Of a stretch of DNA of 64,000 nt, positions 1-64,000 are shown one piece after another (position 1 is the first letter of the stretch; each line of letters opens with the position of its first letter). The notes under the pieces are model-generated. The model searched no databases, was not told the DNA's origin, and saw only the letters and a program-made list of their open reading frames with translations. The stretch is from Bolinopsis microptera (Eukaryota; Ctenophora; Tentaculata; Lobata; Bolinopsidae): contig NC_087076.1 in NCBI RefSeq assembly GCF_026151205.1, positions 801,192 through 865,191 on the forward strand. Direction: 5' to 3'. The position numbers and the translations under genes were made by a program.

Positions 1-26
1 TAGTCGAAGCTGGACGATCATTCACC

Positions 27-77
27 ATGGCTGCTGAGGAAGAGGCTTCAAGACTTTCAACAGATTGTTCCAGACAA
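27..77 (+). CDS. Vinculin-like gene, exon 1 (first visible)
   Basis: Encodes MAAEEEASRLSTDCSRQ and ends in phase 0 at a good donor (CAA|gtaagt). The reading frame is also open from base 3 to base 27, so this could be an internal exon whose 5' part lies outside the window. The ATG context caccATGG matches the animal Kozak consensus. Confidence 0.55.
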
Positions 78-3000
78 GTAAGTGAACTGATTAATGTCCT
101 TAACTCGTTTATAAAATAGAATGATTAGTATTGTCTGGTTGTCATTACAAAATGATTTTGATTTGAGGATGTTTTGATAAAATGTTGTTTAACGTTGGAA
201 ACCTTTTCGACCGATTGTCTTAACTGCGTACCTTGGTTTCTGATACAATAAACTGCACGTGTTATAATGAATCGTTATATCAAACCACACAAGAATGTCA
301 GTTATGCTTCTAGCAAAGCCCTGGGGTAAGATTGACAAATGTGACAGAAACAAATCTATGCAGGTGCGCAGTCTGACCAAAGATTTGAATCTTGCTGGTA
401 GCGATCTGATGAGTGTTAGTCATGCTCTTCGCACTGATCAATCTGTTGCTTTACGCACTGCCCTCCGTGACTCCTGCTTCCAGTATAATTTAACTGTTAT
501 GAAGGTATTGTTTATAACCCCCCCCCCCCCTCCCCCCATATTATTTATTATGTACTCTTCATTAAATTGTACTTACGAATATGTAACAGTTTGATTTACA
601 TTCCAAACTTATTATTTCAGATATTGTTGTCACTAGATGGTCAAAAGATCAAAATAATCAAAAGTTGCGGTGAACAGCTAGTTGCAGAAATACACTCTAT
701 TCCTCATACCTGTGGCAACATGAAAACTTTGGTTCCACTCTTCAAACATTTCATAGAAGATCTAACTCAATTTTGTTACAGAATCACAGATTACCATAAA
801 GAAATAAAGGACAAAAACACCAGGGCAACTGTGGAACAAGGACTGAAGATTATCAAACGTACGCCGACAGTCATATCAAATATTTTGCAAGACCGGGGCA
901 GGAGATCTGTAATTCAGACAGACAGTCAGCTGAACGAGAACATTAAAACTTTTGTGACCACAGTTAGGAATATGCTGGGCGCTTTAAACACAATAGATGT
1001 GGAATCAGCTACAAGATACTTGGAACTTGTGCTCCACGCCAGTATCGCAGTCGCTGGGGAAACTTCGTCCAAGAGGAGGAATATCATCAGCACAATTTGC
1101 AGCAAGATCATTAGAGTAAGATCTGAACTTGCAAAGTTATTCGCAGTTACAAGTCAGTCAAGTCAGTCTTGGAATGTCATCAACCAGCTCTCCAACCAGA
1201 TGGGGGAACAGTTCTCCGAGTTAAACAGAATCCTCTCACAGACCTACAAATCATGCGAGCAAACCACTGAACAGTTCAAACCACTGGTAAATCTGAGAGA
1301 GGCTGCTCAGAGATCTTATGTACAAAACGATCCTGAATTGGAGAAATACATAGAGAGATTTAAACAGCATGCGAACAGGCTGATTGATATCACGGAATAT
1401 GCAGTTGAGGTCAGTAAGGAGGATGATGACAACATTTTGGTACTACAGAGAATTGCTGCTGATATAAGCATCCTTGGCCCGAAAATCATTGCCTGTGCTT
1501 TATCTGTTCACGCCCATCCTAATGAAAATGTAACTCTTGCTTTCATGAATGCAATGTGTAACGAGTGGTCTAAAGTAGTTTCCAGACTGTTGGCTCTCAT
1601 CGACAATTTAACAAACACTGGCGAGTTTCTTAGAGCTTCAGAAAGTCACATTAATAAAGATGTAGCACTCTCTAAACAAGCATTTATCAACCAAGATACT
1701 GTCGCTTTACTTCGCGCTGCCAAAGCTATGATCAATAAAGCTCAGAGAGTTTTCCACGTAGGGCAGAAGGAACTTTTAAAATCGACCAGCACCAAATTCT
1801 CCTCTCAGCTTGAAGCTGCATTAGCTGATTTGGAACACGTGCTACCGAGGATTATCTCACTAACACAAGCTACAGTTGAGGACTTTAAAGATATAGAATC
1901 TCAAGAAGAACTTGCTGGAGTGGCCCATGAAATAGCGCGCGCTGTGCACCAGATAAAGACAGTGGTGTGTGAGGACCAGGGAGATGAAGTAACTACCCAG
2001 GTAGATGCTGCTAATAGACTGGCATCTGCTCTCAGGGGAGACACTGGCTTCTTTGATATCGGGGTTCAGACCTACTCGGAAGATATCACCAGTAATGGCA
2101 CTGAACCCCCCGATATCTTGCTGCAGTTTGCTATGAAGGACGACTCTTTAGATCCTGATGACATTAACAAGCTTGTTGGAGTGAAGGGTATTAGAAAACC
2201 CCCAGCTTCTATTAACGATGCTATAATCTGCCTGGCAGATCTCATCACCACCGCTATGAACGGGGAGACGGTAGAAAGTTGTATTTCAGTCCTGACTGCT
2301 CACTGCGGTAGGATAAAGGAGTTAAGTCAGCAGTGTCACAGCCTCTCTGATAATCAGACCCGGCTCAGAACCATAGATTTCCTGGTTAAAGAAATGAACA
2401 AACTGACCCCAAGTGTTAACGACGCAGCCAGGAAAACTGCTAGCAATAACAAAAACGCAGTAGCGATAGAAAACCTGCGGTGGAGTGCTCGTCATTGGGC
2501 TGACAGTGTGATAGTTCTGGGTAAAGCATATGATGACTTTGGGTTGGGACCCAGTTCCAGTCATCAAGCAGTGAAAGTTCCCTCAATGAACGGTCTAATA
2601 TCAGCGGCTACATCAGGTGACAAGGACATGACAGAGGCAGAGCTAGACTCCTTATCTCTCAGAACAACTAAGCAGATAGACCTTGCTACCTACTGTTCTG
2701 CAGCGTGTCTCAGTTCCACAGTGGCACAGCAGATAGACAATACTTCAGGGGAGTTGGAGGACGTGTTCAGTGAAATGAGTAGAACCTCCCAGGCTCTGGC
2801 TCATTGCCAAGACGACGTTACACTGTCTTATCTGGAGCACGTGTGCGCGCAATGGCAGGAACTGTACTTACAACTGTGTACTTTGGTGGCTGATAACCAA
2901 CCTGATACTATACCAGACGAAACGGAACTAGGCATACCACCCTCTAAAGTTAACATAGCTATCGAGCAACTTATTTCCTCTGCTAAATCTGGCAATCGTC

Positions 3001-3503
3001 CAAAAGTTCAGGTTCTGGGTAACTCTCTGTCAGCCATGACAACTAAAATGAGGAGAATATCCAGACCTTTTGATGAGTCTAATGAGTATCCTGAGTACCA
3101 GCGAGATTACATTAACGAGGTTAACGAGGAGTTGATGAACATTACTCCTGAGGTTATTAAGTTTGGTCTGCTTGTTGCGGCTGACACTCATGATAAGGAT
3201 TTCTGTTCTCAACTTGATGCTTACGGAAAGGAATGGGTAGATAAAATGATCAGCTTGTCAAATGCTCTGGAAATGATACCAGAGATGAGTAATAACAGCA
3301 AGGACGATGCAATGGAAGCTGTAAGTCTAGAGAGTGAAGAATTGAACGTAGAGCTTGATTCAGTGACAGTGGAACTTGAAGAACCGCCTGAATCTGCGCC
3401 GGTACACACAGACAAAGAGAGAAAACACAACCATCACCCTGAGGACCTCCACCAGCCAATCAGAGCTGCTGGTTACAGGCTAGTCCCCCTTTCTGTGCTT
3501 TCT

Positions 3504-3544
<41 letters not shown>

Positions 3545-6500
3545 ACTGTGGGTGGTAGCTGGTCACATGCTAGTCCCCCTTTCTGTGTTTTCTGGGGGGG
3601 GGGGGGGGGGGAGAGAGGGGGTACTGGGGGTGGTAGCTGGTTACAGGCTAGTCCTCCTTTCTATGCTTTCTGGGGGGGGGGGGGGAAGAGGGGGTACTGG
3701 GGGTGGTAGCTGGTTACAGGCTAGTCTCCTTTCTATGCTTTCTGGGGGGGGGGGGGGGAAGAGGGGGTACTGGGGGTGGTAGCTGGTACAGGCTAGTCCT
3801 CCTTTCTGTGCTTTCTGGGGGGGGGGAGAGGGGGTACTGGGGGTGGTAGCTGGTTACAGGCTAGTCCCTCTTTCTATGCTTTCTGGGGGGGGGGGGGGGG
3901 GGGGGGGGGGGGAGAGGGGGTACTGTGGGTGGTAGCTGGTCACATGCTAGTCCCCCTTTCTGTGTTTTCTGGGGGGGGGGGGAGAGAGGGGGTACTGGGG
4001 GTGGTAGCTGGTTACAGGCTAGTCCTCCTTTCTATGCTTTCTGGGGGGGGGGGGGAAGAGGGGGTACTGGGGGTGGTAGCTGGTTACAGGCTAGTCCTCC
4101 TTTCTATGCTTTCTGGGGGGGGGGGGGGGGGAAGAGGGGGTACTGGGGTGGTAGCTGGTTACAGGCTAGTCCTCCTTTCTATGCTTTCTGGGGGGGGGGG
4201 AAGAGGGGGGTACTGGGGGTGGTAGCTGGTTACAGGCTAGTCCTCCTTTCTATGCTTTCTGGGGGGGGGGGGGGGGGGAGAGAGGGGGTACTGGGGGTGG
4301 TAGCTGGTTACAGGCTAGTCCTCCTTTCTATGCTTTCTGGGGGGGGGGGGGGGAAGAGGGGGTACTGGGGGTGGTAGCTGGTTACAGGCTAGTCCTCCTT
4401 TCTATGCTTTCTGGGGGGGGGGGAAGAGGGGGTACTGGGGGTGGTAGCTGGTTACAGGCTAGTCCTCCTTTCTATGCTTTCTGGGGGGGGGGGGAGAGAG
4501 GGGGTACTGGGGGTGGTAGCTGGTTACAGGCTAGTCCTCCTTTCTATGCTTTCTGGGGGGGGGGGGGGAAGAGGGGGTACTGGGGGTGGTAGCTGGTTAC
4601 AGGCTAGTCCTCCTTTCTATGCTTTCTGGGGGGGGGGGGGGGGGGGGGGGGAGGAAGAGGGGGTACTGGGGGTGGTAGCTGGTTACAGGCTAGTCCTCCT
4701 TTCTATGCTTTCTGGGGGGGGGGGAAGAGGGGGTACTGGGGGTGGTAGCTGGTTACAGGCTAGTCCTCCTTTCTATGCTTTCTGGGGGGGGGGGGGAAGA
4801 GGGGGTACTGGGGGTGGTAGCTGGTTACAGGCTAGTCCTCCTTTCTATGCTTTCTGGGGGGGGGGGGGGAGAGAGGGGGTACTGTGGGTGGTAGCTGGTT
4901 ACATGCTAGTCCTCCTTTCTATGCTTTCTGGGGGGGGGGGGGAGAGAGGGGGTACTGTGGGTGGTAGCTGGTTACATGCTAGTCCTCCTTTCTGTGCTTT
5001 CTGGGGGGGGGGGGGGAGAGAGAGGGGGTACTGTGGGTGGTAGCTGGTCACAGGCTAGTCCCCCTTTCTGTGTTTTCTACTTGGCTATCTTAGTTAACAA
5101 GTTGTTACTTTAAAGTCACTTTAAAGTTGATAGCAAAATTTAAAAAGTGTGATGCTAGCTTGATTTGATAAGAATTGTTCAGGTTAGTACGGCAGGGAAC
5201 GATAATGGAGGAGGGGAATGAACTGAGGGAGATAAAGTCAATCACCACTAAGTTATGTGACTGTCTGCAAGTGCTCAGTTCAACGCACACTGATGTCAAT
5301 GAGAGGTTTCTACATGGTTTATACCTTTATAAATAGGCAATCACATTACTCCTGCTTCGAGTACAAAATGTAATGGTTAAAGGACAATCGTTGAGATATT
5401 ACTTTTAACAAAAAATCGAACGATTTGGCGTTTTAGAAGTTTAACAACAATAAGTAGCCCCCGGCCCCCCTAGTGTTACTCGGTATACCCCCCTCCCCCG
5501 GCCCCCTAGTGTTACTCGGTATACCCCCTCCCCCGGCCCCCTAATGTTACTCGGTTATACCCCCCCTCCCCCGGCCCCCTAGTGTTACTCGGTATACCCC
5601 CCCTCCCCCGGCCCCCCTAGTGTTACTCGGTATACCCCTCCCCCGGCCCCCCTAATGTTACTCGGTATACCCCCTCCCCCGGCCCTCTAGTGTTACTCGG
5701 TATACCCCCCCGGCCCCCTAGTGTTACTCGGTAAACCCCCCGGCCCGCCCTAGTGTTACTCGGTATACCCCCCCCCCCCCGGCCACCTAGTGTTACTCGG
5801 TATACCCCCTCCCCCGGCCCCCTAGTGTTACCCGGTATACCCCTCCCCCGGCCCCCTACTGTTACTCGGTATACCCCCCTCCCCCCGGCCCCCTAGTGTT
5901 ACTCGGTATACCCCCCTCCCCCGGCCCCCCCTAGTGTTACTCGGTATACCCCCTCCCCCGGCCCCCTAATGTTACTCGGTATACCCCCTCCCCCGGCCCC
6001 TCTAGTGTTACTCGGTATACCCACCCGGCCCCCTAGTGTTACTCGGTAAACCCCCCCCCCCCCCCGGCCCCCCTAGTGTTACTCGGTATACCCCCTCCCC
6101 CGGCCCCCTAGTGTTACTCGGTATACCCCCCTCCCCCGGCCCCCTAGTGTTACTCGGTATACCCCCCCTCCCCCGGCCCCCTAGTGTTACTCGGTATACC
6201 CCCTCCCCCGGCCCCCTAGTGTTACTCGGTATACCCCCTCCCCCGGCCCCCTAGTGTTACTCGGTATACCCCCTCCCCCGGCCCCCTAGTGTTACTCGGT
6301 ATACCCCCTCCCCCGGCCCCCTAGTGTTACTCGGTATACCCCCTCCCCCGGCCCCCTAGTGTTACTCGGTATACCCCCTCCCCCGGCCCCCCTAGTGTTA
6401 CTCGGTATACCCCCCTCCCCCGGCCCCCTAGTGTTACTCGGTATACCCCCTCCCCCGGCCCCCTAGTGTTACTCGGTATACCCCCTCCCCCGGCCCCCTA

Positions 6501-6579
6501 GTGTTACTCGGTATACCCCCTCCCCCGGCCCCCTAGTGTTACTCGGTATACCCCCCGGCCCCCTAGTGTTACTCGGTAT

Positions 6580-6618
<39 letters not shown>

Positions 6619-9600
6619 CCCCCTAGTGTTACTCGGTATACCCCCCTCAGGTATGAGATGGAGGACACAGTGGATCAGGTTAAAGGAACAGTAAACCAGA
6701 TTTTGCTGATGAGACCTGGTGATCTAGAGGATTCTGTGGAGGACTGGCTGCACTCCATCAACAGTGTTACATCTCATCTGGACACATTCCTTAAACCTCT
6801 CCTTGACATTGTCAGTTCTCCTAAAAACAAAGATGTGTTCTCCACGTCGGCAGAGAGGATAACTAAACTAGTGGAATCTGTCACTGAAATAACATCAGAT
6901 CTGCAACTTGGCGTGTATCTGAAGCTGATAACCAACGAGAAGGAGAGAGACGGGGTGGAGCTGGTCAATGTGACGCAGGATCACGTGAACAAGATGACAC
7001 CTGCGTTATGTGACGCTATACAAGTTGTCACTTCCAGACCTAATGACACCCTGCAGAGGACCAAGTTTGAAGCTATCAAATACCAATGGGCAACTAAGTT
7101 TAGACTTCTCAACATTGCAATAGGTGACATTTTGGGGCATCACAGCTCTTTCCCTGAGTTTGCAGACAGGAAGGATTGCTGGGTTGTTGAGGAGGACATG
7201 GAGAGATTGCTCACCTCAGTGTACCTCATATCAGATAAACTAATAGAGTGTGATTACAAGGACTTAGTGTTTAAACACATCAACAAGTTAAGAGAGCTGC
7301 AAGGTTCAATGAGCAGTGTTCATTTAATGGACCCAGCCCAGTACATGCTGCTAAAGACGGATATAACATTTGCAGTGTACTGTATCCACAGTGCGGTTAT
7401 TACTACATGTAGTGCGGTTACTGATCTAGTACCTGAGTTACCTGCTGACCTGGCGGACTCTATTGAGTGTGATCCTGGGACACTGTCTGATACAGCAGAC
7501 CATGCTATAGATATGATAACAACTATCTCAGACAGGGTGGAGGCTGAGGGAGGGGAGGCTGAGGACCAAGAGAAGGTTCAGAAGATGAGGATCCTATCTT
7601 CTTCCCTCATTGAGACACTGGTTCTTATATCTGATCAGCCGTCAACTGAGGTAATGTGAGATACGCTTCATTATCTTTATACTCTGCTCTCATAATTTTT
7701 GAAATCATTGTATTTTCAATTAATTGATAATGCGTTTTATTCGAGCTCGAACATAAATATTATGGTCCTCTAAATAAAACGTATCATGTTGACTGTTCAG
7801 GTGCGACTAGAATACAAACAGTGTTATGTAGACTGGCTGTGTCAAGTAATGGAACTGGCTAAAAAGACATCATTTGAAGCTCTCAAACCCCGGAACATAC
7901 TGATTGATGACGTCATTAAGAGTGATGACGTCATTAAGAGTGGTGACGTCATTAAGAGTGATGACGTCATTAAGAGTGGTGAGGTGATGCAGGATAACGG
8001 ACATGAGGAGGACATAGCAATAATGTACCGTGATGTTAACACTTGTAGTGGTAGTCCTGGCTCAGATAGGAATGAGGAGGACATAGCAATAATGTACCGT
8101 GATGTTAACACTTGTAGTGGTAGTCCTGGCTCAGATAGGAATGAGGAGCACATAGCAATAATGTACCGTGATGTTAACACTTGTAGTGGCAGTCCTGGCT
8201 CAGATAGGAATGAGGAGCACATAGCAATAATGTACCGTGATGTTAACACTTGTAGTGGCAGTCCTGGCTCAGATAGGAATGATATGAGATGCAGTACTTT
8301 TAGATCCGAACTATCTGGTAGGTTATCTTTATTTCTGTAATTACTAACTGTACACTCTTCAGACTACAACCCATGGCACAAGAAACTCGGAAATAAAGTT
8401 TCATTCCCTCGTCTCTGAGGTGAAATTTGGCAAAAAGATGAAATCTGAAAATGTCCTACCGGTAGGACATTTTCAAAATTTTCCTTTCATCAAAGTTTTC
8501 TCCGGATATTCGGCTTCCAGTACCTCGATGGTGACTTGTGTCACTCACACTGACCTCACTAATTGGTCACAGGTCAAAAATTCAGTCAAAACCGTTCAAT
8601 TTCGGTCAAGGAAACGGCACAAAAGCTACCAGGTCAGGTATAAGTGATACCTTACTTATGAAAGCGACTTATGTGCTTCTTTGAATTAAAGTTCTTCGAT
8701 TAAACTTGTCTCTGCAAACCCAAAGTTAATCCATGATTACCTTGTGTCAGGATCTCAGACGTTTTCGGAACTACACTTCTCAGAAGAAGAAGGAAACAAG
8801 ACCCCAGAACCAACTTTCAGTGCATCTCTTAATGGGAGGGAGGAGAGGGGGCGGAGCCATTATGTTAACTTGCAGTACCACCAGGGATACCAGCAGGAGG
8901 TAGGTTAACTTGCAGTACCACCAGGGATACCAGCAGGAGGTAGGTTAACTTGCAGTACCACCAGGGATACCAGCAGGAGGTAGGTTAACTTGCAGTACCA
9001 CCAGGGATACCAGCAGGAGGTAGGTTAACTTGCAGTACCACCAGGGATACCAGCAGGAGGTAGGTTAACTTGCAGTACCACCAGGGATACCAGCAGGAGG
9101 TAGGTTAACTTGCAGTACCACCAGGGATACCAGCAGGAGGTAGGTTAACTTGCAGTACCACCAGGGATACCAGCAGGAGGTAGGTTAACTTGCAGTACCA
9201 CCAGGGATACCAGCAGGAGGTAGGTTAACTTGCAGTACCACCAGGGATACCAGCAGGAGGTAGGTTAACTTGCAGTACCACCAGGGATACCAGCAGGAGG
9301 TAGGTTAACTTGCAGTACCACCAGGGATACCAGCAGGAGGTAGGTTAACTTGCAGTACCACCAGGGATACCAGCAGGAGGTAGGTTAACTTGCAGTACCA
9401 CCAGGGATACCAGCAGGAGGTAGGTTAACTTGCAGTACCACCAGGGATACCAGCAGGAGGTAGGTTAACTTGCAGTACCACCAGGGATACCAGCAGGAGG
9501 TAGGTTAACTTGCAGTACCACCAGGGATACCAGCAGGAGGTAGGTTAACTTGCAGTACCACCAGGGATACCAGCAGGAGGTAGGTTAACTTGCAGTACCA

Positions 9601-12600
9601 CCAGGGATACCAGCAGGAGGTAGGTTAACTTGCAGTACCACCAGGGATACCAGCAGGAGGTAGGTTAACTTGCAGTACCACCAGGGATACCAGCAGGAGG
9701 TAGGTTAACTTGCAGTACCACCAGGGATACCAGCAGGAGGTAGGTTAACTTGCAGTACCACCAGGGATACCAGCAGGAGGTAGGTTAACTTGCAGTACCA
9801 CCAGGGATACCAGCAGGAGGTAGGTTAACTTGCAGTACCACCAGGGATACCAGCAGGAGGTAGGTTAACTTGCAGTACCACCAGGGATACCAGCAGGAGG
9901 TAGGTTAACTTGCAGTACCACCAGGGATACCAGCAGGAGGTAGGTTAACTTGCAGTACCACCAGGGATACCAGCAGGAGGTAGGTTAACTTGCAGTACCA
10001 CCAGGGATACCAGCAGGAGGTAGGTTAACTTGCAGTACCACCAGGGATACCAGCAGGAGGTAGGTTAACTTGCAGTACCACCAGGGATACCAGCAGGAGG
10101 TAGGTTAACTTGCAGTACCACCAGGGATACCAGCAGGAGGTAGGTTAACTTGCAGTACCACCAGGGATACCAGCAGGAGGTAGGTTAACTTGCAGTACCA
10201 CCAGGGATACCAGCAGGAGGTAGGTTAACTTGCAGTACCACCAGGGATACCAGCAGGAGGTAGGTTAACTTGCAGTACCACCAGGGATACCAGCAGGAGG
10301 TAGGTTAACTTGCAGTACCACCAGGGATACCAGCAGGAGGTAGGTTAACTTGCAGTACCACCAGGGATACCAGCAGGAGGTAGGTTAACTTGCAGTACCA
10401 CCAGGGATACCAGCAGGAGGTAGGTTAACTTGCAGTACCACCAGGGATACCAGCAGGAGGTAGGTTAACTTGCAGTACCACCAGGGATACCAGCAGGAGG
10501 TAGGTTAACTTGCAGTACCACCAGGGATACCAGCAGGAGGTAGGTTAACTTGCAGTACCACCAGGGATACCAGCAGGAGGTAGGTTAACTTGCAGTACCA
10601 CCAGGGATACCAGCAGGAGGTAGGTTAACTTGCAGTACCACCAGGGATACCAGCAGGAGGTAGGTTAACTTGCAGTACCACCAGGGATACCAGCAGGAGG
10701 TAGGTTAACTTGCAGTACCACCAGGGATACCAGCAGGAGGTAGGTTAACTTGCAGTACCACCAGGGATACCAGCAGGAGGTAGGTTAACTTGCAGTACCA
10801 CCAGGGATACCAGCAGGAGGTAGGTTAACTTGCAGTACCACCAGGGATACCAGCAGGAGGTAGGTTAACTTGCAGTACCACCAGGGATACCAGCAGGAGG
10901 TAGGTTAACTTGCAGTACCACCAGGGATACCAGCAGGAGGTAGGTTAACTTGCAGTACCACCAGGGATACCAGCAGGAGGTAGGTTAACTTGCAGTACCA
11001 CCAGGGATACCAGCAGGAGGTAGGTTAACTTGCAGTACCACCAGGGATACCAGCAGGAGGTAGGTTAACTTGCAGTACCACCAGGGATACCAGCAGGAGG
11101 TAGGTTAACTTGCAGTACCACCAGGGATACCAGCAGGAGGTAGGTTAACTTGCAGTACCACCAGGGATACCAGCAGGAGGTAGGTTAACTTGCAGTACCA
11201 CCAGGGATACCAGCAGGAGGTAGGTTAACTTGCAGTACCACCAGGGATACCAGCAGGAGGTAGGTTAACTTGCAGTACCACCAGGGATACCAGCAGGAGG
11301 TAGGTTAACTTGCAGTACCACCAGGGATACCAGCAGGAGGTAGGTTAACTTGCAGTACCACCAGGGATACCAGCAGGAGGTAGGTTAACTTGCAGTACCA
11401 CCAGGGATACCAGCAGGAGGTAGGTTAACTTGCAGTACCACCAGGGATACCAGCAGGAGGTAGGTTAACTTGCAGTACCACCAGGGATACCAGCAGGAGG
11501 TAGGTTAACTTGCAGTACCACCAGGGATACCAGCAGGAGGTAGGTTAACTTGCAGTACCACCAGGGATACCAGCAGGAGGTAGGTTAACTTGCAGTACCA
11601 CCAGGGATACCAGCAGGAGGTAGGTTAACTTGCAGTACCACCAGGGATACCAGCAGGAGGTAGGTTAACTTGCAGTACCACCAGGGATACCAGCAGGAGG
11701 TAGGTTAACTTGCAGTACCACCAGGGATACCAGCAGGAGGTAGGTTAACTTGCAGTACCACCAGGGATACCAGCAGGAGGTAGGTTAACTTGCAGTACCA
11801 CCAGGGATACCAGCAGGAGGTAGGTTAACTTGCAGTACCACCAGGGATACCAGCAGGAGGTAGGTTAACTTGCAGTACCACCAGGGATACCAGCAGGAGG
11901 TAGGTTAACTTGCAGTACCACCAGGGATACCAGCAGGAGGTAGGTTAACTTGCAGTACCACCAGGGATACCAGCAGGAGGTAGGTTAACTTGCAGTACCA
12001 CCAGGGATACCAGCAGGAGGTAGGTTAACTTGCAGTACCACCAGGGATACCAGCAGGAGGTAGGTTAACTTGCAGTACCACCAGGGATACCAGCAGGAGG
12101 TAGGTTAACTTGCAGTACCACCAGGGATACCAGCAGGAGGTAGGTTAACTTGCAGTACCACCAGGGATACCAGCAGGAGGTAGGTTAACTTGCAGTACCA
12201 CCAGGGATACCAGCAGGAGGTAGGTTAACTTGCAGTACCACCAGGGATACCAGCAGGAGGTAGGTTAACTTGCAGTACCACCAGGGATACCAGCAGGAGG
12301 TAGGTTAACTTGCAGTACCACCAGGGATACCAGCAGGAGGTAGGTTAACTTGCAGTACCACCAGGGATACCAGCAGGAGGTAGGTTAACTTGCAGTACCA
12401 CCAGGGATACCAGCAGGAGGTAGGTTAACTTGCAGTACCACCAGGGATACCAGCAGGAGGTAGGTTAACTTGCAGTACCACCAGGGATACCAGCAGGAGG
12501 TAGGTTAACTTGCAGTACCACCAGGGATACCAGCAGGAGGTAGGTTAACTTGCAGTACCACCAGGGATACCAGCAGGAGGTAGGTTAACTTGCAGTACCA

Positions 12601-15600
12601 CCAGGGATACCAGCAGGAGGTAGGTTAACTTGCAGTACCACCAGGGATACCAGCAGGAGGTAGGTTAACTTGCAGTACCACCAGGGATACCAGCAGGAGG
12701 TAGGTTAACTTGCAGTACCACCAGGGATACCAGCAGGAGGTAGGTTAACTTGCAGTACCACCAGGGATACCAGCAGGAGGTAGGTTAACTTGCAGTACCA
12801 CCAGGGATACCAGCAGGAGGTAGGTTAACTTGCAGTACCACCAGGGATACCAGCAGGAGGTAGGTTAACTTGCAGTACCACCAGGGATACCAGCAGGAGG
12901 TAGGTTAACTTGCAGTACCACCAGGGATACCAGCAGGAGGTAGGTTAACTTGCAGTACCACCAGGGATACCAGCAGGAGGTAGGTTAACTTGCAGTACCA
13001 CCAGGGATACCAGCAGGAGGTAGGTTAACTTGCAGTACCACCAGGGATACCAGCAGGAGGTAGGTTAACTTGCAGTACCACCAGGGATACCAGCAGGAGG
13101 TAGGTTAACTTGCAGTACCACCAGGGATACCAGCAGGAGGTAGGTTAACTTGCAGTACCACCAGGGATACCAGCAGGAGGTAGGTTAACTTGCAGTACCA
13201 CCAGGGATACCAGCAGGAGGTAGGTTAACTTGCAGTACCACCAGGGATACCAGCAGGAGGTAGGTTAACTTGCAGTACCACCAGGGATACCAGCAGGAGG
13301 TAGGTTAACTTGCAGTACCACCAGGGATACCAGCAGGAGGTAGGTTAACTTGCAGTACCACCAGGGATACCAGCAGGAGGTAGGTTAACTTGCAGTACCA
13401 CCAGGGATACCAGCAGGAGGTAGGTTAACTTGCAGTACCACCAGGGATACCAGCAGGAGGTAGGTTAACTTGCAGTACCACCAGGGATACCAGCAGGAGG
13501 TAGGTTAACTTGCAGTACCACCAGGGATACCAGCAGGAGGTAGGTTAACTTGCAGTACCACCAGGGATACCAGCAGGAGGTAGGTTAACTTGCAGTACCA
13601 CCAGGGATACCAGCAGGAGGTAGGTTAACTTGCAGTACCACCAGGGATACCAGCAGGAGGTAGGTTAACTTGCAGTACCACCAGGGATACCAGCAGGAGG
13701 TAGGTTAACTTGCAGTACCACCAGGGATACCAGCAGGAGGTAGGTTAACTTGCAGTACCACCAGGGATACCAGCAGGAGGTAGGTTAACTTGCAGTACCA
13801 CCAGGGATACCAGCAGGAGGTAGGTTAACTTGCAGTACCACCAGGGATACCAGCAGGAGGTAGGTTAACTTGCAGTACCACCAGGGATACCAGCAGGAGG
13901 TAGGTTAACTTGCAGTACCACCAGGGATACCAGCAGGAGGTAGGTTAACTTGCAGTACCACCAGGGATACCAGCAGGAGGTAGGTTAACTTGCAGTACCA
14001 CCAGGGATACCAGCAGGAGGTAGGTTAACTTGCAGTACCACCAGGGATACCAGCAGGAGGTAGGTTAACTTGCAGTACCACCAGGGATACCAGCAGGAGG
14101 TAGGTTAACTTGCAGTACCACCAGGGATACCAGCAGGAGGTAGGTTAACTTGCAGTACCACCAGGGATACCAGCAGGAGGTAGGTTAACTTGCAGTACCA
14201 CCAGGGATACCAGCAGGAGGTAGGTTAACTTGCAGTACCACCAGGGATACCAGCAGGAGGTAGGTTAACTTGCAGTACCACCAGGGATACCAGCAGGAGG
14301 TAGGTTAACTTGCAGTACCACCAGGGATACCAGCAGGAGGTAGGTTAACTTGCAGTACCACCAGGGATACCAGCAGGAGGTAGGTTAACTTGCAGTACCA
14401 CCAGGGATACCAGCAGGAGGTAGGTTAACTTGCAGTACCACCAGGGATACCAGCAGGAGGTAGGTTAAAGTTAATCCATTATTCTATTTAAAATATATTT
14501 ATTGTAAGTCACTATGATTGTAAGGTCTTAAGGTAATTGTAATATATCCTTAGTAACTAGTACCTAGTACTTAGTAACTAACATTGTCCAGGGATCACAA
14601 GAAGAATACAGTGAAGAAGAAATGCCATTAAAAATAGAGGGAGACAGTGTACAGGGAGACAGTCTGCACGGTACAGACAGTCTGTTTGAGAGGAACAGTA
14701 CCCAGGAGGAGGAGGAGGGTGAGGGTGAGAGTGTAGGGTGAGGGTGAGGGTGAGGAGGAGGGTGAGGGTGAGAGTGTAGGGAGTAGCAGGTGCTCTACTC
14801 CTGTTATGATACACCCTCTTCAGTTGGAGTACTCAGAGGATCCCACCAACACGGTAATGGCGCTACTTAGTACTACTACTCATTATGCATATCAGTTAAC
14901 CTCAAGCAGTCCACATAATGAGTTTGGTTCACCTCAGTTTCATACCATGTGATGTAAACTTTATTGCAGGCTGTTCTAAGCGATATAGCTTCAGTGATGA
15001 GCGACCAAGAACCCACCACCGAGTCAACCGATACTGTCGACTCTTCAATAAGGGTACGGTATTCTTAGTAGCTTTTAAATTATGAACTCACTAAAACCCC
15101 CCCCCCCCCAACTAACTAACCAACCCCCACTAACTAACTAACTAACTTACTAACTAAGCCCTCCCTAATAAACTAAACCCCCCATAACTAACTCACTAAA
15201 CCCCCCCCCAACTAACTAACCAATCCCCACTAACTAACTAACTAACTTACTAACTAAGCCCTCCCTAACTAACTAAACCCCCCATAACTAACCAACCCCC
15301 ACTAACTAACTAACTAACTTACTAACTAAACCCTCCCTAATAAACTAAACCCCCCATAACTAACTCACTAAACCCCCCCCCCAACTAACTAACTAACTAA
15401 CTTACTAACTAAACCCTCCCTAATAAAACTAAACCCCCCCATAACTAACTCACTAAACCCCCCCCCCCCCCCAACTAACTAACCAACCCCCACTAATACT
15501 AACTAAACTATAACTTACGAACTAAACCCTCACTAAATAAACTAAACCCCCCATAAACTAACTACTAAACCCCCCCCCCCCCCCAACTAACTACCATATC

Positions 15601-18600
15601 CCCATAACTAACAAGTCTAACTTACTAACTAAGGCCTCCCTAACTAACTAAACCCCCAGTAGACAACCAACTCCCACTAACTAATGTAAGACTAACTTTA
15701 CTAACTAAACCTCCTAATTAAAAACTAACCCCTCCATACAACTCACCTAACCCCCCCCCCAAACTACTAACTCTAACTTAACTTTCCTAACTAATCCTCC
15801 CTAATAAACTATACCCCCGCTCCACATAATAATCTCACTTAAACCTCCCCCCCCCCCCCCCCCCCCCCGCCCCCCACCCCCCCCCCCCCCCGCCCCCCCC
15901 TCCCCGCCCCCCCCCCCCCCTCCCTCCCCCCCCCCCCCCCCTCCAACTAACTAAACCAGAACCCCCACTAACTAGATCTAAATAATCCTTACTAAACTAA
16001 ACCCTCCACTAATAAATAAACCCCCATAAACTAAACTCACTAAACCCCCCCCCCCCAACTAACTAAACCAACCCCTACTAACTAACTAACTAAATGGTAC
16101 TTATAAAGCATAAACCCTCCCTAATAAACTTAACCCCCCAGTAAACTAACAACTAAACCCCCTCCCCAACTAAATGCCTCTTAGACTATATCTTAGACTT
16201 TACTAACTATTAACCTCCCTAATAAACTAAAACCCCCCATAAACTAACTCACTAGAAACCCCCTCCCCCTAACTAACTAACAACCACCCACTAATAACTA
16301 ACTAACTTACGTAACAAGCGCCCTCTCCTAATAAACGTAAACCCCCCGATAAGCTAACTCATAAAACCCCCCCGCCCCCATCCCCCCCCCCCCCCCTCCC
16401 TCAATCTAACTTTAACCAACCCCACTAAATAAACTATACTAATTACTAAAGACTAAGCCCCCCTTTCCCTAACTATACTGTAAAACCCCTCCCATAACTA
16501 ACTAAACCCCCTAAAGTTATCTAACCCCCCTGACTAACCCCCAGCTCATTCATTATATATAACCACATTATAAATGGATTTCACGTTCTCCATTAGGGGA
16601 CCCCCCCCCCCCCTTCTCATTGTGACAAAATAAACTCATCACACTTTCAAAATAACAGTTAATTTTAGTGTAGAAATCAAAGGGTATTATCAGAATAAGT
16701 TAATTACAAAATTATTGGTTCATCTACTTAACTAACTTAGTTGTATCAAAAATTTAAATAACTCCCATTTCATAAGCTCAAAGTTTTTATGGTTACAAAT
16801 TACAGTAGAACCCCGATTAAACGTACAGTTTGGGGAGAAGGAAAATAGTTAGTCTTGTCACATGGTCACATGGTCACATGGTCACATGGTCACATGGTCA
16901 CATGGTCACATGGTCACATGGTCACATGGTCACATGGTGGTCACATGGTCACATGGTCACATGGTCATGTCACATGGTCACTACTAATGTTAATCACTTC
17001 CTAATTAGCCTCCTCTAATCTCCTCTTTATCTGCCCGATACTACCCTCTGTTAGGAGGGACTCTATCACTGCTTTGTCGATGGCATCACTCCCTACCCTC
17101 TCCTGAAAGTTAAATAGTAAATAGTGAAACTAACCCCTGTACTTGTCACTGAAACTGAGTCTTAAGAGGAACATAACCCCTGTACTTTGAGGGAGTTGAA
17201 GCGAGAAATTTACCTAAAATTTTTGCGAATGAGAAAGTGAATCGGAGTGAAATGACAAAGTGAATCAGAGTGAAATGATAAAGTGAATCAGAGTGAAATG
17301 AGTGTATCTTACTGCTGAAGATTTAGTTACTCACAATAACATAGTTGACCCCACTCTCCACCACGGTGAGACTCAGTGTGAGGCCCAGGTGTCGCACTAT
17401 GTCTCCAACAAATGCATACAATTCAGGACCTTCTATCGTATCGTCAGGGGTGCCCCCCCGCTTCCTACACCCCTGGTTCACGTTAGAATTGTAATGCGAC
17501 AAAATTGACTGAGATTATGGGATTAAGATTTAACGTGCGTTAACGTTGAAATGCTGGTAAAACAGGAGGGTAAAGTTACCTTGACATGTTTCTGGATGAA
17601 ATTTGACGAATTCCCATAAAAAGAGCATTTTCCCTAGTCACAAACCTACGTGATCATCAGAGAAAACCACACATATTGCAAAACTAATAAGAACTGCACG
17701 GGGATCTTCCGGATTTATTCCTTGACAATTGTTTATTTTTGATTGTCACTTTTTGGCGGAATCTTTTTTCCAGAAATTTATACTCCATTAACAAACCCAA
17801 ATCCCATAACTTACAACATTACCAAAACTACCCCCACAACCATACTAAACCCACCTTAAACACAAACCTCCTCTATACCCAAACACCCAAACCCCTAACA
17901 AACTCAAAACAAACCCCCACCCCCCCACCATATGATACCTCTTTCACATACTCTCACCCCCAACCCCCCACCCAACAAACCACCCTATCATCATCTCACA
18001 CACTCTTTATACCTAATAACATACTACCTTAATGGTAAGTACAACTTAACCACAATATAACACCAACTCAATAACAAACCACTTATATGATATATAAACC
18101 TGTCAGCAACACTACTACTACTAGTACTACAATGTTAGGTTATATAAAACAGCAAACACCTCGGCGGGTGTTATGTCCGTGCAGTCCTTCTTGAGAAATA
18201 GGTCCTTCATGAACTTGGAGAACTCCACGTACTCAAGGTAGCCGTTCTTATCTGTGTCATAATGGAACCAAACCTGGGAGAAATGTAGGTTACCATCGTT
18301 ACCACGCATGGTCCGTGCAATATTCACTTGGTAGAAGTGTAACTACTAGGGTTGCGAAAAAGGGGAGGAATGTGTAAAGGGTGGTAACCTATGGTAACCA
18401 TGGTAACCTATGGTAACCTGTTGTAACCCCATTACCTGCATGTGTAAAGGGTGGTAACCTGTGGTAACCTATGGTAACCTGTTGTAACCCCCATTACCTG
18501 CATGAACTCGGTACTGGTGAGTATCTTGTTTCTGAGGTTCCTAAAGTCCACTCCCTCCCCTGACCCTCCTCGGCACAACATCAGACACTTCATCTGCCAC

Positions 18601-20590
18601 CTTATACCAACACTTACTTTAGTACCTACTTCTCGCGGAATAAAGAACGGAAAGTTCTGCAAGAGAGAGGGGACCCCCCCCTCCCCCCCACACAAGAGAC
18701 AAGTATTTAACGTGTTTTGAATACTAAAACTCAGAATAAGACGGATTGAGAGAGAGAAGTGACGAAATTATAGTAGCTGTTTAAAGCTCCTTTGCTACGT
18801 AAACTAAAATATCTTTAAAGAAAGATAGAACAAGAAATATGGCCGTATTTCTTGAGTGGAATCAGTGGATGGCCGCTCAATTTTCCGATCCAAAATGCAG
18901 ATGGTGTGTAATGGTGTGTAATGGTGTGTAATGGTGTGTAATGGTGTGTAATGGTGTGTAATGGTGTTTAATGGTGTGTAATGGTGTGTAATGGTGTGTA
19001 ATGGTGTGTAATGGTGTGTAATGGTGTGTAATGGTGTGTAATGGTGTGTAATGGTGTGTAATGGTGTGTAATGGTGTGTAATGGTGTGTAATGGTGTGTA
19101 ATGGTGTGTAATGGTGTGTAATGGTGTGTAATGGTGTGCAGGTAGTGTTGTGTAATGGTGTGTAATGGTGTGTAATGGTGTGTAATGGTGTGTGATGGTG
19201 TGTAATGGTGTGTAATGGTGTGTAATGGTGTGTAATGGTGTGTAATGGTGTGTAATGGTGTGTAATGGTGTGTAATGGTGTGTAATGGTGTGTAATGGTG
19301 TGTAATGGTGTGTAATGGTGTCTCATAACCATGGTAACCTGTGAGATGGTGTCTCATATCATATAACATATCGAGCAATTCTATTTATGCGACCTGATGC
19401 TTATAGCTTATGCAAGCTGACATGGATCTGTACATAATACTGACGAAATAAAGTGCAAAATATTTACATATCCGCCACTAGACTATATCTTCCGTGCATG
19501 GTGAAAATTGACATTTTGCTTGATCAGTTTGGCGTCGCGAACCAACAGTAACCAATCCAGAATATCGCGCAAAATAACTTTGCGGATATTACCATAGCAA
19601 CTAAACGACCAGCGACAACAGCGACAAAGAGCGAGGCGAACAAACTTGCGCGGACGCAATCTACCATGAGTCATGAATCGGGGTAAAATAGTAAATATCT
19701 TATATTTAAAAGTAGTCGTGACTTGATTTAATTGAATTAGCCGGTAAATACCTCTTATTAAACCATACAAGCAGCTTGTTATAAAACCTGATACCCGTCG
19801 CTCTGAGATCTTGGGTTCCATATTGATGAATTAAACATTTAGCACTTGCAGTTAAGTTAAACACTTAACACTTGAATAAACTGAATTACCTACACATTTC
19901 CACTTATCTTATTGGTGCTAATTATAGTTAATTATTATAGATAATTATTAGGGTTATCGAATAGTTCGGAAAATATCAACCAAATATACGGTATTTGGTA
20001 GTATTTGGTAGTATATATCTGGTATTCGGTTACATAATAGCGGATACTATCATATACCAAATATGCAGTGAAAAACAAACGAATGTCAAGTGAAAAAAGA
20101 AACTAAGCACCATTAAATTAATTCGTATAATCTAATATAATAACGATGGTAGCCTAAAGTAAGTTTAACGTTATGATTGAAAGCTAAGTGATCATGTAAA
20201 TGACATAATATTGGCATATTGCCAATATTGCGTCAGCCGCTTATTACTGTCACATTCCTTTGGAGTCTTTCTTCTTTGGCACAAAACACATATTTTGGAC
20301 TAATTTTGGTTTCTTTCGTTAAAAAACAAGCCATTATTAAACCAGTCTTCATTTTGTATAAATATGGTTAATTGTATAGTTTTAAATTTGGTAGAATATT
20401 GTTTGTATAGATACAGTAGATACAGGAACATGTATATAATAATAGTTTGAACCCCCCCCCCCCCTCAGATGCTAGAAGAGGAGTTAGCTCCCTGGGAGGT
20501 GACACACAACAGTCTGTTAGCCACCACCAAGATACTAGTACAACAGTTCACTCTTGTAAGGGACACTGTAGTAGCTCAACCCAACACTAG
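27..20590 (+). CDS. Giant vinculin/alpha-catenin-family protein, ten exons, 3' end not in window
   Basis: Exons: 27-77, 364-504, 621-about 3471, 5173 (or 5183)-5305, 6651-7650, 7801-8317, 8751-8899, 14592-14853, 14970-15053 and 20469-20590. All junctions use GT-AG and agree in phase, except that the exon 3 to 4 junction is provisional and exon 8 carries a frame-breaking duplication. Family members link actin to adhesion sites through bundles of alpha helices. The segment near 1340-1960 aligns by eye with the central repeat shared by vinculin and alpha-catenin (FKQHANRLI, then GPKIIACALS, then NEWSKVVSRLLALID). Exon 10 resembles the start of the vinculin/catenin tail. The coding length in view (over 1,750 residues) far exceeds vinculin (about 1,066) or alpha-catenin (about 906), because extra bundle units lie in exons 3, 5 and 6. 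The start at base 27 has a strong context (caccATGG), but the frame is open to base 1, so it may be internal. The orthologue is uncertain. Confidence 0.75.
364..504 (+). CDS. Vinculin-like gene, exon 2
   Basis: Phase 0 to phase 0, 47 codons, starting VRSLTKDLNLAGSDLM and ending NLTVMK at AAG|gtattg. The acceptor (ctatgcag) has a weak pyrimidine tract. The protein is helical with heptad-like leucines, as expected of an N-terminal bundle. A run of C lies in the intron just after it (about 520-537). Confidence 0.6.
621..3471 (+). CDS. Vinculin-like gene, exon 3: main bundle region plus three added repeat units
   Basis: This very long exon (about 950 codons) starts after attatttcag. Bases 621-1330 encode N-terminal helical bundles and 1340-1960 the conserved vinculin/catenin central repeat. 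Three consecutive units of about 122-125 residues follow, starting near 2210, 2584 and 2950. Each opens with a related phrase (LADLITTAMNGE, NGLISAATSGD, EQLISSAKSGN) and contains a W-centred helix (RHWADSVIVL, AQWQELYLQL, KEWVDKMISL). Two of the three also have an x-TP-x-V helix (LTPSVNDAA, ITPEVIKFG). The 3' boundary is uncertain. A donor at 3472 (CTG|gttaca) is the sequence copied in every unit of the following array; an alternative strong donor is GCT|gtaagt at 3321. Without splicing, the frame would run into polyglycine encoded by the G-rich repeat, which is implausible. Confidence 0.75.
3479..5075 (+). repeat. G-rich intronic minisatellite, about 60-75 bp unit
   Basis: About 22 units of a sequence containing ggtagctggttacaggctag, a pyrimidine stretch, then a run of 10-35 G followed by aagaggggg or agagaggggg. 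Units vary mainly in G-run length. The array begins at the end of exon 3 and fills the intron up to about 5075. G runs on the plus strand would be G-quadruplex-prone in the transcript. Long polyglycine open frames across it are artefacts of the repeat. Confidence 0.9.
5173..5305 (+). CDS. Vinculin-like gene, small exon 4
   Basis: An island of coding sequence between two tandem arrays. It reads LVRQGTIMEEGNELREIKS and so on, through KLCDCLQVLSSTHTDVNER. The donor after base 5305 (GAGAG|gtttct) leaves two bases that exactly complete with the first G of exon 5 to give R-Y-E-M-E-D. The acceptor is either gataag|AA at 5173 (matching a phase-1 end of exon 3) or gttcag|G at 5183 (which needs phase 2). 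Confidence 0.55.
5456..6649 (+). repeat. C-rich intronic minisatellite, about 35-bp unit
   Basis: More than 30 units of a sequence containing tagtgttactcggtatac followed by C-rich runs (ccccctcccccggccccc). Length varies in the C tracts. The last unit ends in cccccctcag, which is itself the 3' splice site of exon 5, so the repeat supplies the polypyrimidine tract. Only about 150 bp of ordinary intron sequence separates it from exon 4. Confidence 0.92.
6651..7650 (+). CDS. Vinculin-like gene, exon 5: further helical bundles
   Basis: Starts in phase 2 after the repeat-derived acceptor and ends in phase 0 at GAG|gtaatg, giving 333 codons. It contains another family-type pair: a TP-containing helix (MTPALCDAIQVVTSR, near 6990) followed by a W-centred helix (YQWATKFRLLNIAIGD, near 7080). 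It ends with a helix that reads into exon 6. Codon use and hydrophobic spacing match exon 3, so this is part of the same protein. Confidence 0.8.
7801..8317 (+). CDS. Vinculin-like gene, exon 6: last bundle helix and repeat-rich linker
   Basis: Phase 0 start after gactgttcag, phase 1 end at TCTG|gtaggt. The first part (VRLEYKQCYVDWLCQVMELA) is a W-centred helix continuing exon 5. Next come four 18-bp repeats encoding variants of DDVIKS (7906-7977) and four 69-bp repeats encoding EEDIAIMYRDVNTCSGS and so on (about 8004-8279), which form a low-complexity linker. The 18-bp unit contains the palindrome TGACGTCA each time. Confidence 0.75.
7906..7977 (+). repeat. Four 18-bp coding repeats, each with TGACGTCA
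   Basis: Four tandem copies of gatgacgtcattaagagt or a one-base variant. They keep the reading frame (six codons each). The core octamer is identical to a full cAMP-response element, but its place inside a coding exon gives no evidence of regulatory use. Confidence 0.9.
8004..8279 (+). repeat. Four 69-bp in-frame coding repeats
   Basis: Four near-identical 69-bp copies (23 codons each) in exon 6, differing at a few sites (GAGGAC versus GAGCAC, AGT versus GGC). The copies are recent and preserve frame, so repeat number may vary between alleles. Confidence 0.92.
8318..8750 (+). other. Intron 6 with a perfect palindrome and a repeat fragment
   Basis: Contains a possible alternative exon (8363-8418, stop TGA at 8416), a 30-bp perfect palindrome centred at 8460/8461, and an 18-bp match (gtacctcgatggtgactt) to bases near 50,138, suggesting a dispersed repeat. 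Direct joining of exon 6 to 8751 keeps phase, so the alternative exon is not needed. Confidence 0.5.
8751..8899 (+). CDS. Vinculin-like gene, exon 7: acidic linker
   Basis: The acceptor cttgtgtcag and phase 1 match the end of exon 6. It reads SQTFSELHFSEEEGNKTPEP and so on to VNLQYHQGYQQE, ending in phase 0 at GAG|gtaggt. The last 36 bases of this exon, plus its donor, are the first copy of the 40-bp satellite that follows. Confidence 0.65.
8864..14468 (+). repeat. 40-bp satellite, about 140 apparently identical copies
   Basis: A 5.6-kb array of a 40-bp unit (gttaacttgcag, then taccaccaggga, then taccagcaggag, then gtag). By eye every copy is identical. The unit is made of the 3' end of exon 7, its 5' splice site (caggag|gtaggt) and a few intron bases. 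It also contains ttgcag, an acceptor-like sequence. Read as coding it stops at gtaggttaa and shifts frame every unit, so it is intronic. Confidence 0.97.
14592..14853 (+). CDS. Vinculin-like gene, exon 8: acidic linker with a frame-breaking duplication
   Basis: Starts in phase 0 after cattgtccag, reads GSQEEYSEEEMPLKIEGDS and so on into a GEGES repeat, and meets TGA at 14739. A 43-bp tandem duplication (14721-14763 against 14764 on) shifts the frame; the second copy reads on cleanly as VGSSRCSTPVMIHPLQLE and so on to the donor ACG|gtaatg in phase 0. Without the extra 43 bp the exon would be 73 codons and fully open. It may be a real null allele, a somatic or cell-line variant, or an assembly error. 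Confidence 0.6.
14970..15053 (+). CDS. Vinculin-like gene, exon 9
   Basis: 28 codons, phase 0 at both ends, between ttattgcag and AGG|gtacgg. It reads AVLSDIASVMSDQEPTTEST and so on: a short Ser/Thr/Asp-rich linker like the exons before it, consistent with the flexible region before the tail of vinculin. Confidence 0.6.
15088..16550 (+). repeat. Degenerate CTAA/C-run repeat in intron 9
   Basis: A long, irregular array of aactaact-type tetramers alternating with C runs (units around taactcactaaaccccccc). It starts about 35 bases after the donor of exon 9 and becomes irregular after 15,480, with a C-only stretch at 15,846-15,941. The irregularity may partly be sequencing error in homopolymers. 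Confidence 0.85.
16858..16985 (+). repeat. 8-bp tandem repeat (tcacatgg)
   Basis: About 15 tandem copies of tcacatgg, with two interruptions. It lies in the same intron, just after a short sequence (cagtagaaccccgattaaacg, near 16,803) that resembles a Tc1/pogo-type transposon end. Confidence 0.9.
17001..17102 (-). CDS. Minus-strand terminal exon, unknown protein
   Basis: The minus strand shows the acceptor aactttcag followed by an open frame of 33 codons to TAG: ERVGSDAIDKAVIESLLTEG, then SIGQIKRRLEEAN. The helix VIESLLTEGSIGQIKRRL resembles the short N-terminal helix of FOP/OFD1-type centrosomal proteins, but there it precedes the LisH motif, whereas here it follows. No firm family assignment. 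It is in phase 0 with the exon at 17335-17432. Confidence 0.4.
   Translation of the reverse strand, partial: ERVGSDAIDKAVIESLLTEGSIGQIKRRLEEAN
17335..17432 (-). CDS. Minus-strand exon with a LisH-like stretch
   Basis: Between acceptor gatag and donor ATT|gtgagt on the minus strand, the frame reads GPELYAFVGDIVRHLGLTLS and then LTVVESGVNYVI (phase 1 start, phase 0 end). The spacing of hydrophobic residues and the E-S-G ending resemble a LisH dimerisation motif. It joins in phase to the terminal exon at 17001-17102. Whether both belong to the EF-hand gene upstream on this strand is not established. Confidence 0.4.
18127..18593 (-). CDS. EF-hand calbindin/secretagogin-like exons (18498-18593 and 18127-18273), antisense in intron 9
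   Basis: Two minus-strand exons join in phase 0. The first ends RNKILTSTEFMQ at CAG|gtaatg. The second begins, after ttctcccag, with VWFHYDTDKNGYLEYVEFSK and continues FMKDLFLKKD to a TAG at 18127. The loop D-T-D-K-N-G-Y-L-E-Y-V-E has all the EF-hand calcium ligands. The context (EFMQ-W helix, loop, KDLF helix) closely matches the hexa-EF-hand family of calbindin, calretinin and secretagogin. Only one complete EF-hand is visible, so it is partial: other exons may lie at higher coordinates, or the copy may be a fragment. A donor-like GAG|gtgttt inside the last exon could replace the stop. These proteins buffer calcium in the cytosol. Confidence 0.6.
18840..19830 (+). repeat. Dispersed repeat copy (related to 28,100-28,640)
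   Basis: The sequence on either side of the 10-bp array matches segments near 28,158 (gtggatggccgctcaatt) and 28,460-28,630 (cgacctgat, gatctgt, catggtgaaa). The minus strand has an open frame of 112 codons (19,483-19,821) rich in Arg and Cys with no recognised domain. It is likely transposon-derived. Confidence 0.45.
18901..19321 (+). repeat. 10-bp tandem repeat (atggtgtgta)
   Basis: About 42 near-perfect copies of atggtgtgta with a short interruption near 19,140. Open frames on the minus strand (His-Tyr-Thr-Pro-Leu repeats) are by-products of the repeat. Confidence 0.95.
19831..20468 (+). other. Intron 9, AT-rich, no feature recognised
   Basis: AT-rich sequence ending in the C-rich polypyrimidine tract and acceptor (cccctcag) of exon 10. 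A short run of related tatttggta words occurs near 19,985-20,065. Nothing coding was seen. Confidence 0.6.
20469..20590 (+). CDS. Vinculin-like gene, exon 10: start of tail domain
   Basis: Follows cccccctcag in phase 0 and reads MLEEELAPWEVTHNSLLATT, then KILVQQFTLVRDTVVAQ. The pattern (E-E-x3-W-x4-N-x-hydrophobic-hydrophobic-A-x-x-K) matches the first tail helices of vinculin (ARKWSSKGNDIIAAAKRM) and alpha-catenin (SKWDDSGNDIIVLAKQM). This ties the downstream exons to the vinculin family. It ends in phase 2 at ACTAG|gtcagt. The rest of the tail is not found: the intron contains an array and then a gap. A weak candidate at 26,176 (after cacttgcag) would stop within four codons. Confidence 0.7.
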
Positions 20591-20600
20591 GTCAGTTTAC

Positions 20601-21397
20601 TAGTTAGCAGGGAGGGTTTCATTATATTTAGCAGGGAGGGTTTCATTATATTTAGCAGGGAGGGTTTCATCATATTTAGCAGGGAGGGTTTCATCATATT
20701 TAGCAGGGAGGGTTTCATCATATTTAGCAGGGAGGGTTTCATTATGTCATATTTAGCAGGGAGGGTTCCATCATATTTAGCAGGGAGGGTTTCATCATAT
20801 TTAGCAGGGAGGGTTTCATCATATTTAGCAGGGAGGGTTTCATCATATCATATTTAGCAGGGAGGGTTTCATCATATCATATTTAGCAGGGAGGGTTTCA
20901 TCATATTTAGCAGGGAGGGTTTCATCATATTTAGCAGGGAGGGTTTCTTCATATTTAGCAGGGAGGGTTTCATTATATCATATTTAGCAGGGAGGGTTTC
21001 ATCATATTTAGCAGGGAGGGTTTCATCATATTTAGCAGGGAGGGGTTCATCATATCATATTTAGCAGGGAGGGTTTCATCATATTTAGCAGGGAGGGTTT
21101 CATTATGCCATATTTAGCAGGGAGAGTTTCATCATATTTAGCGGGGAGGGTTTCATTATGCCATATTTAGCAGGGAGGGGTTCATCATATCATATTTAGC
21201 AGGGAGGGTTTCATCATATTTAGCAGGGAGGGGTTCATCATATCATATTTAGCAGGGAGGGTTTCATTATATCATATTTAGCAGGGAGGGTTTCATTATG
21301 CCATATTTAGCAGGGAGGGTTTCATTATATCATATTTAGCAGGGAGGGTTTCATCATATCATATTTAGCAGGGAGGGTTTCATCATATCATATTTTT
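20601..21397 (+). repeat. 24-bp minisatellite (ttagcagggagggtttcat)
   Basis: About 33 copies of a 19-24 bp unit (catatttagcagggaggg, then tttcatcata) with small length and base variants. It starts about 10 bases after the donor of exon 10 and runs into the N gap. Confidence 0.93.
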
Positions 21398-21400
21398 GCA

Positions 21401-21500
21401 NNNNNNNNNNNNNNNNNNNNNNNNNNNNNNNNNNNNNNNNNNNNNNNNNNNNNNNNNNNNNNNNNNNNNNNNNNNNNNNNNNNNNNNNNNNNNNNNNNNN
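21401..21500. other. Assembly gap, 100 N
   Basis: Exactly 100 N, probably a placeholder of unknown true length, between two tandem arrays. The end of the vinculin-like gene is probably lost here or lies in an unrecognised place downstream. Confidence 0.98.
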
Positions 21501-24500
21501 TAGTGTGGGGATTAGGGGTTGGGGGGTTTTGAGGGGGGGAAGTGATGAGGATTCGTGCTGGTTTAGGTGGGGGATATGATGGGGATTCTGTGCTTTTTGA
21601 GTGGGGATGTGATGGGTTTCTTGCTTTTTGGTTGGGGGTTAGGAGAGGTTCGTCTGGTTTGAGTGTGGGGATATGATGAGGATTCGTGCTTTTTTGAGGG
21701 GGGGGATAGTGGAGGGATTCGTGCTTTTTTGAGTGGGGGGAAGTGAGGGGATTCTTTCGGGGTTTGAGGGTGGGGGATAGGTAGGTTTTTTCTTTGAGTG
21801 GGGGGGGATAGTGATGGGGATTCTGTCGGTTTTTGAGTGTGGGAAGTGATAGATTCTGGCTTTTTGATTGGGGGGGATATGATAGGATTCTGTGGGGTTT
21901 TGATTTGGGGGGGATAGAGGGGTTTCTGTGCGGTTGAGGGGGGGGATGTGAGGGATTCTGTGGGGTTTGAGTGGGGGGGATATGTAGGATTCTGTGCGGG
22001 TTGAGGGGGGGATATGATGGATTTTTTGGGGTTTGAGGGGGGGGATAGTGAGAGGATTCTGTGGGTTTGTGTGGGGGATTATAGTTTTTTTTCGTGTTTT
22101 TGATTTGGGGGGGTGTGATTGGGTTCTGTGCGGGTTTTGGGTTGGGGATATGATAGGATTCTGGCGGTTTATGTGGGGAAGGGGATGAGGGAGGGGTGGG
22201 GGTTGATGTGGGGGAAGGATGGGGTTTCTGTGCTGGTTGGGGGGGGGAAAAGTGATGGGCGTGCGGTTTTGAGGGGGGGGAAGTAGAGGTTCTGTGCGGG
22301 TTTGATTTTGGGGGTATGATGAATTCTTTGGGGGTTGGTGGGGGATAGTATAAAGGTCTGGCTGGTTTGGGGGTTTGGGGGATAGGGGGATTTGTGCTTT
22401 TTGAGGGGGGGGATAGTGTGAGATTCGGTTTTTTTGGGTGGGGGGAAAAGGGAGGATTCTGGCGGTTTTGAGTGGGGGGAAGGTGAGGAAATTTGTGGGT
22501 TTGAGTGTGGGGATAGTGATGAGGATTCTGTGCTGGTTTGAGTGTGGGGGATAGTGATGAGGATTCTGTGCTGGTTTGAGTGTGGGGGATAGTGATGAGG
22601 ATTCTGTGCTGGTTTGAGTGTGGGGGATAGTGATGAGGATTCTGTGCTGGTTTGAGTGTGGGGGATAGTGATGAGGATTCTGTGCTGGTTTGAGTGTGGG
22701 GGATAGTGATGAGGATTCTGTGCTGGTTTGAGTGTGGGGGATAGTGATGAGGATTCTGTGCTGGTTTGAGTGTGGGGGATAGTGATGAGGATTCTGTGCT
22801 GGTTTGAGTGTGGGGGATAGTGATGAGGATTCTGTGCTGGTTTGAGTGTGGGGGATAGTGATGAGGATTCTGTGCTGGTTTGAGTGTGGGGGATAGTGAT
22901 GAGGATTCTGTGCTGGTTTGAGTGTGGGGGATAGTGATGAGGATTCTGTGCTGGTTTGAGTGTGGGGGATAGTGATGAGGATTCTGTGCTGGTTTGAGTG
23001 TGGGGGATAGTGATGAGGATTCTGTGCTGGTTTGAGTGTGGGGGATAGTGATGAGGATTCTGTGCTGGTTTGAGTGTGGGGGATAGTGATGAGGATTCTG
23101 TGCTGGTTTGAGTGTGGGGGATAGTGATGAGGATTCTGTGCTGGTTTGAGTGTGGGGGATAGTGATGAGGATTCTGTGCTGGTTTGAGTGTGGGGGATAG
23201 TGATGAGGATTCTGTGCTGGTTTGAGTGTGGGGGATAGTGATGAGGATTCTGTGCTGGTTTGAGTGTGGGGGATAGTGATGAGGATTCTGTGCTGGTTTG
23301 AGTGTGGGGGATAGTGATGAGGATTCTGTGCTGGTTTGAGTGTGGGGGATAGTGATGAGGATTCTGTGCTGGTTTGAGTGTGGGGGATAGTGATGAGGAT
23401 TCTGTGCTGGTTTGAGTGTGGGGGATAGTGATGAGGATTCTGTGCTGGTTTGAGTGTGGGGGATAGTGATGAGGATTCTGTGCTGGTTTGAGTGTGGGGG
23501 ATAGTGATGAGGATTCTGTGCTGGTTTGAGTGTGGGGGATAGTGATGAGGATTCTGTGCTGGTTTGAGTGTGGGGGATAGTGATGAGGATTCTGTGCTGG
23601 TTTGAGTGTGGGGGATAGTGATGAGGATTCTGTGCTGGTTTGAGTGTGGGGGATAGTGATGAGGATTCTGTGCTGGTTTGAGTGTGGGGGATAGTGATGA
23701 GGATTCTGTGCTGGTTTGAGTGTGGGGGATAGTGATGAGGATTCTGTGCTGGTTTGAGTGTGGGGGATAGTGATGAGGATTCTGTGCTGGTTTGAGTGTG
23801 GGGGATAGTGATGAGGATTCTGTGCTGGTTTGAGTGTGGGGGATAGTGATGAGGATTCTGTGCTGGTTTGAGTGTGGGGGATAGTGATGAGGATTCTGTG
23901 CTGGTTTGAGTGTGGGGGATAGTGATGAGGATTCTGTGCTGGTTTGAGTGTGGGGGATAGTGATGAGGATTCTGTGCTGGTTTGAGTGTGGGGGATAGTG
24001 ATGAGGATTCTGTGCTGGTTTGAGTGTGGGGGATAGTGATGAGGATTCTGTGCTGGTTTGAGTGTGGGGGATAGTGATGAGGATTCTGTGCTGGTTTGAG
24101 TGTGGGGGATAGTGATGAGGATTCTGTGCTGGTTTGAGTGTGGGGGATAGTGATGAGGATTCTGTGCTGGTTTGAGTGTGGGGGATAGTGATGAGGATTC
24201 TGTGCTGGTTTGAGTGTGGGGGATAGTGATGAGGATTCTGTGCTGGTTTGAGTGTGGGGGATAGTGATGAGGATTCTGTGCTGGTTTGAGTGTGGGGGAT
24301 AGTGATGAGGATTCTGTGCTGGTTTGAGTGTGGGGGATAGTGATGAGGATTCTGTGCTGGTTTGAGTGTGGGGGATAGTGATGAGGATTCTGTGCTGGTT
24401 TGAGTGTGGGGGATAGTGATGAGGATTCTGTGCTGGTTTGAGTGTGGGGGATAGTGATGAGGATTCTGTGCTGGTTTGAGTGTGGGGGATAGTGATGAGG

Positions 24501-26036
24501 ATTCTGTGCTGGTTTGAGTGTGGGGGATAGTGATGAGGATTCTGTGCTGGTTTGAGTGTGGGGGATAGTGATGAGGATTCTGTGCTGGTTTGAGTGTGGG
24601 GGATAGTGATGAGGATTCTGTGCTGGTTTGAGTGTGGGGGATAGTGATGAGGATTCTGTGCTGGTTTGAGTGTGGGGGATAGTGATGAGGATTCTGTGCT
24701 GGTTTGAGTGTGGGGGATAGTGATGAGGATTCTGTGCTGGTTTGAGTGTGGGGGATAGTGATGAGGATTCTGTGCTGGTTTGAGTGTGGGGGATAGTGAT
24801 GAGGATTCTGTGCTGGTTTGAGTGTGGGGGATAGTGATGAGGATTCTGTGCTGGTTTGAGTGTGGGGGATAGTGATGAGGATTCTGTGCTGGTTTGAGTG
24901 TGGGGGATAGTGATGAGGATTCTGTGCTGGTTTGAGTGTGGGGGATAGTGATGAGGATTCTGTGCTGGTTTGAGTGTGGGGGATAGTGATGAGGATTCTG
25001 TGCTGGTTTGAGTGTGGGGGATAGTGATGAGGATTCTGTGCTGGTTTGAGTGTGGGGGATAGTGATGAGGATTCTGTGCTGGTTTGAGTGTGGGGGATAG
25101 TGATGAGGATTCTGTGCTGGTTTGAGTGTGGGGGATAGTGATGAGGATTCTGTGCTGGTTTGAGTGTGGGGGATAGTGATGAGGATTCTGTGCTGGTTTG
25201 AGTGTGGGGGATAGTGATGAGGATTCTGTGCTGGTTTGAGTGTGGGGGATAGTGATGAGGATTCTGTGCTGGTTTGAGTGTGGGGGATAGTGATGAGGAT
25301 TCTGTGCTGGTTTGAGTGTGGGGGATAGTGATGAGGATTCTGTGCTGGTTTGAGTGTGGGGGATAGTGATGAGGATTCTGTGCTGGTTTGAGTGTGGGGG
25401 ATAGTGATGAGGATTCTGTGCTGGTTTGAGTGTGGGGGATAGTGATGAGGATTCTGTGCTGGTTTGAGTGTGGGGGATAGTGATGAGGATTCTGTGCTGG
25501 TTTGAGTGTGGGGGATAGTGATGAGGATTCTGTGCTGGTTTGAGTGTGGGGGATAGTGATGAGGATTCTGTGCTGGTTTGAGTGTGGGGGATAGTGATGA
25601 GGATTCTGTGCTGGTTTGAGTGTGGGGGATAGTGATGAGGATTCTGTGCTGGTTTGAGTGTGGGGGATAGTGATGAGGATTCTGTGCTGGTTTGAGTGTG
25701 GGGGATAGTGATGAGGATTCTGTGCTGGTTTGAGTGTGGGGGATAGTGATGAGGATTCTGTGCTGGTTTGAGTGTGGGGGATAGTGATGAGGATTCTGTG
25801 CTGGTTTGAGTGTGGGGGATAGTGATGAGGATTCTGTGCTGGTTTGAGTGTGGGGGATAGTGATGAGGATTCTGTGCTGGTTTGAGTGTGGGGGATAGTG
25901 ATGAGGATTCTGTGCTGGTTTGAGTGTGGGGGATAGTGATGAGGATTCTGTGCTGGTTTGAGTGTGGGGGATAGTGATGAGGATTCTGTGCTGGTTTGAG
26001 TGTGGGGGATAGTGATGAGGATTCTGTGCTGGTTTG
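21501..26036 (+). repeat. 38-bp minisatellite, about 93 clean copies after a degraded start
   Basis: From about 22,505 to 26,036 a 38-bp unit (gagtgtgggggatagtgatg, then aggattctgtgctggttt) repeats with no visible variation. Bases 21,501-22,500 hold the same unit heavily corrupted by substitutions and deletions, as in unpolished single-read sequence next to a gap. A 1,318-codon minus-strand open frame covers the array only because the unit lacks stops in its frames. Confidence 0.95.
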
Positions 26037-28000
26037 AAAGTTATACAGTTATAAGAAGACAGTTTTACAGATAGTATTATGACGATAATATAATAGTTTG
26101 CATATACATGTAATGAAGTTAGCACGCATGATTATACGGAGTTACGTGTGTTTACACAATCAGTGTTCACTTGCAGAGCAAACTTCTAAACTGTGTTAGT
26201 TATTATTCGAATTTGAATATTTAGTGTACTTATATGTTTTATAACTTTTGACTGACTGATTGAGCGATCATTTTAACTTTTTGAAGACAGATTTTTTAGA
26301 TTTCCTAAGATAAGATCATTGCCTGACTATAATTAATGCACTTTTCAATTTAAAAATCTTATGAAATTTTATTGATTTTAAAATTTAAATCTCCTCGTTT
26401 TTGTTGTTGTGATAATTAAACGACCACGCATCTTTACATCTGAAACGTTAGAAACCAATATCAAATGTTTCAAATGGTGCTAATCAGAGAGATAATATGT
26501 TATAAATATAGATTTGATGGTCTTTATGCTAATAGGTCTTTAAGCAGACCATAAAATAAAACCTGGAAATTAAGAAAGGTTCCTCAACACACATTTCGAA
26601 AATTGTAAAATCCGCTAAAAAAATTCGTTAAGGTTCCTCCTTTCTTAAGTCAAGTAAGAACCTGAGCCAAGTAAATGTTTTAAATCCGTCTGATAACTGA
26701 TCATCTCTCACTTCTTACATTGTAGCAGCTGATTGGGTCGAGTTCTTCTCTGCAATGTCATGTTAGTGGTGGACTGAAGTTTGATCGCTTAATAAAAATG
26801 ACTCCAAAGATTTTAATGAATTTTAGTTTCAGCTCAAACCGTTCAAAACATAATATTATCATGATGACATAATACCTGGAACTACCGCCCATTCATGTGG
26901 CGTCGTTTTAATCGGTCGCAATTAGGAAAACCGTATTTGTGACACGCGCAAACTTTATTATGATCCAAAAAAAAGTTACCATAGGTGTGTACGATAGAAT
27001 TATGCCGCGCGCGCGTGGACACGGCACTGCGCTATTTTAATAGCGCAATAATATTTTAATAGCAGTTATAAAACAAACAAGAATTGCGCCGGTTAGCGGA
27101 CGCTAGATTTCCATCAACCGTAGTGATTGCCATGCCTTTTAAAATTTAAAATTACAATTAACGATAGTTTCATGTTGGTCAAAATACTAAATAATGCAAA
27201 TGGTTATTTTTTAACAATTCTTGGGGCGCTACGAAACACATAATCGAGGGGTTGCCATTGTCAATAATTCAAATTTAAAAAGTTAAATGACCGGACACCA
27301 TAGCCTGCGCCTGTGTGGTGATACGCAGTTAAAAATTTGAAGAACAAAAGCCATGTGAATTAAGAATAGTTGTTTACAAGTTTACATAAGTTGTTAGATT
27401 AAATAAAATGGTAGTCGTGAAATCCGTCGTAGGTAATGCAACTCATAATAACATTTATGGTCCATTTCGTATAACAAATCAATCACTCGACAATCGTGTT
27501 CAACATAATATCAGCATCATAATTTGTTCAACAATATAACGGATTACTTATATTATATCATTGACATTATCGGGAACCAAGTCGGTGGTTACACCTTGAC
27601 CATTGTTAATGATCTGGCCCGGCGCGCGCTACTTCGTAGCTCGTGCCATCGAGAAGAAAGCGGCGCGCGCTACTTCGAAGAAATTTAGACGAGTAACATC
27701 CGTCAAGTTACACCAAGCACTCACAACAAAACGAGAAGTTAGTATGTATTGTACCGCATCATGATCAATGATCAAGTAAAGAAAAGCTTGTGTTACTTAA
27801 CACATGTATAAGATCCGGGAAATCGCTTGTTATCTAAATCAATTAACATAGAATTCAAATTGTTTGCTTGGCGCCGCGCATTTGAAACTGTAATATAATT
27901 CGATCGATCGTCAAATCGTGCAAACGTATGCGGAGGGTAACCATGGCGACGAGACCATAACTGCTCTGCGCGCGGAGAATATGCATTAAAATAACGTATG
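26037..28000 (+). other. Non-coding, AT-rich with CpG-rich patches
   Basis: No exon recognised. Patches rich in gcgcgc occur at 27,001-27,030 and 27,618-27,680, similar in style to repeats near 42,880 and 43,640. A search by eye for the missing vinculin tail exons was negative. Confidence 0.5.
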
Positions 28001-28009
28001 CGGAGGGTT

Positions 28010-28640
28010 ATGCATGTTTTGCTTTGTGACACCTGACACCGTACGAAAAACTTATCTACCTACTATACCCATTCTCAATTCCTTCCACTCCTATACATCT
28101 AATGCCTTTTTAAAGAAAAAAACAGTTGATGTAAAAAATGCGGCCCCTTTTCTTTTGTGGATGGCCGCTCAATTTCCCGATCCGATGACCGCGAATTTTT
28201 TAACCATATTCCATACCACCTTGGGACCCCAGTATTTATTACTGGGCGGCGCTCAGCCTGTCATTCCGCCGACGACGCGGACGCGACGCGAATCTTTATT
28301 ATGATTATGAACATAATAGCCTGGGGTCCCCAGGTAACAGTTTTTACTGTTTATAAGCATGCAGATAAGGCGGAGTGACAGGCCGAGCACCGCCCAGTTA
28401 ATATAATTCCATATTGAATTTGAAAATCGTGTATATTTTTATGTAACCATATGTTTATTGTTTATGCAACCTGACACGGATCTGTGCAAAATAGTAATAT
28501 AAATACTAACTCAAAATAATAATAATATGTTATCTATATCAATTAGTCCCTAGCGGGATGGTTCATGGTGAAATTAACAATGTAATTGTACTTGAACAGT
28601 TCACCACCGCGCGCAACAATGTCAATTGTTTAAATCATGA
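28010..28640 (+). repeat. Dispersed repeat with two inverted copies of a GACAGGC-containing module
   Basis: Bases 28,230-28,272 carry, inverted, the module ggcggaatgacaggctgagc found near 41,375, 42,738 and 50,794. Bases 28,319-28,400 carry it again directly, with cctggggtccccagg upstream. The rest matches the repeat around 18,840-19,830. Likely a non-autonomous transposon family. Confidence 0.55.
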
Positions 28641-28689
28641 TCAGATTAACTAAAAACTGTCTTGATCACGTGATATAATAACCGTATAA

Positions 28690-28960
28690 CTATAAGAAAG
28701 CTGGTCGAATTTATCGTTAGGGTTAGGATTTCAACATATATGCTTTTGTTAGACTTAGGGATTGGGTTAAAGTTAGGGTTGAGATCAGCTATTGCTAAGA
28801 GGGTTAATTAGGGTTTCGAATAGTCTATCAGGGCCAGCTAGAGTTACCAGCTAGAGTTAGTGTGACAGTGCCTCAAGACTCAAAAGTACGTGCCGTGACA
28901 GTGCCTCGAGAGTGCCTCGAGCGAGCATGCTAAATCACTCTACAGTAGATCTTCGAGATT
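28690..28960 (+). repeat. Dispersed repeat, copy 1
   Basis: Shares ordered words with 40,905-41,230 and 42,985-43,200: a cgttagggttaggatttcaaca-like stretch, then gggtttcgaatagtc, then ccagctagag, then sequences around cgtgacagt. Short ttaggg words inside are part of the repeat, not a telomere array. Confidence 0.6.
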
Positions 28961-28989
28961 GTTCTAAAAGGGCCCCCGACAGTTGAAAC

Positions 28990-29210
28990 CAACTAGCTTA
29001 AATTTGACATAACTCACTAGCTGAAGTAGCACTGAATTGTCCAATGACACTTTGTGAATCTGACCTCCAGTTCGCCATTTTTGAGATAAAAGCAAATCGA
29101 GGATGTTCAAAAGGTGCAGGATGAACAGCTCATCAAAATGGCGGTGGAAATTATTTCATAGACTCTAAAATGTTTTTTCCAGATCCAGTCTTATACTTAA
29201 ATTTGACATA
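28990..29210 (+). repeat. 199-bp repeat unit interrupted by a transposon
   Basis: The unit contains aactcactagctgaagtagc, gaattgtcc, gaatctgacctccagttcgc and ggtgcaggatgaacagct. It recurs as a tandem pair at 40,578-40,835, where the spacing between the two gacata words is also 199 bp. Here the second unit is cut at its TA by the element that starts at 29,211. Confidence 0.8.
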
Positions 29211-30371
29211 CCTTATCGGACCTTATTTGGACGGACATCTTACTATATATAAAGCGAGACGATATATATGTATGTATATATCCATGCCATTTTACTGACA
29301 CCACGGCATCAACTTTAACGCAACTTTCCGCAAAAACCGTAAAAGATATATTACTGAAACTTTTTTGACTGGGTCAAATGCTTTAATGGCCTTCAAATCA
29401 GCATGAAAAAATAAAAAATTGGCCAAGGAATAATAATTTTAGTGCCCAAAATTTGGACTCCCAAGTGGTGTCAAAAACGCGAATTAAATAGGTAATAATT
29501 ATTTTAGTCTCTCGAGTCTTGACACCACTTTAGGGTTAGACGGGTTCCTGCTAGTTAAATGAACAGACGTAATTATGAACGGACATTAATATGAACGCTA
29601 GAAGGCATTCAAAGCCATCAAAAAATATTTCAGCAAATGATTTTTAAATCCATTTTTTATACAGTAAGTAAGAAAAGCAGTCGTTAAGCAGTAGACATTT
29701 TAAAATGTGTATACATGATCAGTGTCTAATATCACATATCATGTTCATCAAATGGGTTTTCGTGCATGAAATACTAAATAGTCCATGCTCAAAGCATCAG
29801 TGATTTCTAGCTTTTTTCATCAAACTACCCCGGTCCTGCATTTCAGTGTTAACTATTACAAGCCATTCGGCATGAAGTGGTTTTTATCTTAGACAACTTT
29901 AGGTTAACCTTAACATCACGTGGAGCTTTCCTAGCACTGTTTCATTACCTCCCCTGAGTAATATGAACTATAACAACGTCGGACAATGTCCTTGGCAACA
30001 CAATTTACCGTAATATCTAAAGGCTGGAACAAGTTTGTCATGTTGGCGGGGACTAGCTCATGAATTATGTCTGTGAGTGTCATAATTTCGTTGACTTTTT
30101 CCGCCAAGTGACCCTTGAAAACATCATATACCAGTAAAGTTTTTTGTGCCTCCGGCAGACCAAGGAGAACCTTTCCGTCGTTAACTTACTGCACAATAAG
30201 GTTGTCATAGTTGTCATATTCTGGACAAAGAGTTAGAATTTTTGAAAAACATTTAACGGACTTTAACTTGGACGGACCTTAAATGAACGGACTTTATTTG
30301 AACGGACATTAAAATGAACGTTAGGGCCTCCAGCGTTCAATTAATGTCCGTCCAAATAAGGTTCGATAAGG
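29211..30371 (+). mobile_element. 1.16-kb TA-flanked inverted-repeat transposon (non-autonomous)
   Basis: The left end ccttatcggaccttatttgg continues acggacat. The right end, read on the other strand, is the same with one mismatch in 28. A TA lies on each side (29,209-29,210 and 30,372-30,373), as expected for Tc1/mariner-type insertion. The interior has no transposase that I recognise, so it is probably mobilised in trans. A truncated second copy ends at 40,577. Confidence 0.8.
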
Positions 30372-30373
30372 TA

Positions 30374-33040
30374 GTTAGCTAGGAGTATTCCTTAAAAGAA
30401 AGTTTTAATCACATCCCATACAGCCCAATAAAACATAAAACACTTTAAACACAATTCACAATTACACAATTGCCACAAAACCGACCAAAATGCTCTTCCA
30501 GCAACCTTTGCTTATCTTGTCAAATTCTAACTTGTTCTCTTCATTTAATTACTTCGCCAGAGAATCTGCAACAAACAAGTATATTATATTTGAGTAATAT
30601 TTAAGGTTCTGTGATTGTTTTTACCAAACCCCAAAATTGGGTAGAGTGGACTGTGGCCACTGTATTTCTTTTCGGCCCGTGTTATAGCGAGGCGCGTTTT
30701 ACTTATAGCAAGGTACTTCTGTAATTACTATGGAGTTATCGTAATGTAACTGTCACTCCTTTCTCAGCTCCAATAGTTCATTGTCCGTTTATTTCTAGAT
30801 TTCCATAGAAGCCACAAAGTAAGAGACTAGATTCTGAATTCAATGGTAAAACGATTCACCATGCCCTCAGTAACTTGCCACTAGGACCATTGGGCTAAGA
30901 GAATACATACTATATCTATTGCAGTCACTCTAATTCTTGTTAAACTTACCAACCCTGTTTGTCCTTTTTCATCTCATACGGGATTACAAACAGACTAAGT
31001 CATCTTTATATTCAACAGGTTGAAAAGAAAAGAACAAAAAGCACCGTTTAGGGCACCACGAGTATTAGCCGGGCTGCTGCGAGCTTAGCGTATTTATTCA
31101 AAGTACTGCAAGTGAGCCTGCGCCTGTTCGTATAGTCGTTAGCCATAGGAAGATCTCGATTAACTCCAAGTAGAATTTAAAGGAACGCGAGGACTGAGAG
31201 GATTTTCAGGGCGTGACTCTGCAGTGGTCGTTTTGAGGGATACCTGAGGAAAATCAAATTTGGGTAGGAAAAATTGTATTTACCAAAATGTTACTCAGAA
31301 ATTTATAAAAGTTTTAGTTTGCAATAATTTTAATGATATGTGTTGTTCCGTACAAATGATTACACTCACATCCATCTACCTTAGAAATTCCCATTCTTCT
31401 AATTATTAAAAAACGGCTTATGAATTGTCGTTCTAAGTTGCAGTAGAGTTGTTATAAAAAGAAGTTCGTTAATAACTGACTGGACCAAATTATATTGACA
31501 AGAATTTACCGTCTTCGCACAAAATATATACTATAAATCTGTATAAAACATCTCAGTTCACTATTTCCTAACAGCACTGCGTGTCCCTTTGTCCAGGCGG
31601 GTTTAATCGGTTTTCATTACTGCACTCTGCAAATATCAGCCTCTTCCACGAAAAATCGTAATAGCTCGCGGTGAATTCGAGGGACGCTGACTTGGACTGG
31701 AGAATCCCTGGAAGAGGCGATCAAGATTATTAGCAGCTCGGTCCTATAATCACCTAATGAGCCGAATGTAGTGAATAGAATGACGCGGTTATATAGGAAA
31801 CGATTAAAACTCACATGGAATTTCTTGTGCGCTCCCTTAATTGCACTATTATCTAACTGCACTGTTTGTTCCTTTGTCCAGTTAACCAGTTATAAGGTTA
31901 TACAGATTCACAAAGTATGGTTTTTGCGAAGATGATATTGATAAACTCTCGGTAATAAATTTCGGTCCAGTCAGAATTTCAAAATTCACGGGCTGTAAGT
32001 ATTTTGTGAGCATGATATCATTAAATCTTTAAATGATCTTTATCTGCACCATTCACGATCCCTCACCTTTTTTATTGCATGGCGCATGCCATGTACTGCA
32101 AAGCTCTTCGGCCGGGTTTTCTGGTAAGAATAAATATTCATATATTTAGATCTGCTGTACTAAGAGATGAGACCTGATTCTTTCACAGACCACTTGACTG
32201 GCCCAAATTTTCTAGTAACGATGAATATTCAAACCTACAGTACTAGGAGATGAGACCTGATTCTTTCACAAATCATTAGGCTGTCCCAACTCACGAGCTT
32301 AATCGTGCATTAGTTACCAGCTTATCGAAGAACCTCGTAAGAGGCATCAGGTCAAAGGCGGTTGCAAGGCAATGGGTACACGTGACACACAAAGATCACC
32401 TCGGTCCTTTTCTTGTAGATCAGTACACTATTTAAGGGTTAGGGTCAGGGTTTTCTTTTGCACGCTCTCATATCTTGAACACTGAACAGCGTACAAATTA
32501 TTCGATTGATGCCGGCTGCACATAAACTTTAAGGGTTAACGCCATCCTGGCCTCGTGTATCGCGTCGGGGAGCTTATAAAAGTCTTCTTTTTACCATTAG
32601 TTCTTACCATTATTTCTCTTGTTTAACTTTAAGTAAGAACTTATGGTGAAAAATAATATTTTTAGAGACAGACTTTAATATTTCACAAATCTGTGCTCAA
32701 TATATAATCAAAGTTTATTGTCTTTTCCATATAGTTTTATTTTATCTATCTATAAGGTGTCCAGTTCCACACTTCCAGGGACATCAATCATGTCCCTAAT
32801 CAATTCCACGCGGTGATGTCGTTACAGAATTATAGGGATCATTCAGTCGATTAAAAATCTTTTAGATTCTGTCAAATATTTTTAAGTCTTCGAAGTCCGC
32901 TGATATGAGATTATCAAACATTAATAAAACATTTTTGTCACATTTAATATTTAAGGTAAAAATATTTTTATTGTTATATTTGATTTATCAGTCCTAATAA
33001 ACTACATACATTAAAAAATTAATATATCAGAAGCCAGAAC
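30374..33040 (+). other. Non-coding, repeat fragments only
   Basis: No exon recognised. Short duplicated phrases occur (for example tcagcactgcgtgtcccttt-like and gcactgtttgttcctttgtcc near 31,570 and 31,860, and gagatgagacctgattcttt near 32,165 and 32,250). These suggest old transposon or tandem duplication debris. The last 100 bases upstream of the signal-peptide exon are very AT-rich. Confidence 0.5.
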
Positions 33041-36000
33041 ATGAAAACGACGTTGATCATTATTACGACTTTGCTTTGGTTACCCCTTATTCTTAAAGTT
33101 AAAGGTAAGGATAAATTTAATTTAATGATAAATTTCAATTTTAATAAGTATTACAGTAGCTTACCTCGTTATAACGCGCATCGAGGGAGGAACGAATTTA
33201 GCCCAAAAAACCGCGTTATAGCAAGGTCTGCATTTTAACGAGGTTTGATCTTGAAGGCAAATTGTCACTTATAAGCAGTTTTGTAGAGTTAAACACATAT
33301 TATGTAAGGTCAGTGTTTGGTGCACATATTCTCTTGATGCTATTTTATACTGAAAGAGCTTTGTCATGTACAAATCCATACTACAAAGTGCAAATTTAAG
33401 TTTATCACAAACTTAAAATTGTAACTTTATGTACTATTTTCATTTTGCATATTACATTGTAAAAGAGGGAGGAAACCCCAAATACCGCGTTACAACGAGG
33501 TCCGCTGCGTCGCTTTATTATAGTAATCAGGTGAATTTTAACGAGGTTATACAGCAACTTCATTCGGTTTGAGTTAGTAAACCAATTGATCAATCAGGAT
33601 ACATATTACACATATGTAATTATATAATTCAGGTTTTTATAATTTAGTCAAATCAACACTATTTCTTTAATTTGACTGATTGGAAATGGTATAAATTATA
33701 ATGTGATAATCTCTTAAAGTGTTCACTACTTCAGGTGCTCTAAGACCAGAGGTACCAGGTGAGATAGTACCTGCCTCTGTGTCTGTGTCTGCGACTAATT
33801 ACGTGGATAAGTATGGAGCAGATAAGGCTATAGACAGGGATCTGAGCACCCTTGCTTTTGCACAACCAGTAGGGGATAGTAATGCTTGGTTTAGAGCATC
33901 TCTAGATAAGGTACACTGCATTAAGCAGGTAGTGCATTATAGTGCCCCGAGGGACATAAACACTCACACCTGCTCTAGAGACACGTGTACCTGTCAGGAA
34001 GGGTGGTGCGATAATTGGTCGCCCCCCTTGTTGTTTGTAGGTTACCATGAAAACACGGTCTCGGTAGATTATGTCCCCTCCGGGTGTAAACTTGGAGACA
34101 CTGTAGAAATAACAAGGGATGAGTCTAAAGATGTCAGAGTGTGGGAAATAGTGATTATCACACAATTAGGTAATGAACTCATTAATTTTAAATTGATTTT
34201 CCAGATATTATTCTGAAACTATCAAATTATATCATGTCATAGCTTCATGAGTTATACAATATACATAGCTATATTTTTAAAGCGACATTAGATTAAGGGG
34301 GGGGGTTCACCCTGATTTTTTTGTGAAACTTGGTTTCGAGATAGCAGTTGACCAACAAACTAGGACCAGTGACCAAACTTTTGAGGGGGTCCCGGACCCC
34401 AACCGCCAAACGGTGCCCGCGGGGCTGCCACGCCCATATTTGGTCCATATCAGGCCCAATTTAGCCAAATACCATAAACATGCCCAAAACCCAGATTTTA
34501 GGTGCTTTACTTGTAGCTAGTGGTCCCTTGAACTCGTATATGAAGTTTCATCAAGATTGGACAAAAAATAACTGAGTTATGAGCTAAAAACTATATGCCC
34601 ATATTTGGGCATACGCACTAAATTTGATCGATTTTGGCCCATAAATTGGTCAAATATCAATATTTTTGAATAAAACTTACTTTATATGAAAGGTAAGCCT
34701 AAACTACACATTCTCTATGATTATCAGCTCAATACCTACCTAACTGTGGATTCTGTGTTCAAATAATCACAAAAAATGAACAAAATCGCCCATATCTCAG
34801 TTCGCGATATTTGCAAAACTGACTTCGCTCAAAACAATAGAACTCAATAGGGTTTCAATATTTTTTCATGAAATTTTCAGAATCAACGTAGAATTGTCTC
34901 ATGACCTTAAGTTTTGGGACAGAATTTTGAGTTAGGCCTTTAAAAAAATTTGGCGGCCAAATTCTAAAATTTGCCGGGCATTTTTCAGAATTTGGCCGCC
35001 AAATTTTTTTAAAGGCCTAACTCAAAATTCTGTCCCAAAACTTAAGGTCATGAGACAATTCTACGTTGATTCTGAAAATTTCATGAAAAAATATTGAAAC
35101 CCTATTGAGTTCTATTGTTTTGAGCGAAGTCAGTTTTGCAAATATCGCGAACTGAGATATGGGCGATTTTGTTCATTTTTTGTGATTATTTGAACACAGA
35201 ATCCACAGTTAGGTAGGTATTGAGCTGATAATCATAGAGAATGTGTAGTTTAGGCTTACCTTTCATATAAAGTTAGTTTCATTCAAAAATATTGATATTT
35301 GACCAATTTATGGGCCAAAATCGATCAAATTTAGTGCGTATGCCCAAATATGGGCATATAGTTTTTAGCTCATAACTCAGTTATTTTTTGTCCAATCTTG
35401 ATGAAACTTCATATACGAGTTCAAGGGACCACTAGCTACAAGTAAAGCACCTAAAATCTGGGTTTTGGGCATGTTTATGGTATTTGGCTAAATTGGGCCT
35501 GATATGGACCAAATATGGGCGTGGCAGCCCCGCGGGCACCGTTTGGCGGTTGGGGTCCGGGACCCCCTCAAAAGTTTGGTCACTGGTCCTAGTTTGTTGG
35601 TCAACTGCTATCTCGAAACCAAGTTTTACAAAAAAATCAGGGTGAACCCCCCCCCCCCCCTTAAGACGATATTTCACGACAGTTAACTAGTTGCGCGAAA
35701 AAAACGACATTCTAAAATTACAATATCTACCAAAGGTTGCGAGGAACTGAGCCTAAAGAACGTCGTATCAACGGAGCCTAGACTTCCTGTAGCAAATGGA
35801 ACACTGATGACGGTACAATGCGAAACAGGGTTCATCAACAGAGGAGAAAAAGCAAGGTGTCTTTATGGAGAGATATTTGGTCTTGTCTATGATGCACCAC
35901 TTTGTGATGGTATGTTAACACCTTGATACCCATTCAATAAGATTATTATTTAAACTCTTAAATTAATATTTATGTCATGCACGAGGAAGAGATCCTATGA

Positions 36001-37582
36001 ACTTCTCGTTTAAATTAGCGCGAGTTACTTTGGTAACTAAACCGCAGAGCGAAATAAGAATTTCAAGATTGCGATGAGGCGCTGCAAACGTTCCACACTA
36101 TAATTTTGTCTGGTCAACAGAATTTAATTAACATATGCCCATTATATATGTATATGGCGCGAAATGGCGCGAAATCTGGCAATAACTCAATAATTTTGGA
36201 ATAGGTTTAGGTAAATACTTTAGCTATTTTCCTTACCCAAGATATCATACGAACCTACAAATAAAAGTTTGAGTATTTAGCAGAGTATGGCAATGATCAG
36301 TGAGTACAATGTTCAATAAATGTTGTGTTATTTAAATACAAAAATCTCGACAAGTAAATTATTGATTCAGGAATCATGTTTCTAGATAAATGAAAAAATT
36401 CGTTGTGAAAATGTACATTGTGCTTAAGCATAAAAAGATAAAAGGGTTGGTAAGGAAATTATGAAGCTATCTAAAATTTCAGAAAAACAGAAGAGAGAAG
36501 AAACTTGAAGGAATCATGACCACGGAAAGAAAGATGTCCAGGCGGTAAGCATTAATTGGTTATTCTCAGTATCGATAGGGTAACTTTCATTCAATTACGT
36601 GGGCATTAGAAAGTCTCAATAAATAAACTCTCAATAATGATAAATATTTAATAGTCTCATGAGGTATTATTCTAATTCAGTGATTGTGTGAAACTCAGCT
36701 TAATTGAATAACACATTACTTTAATTTTAATTGAATAACACATTACTCTCTGCAGGGACAGTTGGTAAACTGCAAACCAGAATGAACGAAGGTGACACGG
36801 AGGAAACCACACACTTTGAACTGGGAACAGGTACCACTTCAGAAACTCAACAATTAATTGTATTTGTGTTTGCATTTGAGACCCGTTCCCATTCTCAAAT
36901 ATGAATTTGATAGAACTCAGTTTTCAGTATAACTACGGTCATTACCTCAAAGAGTAATCATCATAATTATTTCTAGTTCTCTGCAAGTCTAGTCAGAGTT
37001 AAACTTATTTGGATCGTTATCGTAATAGTAGTACTTCGTGATATCGATCCAAATTAATTCTAATCAGTTAGATCTTAGCTAAATAGTGCGGACTCAAGTA
37101 GGAACCTTTCAGCTCAAACAAATACCACGGTACGTGCCTAAATAACAAAAACTATACAGCACTGTTATTGTTAATAAAGAATAAAGGGGCCGTATCAAAA
37201 GTCAATTTTTAATATTAAGTCATAACTTTCTTAAGCTCTTGAAATTAAATAGCGGTTGTGAGACGTCGCTCTTCTTAAAACTTGTTAAAGGAGTTTTGAA
37301 GTAGACTTGTGAAATAAGAATTTCAAATTTGATTGTTTGATTCTATTGATATTTGATTGACTATTAAAATTATCAGCTCCTATTTCAGACAACGGACTAG
37401 ATGAAAACTCTCCGCCGAAAGAAGCATCAACTGTCTGGAGACAAATTAAAGGACTAGGACTGACCTTGCAGCTAAAAAACTTGCATATTATACATTTATA
37501 TATGCATCACTATCAGAGACAACTTAAAATATACAATTACCCTTACGGCCTTACTCAAACTGATATACTTCACTTAGTCTAG
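33041..37582 (+). CDS. Secreted fucolectin-like (FTP) plus sushi/CCP protein, five exons, 313 residues
   Basis: Exons 33041-33104, 33735-34169, 35736-35909, 36756-36830 and 37389-37582 total 942 bases, exactly 314 codons with stop; every intron is phase 1. Exon 1 encodes a signal peptide (MKTTLIIITTLLWLPLILKV). Exon 2 encodes a galactose-binding fold of the fucolectin/tachylectin type: NYVDKYGADKAIDRDLST, then a W-x-R-A-S-L-D strand, conserved cysteines, and VRVWEIVIITQL. Exon 3 is a short sushi/CCP module (CEELSLKN, then VQCETGF, GEKARCLYGE and LCD). Exons 4-5 encode a hydrophilic tail ending TQTDILHLV, with no transmembrane segment. Such proteins bind glycans outside the cell, often in innate recognition; that role is inferred. 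A 62-bp candidate exon at 36483-36544 would break the frame and is left out. Confidence 0.8.
33150..33550 (+). repeat. Probable pogo/Tc1-like repeat in intron 1
   Basis: Contains paired words cctcgttataacgcg and cgcgttatagcaagg, then ccgcgttacaacgaggt and ttttaacgaggtt, in inverted orientation. Related words occur near 30,676. A degenerate inverted-repeat element is likely; ends were not fixed. Confidence 0.4.
34294..35664 (+). mobile_element. 1.37-kb foldback (long inverted repeat) with TTAA ends
   Basis: Two arms of about 670 bp are near-perfect reverse complements: 34294-34965 and 34987-35664, with a 21-base spacer. The same 65-codon open frame appears on opposite strands in the two arms. 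The outer ends are ttaaggggggg and its complement cccccccttaa, so TTAA marks both edges, the target preferred by piggyBac-type elements. No transposase is encoded. It sits in intron 2 of the lectin-like gene and its transcript would form a hairpin of about 670 bp. Confidence 0.85.
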
Positions 37583-38327
37583 TTTAACTTATTAAGTTAT
37601 TTTCCAACTTATGGTATCATTATAATAATATGGTTTCAAAACGTTTTAAAAAACTTTTTAAATCTATTTTCTTGGTTTAAAAATCGATCTATAATAGGGG
37701 TGCATTTTAATCTACTGTGGCGCATTTTCTATTGAAATTTTATTACAAGATTTTGAAACTTTTATTTGCATTTTGCAAGGTGACAATTGATTTTATCATA
37801 CCTGTTTGTCTTTGTGCCATTGTAAGGTTAGTATTTATTTAACTGGGATTTTAGGCAATTTAAATAATTTTTCGGTTTAAGTAAGTGGTTAGTACATGAA
37901 CTAAAAAGGTTAGTTCATGTACTGTAAATTTTAGAGCACAGCATTAATGGGGTTAACATTTTTTACGGTCCCGGTTTAGTACACTTTGGGTTATAAAGTT
38001 TATTGAAACGGAGTATTCTGGATTTGGCGTTTACAGATTTTGTTAATAATAAGATAATAGATGTTCTGATTTGAAAGATGTATTGGGATAAGAAATTAGT
38101 TTGGGCTAGGTTTATAATTGTTGGGTTATAAGATGTCACGTGATAGTTATACAATTTCTAAAGTAATAGGTAAGATTTGAACATTAACCCACTTCAGGCT
38201 CCTGAATATCGCATTAGTTACTTGTACAAAGCATTAAAATACACTACAATCAAACTTGAATTTAATTCAAATAAAAGTTCAACCAGTTTCACAAAAAATT
38301 CAGGCTGTAGTCTGAACCCATCGCCGT
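37583..38327 (+). other. 3' flank of the lectin-like gene, nothing recognised
   Basis: AT-rich. The end of the lectin-like mRNA must lie here, but no convincing AATAAA with downstream GT-rich element was seen. An imperfect repeat of gtacatgaactaaaaaggttag occurs near 37,890-37,920. Confidence 0.4.
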
Positions 38328-38440
38328 AGGGCAATACGTCTTTCAGGATTATTACCTCTCTGTCAACGACATCTTTGACAACCAACATATCTCCACTATT
38401 ATCGACCCTGACCAAGCTATTATAGAAGAGGAATGAAAAT
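38328..38440 (+). pseudogene. Fragment of the 3' end of a non-LTR retrotransposon ORF2
   Basis: Bases 38,330-38,402 match 49,067-49,139 of the retrotransposon below (ttacctctctgtcaacgaca against ctacctctctgtcaatgaca, and so on). The frame reads FQDYYLSVNDIFDNQHIS and ends at a TGA near 38,435. It is a short, diverged relic of the same family. Confidence 0.75.
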
Positions 38441-38909
38441 TTAGTTTAAGAAGGTTTTTAATGGAAATTCCAATCAGTCAATCTCCTGTTTGAGAACCAT
38501 TAATAAAATCATGTAAAGAGTTTCATGATTTTGTGAAACTGATTTTAAGGGGTTTATATTTTATTTTCTTTGATTTCCTATTGCTGTGATTAAAGTTTTG
38601 CACCAAATGATTTTAACTATATTTGATCCTGTTTATATTTGATTTATAATGGATTACAATGTTTATATTTATTGTTTATTATTAAAACAAAGAACACTCT
38701 AGGTTTTTTTATTCTGCACCAAATTGTGTCCATATTTCTAGAACGTTCCTTATCAAATTAGGTTGAATCATTATGAAATCATAACAAGCTACTTTCTGCT
38801 ATTACTCCATGTCAACTCTACCCAGCTACCACCAGTACGTTATGATTTTAGATCTTTCTAGCAACCTCTGATATGAGTGCTACGTCTTCCTCTATCCAGC
38901 TACTATACC

Positions 38910-39410
38910 ACCAGATGGCCAATATAAACATGTACATTGCGGTTATTTTCATTTTTAAGCCCAAGTTTGAGTCTCTAAGACCTTCAGAATCTGAGATACA
39001 AATTTCCCATATTCGCACACAATATGAAACATGGGCGTGGCTCCACAGGCTTGAAACTACTAATACAATTTGCTTACTTTATCAATTCTGATTTAGAATG
39101 ACCTAACAGAGGACCCTGTGTTTAGAATTCTTGTAGACACTGAACTGCTTACTCGATTTTCACTCAATTTCTAGAGTAGATTTTTTACTCGCGCCCAAGT
39201 GAAAATTGGTTTTTCTGAATTTTTTCCAAAAATAAGCATTTTGGGCTTTCATGACCTTCATAGTACCAAGATAAACATGTGCATTGCGGTCATTTTAAGC
39301 CCAATTTTGAGTCTCTAAGACCTTCAGAAGCTGAGATACATATTTCCCATATACGCACATGATATGAAAGATGGGCGGGGCTCCACAGGGTTGGGACTAG
39401 CGACACAACA
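38910..39410 (+). repeat. Diverged tandem duplication, about 345-bp period
   Basis: The stretch gtctctaagaccttcagaa, gagatacaaatttcccata, catgggcgtggctccacag near 38,968-39,050 recurs at about 39,310-39,390 with scattered differences. The style (gggcgtggc, cccatat) resembles the foldback at 34,294-35,664. Confidence 0.6.
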
Positions 39411-39419
39411 TGCGCCGTT

Positions 39420-40375
39420 CGGTGATTTGAGTTACCAATGGCCTATTTAACCTGATTCAGCAGCACAAAACTCTATACATGATTGATTGGGGGACTGGTC
39501 CGTAGTACCAGCCAATGTTTATTCAAAAGTAATATATAATTGAAATAAGTTAAATATTCATCCCCGAGGGGCACGCAGATTATAATTGTGATGTTATCTA
39601 GTTAAAACTATTCAATTAAAATTTTATTGGTCGAGTCGACTGGCCCTGATCTGCAAACATATTTGATATTAGTAACTTTATGATGCTGCCTCACCGCAAT
39701 TAGGTGTGTTATCAGTGTAGATATGCGCTGTGTGGCAGTGAAATAAGGAATGTGCTGTTAGAATGGCAGGTGGTTTGAAATGTTGTCCTGATTCAGATTG
39801 TTTAATTTGAGCTGTATGAGTTTGGTTTTGAGTGATTATTGACTATGTTCTTTGTGATTTGCGTAATCCAGGTAGGTTGTGGAGTAAAAATGGTGGCCAT
39901 TCGTCGTTGCAGCCAGCACTTTGCAAGTCTAGTAGTACTTTTTTTGACGAATTCTTATATATGTTGATAGAAAATATACTGGATTGGCATGTAATGCGAG
40001 TGTTATGCTCTGAAATAGCGAGCATTGGGCCTTTATAAAAGATACTAGATCTCAGGTCAGTCTGTGAGTAAATTGATAACCAGTCTAAGTTTTGTTCATG
40101 TGTCGTTCCTTGTTTGGGTGTGTTAGGAGGGAAAAGTTCTGAAATCGATTTAGGAAACAAACTAGACATATTTCGAACTTTGTGCAGTAAAATATCGAAG
40201 GGCACACTCGAAGGGCACACTCAATTCCTCCCTGCTACTAGTACTAGAGTATAGGAGGTAAATCCAACAAGTGAATTTAACAAGGTAAACTCAAAGTCAA
40301 TCTGAATCGCTGAAAGATGAAAAAGATTCAACGTGTTCAAATTCAATCACTTTAGCACCCGACTCCACCTCTTCC
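39420..40375 (+). other. No gene recognised; one conserved-looking minus-strand frame
   Basis: The minus strand at 39,843-40,220 has a 125-codon open frame that ends in WPPFLLHNLPGLRKSQRT, a phrase type I associate with repetitive ORFs rather than with host genes. No domain or splice structure supports a gene. Confidence 0.3.
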
Positions 40376-40577
40376 TTGAAAACATCATAATAGACTAGTA
40401 GAGTTTTCTGTGCCTCCGGCAGACAAATAAAAGAAGAACCTTTCCGTCGTTAACTTACTGCACAATAAATTTCTTATAGTTGTCATATTTTGGACAAAAA
40501 GTTCGAAGTGGAAAAATTTTTCGAAGTTAGGGCCTCCAGCGTTCAATTAATGTCCGTCCAAATAAGGTCCGATAAGG
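40376..40577 (+). mobile_element. Truncated second copy of the TA-flanked transposon
   Basis: Matches the last part of the element at 29,211-30,371 (gtgcctccggcagac, cctttccgtcgttaacttac, gttagggcctccagcgttc) with an internal deletion, and ends in the same terminus followed by TA. It abuts the 199-bp repeat exactly at the TA used by the first copy. Confidence 0.8.
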
Positions 40578-40835
40578 TAACTCACTAGCTGAAGTAGCAC
40601 TGAATTGTCCGATGACACTTTGTGAATCTGACCTCCAGTTCGCCATTTTTGAGATAAAAGCAAATCGAGGATGTTCAAAAGGTGCAGGATGAACAGCTCG
40701 ACAAAATGGCGATGGAAATTATTCGATAGACCCCAAAATGATTTGTCCAGATCCAGTCTTATCATTAAATTTGACATAACTCACTAGCTGAAGTAGCATT
40801 GAATTGTCCGATTACACTTTGTGAATCTGACCCCC
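40578..40835 (+). repeat. 199-bp repeat, one full and one partial unit
   Basis: Second locus of the unit seen at 28,990-29,210, with gacata at 40,773-40,778 followed by a second aactcactagctgaagtagc. Similarity to the first locus is high apart from scattered substitutions. Confidence 0.8.
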
Positions 40836-40904
40836 CAGTGCCTCAATCGATGTATTTTCGGACGCTGATTCCGAATCACCCCCCATGACATAGGGTTAAA
40901 TATT

Positions 40905-41230
40905 GGCGAAAAACTGTCTCGATCATGGATCACGTGATATGACTGTATAAGGAAGTTAGTCTAATTTCTCGTTAGGGCTTCAGCATATACTTTTAAGTTA
41001 AGGATTGGGTTAAGGCTAGGTTAAGGTTGGGATCAGATTTATAGAGGGTTAGGGTTTCGAATAGTCGTCCAGGACCAGCTAGAGAGCGGGTTGAAAAAGT
41101 CACGTGACAGTCGAGTGTAGAGTGATTAATCATCATCCAAAAATCTCGAAGATCGATCACTGTAGAGTGATTTAGCACGCTCGGTGATTTACTTTTAGCA
41201 CGCTCGGTTCCTCGTCCCTCGAGGCACGGA
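40905..41230 (+). repeat. Dispersed repeat, copy 2
   Basis: Close to 42,985-43,200 (copy 3): tataaggaagttagtctaat, gggtttcgaatagtc, then cacgtgacagtcgagtgtag and gattaatcatcatcca. Related more distantly to 28,690-28,960. Confidence 0.75.
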
Positions 41231-41319
41231 AATTCTCCATGCCTCGAGGCCATAATTCTGGAATTCTCACCAGGATCAACTTTGTTTTATAAATGCTCAC
41301 CGTTGGATTCACTTATTGT

Positions 41320-41412
41320 TACCTGGGGACCTCAGGCTATCATGTTCATAAACATAGAATACTAGAGCATAGAGATTAGGCGGAATGACAGGCTGAGCGC
41401 GGCCCAGTAAAC
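41320..41412 (+). repeat. Dispersed GACAGGCTGAGC module, copy
   Basis: Contains acctggggacctcaggctat, attatgttcataa-like text and ggcggaatgacaggctgagc then gcggcccagtaa. Other copies: 42,697-42,772, 50,744-50,823, and two at 28,230-28,400. Confidence 0.75.
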
Positions 41413-42390
41413 CTATTGAGGATCGAAGTAAAGAGTCACGGCATCAAGCATTCTCGAGGCAGGCTAGTTTACTCTTTTTAATTCGCTTGTAGGTTTATAA
41501 CCTACCAGGACGCGCGCCGAGTTGGATTCGTCGACGTCCTAATATTATATTTGAAACAAATATTTTATGAGTATATCACCAGTTAATAATTCGCATGCCC
41601 AAACTATGCCTACTATACAATGTACAATTATGAAAACCTTTGCGCGTTTCGTATGGTGTGGATAAAAGCAATCGGGACTAGCAAAGTTCAGAACTTTTGA
41701 AATTTTTACGGAAGGGTCCTGAGAATTTGAAAATAGGTTCATCATTCATAGTATAATATATATTATATAGTAGTAGGTAGTGCGCCATCGACAGTGAGCC
41801 GCGCGTGCCGTCGTGCCGACTGTAGGATGGTTTTTTAGCGCTAATTTCGGCCAGCACAATTTTCTTCAAAAAATAGATATTAAGTATCTTTCCCGACCTC
41901 CGATTGCAACAAAAATTGGTAAGCTTACTCATAGACTTACAAGGAAGGTGTCCGAAAAGTTTAAAGCATATCCGACCATCAGATATTATGTTACAGCTAA
42001 AAGCAGCGTATTTTGCCCCATTTTGATCACTATATCAACTCTGATATCCACCAAATTTTTCGGACAGTTGTGAAAGCCCTATTGGAAGGTCGTCGCCAAT
42101 TTTCAGAATGATCTCATTTAAGGAACTGAAGATATATCCAATTAATACGACAAAAATCAACGAATTTGGTCAAATTTGGTCAAATTACGCGACTTTTACA
42201 GCTAATTTTGCTCCAAAAGCCGCGCACCATCAAATATGGCACCTATGCGAAACTCACTGATCTTTCCAAAAAGGTATGACAAATTTGGTATTGTGGAAAT
42301 TCTCACAGTCTCTAGAAAACAATGGTACAAAAATTTTTAAAATCCGAGCAAGTTTATTTTTATGTGTTATGGTGCACCCCCTAATATAGT
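41413..42390 (+). other. Non-coding stretch, no gene recognised
   Basis: Plus- and minus-strand open frames here are short, lack domains and overlap each other. A ggtaagcttactcatagact word near 41,913-41,932 is the inverted form of one at 42,549-42,566, so the MITE at 42,399 may sit inside a larger degenerate inverted repeat. Confidence 0.4.
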
Positions 42391-42398
42391 AAGTCTAT

Positions 42399-42547
42399 CA
42401 GGGACAAAAGGAAATCGCGGCATGTAAGGAATTGCGATTTTTCCCGTTATTTGCGACAAATTTTATGTATAGTTTAATGTATAGTTTGTTAAAAATCGCG
42501 GTATCGCGAATTTTGGCCAAAATAATCGCGAAATCCTTTTGTCCCTG
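42399..42547 (+). mobile_element. 149-bp hAT-type MITE with 8-bp target duplications
   Basis: The left end is cagggacaaaaggaaatcgc. The right end on the other strand is cagggacaaaaggatttcgc. The flanks are aagtctat on both sides (42,391-42,398 and 42,548-42,555). An 8-bp duplication with a CAGGG-type terminus is the signature of the hAT superfamily. It has no coding capacity. A second, eroded copy lies at about 60,838-60,936. Confidence 0.92.
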
Positions 42548-42696
42548 AAGTCTATGAGTAAGCTTAACTTACCAATTATTGTCAAAATTGGATACAGGAA
42601 TCTAACTGGTAGGTTATAAACCTGAAATTGTTTAAGGCTCGGGTTAAGGTTTCAGTGTGACCGATTCTTTCGGTTACGAAACAGTGAAAACCCTTA

Positions 42697-42772
42697 CCTG
42701 GGGACCCCAGGCTATTATGTTCATAAACAATAAAGATTCGGCGGAATGACAGGCTGAGCGCCGCCCAGTACA
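42697..42772 (+). repeat. Dispersed GACAGGCTGAGC module, copy
   Basis: Starts acctggggaccccaggctat, ends gcgccgcccagta. The core ctggggaccccag is palindromic apart from its central base. Confidence 0.75.
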
Positions 42773-42984
42773 TAAAAGACGAATTTGCGTTATTGAAAAT
42801 GCCAGAAATCAACAAATTTCTGAACATCACGCAACCAGCGGTAGTTAAACATTTTTAAATTTTTGTAGCGCGATGCACTACTGGGTCGCGCGCGCATCAA
42901 ATAATGCTTCTCGCAACCACTTCGGTAGATCGGCGAAATGCACCACTGTGCCTCACCGAGCTGCGAAGGATTGACATCGTGAAT

Positions 42985-43200
42985 CAAGTGATATGACCGT
43001 ATAAGGAAGTTAGTCTAATTTCTCGTTAGGGTTAGGGTTTCAGCATATGCTTTTGTTATGGATTGGGTTAGGGTTAGGGTTGGAATCAGACTAGAGGGTT
43101 AGGGTTTCGAATAGTCTTTCAGGGCCAGCTAGAGAACGGGTTGAAAAAGTCACGTGACAGTCGAGTGTAGAGTGATTAATCATCATCCAGCTCGGTGAGG
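42985..43200 (+). repeat. Dispersed repeat, copy 3
   Basis: About 200 bp collinear with 40,940-41,150, including gggttgaaaaagtcacgtga and gagtgattaatcatcatcca. The flanking CpG-rich text (gcgatgcactactgggtcg near 42,871; gcgatgcaccactgggccac near 43,688) marks another repeat family. Confidence 0.75.
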
Positions 43201-44111
43201 ACCAGTAGCGCATCGCGCTACAAGTTATCGGCAACATGAGGCAAGCGCTACGACGCTGAAGTAGCGCACGCCGGGTCAGTCCACTAAAAATGGACAAAAC
43301 GTTCCAAAAAGTTCGATCATGGATTTGTGCATTTTACTTTAATGTTTAAATAATTACGTCTTACCATTAAAATCGAAATCAGCATTTACAAATGTACATA
43401 GAACGGACAAAAGCTATTTGTTAAAAGTTCACATTGTCAAAAAAACATTTAACGGGTGTTACTCGTAAAATATTTGTTCCAAATATTAGGTGTTAGGACC
43501 GTCGACGAGTCCAACTCGGCGCGCGTTCTGGAAGGTTATAAACATACAAAAAAAACATTAATACAAAATTGTCAAAAATCCGAGCAAGTTCAATTTTATC
43601 GGGCACATCTTTTGTAACGCAATGCATTAAGGGACCGCACCGCGCATCAAATAATCTTTCCACTTTCTCGCATCGTTAAATCGGTGCGATGCACCACTGG
43701 GCCACGCCGAACTGCAAAAATTGACATCGTCAATTAAGCACATTGTCAATCCAACTGATAATTGGCACTCTATTATTCAAATTAGTTACATCTACTTTGC
43801 ATGCAACCTATTCGCCGGCCTGGTTACGAGCTCCAGCTATGATGCATGAAATGTTCACCTAACCATGTGCTTTCGCGCCACTGCGGACGCGCTTGTTTCA
43901 CCGGGAGGCGTGCGCGCGCCACTGCAAGCGCAAGGGCTCTGGATAGAGCAACATGAAATAATGGGGCCGGGGCGGGCAGCGTCCGTCATGGCATTGACAA
44001 CTAATTAAATCAATGCACAGCTTACCTGTCACCGCGCTGTTTTTTAGCTTCTCACATTGAGTGTTGAGAGGTCGAGAGGAGCAAGCATTAATATATAGAC
44101 TATCAATACAC
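43201..44111 (+). other. CpG-rich repeat debris, no gene recognised
   Basis: Contains a second copy of the gcgatgcaccactggg family (43,610-43,740) in the same order as 42,850-42,980. Nothing coding was identified up to the target duplication of the retrotransposon. Confidence 0.4.
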
Positions 44112-44770
44112 AGTACCAAGTACCCGACGAAAGTCGCTAGGTAGCTCGTGGGGATAGCATCCGGGTCGATAGCTGGCGGCGTTGTCTTAGCATGGCGTGC
44201 CACTGGGTGTAGGCACTTTGTTCTGGGCTCGCATGCATCGCGTTAGGGGGCTTGTCGGCTGGGGCGTCTGTCACACGTGTAGGTACTTATTGATTTAAAG
44301 TACAGCGGCAGAGTCAATCCTGAGCACTAGAGCACCACTTATGACTCTGCCCATTTGCTCTGGAGTTGCTGCCCAGGACCCAATCCTATCCTGTTTCTCT
44401 CACCTATAGTGATTGGTAATGGTGCTTTATCCAAAGCAAATGACCTTGCCGTGGTAAGGGGGCTTAATCGGCATCACAAGACCAGCCGAGACTAAGCTGT
44501 ACTGTTCAGCTGAGCAAAACTGAACGTAGGTCGCACGTGCCAACCGTCTTTCTTTACCTCATTTGATCCCTTTTTCTTTTGGAGCTCTCACAGCCTTCAC
44601 TCACACCTGAGCATATAGGGTTTTAGAAGTTCAGGGTGTGTACTTCAAGGTCGGGCCCTTAATACCGATCATTAGCACCTGTTTTACCTTTACCTTATTA
44701 GCGGCATATCATTACTATCTTTCTACGATACGCAGAAAGTGTTAAAACTCTCACTAATACACTTGGACTA

Positions 44771-45118
44771 CAACACCGGATTACCAGTGGAGGAGGCAGG
44801 ACTGAGCTGGCCTCGTGTGGGATTGGCACACTTGCGCAGGCTTCACAGCCTTGCTGCGATGGTGCTGGTTCCTATCGGGGCTGTGCTCATTCAGCAACCA
44901 CCAAGGAATCCACCACTACTACACCTACACTACAACACCGGATTACCAGTGGAGGAGGCGGGACTGAGCCGGCCTCGTGTGGGATTGGCACACTTGCGCA
45001 GGCTTCACAGCCTTGCTGCGAGGGTGCTGGTTTCAATCGGGGCTGTGCTCGTTCAGCAACCACCAAGGAATCCACCACTATTACCCCTATACTACAACTC
45101 CGGATTTACAAAACAATC
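44771..45118 (+). repeat. 162-bp tandem monomers in the retrotransposon 5' region
   Basis: The word caaca/ctccggatt recurs at 44,771, 44,933 and 45,095, giving two full monomers of 162 bp and a partial third just before ORF1. Repeated 5' monomers in other LINEs, such as mouse L1, act as internal promoters; that role here is inferred. Confidence 0.85.
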
Positions 45119-45517
45119 ATGACTGATAGCGGTAATGAGATGTATCAACTGTCTAACACAGATGAGACATTGATTTTCGCAGAGCGGAGGTTTTCTGATT
45201 TACGCTTAACATCAGACATTATTGTGATTAAAGGACCTATTTCAACAACATTGCGCGGGAACGCGCACATAATCTCCCATATACTGATACACAACAACTC
45301 ATTATCTCTCAATCCTACCCCACCGTGGAATAGGATACAGATCACCAACATCTGGGAGGCAGTGGCTGTGCAGCTACATGAAGGTGGGGGCCCGTCGACG
45401 GAGTTTAAACAGAGGCAGCGGATCTGGGTGGATGTCTCACCTTCGGGTGAGACATTCTTAGAGAAACACAGTTTTCGACCAGCCCCCCGACACAGTGCCC
45501 AATCCAAAAGGTCCTAG
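45119..45517 (+). CDS. Retrotransposon ORF1 candidate, 132 residues
   Basis: The first ATG-initiated frame after the monomers, MTDSGNEMYQLSNTDETLI and so on, ending PRHSAQSKRS. It has no recognised RNA-binding or zinc-knuckle motif. It lies between the 5' monomers and ORF2, where ORF1 is expected, but is short, so it may be a remnant or part of a leader. Confidence 0.4.
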   Translation: MTDSGNEMYQLSNTDETLIFAERRFSDLRLTSDIIVIKGPISTTLRGNAHIISHILIHNNSLSLNPTPPWNRIQITNIWEAVAVQLHEGGGPSTEFKQRQRIWVDVSPSGETFLEKHSFRPAPRHSAQSKRS

Positions 45518-45625
45518 TACCCGACCGGTGAGGGTAACTGCAGGTGCTGCACGCCACGTCCCCAATACCAAAAAAACAGGTAAAACTCATCATGAATATT
45601 ACTCTGTTACTCAAATCAACCTTAA

Positions 45626-47509
45626 ACGCAAGTACAACGCGAACTAACCGAGTATTATTACAAAGTTGGGGACATTAGGCCCCGTGCCGCCATAGTAATA
45701 CACAAAAACCTAGCTGAAAAAAGTTGGGAACTATCGCCTTTCACAACCCCGGATCAAGTTGCTATTAAGATTCAACTTAGCTCGACAGAAGTAATTCTGG
45801 CAGCTTCGTACATGGATATTAATGGACCAGCTCCATCCCACGGAACCACACCTCTTGCCAAATACGCTATAGACAACAAAATACCACTCATAATAGGCTC
45901 TGACACCAACTCCCAACACACTCTTTGGGGTAACAGGTTGTGCAATAGAAGAGGAGAGGAACTACTTGATTTCCTCTCGTCGCTAGGGCTCTCCTGTTCC
46001 AACAAAAGTTCAACTCCAACATTCCTCAACTCACGAGGTCATAATTCCATCATTAACCTCACTATTACCAACCAACTGGGGGCTGAACTGATCAGTAACT
46101 GGCACGTTAGTGATCTTTACTCAAACTCCGATCACAGATATATCATGTTCGACATTACTTCTGGTCCCAAAAAAGAATTAAGACAAATACGCCTAGTCAA
46201 GAACACTGACTGGGCGAAATTTGACGAGATTCTTTACAACAACAATGATCTCCACAACTCCTGCGTTAACACACCACACGACATTGATCACAAAGTTAAC
46301 ACCATTAATACTGCTCTCCGAGCGGCCTTCGAGGAGGCATGTCCCATTACTTACATCTCCAGCGCTGTCAGAAAACCACCCTGGCTAACTCGAGAAGTTG
46401 AGGAAGCACAGAGGGGTATAAGACGCAAACTCATCACAGCTCGTCGAATCAAAACTGATGCTTCGTGGCTCGCTCTTAGAGAAAGCAACAAGCAATACAA
46501 CAAGATCCTGTCCAACTCCCAGCGCAATGCGTGGCGGAAATTCTGCGCAGACACAGAATCGGTTAAGGAATCTGGAAGGATGAACAAGATTCTGAAAACC
46601 TGTACTGACACCAATAACAAACTTGAAGCCGTTTATAAACCAAATGGCGAACTCACCAAAAACGCAGAGGAGACACTGGAGGTCATGACACAAACCCACT
46701 TCAAGGAGAGTGTTACTGATCCGCCAGTTCCGCCTCTCTGCCCCTTACCCATCTCCACAGACTTACTAGACAAAATCTACAGCCCTGAAAGAATCGAAAA
46801 GGCTCTCCTATCCTTCGATCCCTTGAAGGCTGCAGGACCTGACACTCTAAAACCTATCATATTCCAGAAAGCCTGGGCTCATATCAAAGACATAACAAAA
46901 AACATTATGACAAAAAACCATGAAACGCAACACATCCCAACTTTGTGGAGGGACTCTCTTGGAATCTTTCTCCCTAAGCCTGGAAAAACCGACTACAACA
47001 ATGCTAAGTCATTTCGAACGATCACTCTTTCGCCTGTGATGTTAAAGTTGCAGGAGAAAGTGATCTTATGGCATATGCAACATGACCTCAACATAGCTAA
47101 TGATATCAACAAACGACAATTCGGCTTTAAGAAGGGCTGCTCCACAGAAGCGGCACTTCATAAAGTTACTCACACCATTGAGCGCAGAATAGCCAAGAAA
47201 GGATATGTCCTAGGTGTCTTTCTAGATATAGAGGGCGCCTTCGACAATGTCTCGTTCAAGGCTATCTCTGAAGCAGTCAAGGCTACGAAAGTGGACTTGG
47301 CTACAGCACAGTGGATCATCAACATGGTAACCAATCGATTCATCACACTAAATCATAAGGATAAGTCGAGAAGGGTACGGATCAGGCGAGGTTGCCCCCA
47401 AGGAGGCATTCTCTCTCCTTTTCTCTGGAACCTGGTAGTCGACGATCTCCTTTCCTTTACCGCAAAAGACATCCCGGGTTCGGGGTTACCTGCAAGCCTT
47501 TGCGGATGA
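45626..47509 (+). pseudogene. Retrotransposon ORF2, first part: endonuclease and reverse transcriptase
   Basis: Open from 45,626 to a stop at 47,507-47,509. The AP-endonuclease domain shows IGSDTNSQHTLWG (about 45,893-45,931) and the catalytic-type SDHRY (about 46,127). Its first third appears lost or frameshifted: upstream text near 45,590-45,640 continues in another frame. Reverse transcriptase motifs follow: KAAGPDTLKP, the LPKPGK motif, RTITLSP, FLDIEGAFDNV, and RRGCPQGGILSP. The frame then shifts just before the active-site aspartates, which are in the next part. Confidence 0.85.
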
Positions 47510-49208
47510 TCTGTTGTCTCTAGCGGAAGGGGATGATTTAGACATCATCTGGGACCGAACATGCAAAACTATTAAAACGATAGAAAATTGGTGCAGAACC
47601 AAAGAGCTATCTATTAGCGCCCTTAAAACTCAGATAGTCATGTTTACCTGGAATAGTAAGTGGACTCTAAGACCTATAACAGTTGGCAACAACATTATAG
47701 GTCTTTCCAAGTCTGCTAAATTTCTAGGAGTGACCTTGGACAGCAAACTCAACTTCAATGAACATATCATCAACACCACCAAAAAAGCCACGGCATCCCT
47801 CATGCAATGTCGAAGAGCTGTTGGCCCCACATGGGGTATGAGCCCTAAAACATGCAAATGGATGTACACGGCTGTCATCCGTCCAATCCTATCCTACTGC
47901 TGTAGTATATGGATCAGGGCCACTCAAACGGACTATAACGCGAAGAAACTCAAACGTGTTCAGGCATTGGCACTCAGAATGATGTCTGGTGCCATGCCAA
48001 GCACACCTTTTATCGCATTGAATCACCTCACCGACACTTCTGACATCATACTGTTCCTGCAAGGTGAAGCAGCAAAGGGTGCGGCCAGGCTACAAGCTTA
48101 TGGCAGCCTCACTCTTGAAACTACCGCCTTCAGGAAGGGAACTATCAAAAATCATACCACTATCAACAAACAATTCATGGCAGACCTCATTATCCCACCT
48201 AGAGCAACAAGAGACCTAACAACACCAACCATGATGCTGGGACGGCACTTCACCGTCACAACTCCTGGAGCCGATACCACTGAATATAGAAATTCACTTC
48301 AAAACACCATTGACAACATTACCAGTGAAACAATCACCTGCTACACTGACGGGTCACTCACAGACTCAGGATGCGGGGCTGGCTATATCATCACAACTGA
48401 CAACAATAACACCACCCTTGAAGAAAGATCATTCAAGCTCCCTGATTATTGCACTGTTTACCAAACAGAGCTCACCGCCATCATTGAAGCTTGCAAATAT
48501 CTCTATACCTATACCAACAGACATATCATCATATGGTCTGACAGTCTCTCATCTATACAAGCTATCTCTGCACTTTCAACGCGGAGTAGAACTACAAGAG
48601 ACTGTTACGACTCTCTTAATGCACTCGGATCCAACAACACGCTAGAGATACGATGGATTGCAGCACACATCGGATTGTGGGGGAACGAAAAAGCAGATGA
48701 GCTGGCCAAGCTTGGTACAACCAGTGAATCCACTTTAAAGTGTCCAATTCCACAATCCTACATCAAGCGTCAAATCGACAACAAAGTCAACAGACTGAAT
48801 CAGGAAACTTGGTTAACTGACGGTCCCAGACACACCAAACTGACACTCGGCCACAAGCATGCCAAAATCATCAAAAACCTCAACACTACACTCAGCAAAA
48901 ACAGACAAGATTACAGAACTGCAGTTCACCTCATCACGGGTCACTGCGGCTTAAACAAACACCTTCACACCATTTGCAAATCAAACACCAGTGCTTGTCC
49001 TATGTGTGGCGACGGAGAGGAAACTGTCTCACACTTCCTTGGACAGTGTCCAGCTATTGCCCAAATTAGAGGTCAATATTTCCAGGACTACTACCTCTCT
49101 GTCAATGACATATTCGACAACCAACACATCACCACAATTGTCAATTTCGCAAACCGCACCAAACGCTTAATTGTGCCGGAAGAGCTGGATCAGACCGGGG
49201 TGACTTAA
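47487..49208 (+). pseudogene. Retrotransposon ORF2, second part: FADD motif, RNase H, zinc knuckle
   Basis: In a different frame from the first part. It opens with YLQAFADDLLSLAEGDD (FADD at 47,499-47,510), the catalytic aspartates of the reverse transcriptase. RNase H has its acidic residues in order: CYTDGS (48,340), QTELTAI (48,462), WSDSLSS (48,534) and AHIGLWGNEKADELA (48,664). A C-x2-C-x8-H-x4-C knuckle (CPMCGDGEETVSHFLGQC) lies near the C-terminus. The stop is TAA at 49,206. Apart from the break before FADD, the reading frame is intact, which suggests recent insertion. Confidence 0.88.
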
Positions 49209-49456
49209 AGTATTATCTCATAGTCATATGCTGTCTCGTCTCGTTTTACTTTTCCAAACCCAGCTGGCATTTAAGCGTATCATTTTGACTCATATATCAT
49301 CTTACACCATCCTCCACCAATCACTCTGATTTCACCGGCAACCTTCCCCAAGGTTGCCACACCCCAGAGGTAGGCAGAGCATCTCAATGCTATCCTCTCG
49401 TGGGCTATCTTGGCCCAGCCTCTCTTTAAAAAAAAAAGAAAAAAAGTACCAAGTAC

Positions 49457-50740
49457 ATAATATTAGCAAGCTTGTCACACGTTGTAGACCTGCCGCGCAC
49501 GAGTGCGCGGCTGTATCGTGGATTTCACCACGATACTTCTTAGTGCCACTTAGTGAAACCATAATGGGGGTCAAGACGTGATACAAGTAGCAAAATAGGT
49601 TGTAGCGAGATGCACCACTTAGGCCTCATGCCGCCTAGTCTCTCTATGATTATGAACATATATATAATAAGAATCAACAAGCTAGGTAATTGTAAAACAA
49701 GCGTACCTGCATGGCAGTAGTGGTACGAAAGCACATGCAATGGTTAAGTTGATTGACGATGTCAATCCATCGAGATCGATGCGAAGCTAGAATGCTAGTT
49801 CGCGCGGCGCGTCGAAGCGGCGAAGTTCTCAAATTGCCAATGGTTAGGTAAACCAAAAAGTTTACAGATTATGCTGGTCTTATTTTTTTCCGAAACAAAC
49901 CGTAACGTAATTTTTACGATAAATGGGTGAAAAGTGGTTTAAAATAATTAAACTGTATGTCTTGTTCATGGCCTTATCATGGTTTAAATGGCAATGAATT
50001 GAGCATTCGTTATTTAACTGCTACCGGGTGATTTGTAAGTTTATAACGTACGAGTTTTGGTAAGTTACAATCAGGTACATCATATATATTATAAAATTAG
50101 GAAAACACTTTCCTTATCTCTTGGCATTCAACGTCCGGTACCTCGATGGTGACTTTTATCACTTACAACATAGTACATGTTATTTAAAAACAAATCTTTC
50201 CAACGTTCAAAATTTTTTGATTCGCGAAATGAAGTTTGACAGGGCTTTGGTTGTTTAATGTTCAGTGTACTTGCATAAAGGGACTCGTTTTCTGAAGATC
50301 ACGGGCCATCAATCCAAGAAGTTGCGCTAAGCGATCTTTTTTGGTCAACGCAGCTTAATGATCGTGAAATTCGTGATTGATGGTTTATTTAGGAGGTCAA
50401 AAGATCTAGGTCGCATCTTTAAAAAATTAAAAAAAGGAATCTTTTTTAGAGTAGCCTTCAGTGGGGCACTGTATACAATTGTGAGGTTCTGATTATCTTG
50501 TTGAGTTCAATTAAACTATATTAATAATAAACTAGTGCAATGATTGTATAAGTCACAATGTTAGAACTGTTTAACATAGAATAACTTAAAGGGAGAGGAT
50601 GTCGTTAGTTAACATTAAGACTATAAAATTGGCTGACATCCCAGCCCTTAGTACGCTATACTGTTATGTTTCAATTTGATGGTAGTCATGTACGCATGAA
50701 AAGTCATGTGCACTACCATCAATCTTAAGATTGATGCTCA
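49457..50740 (+). other. Non-coding; two adjacent hairpins at its start
   Basis: Just after the retrotransposon are two back-to-back perfect stems: gccgcgcac/gtgcgcggc (49,492-49,511) and gtatcgtgg/ccacgatac (49,513-49,536). A phrase gtacctcgatggtgactt near 50,138 matches intron 6 of the vinculin-like gene. No exon was recognised. Confidence 0.5.
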
Positions 50741-50743
50741 TTT

Positions 50744-50823
50744 ACCTGGGGACCCCAGGCTATTATATTTATGTTCATAATCATAGAGATTAGGCGGAAT
50801 GACAGGCTGAGCGCGGCCCAGTA
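50744..50823 (+). repeat. Dispersed GACAGGCTGAGC module, copy
   Basis: acctggggaccccaggctat, attaggcggaatgacaggct, then gagcgcggcccagtaa. Closest to the copy at 41,320. Confidence 0.75.
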
Positions 50824-50978
50824 AGACGCTCATCACCAACATTTCAATAATAAATATTATTTAATATATATTTCGAATATTACATTTTTTTGTAAAACAG
50901 AGATTTTAGTAGATGATTGATTCAAACCGAAATTCGTTTATATCTGGATAGAAGCGGGAAGGAGACTTTTTTGGAGTT

Positions 50979-51051
50979 TTTGCTGACACATGTGACAGTG
51001 ATTAATAAATTCAGGTAGTTGATTAATTAATCGTTTTCATGTGTCAGCAAA
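50979..51051 (+). promoter_or_regulatory. 14-bp inverted repeat upstream of the 442-residue gene
   Basis: tttgctgacacatg at 50,979-50,992 is exactly complemented by catgtgtcagcaaa at 51,038-51,051, with a 45-bp AT-rich spacer. It lies about 115 bp before the start codon, so it may be a paired protein-binding site or the ends of a tiny element. Function is not shown by the sequence. Confidence 0.4.
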
Positions 51052-51165
51052 CACTTTGCTTACCTCCCCACCAATATCTAGATATATTATCCTTTCCTTA
51101 TTTTAAACATGATTTAATCCTCTCTTCAGATCCCGAATCCTGATGTCTCATAGTACTTGAACGAT

Positions 51166-52494
51166 ATGTCATCACTTGTTGCTGTTGGAGTAAGGTCAGG
51201 ATTTCAAATAATACGGTATTACTTTTGTAAGAATCTAGAAAAAGGAGATTACACAAATGAGCAACTTCTCACTATATTTGAAAGCAAAATTGGTGCTATT
51301 TCAAAGGATCTAGAAGACCTAAAACTTCAAAAGCTTCGGTCTGCTACTTTCCTTTTGAGGTCTGGAGTTCAAATGTTTCATTCGAATGACTTTGAGGAAG
51401 CAAGAAGAAACTTTGACAAAGCCGAGATGGACGCTATTGAAGCATTTTCAACTGCTCCATCTGTAGATTGGAGAGTGCTCTCAATTAAAATCGCTATTTG
51501 TTCACACATTTGGAGAAAAGCTGGCCTCTTACTGGGTTGCTCATCAGTAAACTTTGTTTCAGTCCTGAAGCAAGTTTTACTGCACATTCATAGACTGCTT
51601 GATGATGATGGAATAAAAAGCAATATCAAAACCCATGTCGGTGGGTCTTTTCTGTCCAACATCAATAAGTCAAAGCGACTTGGGTTGATTAACACAGTTC
51701 TTGATATCGAAGAAAGCTCTAGAAAAGTGTTGTTTGATAACTTTTTGGAGATTTTACCCTCTTCTTATGTAACATATGATGGAGACTCGCGTGTTTCACT
51801 TCTTGAGCTCACAAGTAATAGACATGATTTGGTCCCCTTCTCACCAAGACAATGCTCACTTATTGAGCCCATCCCAGCTATCAAATCATGGAGAAATGTC
51901 TCTTGTGAGATATCATTAGAAAGGAACGCTACTCAAGAGATGGTATCCTGTGGTACAGACCATAATGGTGCTGATGTTTACATCGCTGATCGCAAATGGA
52001 TCGATTTACATAGCACAGTAAAAAGTCTCATGGCATCTATTCAAAATTTTGAGATAAACAAAGAGAAAACTCTTCAGATGGTGAATAGTTCTCTCGACGA
52101 AAATGAAAATAGTAAAATAAAACAGTCTAACTGTTTTGAGATTGTTTACATCTGTGTTAAAGTTTCTTACAAGTGCCCGATGGAAACTCCACCCCGTGTT
52201 TACATTTACCTTGACAATAAACAACAGCCAGGTTCATCATTTCACATGGCAGTTAAAAGTCGTGGAATGTCAGATCAAGAATACTCGGCTTCCTTTTATC
52301 GTGAAGATGAGTTACTAAGAATACTGAATCAGGAGCTGAATTCTACTTCAATGCTCGATGTAAACCTTTTTGCTGCAAATTGTGATGTTGAAGTTAGAAA
52401 TTTTGAACTTATTGTTCATTACAAGAGTACTGAAATCAAAGCTTTTAAACTCGATGGATCGGATAACAATCAGTTAGCTATGAGCTGCACATAA
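51166..52494 (+). CDS. Apparently intronless protein of unknown function, 442 residues
   Basis: The first ATG in the frame is at 51,166 (gatATGtca); a TTG further upstream is not a likely start. The protein starts MSSLVAVGVRSGFQIIRYYF. An N-terminal helical stretch (about residues 30-110) includes LRSATFLLRSGVQMF and EARRNFDKAEMDAIEAFST, and reminds me of a helical module in many uncharacterised invertebrate proteins; that is from memory and unverified. The C-terminal half looks mixed alpha/beta (FEIVYICVKVSYKCP, RVYIYLDNK, NFELIVHYKS) with no known motif. No signal peptide or transmembrane segment. An in-frame upstream exon ending near the acceptor ctcttcag (51,129) cannot be excluded. It lies 340 bp before the zinc-finger gene on the same strand. 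Confidence 0.75.
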   Translation: MSSLVAVGVRSGFQIIRYYFCKNLEKGDYTNEQLLTIFESKIGAISKDLEDLKLQKLRSATFLLRSGVQMFHSNDFEEARRNFDKAEMDAIEAFSTAPSVDWRVLSIKIAICSHIWRKAGLLLGCSSVNFVSVLKQVLLHIHRLLDDDGIKSNIKTHVGGSFLSNINKSKRLGLINTVLDIEESSRKVLFDNFLEILPSSYVTYDGDSRVSLLELTSNRHDLVPFSPRQCSLIEPIPAIKSWRNVSCEISLERNATQEMVSCGTDHNGADVYIADRKWIDLHSTVKSLMASIQNFEINKEKTLQMVNSSLDENENSKIKQSNCFEIVYICVKVSYKCPMETPPRVYIYLDNKQQPGSSFHMAVKSRGMSDQEYSASFYREDELLRILNQELNSTSMLDVNLFAANCDVEVRNFELIVHYKSTEIKAFKLDGSDNNQLAMSCT

Positions 52495-52834
52495 GATAAT
52501 GATAAGCTTATTCTCAAATTCACTGTACATTTTTTAGACTATTCTATAGCAAGTTTTGTTTTTGTACTCAATTTTAGCATACATTTGTTTTTTTCAAGAT
52601 TTCATGACATGGTTTGAATGTAATAATTGTTTGAAATGTAGAATATCATCTTTATTTTGGTTAATTTAGAAGGAAATGTGTTTAAATTTAAGTAACAAAT
52701 ATAGTTTAGGAAATTTTGTTTCTTAACAATTTGGGAAATTCTTCATAAAATAGAACTTTAATGTTGTTGATATCCAGGATAAAGATTTGAATATTTTTTG
52801 TACAGTTATATTAACATTTGTTACACTAAGGCTC
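52495..52834 (+). promoter_or_regulatory. Short intergenic region before the zinc-finger gene
   Basis: 340 AT-rich bases between two plus-strand genes must contain the 3' end of the first and the promoter or 5'UTR of the second, unless the first gene's coding sequence is spliced on. No TATA box or polyadenylation signal stands out. Confidence 0.35.
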
Positions 52835-54911
52835 ATGGTTGAGGTGGACGATTGCCCTAGGATTGATAAAGAGATAGAAATCACTACTACATGGGGATTT
52901 CCAGAGTCCATTGATCCAGATACCGTTATCTTCTTCGGTGAAAACGACTTTGCTTTAACCTTGGAATCAGATGCTAAGACAAAGAAACCAGTCCTGTGTA
53001 AATCTTTGCAGCAGAAAGTTTCTGTGTATAACACTCTTGGGAGCGGTCTGGATGCCGACTGTTTGGCTAAAATTGAACGCTTTTATCCAAAACCAGATTA
53101 TAGAGAGATATTAGGTTTGTAACCTGCTGTTTTTATAGACTTTTATAGTTGGACTTGTAGGTAGTGACTATTCCAAATACATCTGGGTGTTTATATACAA
53201 TTTTAATGAATCTAATGAGTTATTTTGATCAGATCCATCAATATATTACTTTCAGTGCACGAGAGGGGAAATTCTAAGAGAAATACTCAAAAAACTACCA
53301 AACAAGGTATTTAAGCTAGTATTTAATATTTATATTTAAATTACGTGAACTAGTTTCCTATTGTCTTGATTCATCATTAGTTGTATTCATCATTGTATCA
53401 ATGCAAACTAGCTTTCGTGTTTTTTATTTTTTTAAAGATTATCATTTCGTGTCATATTTCCTACATTTCATGTTCACCATCAGTGAGTGAAGGTTTAAAC
53501 TTGTGTAACCTAATTACTTGAATTCCAGTGCCGGGTTACACTACAAAGAAAAATGAAAAGCTTGGGCTAGGTAAGGATGATATTTAGAAAATATTTGAAG
53601 TTATACATGTTCAGTGATAGAATTGTGTATCAAATAGTGAATAATAATGATCATTCTCTTTTTGATAAATGGCAATGATAAACTTTATGGTAATCTTAGG
53701 TTCTACTGGAGGAAGCAACAAGAGAAGTGACTCTATATCAGGTACCTATCATTATTCAGTCATTTTAAAGTTATCTTTAGCTTTATATTACTGTTACTTA
53801 TAAAACTACAAGTTATAAACTATTTGTCCCAGGTGAAAGCAAACACTCAACAACAAGTCCCCGCTCTGATGTCTCCAGTACAAGACCAGTCAGTAAGAAT
53901 GTTCCCAAACCCATCAGTTTACCCACTTCTCCAGTGGGAACCAAGCGCGCCCCCAGCTCACCTACTGCTTCTCACATGAAAGCTCCAAAACAGGAACCTG
54001 TTGACTTCCCAGCTACAACAACATACCAAGACTTGGGTTTAACCGACCACACTGGTGCATACCCGTGTATTTACTGTGGACTTACCTTCATGACAATGAA
54101 CGAGCTGAAAACCCACTGTGTGGAGCAACATAAAACCAACAAGCCCTTCAGATGCAAGTTTTGTGTGAAGTGCTTCAGGAACTCCCGCCAGTTGCTACTC
54201 CACACTTTCACTCACACAGGTGAGAAGCACTACAGTTGTCTGTACTGTCCGCAGATGTTCAGACAGCCGGGTCACAAGAACAATCACATGAGGATCTCCC
54301 ACGGGGACTCCTTCCCCTACAAGTGTGACCAGAACAAGTCACGTGACCAGAACAAATCACGTGACCAGAACAAGTCATGTGAGGAGCAGGAGAAGTGCGG
54401 GGCAGTGTTTAGCACCTCACTCGAGCTGACCCGGCACAACAAAGAGAAGCACGTAGTCAGGACGACTAGATGCAGAGCCTGCACAGTAACATTCGGGAAC
54501 CACACGCTCTACAAGGAGCACCAGTGCCCCAAGAAGGACAGGAAGCTGAACTGCGGGGCCTGTGGGGAGAAGTTCTATAGGATGGCGGACGTGCTGCACC
54601 ACGCCAAGTTCTGCAAGTATGTAGATCCTACTGAGGTTACGTGTGAGAAGTGCGGGACTACCTTCCCTAGCGCTGCTAAGTGCTCTGTTCACAAAACGTA
54701 TCTGTGTACTGGTGAGCCTATAGTACCTGTTAAAGAGAACAAGGTAGGAGAGCTGCTGGACAAGGTAAAGGAGGAAATGGTGGATTATGAGGAGGAGAGC
54801 AGTGCTCCTCAAGTAGGGGTGGGTACACCCCTACCTCAAGCACTAAGTGAACTTGAGCAGCCTGAAATTGAGGCTGAACTAAAGGTGGTTATAGTTGATG
54901 ACCAATCATGA
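52835..54911 (+). CDS. C2H2 zinc-finger protein, five exons, 497 residues
   Basis: Exons 52835-53114, 53256-53306, 53529-53570, 53700-53741 and 53833-54911 sum to 1,494 bases, exactly 498 codons with stop. All four introns are phase 1 and have GT-AG ends. The N-terminal exon (MVEVDDCPRIDKEIEITTTW and so on) has no recognised domain. Three mini-exons of 17, 14 and 14 codons encode a Lys/Ser/Thr/Gly-rich linker (NSKRNTQKTTKQ, KKNEKLG, GGSNKRSDS). The last exon has three classical C2H2 fingers from about 54,063 to 54,300 (CIYC...H-x4-H; CKFC...H-x3-H with linker THTGEKHY; CLYC...H-x4-H), then an unusual fourth with an expanded cysteine spacing, then C2HC-like fingers. The tail is acidic. It is probably a nuclear DNA-binding regulator; the ATG at 52,835 is the first plausible start but a 5' exon cannot be excluded. 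Confidence 0.85.
54318..54402 (+). repeat. 18-bp repeats inside the fourth zinc finger
   Basis: Three tandem in-frame copies of gaccagaacaagtcacgt (encoding DQNKSR) lie between the two cysteines that should form the zinc knuckle of finger 4, giving 23 residues between KC and KCGAVF. A further Cys in the last copy leaves a C-x5-C alternative. Confidence 0.8.
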
Positions 54912-55625
54912 TCTCAGACTCAATGTTCTTCCTTTAAATTTTTATTTGCATCTTTACCATTGAAACTGTTCTTTAGTAATTCATGAAGAAACAGATCAAC
55001 TGATACGTAGTTTTTTAAATGATGTTCACTTATTAAATTTAAATTTTGCAAAATTTCACACTTTGCAAAATGATTTATAGTTTTCAAGAAGTGAAAGTCA
55101 ATAAACTGGTTTTTTTTGCAATCTGGTCGGATTAATTTAAAATTATTTGTTATATAATATACATTTTGAATAGTATAATTTAGGTCTTTTATATCTATGA
55201 ACTTGGCAGTTCTTTATATTATATTCGATAATCTAGCTGTTTAGCTCCTATTAGTCTATTAATCATAAGAAAGAAAGTTATTGAATATTGATCACTACTG
55301 CTACTAATTACTACTTTACTATCACTGATTTGTCTTTTTAAAATAATAATTCCTTTAACGATAACACTTGTGTTTTGTCCATTTCGTAGTCTTTTATTTG
55401 CTCTGTTAAGTTCCGTTTCACTGGTTTAACTTGCAGTAGATGAACATTGCAAACTCGAAGTTTCCATGGTCATCCATTCCCTTGAATCCTGCAGATGATC
55501 AAAATGAATGAAGCTGGATTTGAATTTTTAAATTGTAAAAAGCATTCTTTTATTTTGAGGCATGTAATAAACTACAGTTTTTATTTTGATATTGAGCACC
55601 TTGTCTCCATGACGCCTACCCTAGG
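54912..55625 (+). other. 3'UTR and flank of the zinc-finger gene
   Basis: AT-rich. Possible polyadenylation signals are cAATAAAct at 55,101 and taAATAAA-like taataaact at 55,565. No other gene recognised. Confidence 0.5.
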
Positions 55626-58600
55626 GTTGCCATTATCGGTACAAAATTTTTTATCGCGATAATCGATAATTTTTTCAAAATTATCGCGATAATATCGGTT
55701 ATCGGCGATAAATTTGGCAATATAATTGAAGTAATATTTGTATGCACTCTGCATACTTGCATTATGCTCCTATGCTATGTTACATCTTGTGCTGATTGCT
55801 TTGTTAAAGAATCAATTGCAATATTGCCCTTTTATTTAACAAGGCCCATATTTCATAGACAAAATATGTTTTTAAAGATGATTATTGCTACTATCAAAAA
55901 ATTTTTAAAAGTTTGCTGCCTGTTAGCTGTGAACAGACCCATCTCCCGTGCAAGGGTATCTGTCCTTGCTACCGTAGTCGAATCGCTGCCCTAATGTAGG
56001 TCTGATAATTCTTTTGTCAGCGGAATAGGACTGGAATCTGGCATCAGAAATTGTGGGAGTCGTCTGTGAGTCCTGAGGACCAATCGTCGAACTACTTGCG
56101 AAGCTCAATCGCTGTTAGTCTCTTTCTGATTAAACAACCGCTGGTGCAGAGACTTAGAGTTACGTATCAAGGTTGACTTTGTGATCATTCTGTATTCTTG
56201 TCCTACATCTTCATCTAGAAAACCGGGGTCCGAGTAGAACTTTACCAGCGATACGAAGTGAAGGTTCTTTCTCTTGGCATATCGTGTACGTAGCCTATCG
56301 GACAGGCTTCGAGAAAATGGCGAGTCTATCTCAGATCTCTTCTAGCTTGCTGTCAAGTTACAGTCTTGAACGGTGCGAGAGCTAACTCAGTCTCTTCTAC
56401 ATCCAGTTTTAGATTTCTTAGCTCCAAGTCATCTAAAATTCCGTGTACTGCATCAGTTATCCGGTCATATCTCTCCAACATACTGCACAGCAAGCTCAAA
56501 CGGGTTTTGTAGTCTCGTTGCAGTGTGAGTTCCTTTCTGTGCTTCAACAAACAAAGAAACAACAATAACTACGTCTGACCATACAACCTCCAAGTTACCT
56601 ACTAGATGCGGAAAAAACCATCACACTGCAAATTATGCTAGCACTGGGTTTCAACTTTACAAACAGAGAAATAGATTCGAAAAATATGTTAAATGTTTAG
56701 TACAGGGAAATCCGTCTGAAAAAATCGATCTGCTGACACACGAAGCTTTCAGAGGATTTTTGACGTTTTTGAGTCCCATTAGGTGCCCTTTATGGCTGAC
56801 CAACTTTTCCAAACTTTTCCACGTGGCTTAAGGCCACTTTTTGCCACTTTACCACTTTTTACCACCTTTCTTGTTTGTCGAATATCTTTAGTTGTGAACA
56901 TCGTAAAAGGTTGCGAATCAATCGAGTGTGTTCATATTATCAGGAAGAAAAACTTTTGTTCGAACAATTTTTACGTCAGATAATAAGTTAATTGGATAAT
57001 TATCAATTAACCAATTAGCAAAATTCTAAAAAATTTTTATTGGCTAAAAATGATCGGAATAGCTTAAAACACGGAGAAAAGTAGTTTTTAGAAAAATTTG
57101 TAAAATTTTTCACTTACATTTTTTTTTCGAGACTTATAAAAATTTCGAAAATTCAAAATATTTTTTTCCGCCAAAAGTGATCAAATTGCATGAAACGCGG
57201 AGAAAAATGTTTTTCAAAAAAAACTTAGTCAATTTTTCGTTTCAACAATACTTAAATCACCAATATTTGTAGTTGGAGTTCAGTAAATCTCGGCAGATTT
57301 TAGTAATAATCAGGAATTACTAACTCTGAGTGGAAAGGTCTGAAACTGAAAAACGTTAAGTTTAACCATACGATCGCGATATAAGAGTTTCATAACTAAT
57401 TACAATACAGCCTTATCGATTTTCATAGAAACTGCACCAATGGCACAGTCAAGATCGAAACGATAGCATGCTGTACTGTCATTTTATTGATTTCAATGAT
57501 GAATCAGTGGGGTTAAGATAATCACATTTGTAATAAATAAAACCTCTCTGTACCGCAATTGTGCTATCTAACCGGCCTACCTGTTATTACCAGACCTCTT
57601 TCTTTTTCCTCAACAATCAAACCGAGTTGTTCATATCGCATTTGGTGTGTGATGGTAAACTATGTAGTAATAGCATATCGGACTATATTCAATCACCAAC
57701 TACGACACAGTACGTGTATATTATATGGCTCTTAATGAGGTTTATGAAACGCTTTATTCGTGAGAAACCCGGTATAGAGAGGTTTTACAGTTTATCACGA
57801 AAACGTCTACTTGGTCTCATGGCTCATTTACAGTTCGAAGAAGGGCAAGAACAGATCAGGGAAACTGAGGAACAGCCAGGTCCAGGAAGCAAGTGTAAAT
57901 ACACCTTCCAACATCTAACTGTGACTGTTTTGTATTGTACTGCATACCGCTTCATTTGCGGGTCCCAAATCCCCCCCAATTCAGGGTGGGGCTAAAGTAA
58001 AATCAACAAAAAAAAGGAAGTTTTGAAAGTGTCGGGCAAGGGGGTTTAAAAAACCGGAAAAATAATTCAGGAAATTTCCCCGGAAAAAAAGGGGGGGGGA
58101 TATTTTGGAAAAAATGGACTTGATCAGGGGGAAATTTTTTTGTCTTATTTAAAAGTTTTGAAATCCCCGGCGTAAGGAAAAAAAAGTTTCCGGGGAGGAT
58201 AAAGGGGGGGAAGAACCCCTTTTAAACAATGGAAAGAAATGAAAATGAAATTGTTTAATTAAAAATTGGTTATTAGGGGGGGTTTTTGGGGGAGGGTGGG
58301 GGGTTGGAGGAACTAAATTTTTTTTTTTTCCGTTTCCGGTACCCCCCGGGGGGAATTTTAACTTTTTCCTTTTCGCCCCGCAAAAAAAAAGAAAGGGAAA
58401 ATTTTTTGATAAAGAAAAAAAAATAGGGGGAAAAAAAAAAAGAAAAAAAAAAGAAAAACCCCAAAAGGGAAAAAAATAAATGGAAAAGGGAAAAAAAAAA
58501 GAATAAAAGAAAAAAAAAAATTTTCCACCCACCCAAATATATAACCCCCGGGAAGGGGAAAAAAAGGGCGGCAAACCCCCCTTTTTTAACCCCGGGGGGG

Positions 58601-59822
58601 GGGAAAAACGGGGAAATTCTTTTAACAACCCCCCCCTCATTAAACAAAAAAGACAAAAAGGGCCCCGTCACTTTTCCCCCCCCCCAAAAAAAGGCTTTTA
58701 AAAAAAACTCTTTTCCCCCTTCCATTTCCCCCCCTTTTTTTTTCCCTTTCCCCCCGGAGAATTTTCCCCCCTTTTTTTCCCAAAACTCCCCTTTTTGGGA
58801 AAACCAAAAAGCTAATTTTTTAAAACTTTTTTTCCCCTTTCCAAGGGCCCCTTTTGGGGTTTTTTTTTTTTTTCCCCCCCCCCCCCCCCCCCCCTTTTCT
58901 CCTTTTTTCTACATCAACCTAAAATTTTTTTTGGGGGTTTTTTTTTTTTACCCCCCTTTTTTTTTAAAAATTGCCCCCCTTTAAAAAAACCCCTTTTCCA
59001 AACCCCCCCCCTTTTCCACGTTTTCCAAAAAAAAAGGGGGGGTTTTTCTGGGCCCCCCGCCCGTTAAAAAAGGGGGGGGACTTTACCTTCTTCCCCTTCC
59101 CCGGGGGTTTTTCAAACCTTTTTTTTTCACCCTTCTTTCCCCCGGTTTTCGCAAATTCCATTTTTCCCCCCCCATCTTTTGGGCGCCCAATTTCCCAAAA
59201 CCCCCCCCACCCACCCCCCCCTTTCCGGCCCCTTCCCCGCCCCCCCCCGCCTTTCCCCGCCCCTTTTTTTTGACGGAACCCAAAAGGAAAAATCACCCCC
59301 CCCAACAGGGGAAAAAAGCCCCCTAACCCCCTGCAGACGAAAAAGAAACCCCGGACGGGAAATTTTAAAATCCCACCCAAGTAAAAGGACAAGTACCCGA
59401 TAAAAAAATGGAAAATTTCCCCAAACCCCCCCAAAACCCCCCCCCCCCCTCAAAACAAACCCTTTCCTTTTTTAAAGGGGCCCCGCCCCCCTTTTTTTTT
59501 TTGGTTCGAACCCCCCCTTCCCCCCCAAAAAAAAGGGTTTTAAATCCGTTAAAAAAAAAGCCAAAATTTTTTATAGGGGTTTTTTCAGCAAAAGCGCCAA
59601 AATTTTTAAAAAAAAAGGGGAAAAGTTTTAAAAAAAAATTTCTACAAACTTAAAACGTTTGTGTAAATTTAATTTTTTTTTTTGATTTTTTCTTTTTTTT
59701 TACTTTAAAAAAAACCTTACCTGGAAAAAATTTGGGAAAAGGGGGGAAATTTACGTAATCGATAACGATTTCTTGGGAAAATTATCGCCCGTAATTATCG
59801 GCCGATATAATCGGTGGCACCT
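55626..59822 (-). mobile_element. Degenerate hAT-like DNA transposon (probable)
   Basis: The left end (tagggttgccattatcggta, near 55,621) and the right end (tcggtggcacctagaccc, near 59,810) are roughly inverted. Both are rich in the word ttatcgcgataat and variants, as sub-terminal binding sites would be. On the minus strand, broken frames at 56,353-56,565 (LKLDVEETELALAPFKTVT) and 55,920-56,110 resemble hAT transposase, where a W/L-rich helix precedes an L-x-PF-x-x-T motif. The transposase is not intact, and much of the right half is unreliable sequence. Confidence 0.4.
57996..59756. other. Homopolymer-distorted, unreliable sequence
   Basis: Nearly all positions fall in runs of the same base (aaaaaaa, ggggggg, ccccccc, ttttttt), unlike the sequence on either side. 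This is what a poorly polished long-read consensus looks like. Open frames here (Pro-, Gly-, Lys- and Phe-rich) should not be annotated. Confidence 0.85.
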
Positions 59823-60837
59823 AGACCCACCCTCTTCACTGTTCCAGGTGCGTATCTAGTCACTGGTCACCGTCCTGTAGCTCTTCCCATTGCCTGTGTT
59901 TAATTTTGTATCAGGTTTTAACTTACTCAGAACAGTGGGTATTTAAAATGCACACTACACCCCCTGTGAACAGTGGTATTTAACTTGCCTCACTACACCC
60001 CCTAGTGAACAGTACGTATTAACTGCACACTTCACCCTTGTGACAGTGGTATTTCTAATAGACTCCGCACGTGTTTTAATGGTAGAAATATTGTGTAGCA
60101 ATTGTGACTGATAGATATATATTATATAATGTGATGTATTGCTGCAAAATACCATTGCTAGAACTCAGTCCTCGTCCCCCTCAAAATCAAAAACTTTCTC
60201 AGATGTTTTTGAAATATTGGTGAACCTGGTCTCAGCGTTTCTGTTTTGTGTGTAAGAAATTACGTAAGCTTTTCTGCGCTCGTCTAGTGCACGAAAGGAT
60301 GATTTTGGTAATTATCCTGAAATTAGAATACTATTTATGTCCTAAAAATTTGTTAAATATATTTGGTTTGAGAAACTGTACAGTTCAAAGTGCTTTAATT
60401 GCAGGGGCAGGAAGGATATATAATAATTTAAATGTGGAGAATAACGAATTGAAAAAGTTTCATGAAATTTCAAATATTTCATAAAAACTGTAATAATTCG
60501 TTTGAACTGTAAATTTAAATTTTTGTTTTTTTTTGATTTTAGCTTATTTTTTTGAGGCGTTCAATAAAAAGATTCCTTTACTTCTGGAAAAGTAGTGTAG
60601 TGAGATATGTGCAGGATTTCAGTATTGATACGATTTTATATTAATAGTTACTTAATATAAACAGTGCTTACTAGATACTCCTTCTTTGAATGAAGGAGGG
60701 GTAGTTCCGTAGGGCAGGTTGCTCTTCCTGTATTTAGGAGTATGTTTTAGTGCTTGTAAGGGAGGTTGTGAGAACCTAGGTATCTTCTGGTCTATGTTAC
60801 TCGAAATAGAGGAGGGGGGGTGAGCCCCCTCCCCAAT
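59823..60837 (+). other. Non-coding; a threefold imperfect repeat near 59,940-60,060
   Basis: The phrase gcacactacaccccctgtgaacagtggtattt recurs three times at about 50-bp spacing with small differences. The short open frames here lack domains and splice signals. Confidence 0.45.
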
Positions 60838-60936
60838 CAGGGACAAAAAGGATTTCGCAATTATTTTGGGCCAAATTCATCAAATAATGGTTAAAAATCA
60901 CGATTTCGTACTTGACCGCGATTTCCTTTTGTCCCC
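60838..60936 (+). mobile_element. Second copy of the hAT-type MITE, right end eroded
   Basis: Starts cagggacaaaaaggatttcg and ends gcgatttccttttgtccc, then runs into about 17 C. It shares the interior words ttttgggccaaatt and ggttaaaaatcacgattt with the copy at 42,399. Target duplication is not visible because the right end is lost in the C run. Confidence 0.8.
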
Positions 60937-60982
60937 CCCCCCCCCCCCCCCCCACCAATAGAAACATAAACCTATGTCGGAG

Positions 60983-61174
60983 TTAAGCCTCGTTACGTAT
61001 CATTGAGGGCGAGCAGCTCCAACTCCGGGGACAAGGACACCGGTTCTGCCACACATCATTAACACACCCGCACAGCTCCTCGCGAGGGGACTTCTCCTCC
61101 CTTATCTCGTAGTATTTCGTGCTTGGTTCCAGAGCTCTGTCCTTGTGATATCGAGGGCCTCTTTCTCCAGGACA
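60983..61174 (-). CDS. Minus-strand terminal exon, Cys-rich protein of unknown family
   Basis: After the acceptor aaaactacag the minus strand reads CPGERGPRYHKDRALEPSTK, then YYEIREEKSPREEL, then CGCVNDVWQNRCPCPRSWSC and SPSMIRNEA before TAA (63 codons, phase 0). The amino-acid composition is coding-like and there are seven cysteines, six of them in the C-terminal half. No start codon: upstream exons are needed. It may belong with the exon at 62,528-62,722, but phases do not prove it. Confidence 0.5.
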   Translation of the reverse strand, partial: CPGERGPRYHKDRALEPSTKYYEIREEKSPREELCGCVNDVWQNRCPCPRSWSCSPSMIRNEA

Positions 61175-62527
61175 CTGTAGTTTTTTTATACCAAAGTTCA
61201 GTTGTCCATGTTGCGGAGGGCACCTGTATGGATATTGGTTAGGAGAAGTTAAGAGGAAGTTAATCTGCTGCTTGTTATCTTGCTTTCAATCTGCTTGTAA
61301 TGTCTGTAGCTAGGTAACCTGAGTTGCAAGAGCTTTACAAACCTGATCAGTGTCTCATTGGCCTGGGTCCAAAGTCAGTTGTCAATCAATGAGGGGAGCG
61401 TTGGGAACACCTTGGAGCGTTCTTAGTCAGGTGAAGTTAACTGAGGAATCCATTGTCCACAGGTGCTTTAGAGTTGAAGTAGTACCTTTTGTAATAAACT
61501 TAAATTATGAATTTTATTCTAACCATCTCCAGAAAGAAATCGTTTTACAAATTGACTTTCTATTATTTGGAAACTCTAAATCAGAACCAGAATGTGGCTA
61601 TTAAGGTACGTAAGGTTATAAGCTTAAGTTACTAAGGGTTACTAAGTTACTATATGTGATTGTGGAGTATAAGTAAAACTAAGGTTATGAGAGTGAGAAT
61701 GTGGCTTCTAAGTAACTAAGGTTACTAAGAGTGAGAATGTGGCTTCTAAGTAACTAAGGTTACTAAGCTAAGGTTACTAAGGTTACTATAAGTGATAATG
61801 TGGCTACTAAGTATTAACTAACCGGAGATCCTCTAGAGTGAGAGTCTGTGCAGCGATGGGCCACGTTTATGGTAAAACCTTTCAGTCAAGCCCAGCTTCT
61901 CTCTTTGCAAGTAGCTACATCTGGGGACCTGGTGGTCGCGGTGGGGGGGTAGAGTAGACTAGTGCAACTAGTGGCTGACAGTAGCACATCATTATGGTTC
62001 TCTCTGTAAACCGTGCTGACAGTACGATATTTCATTAACTTAAACGACAAAATAAAACGACAATTAATGCGAATTTAACCTTTTAAACATGCCATGTGAT
62101 ATGGGTACGTATCTTCTGTCACTTTGATTCACAAACATATGTAGGCTTGTCGAATTACAAACGTAAGTTTGCAATTTGGGATCGGAATTAAGGATCAAGC
62201 GACATTAAGCATTTGTACTGTGCTTAAAAGTACCAAGCATTATTATATGATCTATATTGGTTCTCATTTTAGCTCTTTCATGGTCCCCTTTAAAGGTAAA
62301 GAATTAAGCATCATTACTTCATTCAATCAGCGGGTTGATATCGTTTTTCGGTAAAAATTATCAAATATTTAGTGTTATCAAGAAAATAGGAGATAACTTT
62401 GATGTATCTAGTTATCTGGGGTTTATCATCGGTAAATCTAATTTATGTTAAGGATTTTTTACCGGAAATTGTTGTCCTTGATGAATCGTCACGTACAGCT
62501 CAATTCTATTTTATTAATGTGGAAATG
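61175..62527 (+). other. Intergenic or intron sequence with ggttactaag repeats
   Basis: A degenerate tandem repeat of aaggttacta units lies at 61,603-61,815. A minus-strand candidate exon near 61,860-61,910 (CSYLQREKLGLTER between ccccag and AAAG|gtttta) could not be placed in phase with its neighbours. Confidence 0.4.
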
Positions 62528-62722
62528 TTAGACGACATATGACGTGCTCCTCTTGTGACTCAAGTAGTCATCCCCATATTTACTTGAGGTATTGGGAGTG
62601 TACCGAGACTGTGGTAATCCTTTAAAATACATACTGATTCTAGTCACTCTATCAATTTCATTTATAACAAAGTAATCTACCTCTCCTATAGTTGAATTAA
62701 CAGCCCAGTGAGCTAATCTGTC
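62528..62722 (-). CDS. Minus-strand exon, unknown protein
   Basis: Follows a good acceptor (tttcccatttgtag) and reads DRLAHWAVNSTIGEVDYFVI, then NEIDRVTRISMYFKGLPQSR, then YTPNTSSKYGDDYLSHKRST to a TAA (64 codons). Internal donor-like sites (ATCA|gtatgt and TCAA|gtaaat) could end it earlier. Codon use and composition look coding. I do not recognise the family. Confidence 0.5.
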   Translation of the reverse strand, partial: DRLAHWAVNSTIGEVDYFVINEIDRVTRISMYFKGLPQSRYTPNTSSKYGDDYLSHKRSTSYVV

Positions 62723-62834
62723 CTACAAATGGGAAAATATTTATTATCGTATAAAGTTATAAAATATAGATCTAATATAAAATTTAATGTTTACTAAGAT
62801 CACCTATTTGCAGCTCAATGCATGTAGGGTCACT

Positions 62835-63060
62835 GAGGTTTCTTAAGGGTACTTAGCTTAAGTTACTAGGTTACTTAGCTAAGGTTACTAAGGTGACGAA
62901 GCTAAAAATAGAGTTACTAAGGGTACTAAGTTTAATGTTATCTGATAGCTAAAGTTTACTAAGGTTACTATAGCTAAGGTATAAGTTAATAGTTACGATT
63001 GGGTTACTAAAGTATTCGAAGGTTGATTTTAAGGTTACTATTGCTAAAGTTTATTTTGTG
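62835..63060 (+). repeat. Degenerate ggttactaag repeat
   Basis: Irregular tandem copies of taaggttactaag and similar, matching the repeat at 61,603-61,815 and flanking the minus-strand exons. Base quality falls off toward its right end. Confidence 0.7.
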
Positions 63061-63720
63061 TCGTAGTGGACGTTTGTTTCTACTTCCACTACGGAGGTTG
63101 CGGAGATGGGTAGGGTGCTTAGACCTGACTTGGGGGACTGTGACGGTCACCTATTACTTTGAGAGGGTGGGGGGTTGGGGCTGCAGGCTGGTTTCTAGCT
63201 CGGGCGTGTGGGCGGCGGAGGGTAGTACTGGGCGTGGGGGAGTGAGCTGTGGTTTTGGCGCAGTATCTAACACATCTGTTGTATTATGTGGCCCTTTGGC
63301 TGGGGTGTTGGGTGTTGTTAAAGGGAGATCGAGGGGGTGATGGAGGTGTTGGGTTGGGGGCTGGGTTCGAACGGCGGATTGTTTGCTGTGGGGGTGGTGA
63401 AATGAGAGGGGAGTAAGGGGGGAGGGTGTAGGGGTAAGGTTTGAGTTAAATGGGGTGTGGGAATAGGGGTATTGTTATGGGAGAGGAGGATGTGTGGTGG
63501 ATTGGTAGTGGTTGGGGGTTGGTGGGGGAGGGGAGGGAGGGGAGGTGGGTTGAGGGGTTGGGGAGGAGGGTGGTGGGTGGGGGGGGGGGGGGGGAGGGGG
63601 AAGAGTGGGTGGGTGTTGGGGGGGGGGGGGTGGGGGGTTGGGGGGGGGGGGGGGGGGGGTTGGGGGGGGAGTGGTGGGGGAGGGGGGGGGGTGGGGGTTG
63701 GGGGGGGGGGGGGGGGGGGT

Positions 63721-63751
<31 letters not shown>

Positions 63752-64000
63752 GTAGGTGTAGTTGGGGGGGGGGGGGGAGTGGGGGGGGGGGGGGGGTTTG
63801 GGGTTGGGGGGGGGGTTGGGGGGGGGTGGGTTTTTTGTTGGTGGGGGTTTATTTTTGGTGTGTATGTGTTGGGGGGGGGTGGTTTAGGTTGTGGTTGGGG
63901 GGGGGGGGGGGGAGAGAGGTATTGTGGGTTTGGGGGGTAGTGGGTGGTTTTGGTGTTGAGAGGTGGGGGGTTTGGGGGGGTTTGGGTTTGTTTGGTGGTT
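63061..64000. other. Low-quality G/T-rich end of the window
   Basis: From about 63,060 the sequence becomes G- and T-rich with almost no A or C and ends in long G runs. This looks like the degraded edge of a contig or a collapsed repeat, similar in style to 21,501-22,500. Poly-Gly open frames are artefacts. Confidence 0.8.

What the first reader, a model, noticed from the sequence alone, without database searches (positions are those of the whole stretch)
3472..21400. Five introns of one gene are filled by tandem arrays that touch splice sites
The G-rich array starts at the end of exon 3, the C-rich array ends exactly at the acceptor of exon 5, the 40-bp array starts within exon 7 and its donor, the CTAA/C array starts about 35 bases after exon 9, and the 24-bp array starts about 10 bases after exon 10. 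Five unrelated arrays abutting splice sites in a single gene suggests that expansion is linked to transcription or splicing (for example R-loops or replication slippage at exposed single strands), or that repeats are tolerated only there.
Basis: seen in the sequence. Interest (0 to 1): 0.75.

Follow-up and report, generated by a model that had tools for sequence, protein, structure and literature searches.

The report
Tandem repeats spanning splice junctions
In what is probably a comb-jelly genome, short tandem duplications that include the end of an exon and its splice site have repeatedly grown into long, variable repeat arrays inside introns, so the repeats in this gene touch splice sites partly because introns are short and partly because the duplications often began across the splice junction.

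Summary
The five arrays are real. They fill five of about ten introns of an alpha-catenin/vinculin-family gene. A second, noisier copy of the locus (contig C36, probably the other haplotype) has the same arrays at very different lengths, plus three junction-spanning arrays that are single- or low-copy in the window: 1 vs 65 copies across an acceptor, 2 vs 14 across a donor, 1 vs 3 across the exon-10 donor.

I tested the enrichment outside the window on 80 introns of kinesin and myosin genes. Random placement already puts about a third of arrays within 50 bp of a splice site, because introns are short. There is still an excess at donors: 8 of 20 arrays start in the donor zone (3.3 expected, p about 0.007), and none end in the acceptor zone. 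Several units are the last 12-30 exon bases plus the start of the donor, the same design as the window's 40-bp array. Genome-wide, donor words occur in tandem far more than control words, and 11 of 15 such array edges read lie within 20 nt of a likely splice site.

Best reading: microhomology-mediated tandem duplications across exon-intron junctions, tolerated because the original donor stays first. R-loops get no support. The splicing outcome is untested, and why donors are favoured is open.

The parts
622..3320 (+). Exon 3 (or its safe part) of the host gene, alpha-catenin/vinculin family
   Evidence: Pfam Vinculin E 5.5e-45; Catenin alpha-2 E 5.4e-22 in PDB
3469..5078 (+). G-rich array, period about 72, 21 copies; intron 3, possibly overlapping the exon 3 end
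   Evidence: TRF; sequence; alternative donor GTAAGT at 3321
5458..6650 (+). C-rich array, period 35, 32 copies, supplying the pyrimidine tract and AG of the exon 5 acceptor
   Evidence: TRF; CCTCAG at 6645-6650
6651..7650 (+). Exon 5, vinculin-family sequence
   Evidence: Pfam Vinculin E 8.3e-8, below the curated cut-off
8754..8899 (+). Exon 7 (inferred); its last 36 nt are the first copy of the exonic part of the 40-bp unit
   Evidence: open frame ending VNLQYHQGYQQE
8864..14468 (+). 40-bp array, 140 copies; unit = 36 nt of exon 7 + GTAG; every unit carries a donor (GAG|GTAGG) and an acceptor-like TTAACTTGCAG
   Evidence: TRF; GTTAA at both duplication ends, a 5-bp microhomology; 144 matches in the genome, all listed ones here
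15097..16550 (+). CTAA/C array, 43 nt after the exon 9 donor (15054)
   Evidence: TRF; about 0.15 kb in C36
17084..17126 (-). Single copy of the 43-bp segment spanning the acceptor of the last exon of the nested antisense EF-hand gene; 65 copies in C36
   Evidence: sequence
18424..18504 (-). Two copies of a segment spanning the donor (CATGCAG|GTAATG) of an antisense EF-hand exon; 14 copies in C36
   Evidence: EF-hand Pfam
20469..20590 (+). Exon 10; its 3' part with the donor is present 3 times in C36, once here
   Evidence: C36 35960, 36063, 36158
20604..21400 (+). 24-bp array, 13 nt after the exon 10 donor, cut by an N gap
   Evidence: TRF; 23 vs 73 exact units in C36

Best explanation
The arrays are minisatellites that start as small tandem duplications with little homology at the breakpoints (replication slippage, template switching or microhomology-mediated end joining) and then grow by slippage or unequal exchange. 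In this genome many founding duplications span an exon-intron junction, most often the donor, so each unit carries a copy of the exon end plus the splice site. They are tolerated because the original, 5'-most donor remains attached to the intact exon, and all extra copies lie downstream inside the intron and are removed with it. Duplications across an acceptor are rarer, presumably because upstream copies of the AG would be used first. Short ancestral introns bring the other arrays near splice sites by default. Shown: the anatomy, the donor excess in a sample, the tandem donor words genome-wide, differences between two copies of one locus. Inferred: the duplication mechanism, use of the first donor, the selective reason for the asymmetry. 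Not explained: why duplications are commoner at donors than inside introns.
For: 80 introns called from Pfam-defined kinesin/myosin exons. 8 of 20 arrays start in the donor zone (-60 to +20) vs 3.3 expected, p=0.007; none end in the acceptor zone. Units: C12 33 bp x52 = 26 nt exon + GTAAGTG; C2 35 bp x25 = 30 nt exon + GTAAG; two-copy cases of 38 and 53 bp. Sense donor core GTRAG in 7 of 22 units, antisense in 1. Tandem triples: AGGTAAGT 1380 vs 12 reversed (single words 10772 vs 7977); AGGTGAGT 1294 vs 185; mutated AGCTAAGT 218 (singles 7112); acceptor TTTTCAGG 350 vs 95 (singles 21745 vs 8953). Of 15 array edges read, 8 lie at a coding-looking exon's donor and 3 within 20 nt of an acceptor, with Pfam support for some (reprolysin, sushi, dynein, methyltransferase, copine). 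Two copies of the locus differ at three junction-spanning arrays.
Against: The sample is small (20 arrays) and uses inferred splice sites without RNA. Taking donor-crossing arrays alone, 5 vs 2.4 expected, p=0.08. Triple counts are inflated by copy number; from the listed rows the array-level excess is roughly 3-10 fold. Four of the 15 edges read (two copies of one dispersed family, two arrays about 90-105 nt from a likely acceptor) are not at a splice site. Other sources of intronic arrays exist, such as a transposon with tandem-repeat ends. Tolerance alone predicts no excess over intron interior.
Confidence: 0.55

Rival explanations
1. No link to splicing. Tandem arrays arise anywhere; coding exons purge them, introns are short before expansion, so an array edge falls near a splice site by default. 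The gene simply lies in a repeat-rich stretch.
For: Array introns are often only 60-220 nt without their arrays; uniform placement predicts 34% within 50 bp. Interior arrays and transposon arrays exist.
Against: Donor zone 8 vs 3.3 expected, acceptor zone 0, although this null treats exons as permissive; units containing exon end plus donor; excess of donor words in tandem over mutated and reversed words.
Confidence: 0.27
2. The splice donor is a mutational hot spot: transcription or co-transcriptional splicing (R-loops, exposed single strands, pausing) makes duplications at donors more frequent.
For: An excess at donors relative to intron interior, which tolerance alone does not explain.
Against: No consistent G/C skew on the sense strand (11 positive, 8 negative); breakpoints vary widely around the donor.
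Confidence: 0.1
3. The arrays are selected for: many donors in a row bind U1 and help long introns, or the 40-bp units act as in-frame 24-nt micro-exons (YHQGYQQE) that vary protein length.
For: Each 40-bp unit has an acceptor-like and a donor sequence 24 nt apart, in frame with exon 7; arrays keep intact donors.
Against: Arrays are almost identical copies, so intact donors show recency, not selection; copy number differs widely between two copies of the locus; no RNA seen.
Confidence: 0.05
4. Assembly artefact: arrays or their positions are errors.
For: N gap and degenerate sequence at 21401-22500; C36 is noisy inside arrays.
Against: Same arrays at the same positions in a second contig; same design at many other loci.
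Confidence: 0.03

Closest known systems
Intron gain by tandem genomic duplication at AGGT (reviewed in PMC3443670)
   Same: A short tandem duplication that contains a splice-site sequence changes intron structure.
   Different: Here an existing intron is lengthened: the donor is duplicated, the acceptor lies outside the array (about 100-1800 nt away), and copies run to 25-140.
Dual-specific splice sites in tandem-repeat genes, e.g. UBC and VCX3A (PMC10809524)
   Same: Splice sites lie inside each tandem unit.
   Different: There intron length is a multiple of the coding repeat and one AGGT serves as donor and acceptor; here the arrays are mostly intronic, the acceptor lies outside the array and the donor is what is repeated in most cases.
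Ctenophore genome repeats: 13% of Hormiphora californensis called tandem repeat, raised intronic indel rate (PMC8527503)
   Same: Probably the same phylum; abundant length-variable tandem repeats; nested genes.
   Different: In the passages read, that paper does not tie repeats to splice junctions.
Intronic minisatellites (VNTRs) in general
   Same: Unit sizes of 10-100 bp, homogeneous copies, length variation between copies of a locus.
   Different: Units commonly include the exon end and donor.

Membership tests
Intronic minisatellite / VNTR | Tandem units of about 10-100 bp | tested here: met
   TRF
Intronic minisatellite / VNTR | Length differs between alleles | tested here: met
   Window vs C36; that C36 is an allele is inferred from synteny and 98% flank identity
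Intron gain by tandem genomic duplication | Donor in one copy, acceptor in another, intron length a multiple of the unit | tested here: not met
   Donor-crossing arrays end 98-1794 nt before the acceptor in the kinesin introns and 123 nt before exon 8 in the window
Intron gain by tandem genomic duplication | Intron absent in relatives | not testable with these tools
   No other eukaryote genome is held
Dual-specific splice-site repeat introns | Same AGGT used as donor and as acceptor in RNA | not testable with these tools
   No RNA data
Introner or mobile element | Similar units dispersed at many loci | tested here: not met
   40-bp unit: 144 genome matches, all those listed in this array, which TRF gives 140 copies; units at other loci are unrelated. 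Exceptions: one transposon, one dispersed array family
R-loop-driven expansion | G-rich sense strand | tested here: not met
   11 positive, 8 negative skew among 20 arrays

The most novel reading that the evidence does not exclude
Splice donors in this lineage are true hot spots for tandem duplication, linked to splicing or transcription, so that whole arrays of working donor sites accumulate and lengthen introns genome-wide; some arrays may act as donor banks or micro-exon banks.
Probability: 0.12. Interest if true: 0.8.

Novelty: new variant of a known kind. Interest (0 to 1): 0.52.

Why it matters
Intron lengthening is usually attributed to transposons and to slow insertion and deletion (own knowledge). 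Junction-spanning duplications that expand into arrays of splice donors would be a fast, polymorphic route, with the start states visible between haplotypes. It would also give natural experiments on how a cell chooses among tens of identical donors in a row, and on why donors and acceptors differ in tolerance.

Tried and rejected
R-loop reading: tested by sense-strand skew, no support. Donor conservation across copies as a sign of selection: arrays too homogeneous to tell. Kinesin paralogue pair with a 122 vs 1062-nt intron: the extra sequence is a transposon-like insertion with a 9-bp target duplication and tandem-repeat ends, not a junction duplication. A recalled resemblance to diphthamide synthase for the exon at C1:15829236: no hit in the PDB or in Pfam, not used. 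Literature searches for arrays of splice donors in introns found no such report in the held library, which is not a full search.

Full report
WHERE IT LIES. The window is G000:C5:801192-865191 of a 265-Mb genome in 232 contigs; the gene hits fall on contigs C1 to C13, and those whose length was shown are 15-26 Mb. That size and pattern match the comb jelly Bolinopsis microptera, listed as 265 Mb in PMC11797021, a paper which also reports that nearly all unplaced scaffolds of the related Mnemiopsis were alternative haplotypes. The species name is an inference; the tools do not give it. The host gene encodes an alpha-catenin/vinculin-family protein (Pfam Vinculin E 5.5e-45; Catenin alpha-2 E 5.4e-22 in PDB). 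An EF-hand gene lies antisense in its intron 9; nested genes of this kind are common in a related ctenophore (PMC8527503).

THE OBSERVATION. All five arrays exist and lie where described. Two points need care. The exon 3 boundary is uncertain: a GTAAGT at 3321 would put the G-rich array 148 nt into the intron. The 24-bp array runs into an N gap. The 40-bp array is the clearest: its first copy is the last 36 nt of exon 7 plus GTAG, the first four intron bases. GTTAA stands both at the exonic start of the array and at its far end, just after the last donor, which gives a 5-bp microhomology for the founding duplication.

A SECOND COPY OF THE LOCUS. Contig C36 (51.7 kb) carries the same gene, the same arrays in the same order and the same nested gene, with 98% identity in the 3.5-kb flank. 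It is most simply the other haplotype, but it is noisy inside the arrays of its first 28 kb, so only its clean part is used for counting. There, three arrays differ in a telling way (sequence). A 43-bp segment across the acceptor of the last EF-hand exon is single in the window and present 65 times in C36. A segment across an EF-hand donor is present 2 and 14 times. The 3' part of exon 10 with its donor is present once and three times. Such junction-spanning duplications are therefore recent, if C36 is an allele.

IS IT MORE THAN CHANCE? I took kinesin and myosin genes as a sample chosen without regard to repeats, because their exons are defined by Pfam matches. Joining consecutive exon matches by frame, profile continuity and splice-site score gave 87 introns, 80 of them well supported, median about 260 nt. 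TRF found 20 arrays of at least 60 bp in 18 introns. If arrays are born uniformly in these introns, 34% would start within 50 bp of a splice site; 10 of 20 do. So proximity as such is a weak signal. The asymmetry is stronger: 8 of 20 start in the donor zone (-60 to +20) against 3.3 expected (p=0.007), and none end in the matching acceptor zone. Restricting to arrays that actually cross the donor weakens it (5 vs 2.4, p=0.08). The zone limits were set after seeing the list of arrays, so the p-values are somewhat optimistic.

ANATOMY. Donor-anchored units repeat one design: 26 nt exon + GTAAGTG (52 copies), 30 nt exon + GTAAG (25 copies), two-copy founders of 38 and 53 bp, and one starting exactly at the donor. 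In the two-copy founders the shared bases at the breakpoints are only about 1 nt, as in slippage or end-joining products (my reading).

GENOME-WIDE. Three copies of AGGTAAGT spaced by 12-42 nt occur 1380 times against 12 for the reversed word, although the single words differ only 1.35-fold. AGGTGAGT gives 1294 vs 185, the mutated word AGCTAAGT 218 (single count), an acceptor word 350 vs 95 (single counts 21745 vs 8953). These are matches, not arrays. Counting distinct arrays in the rows listed gives about 0.2-0.5 arrays per Mb for donor words and about 0.05 per Mb for the mutated and acceptor words, so the real excess is about 3-10 fold. I then read the edges of these arrays. Of 15 edges, 8 sit at the donor of a coding-looking exon in the same orientation and 3 within 20 nt of the acceptor of a gene on the other strand; 4 are not at a splice site. 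Pfam supports several of the exons, some only weakly; about half of the eight donor exons rest on an open frame alone. Because these arrays were chosen by a donor word, this shows that such arrays are mostly splice-site arrays, not how common splice-site arrays are among all arrays.

HOW IT MOST LIKELY WORKS. Small duplications with little homology arise across exon-intron junctions and inside introns. When a donor is duplicated, the first donor stays next to the intact exon and the rest becomes intron, so the mRNA can stay normal. When an acceptor is duplicated, upstream copies of the AG come first and the mRNA is more likely to be spoiled. That would explain donors over acceptors. It does not by itself explain donors over intron interior, and I have no evidence that settles this. 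Sense-strand G/C skew does not point to R-loops.

WHAT IS KNOWN. The closest described cases are intron gain by tandem duplication at AGGT (PMC3443670) and dual-specific splice sites in tandem-repeat genes (PMC10809524). Neither fits: here existing introns grow and the acceptor lies outside the array. High tandem-repeat content and intronic indel variation are known for a related comb jelly (PMC8527503). I did not find arrays of splice donors described in the held library.

Noticed in passing
16986-18770, minus strand: EF-hand gene nested antisense in intron 9 of the host gene; an 8-bp GTCACATG array lies just beyond its last exon.
   Followed up: partly
7905-8282: Coding tandem repeats in exon 6, both in frame: 18 bp x4.3 and 69 bp x4; the 69-bp core was not found exactly in the noisy C36 copy.
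   Followed up: partly
21401-26037: N gap followed by a 38-bp array whose first 1 kb is degenerate and the rest nearly perfect, which looks like uncorrected sequence at a contig edge; no exact copy of this unit in C36.
   Followed up: partly
G000:C36 39822-50755 (L024): 62-bp array of more than 160 nearly identical copies, about 11 kb; TRF does not list it in the window.
   Followed up: no
G000:C36 28868-29260 (L012 8868-9260): About 390-bp element with inverted ends (GGGGGGGAGCCAAGTGGAT...) inserted between copies of the 43-bp acceptor-spanning array.
   Followed up: no
L066 (G000:C13:5067950-5070650), the 1062-nt intron: Transposon-like insertion with 9-bp target duplication and tandem repeats in its inverted ends, absent from a paralogous 122-nt intron.
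   Followed up: partly
L083 (C1:884550-885290): In-frame partial tandem duplication inside a dynein heavy-chain exon, next to a donor-spanning array.
   Followed up: no
L086, L087, L090, L078, L081: Arrays upstream of acceptors carry CTCAC or CTTAC, which fit the branch-point pattern yUnAy; possibly repeated branch points.
   Followed up: no
L076, L077 (C1:37650, C1:762100): Same 32-bp AGGTAAGT array with similar flanks at two distant places, without an obvious exon; a dispersed repeat family.
   Followed up: no
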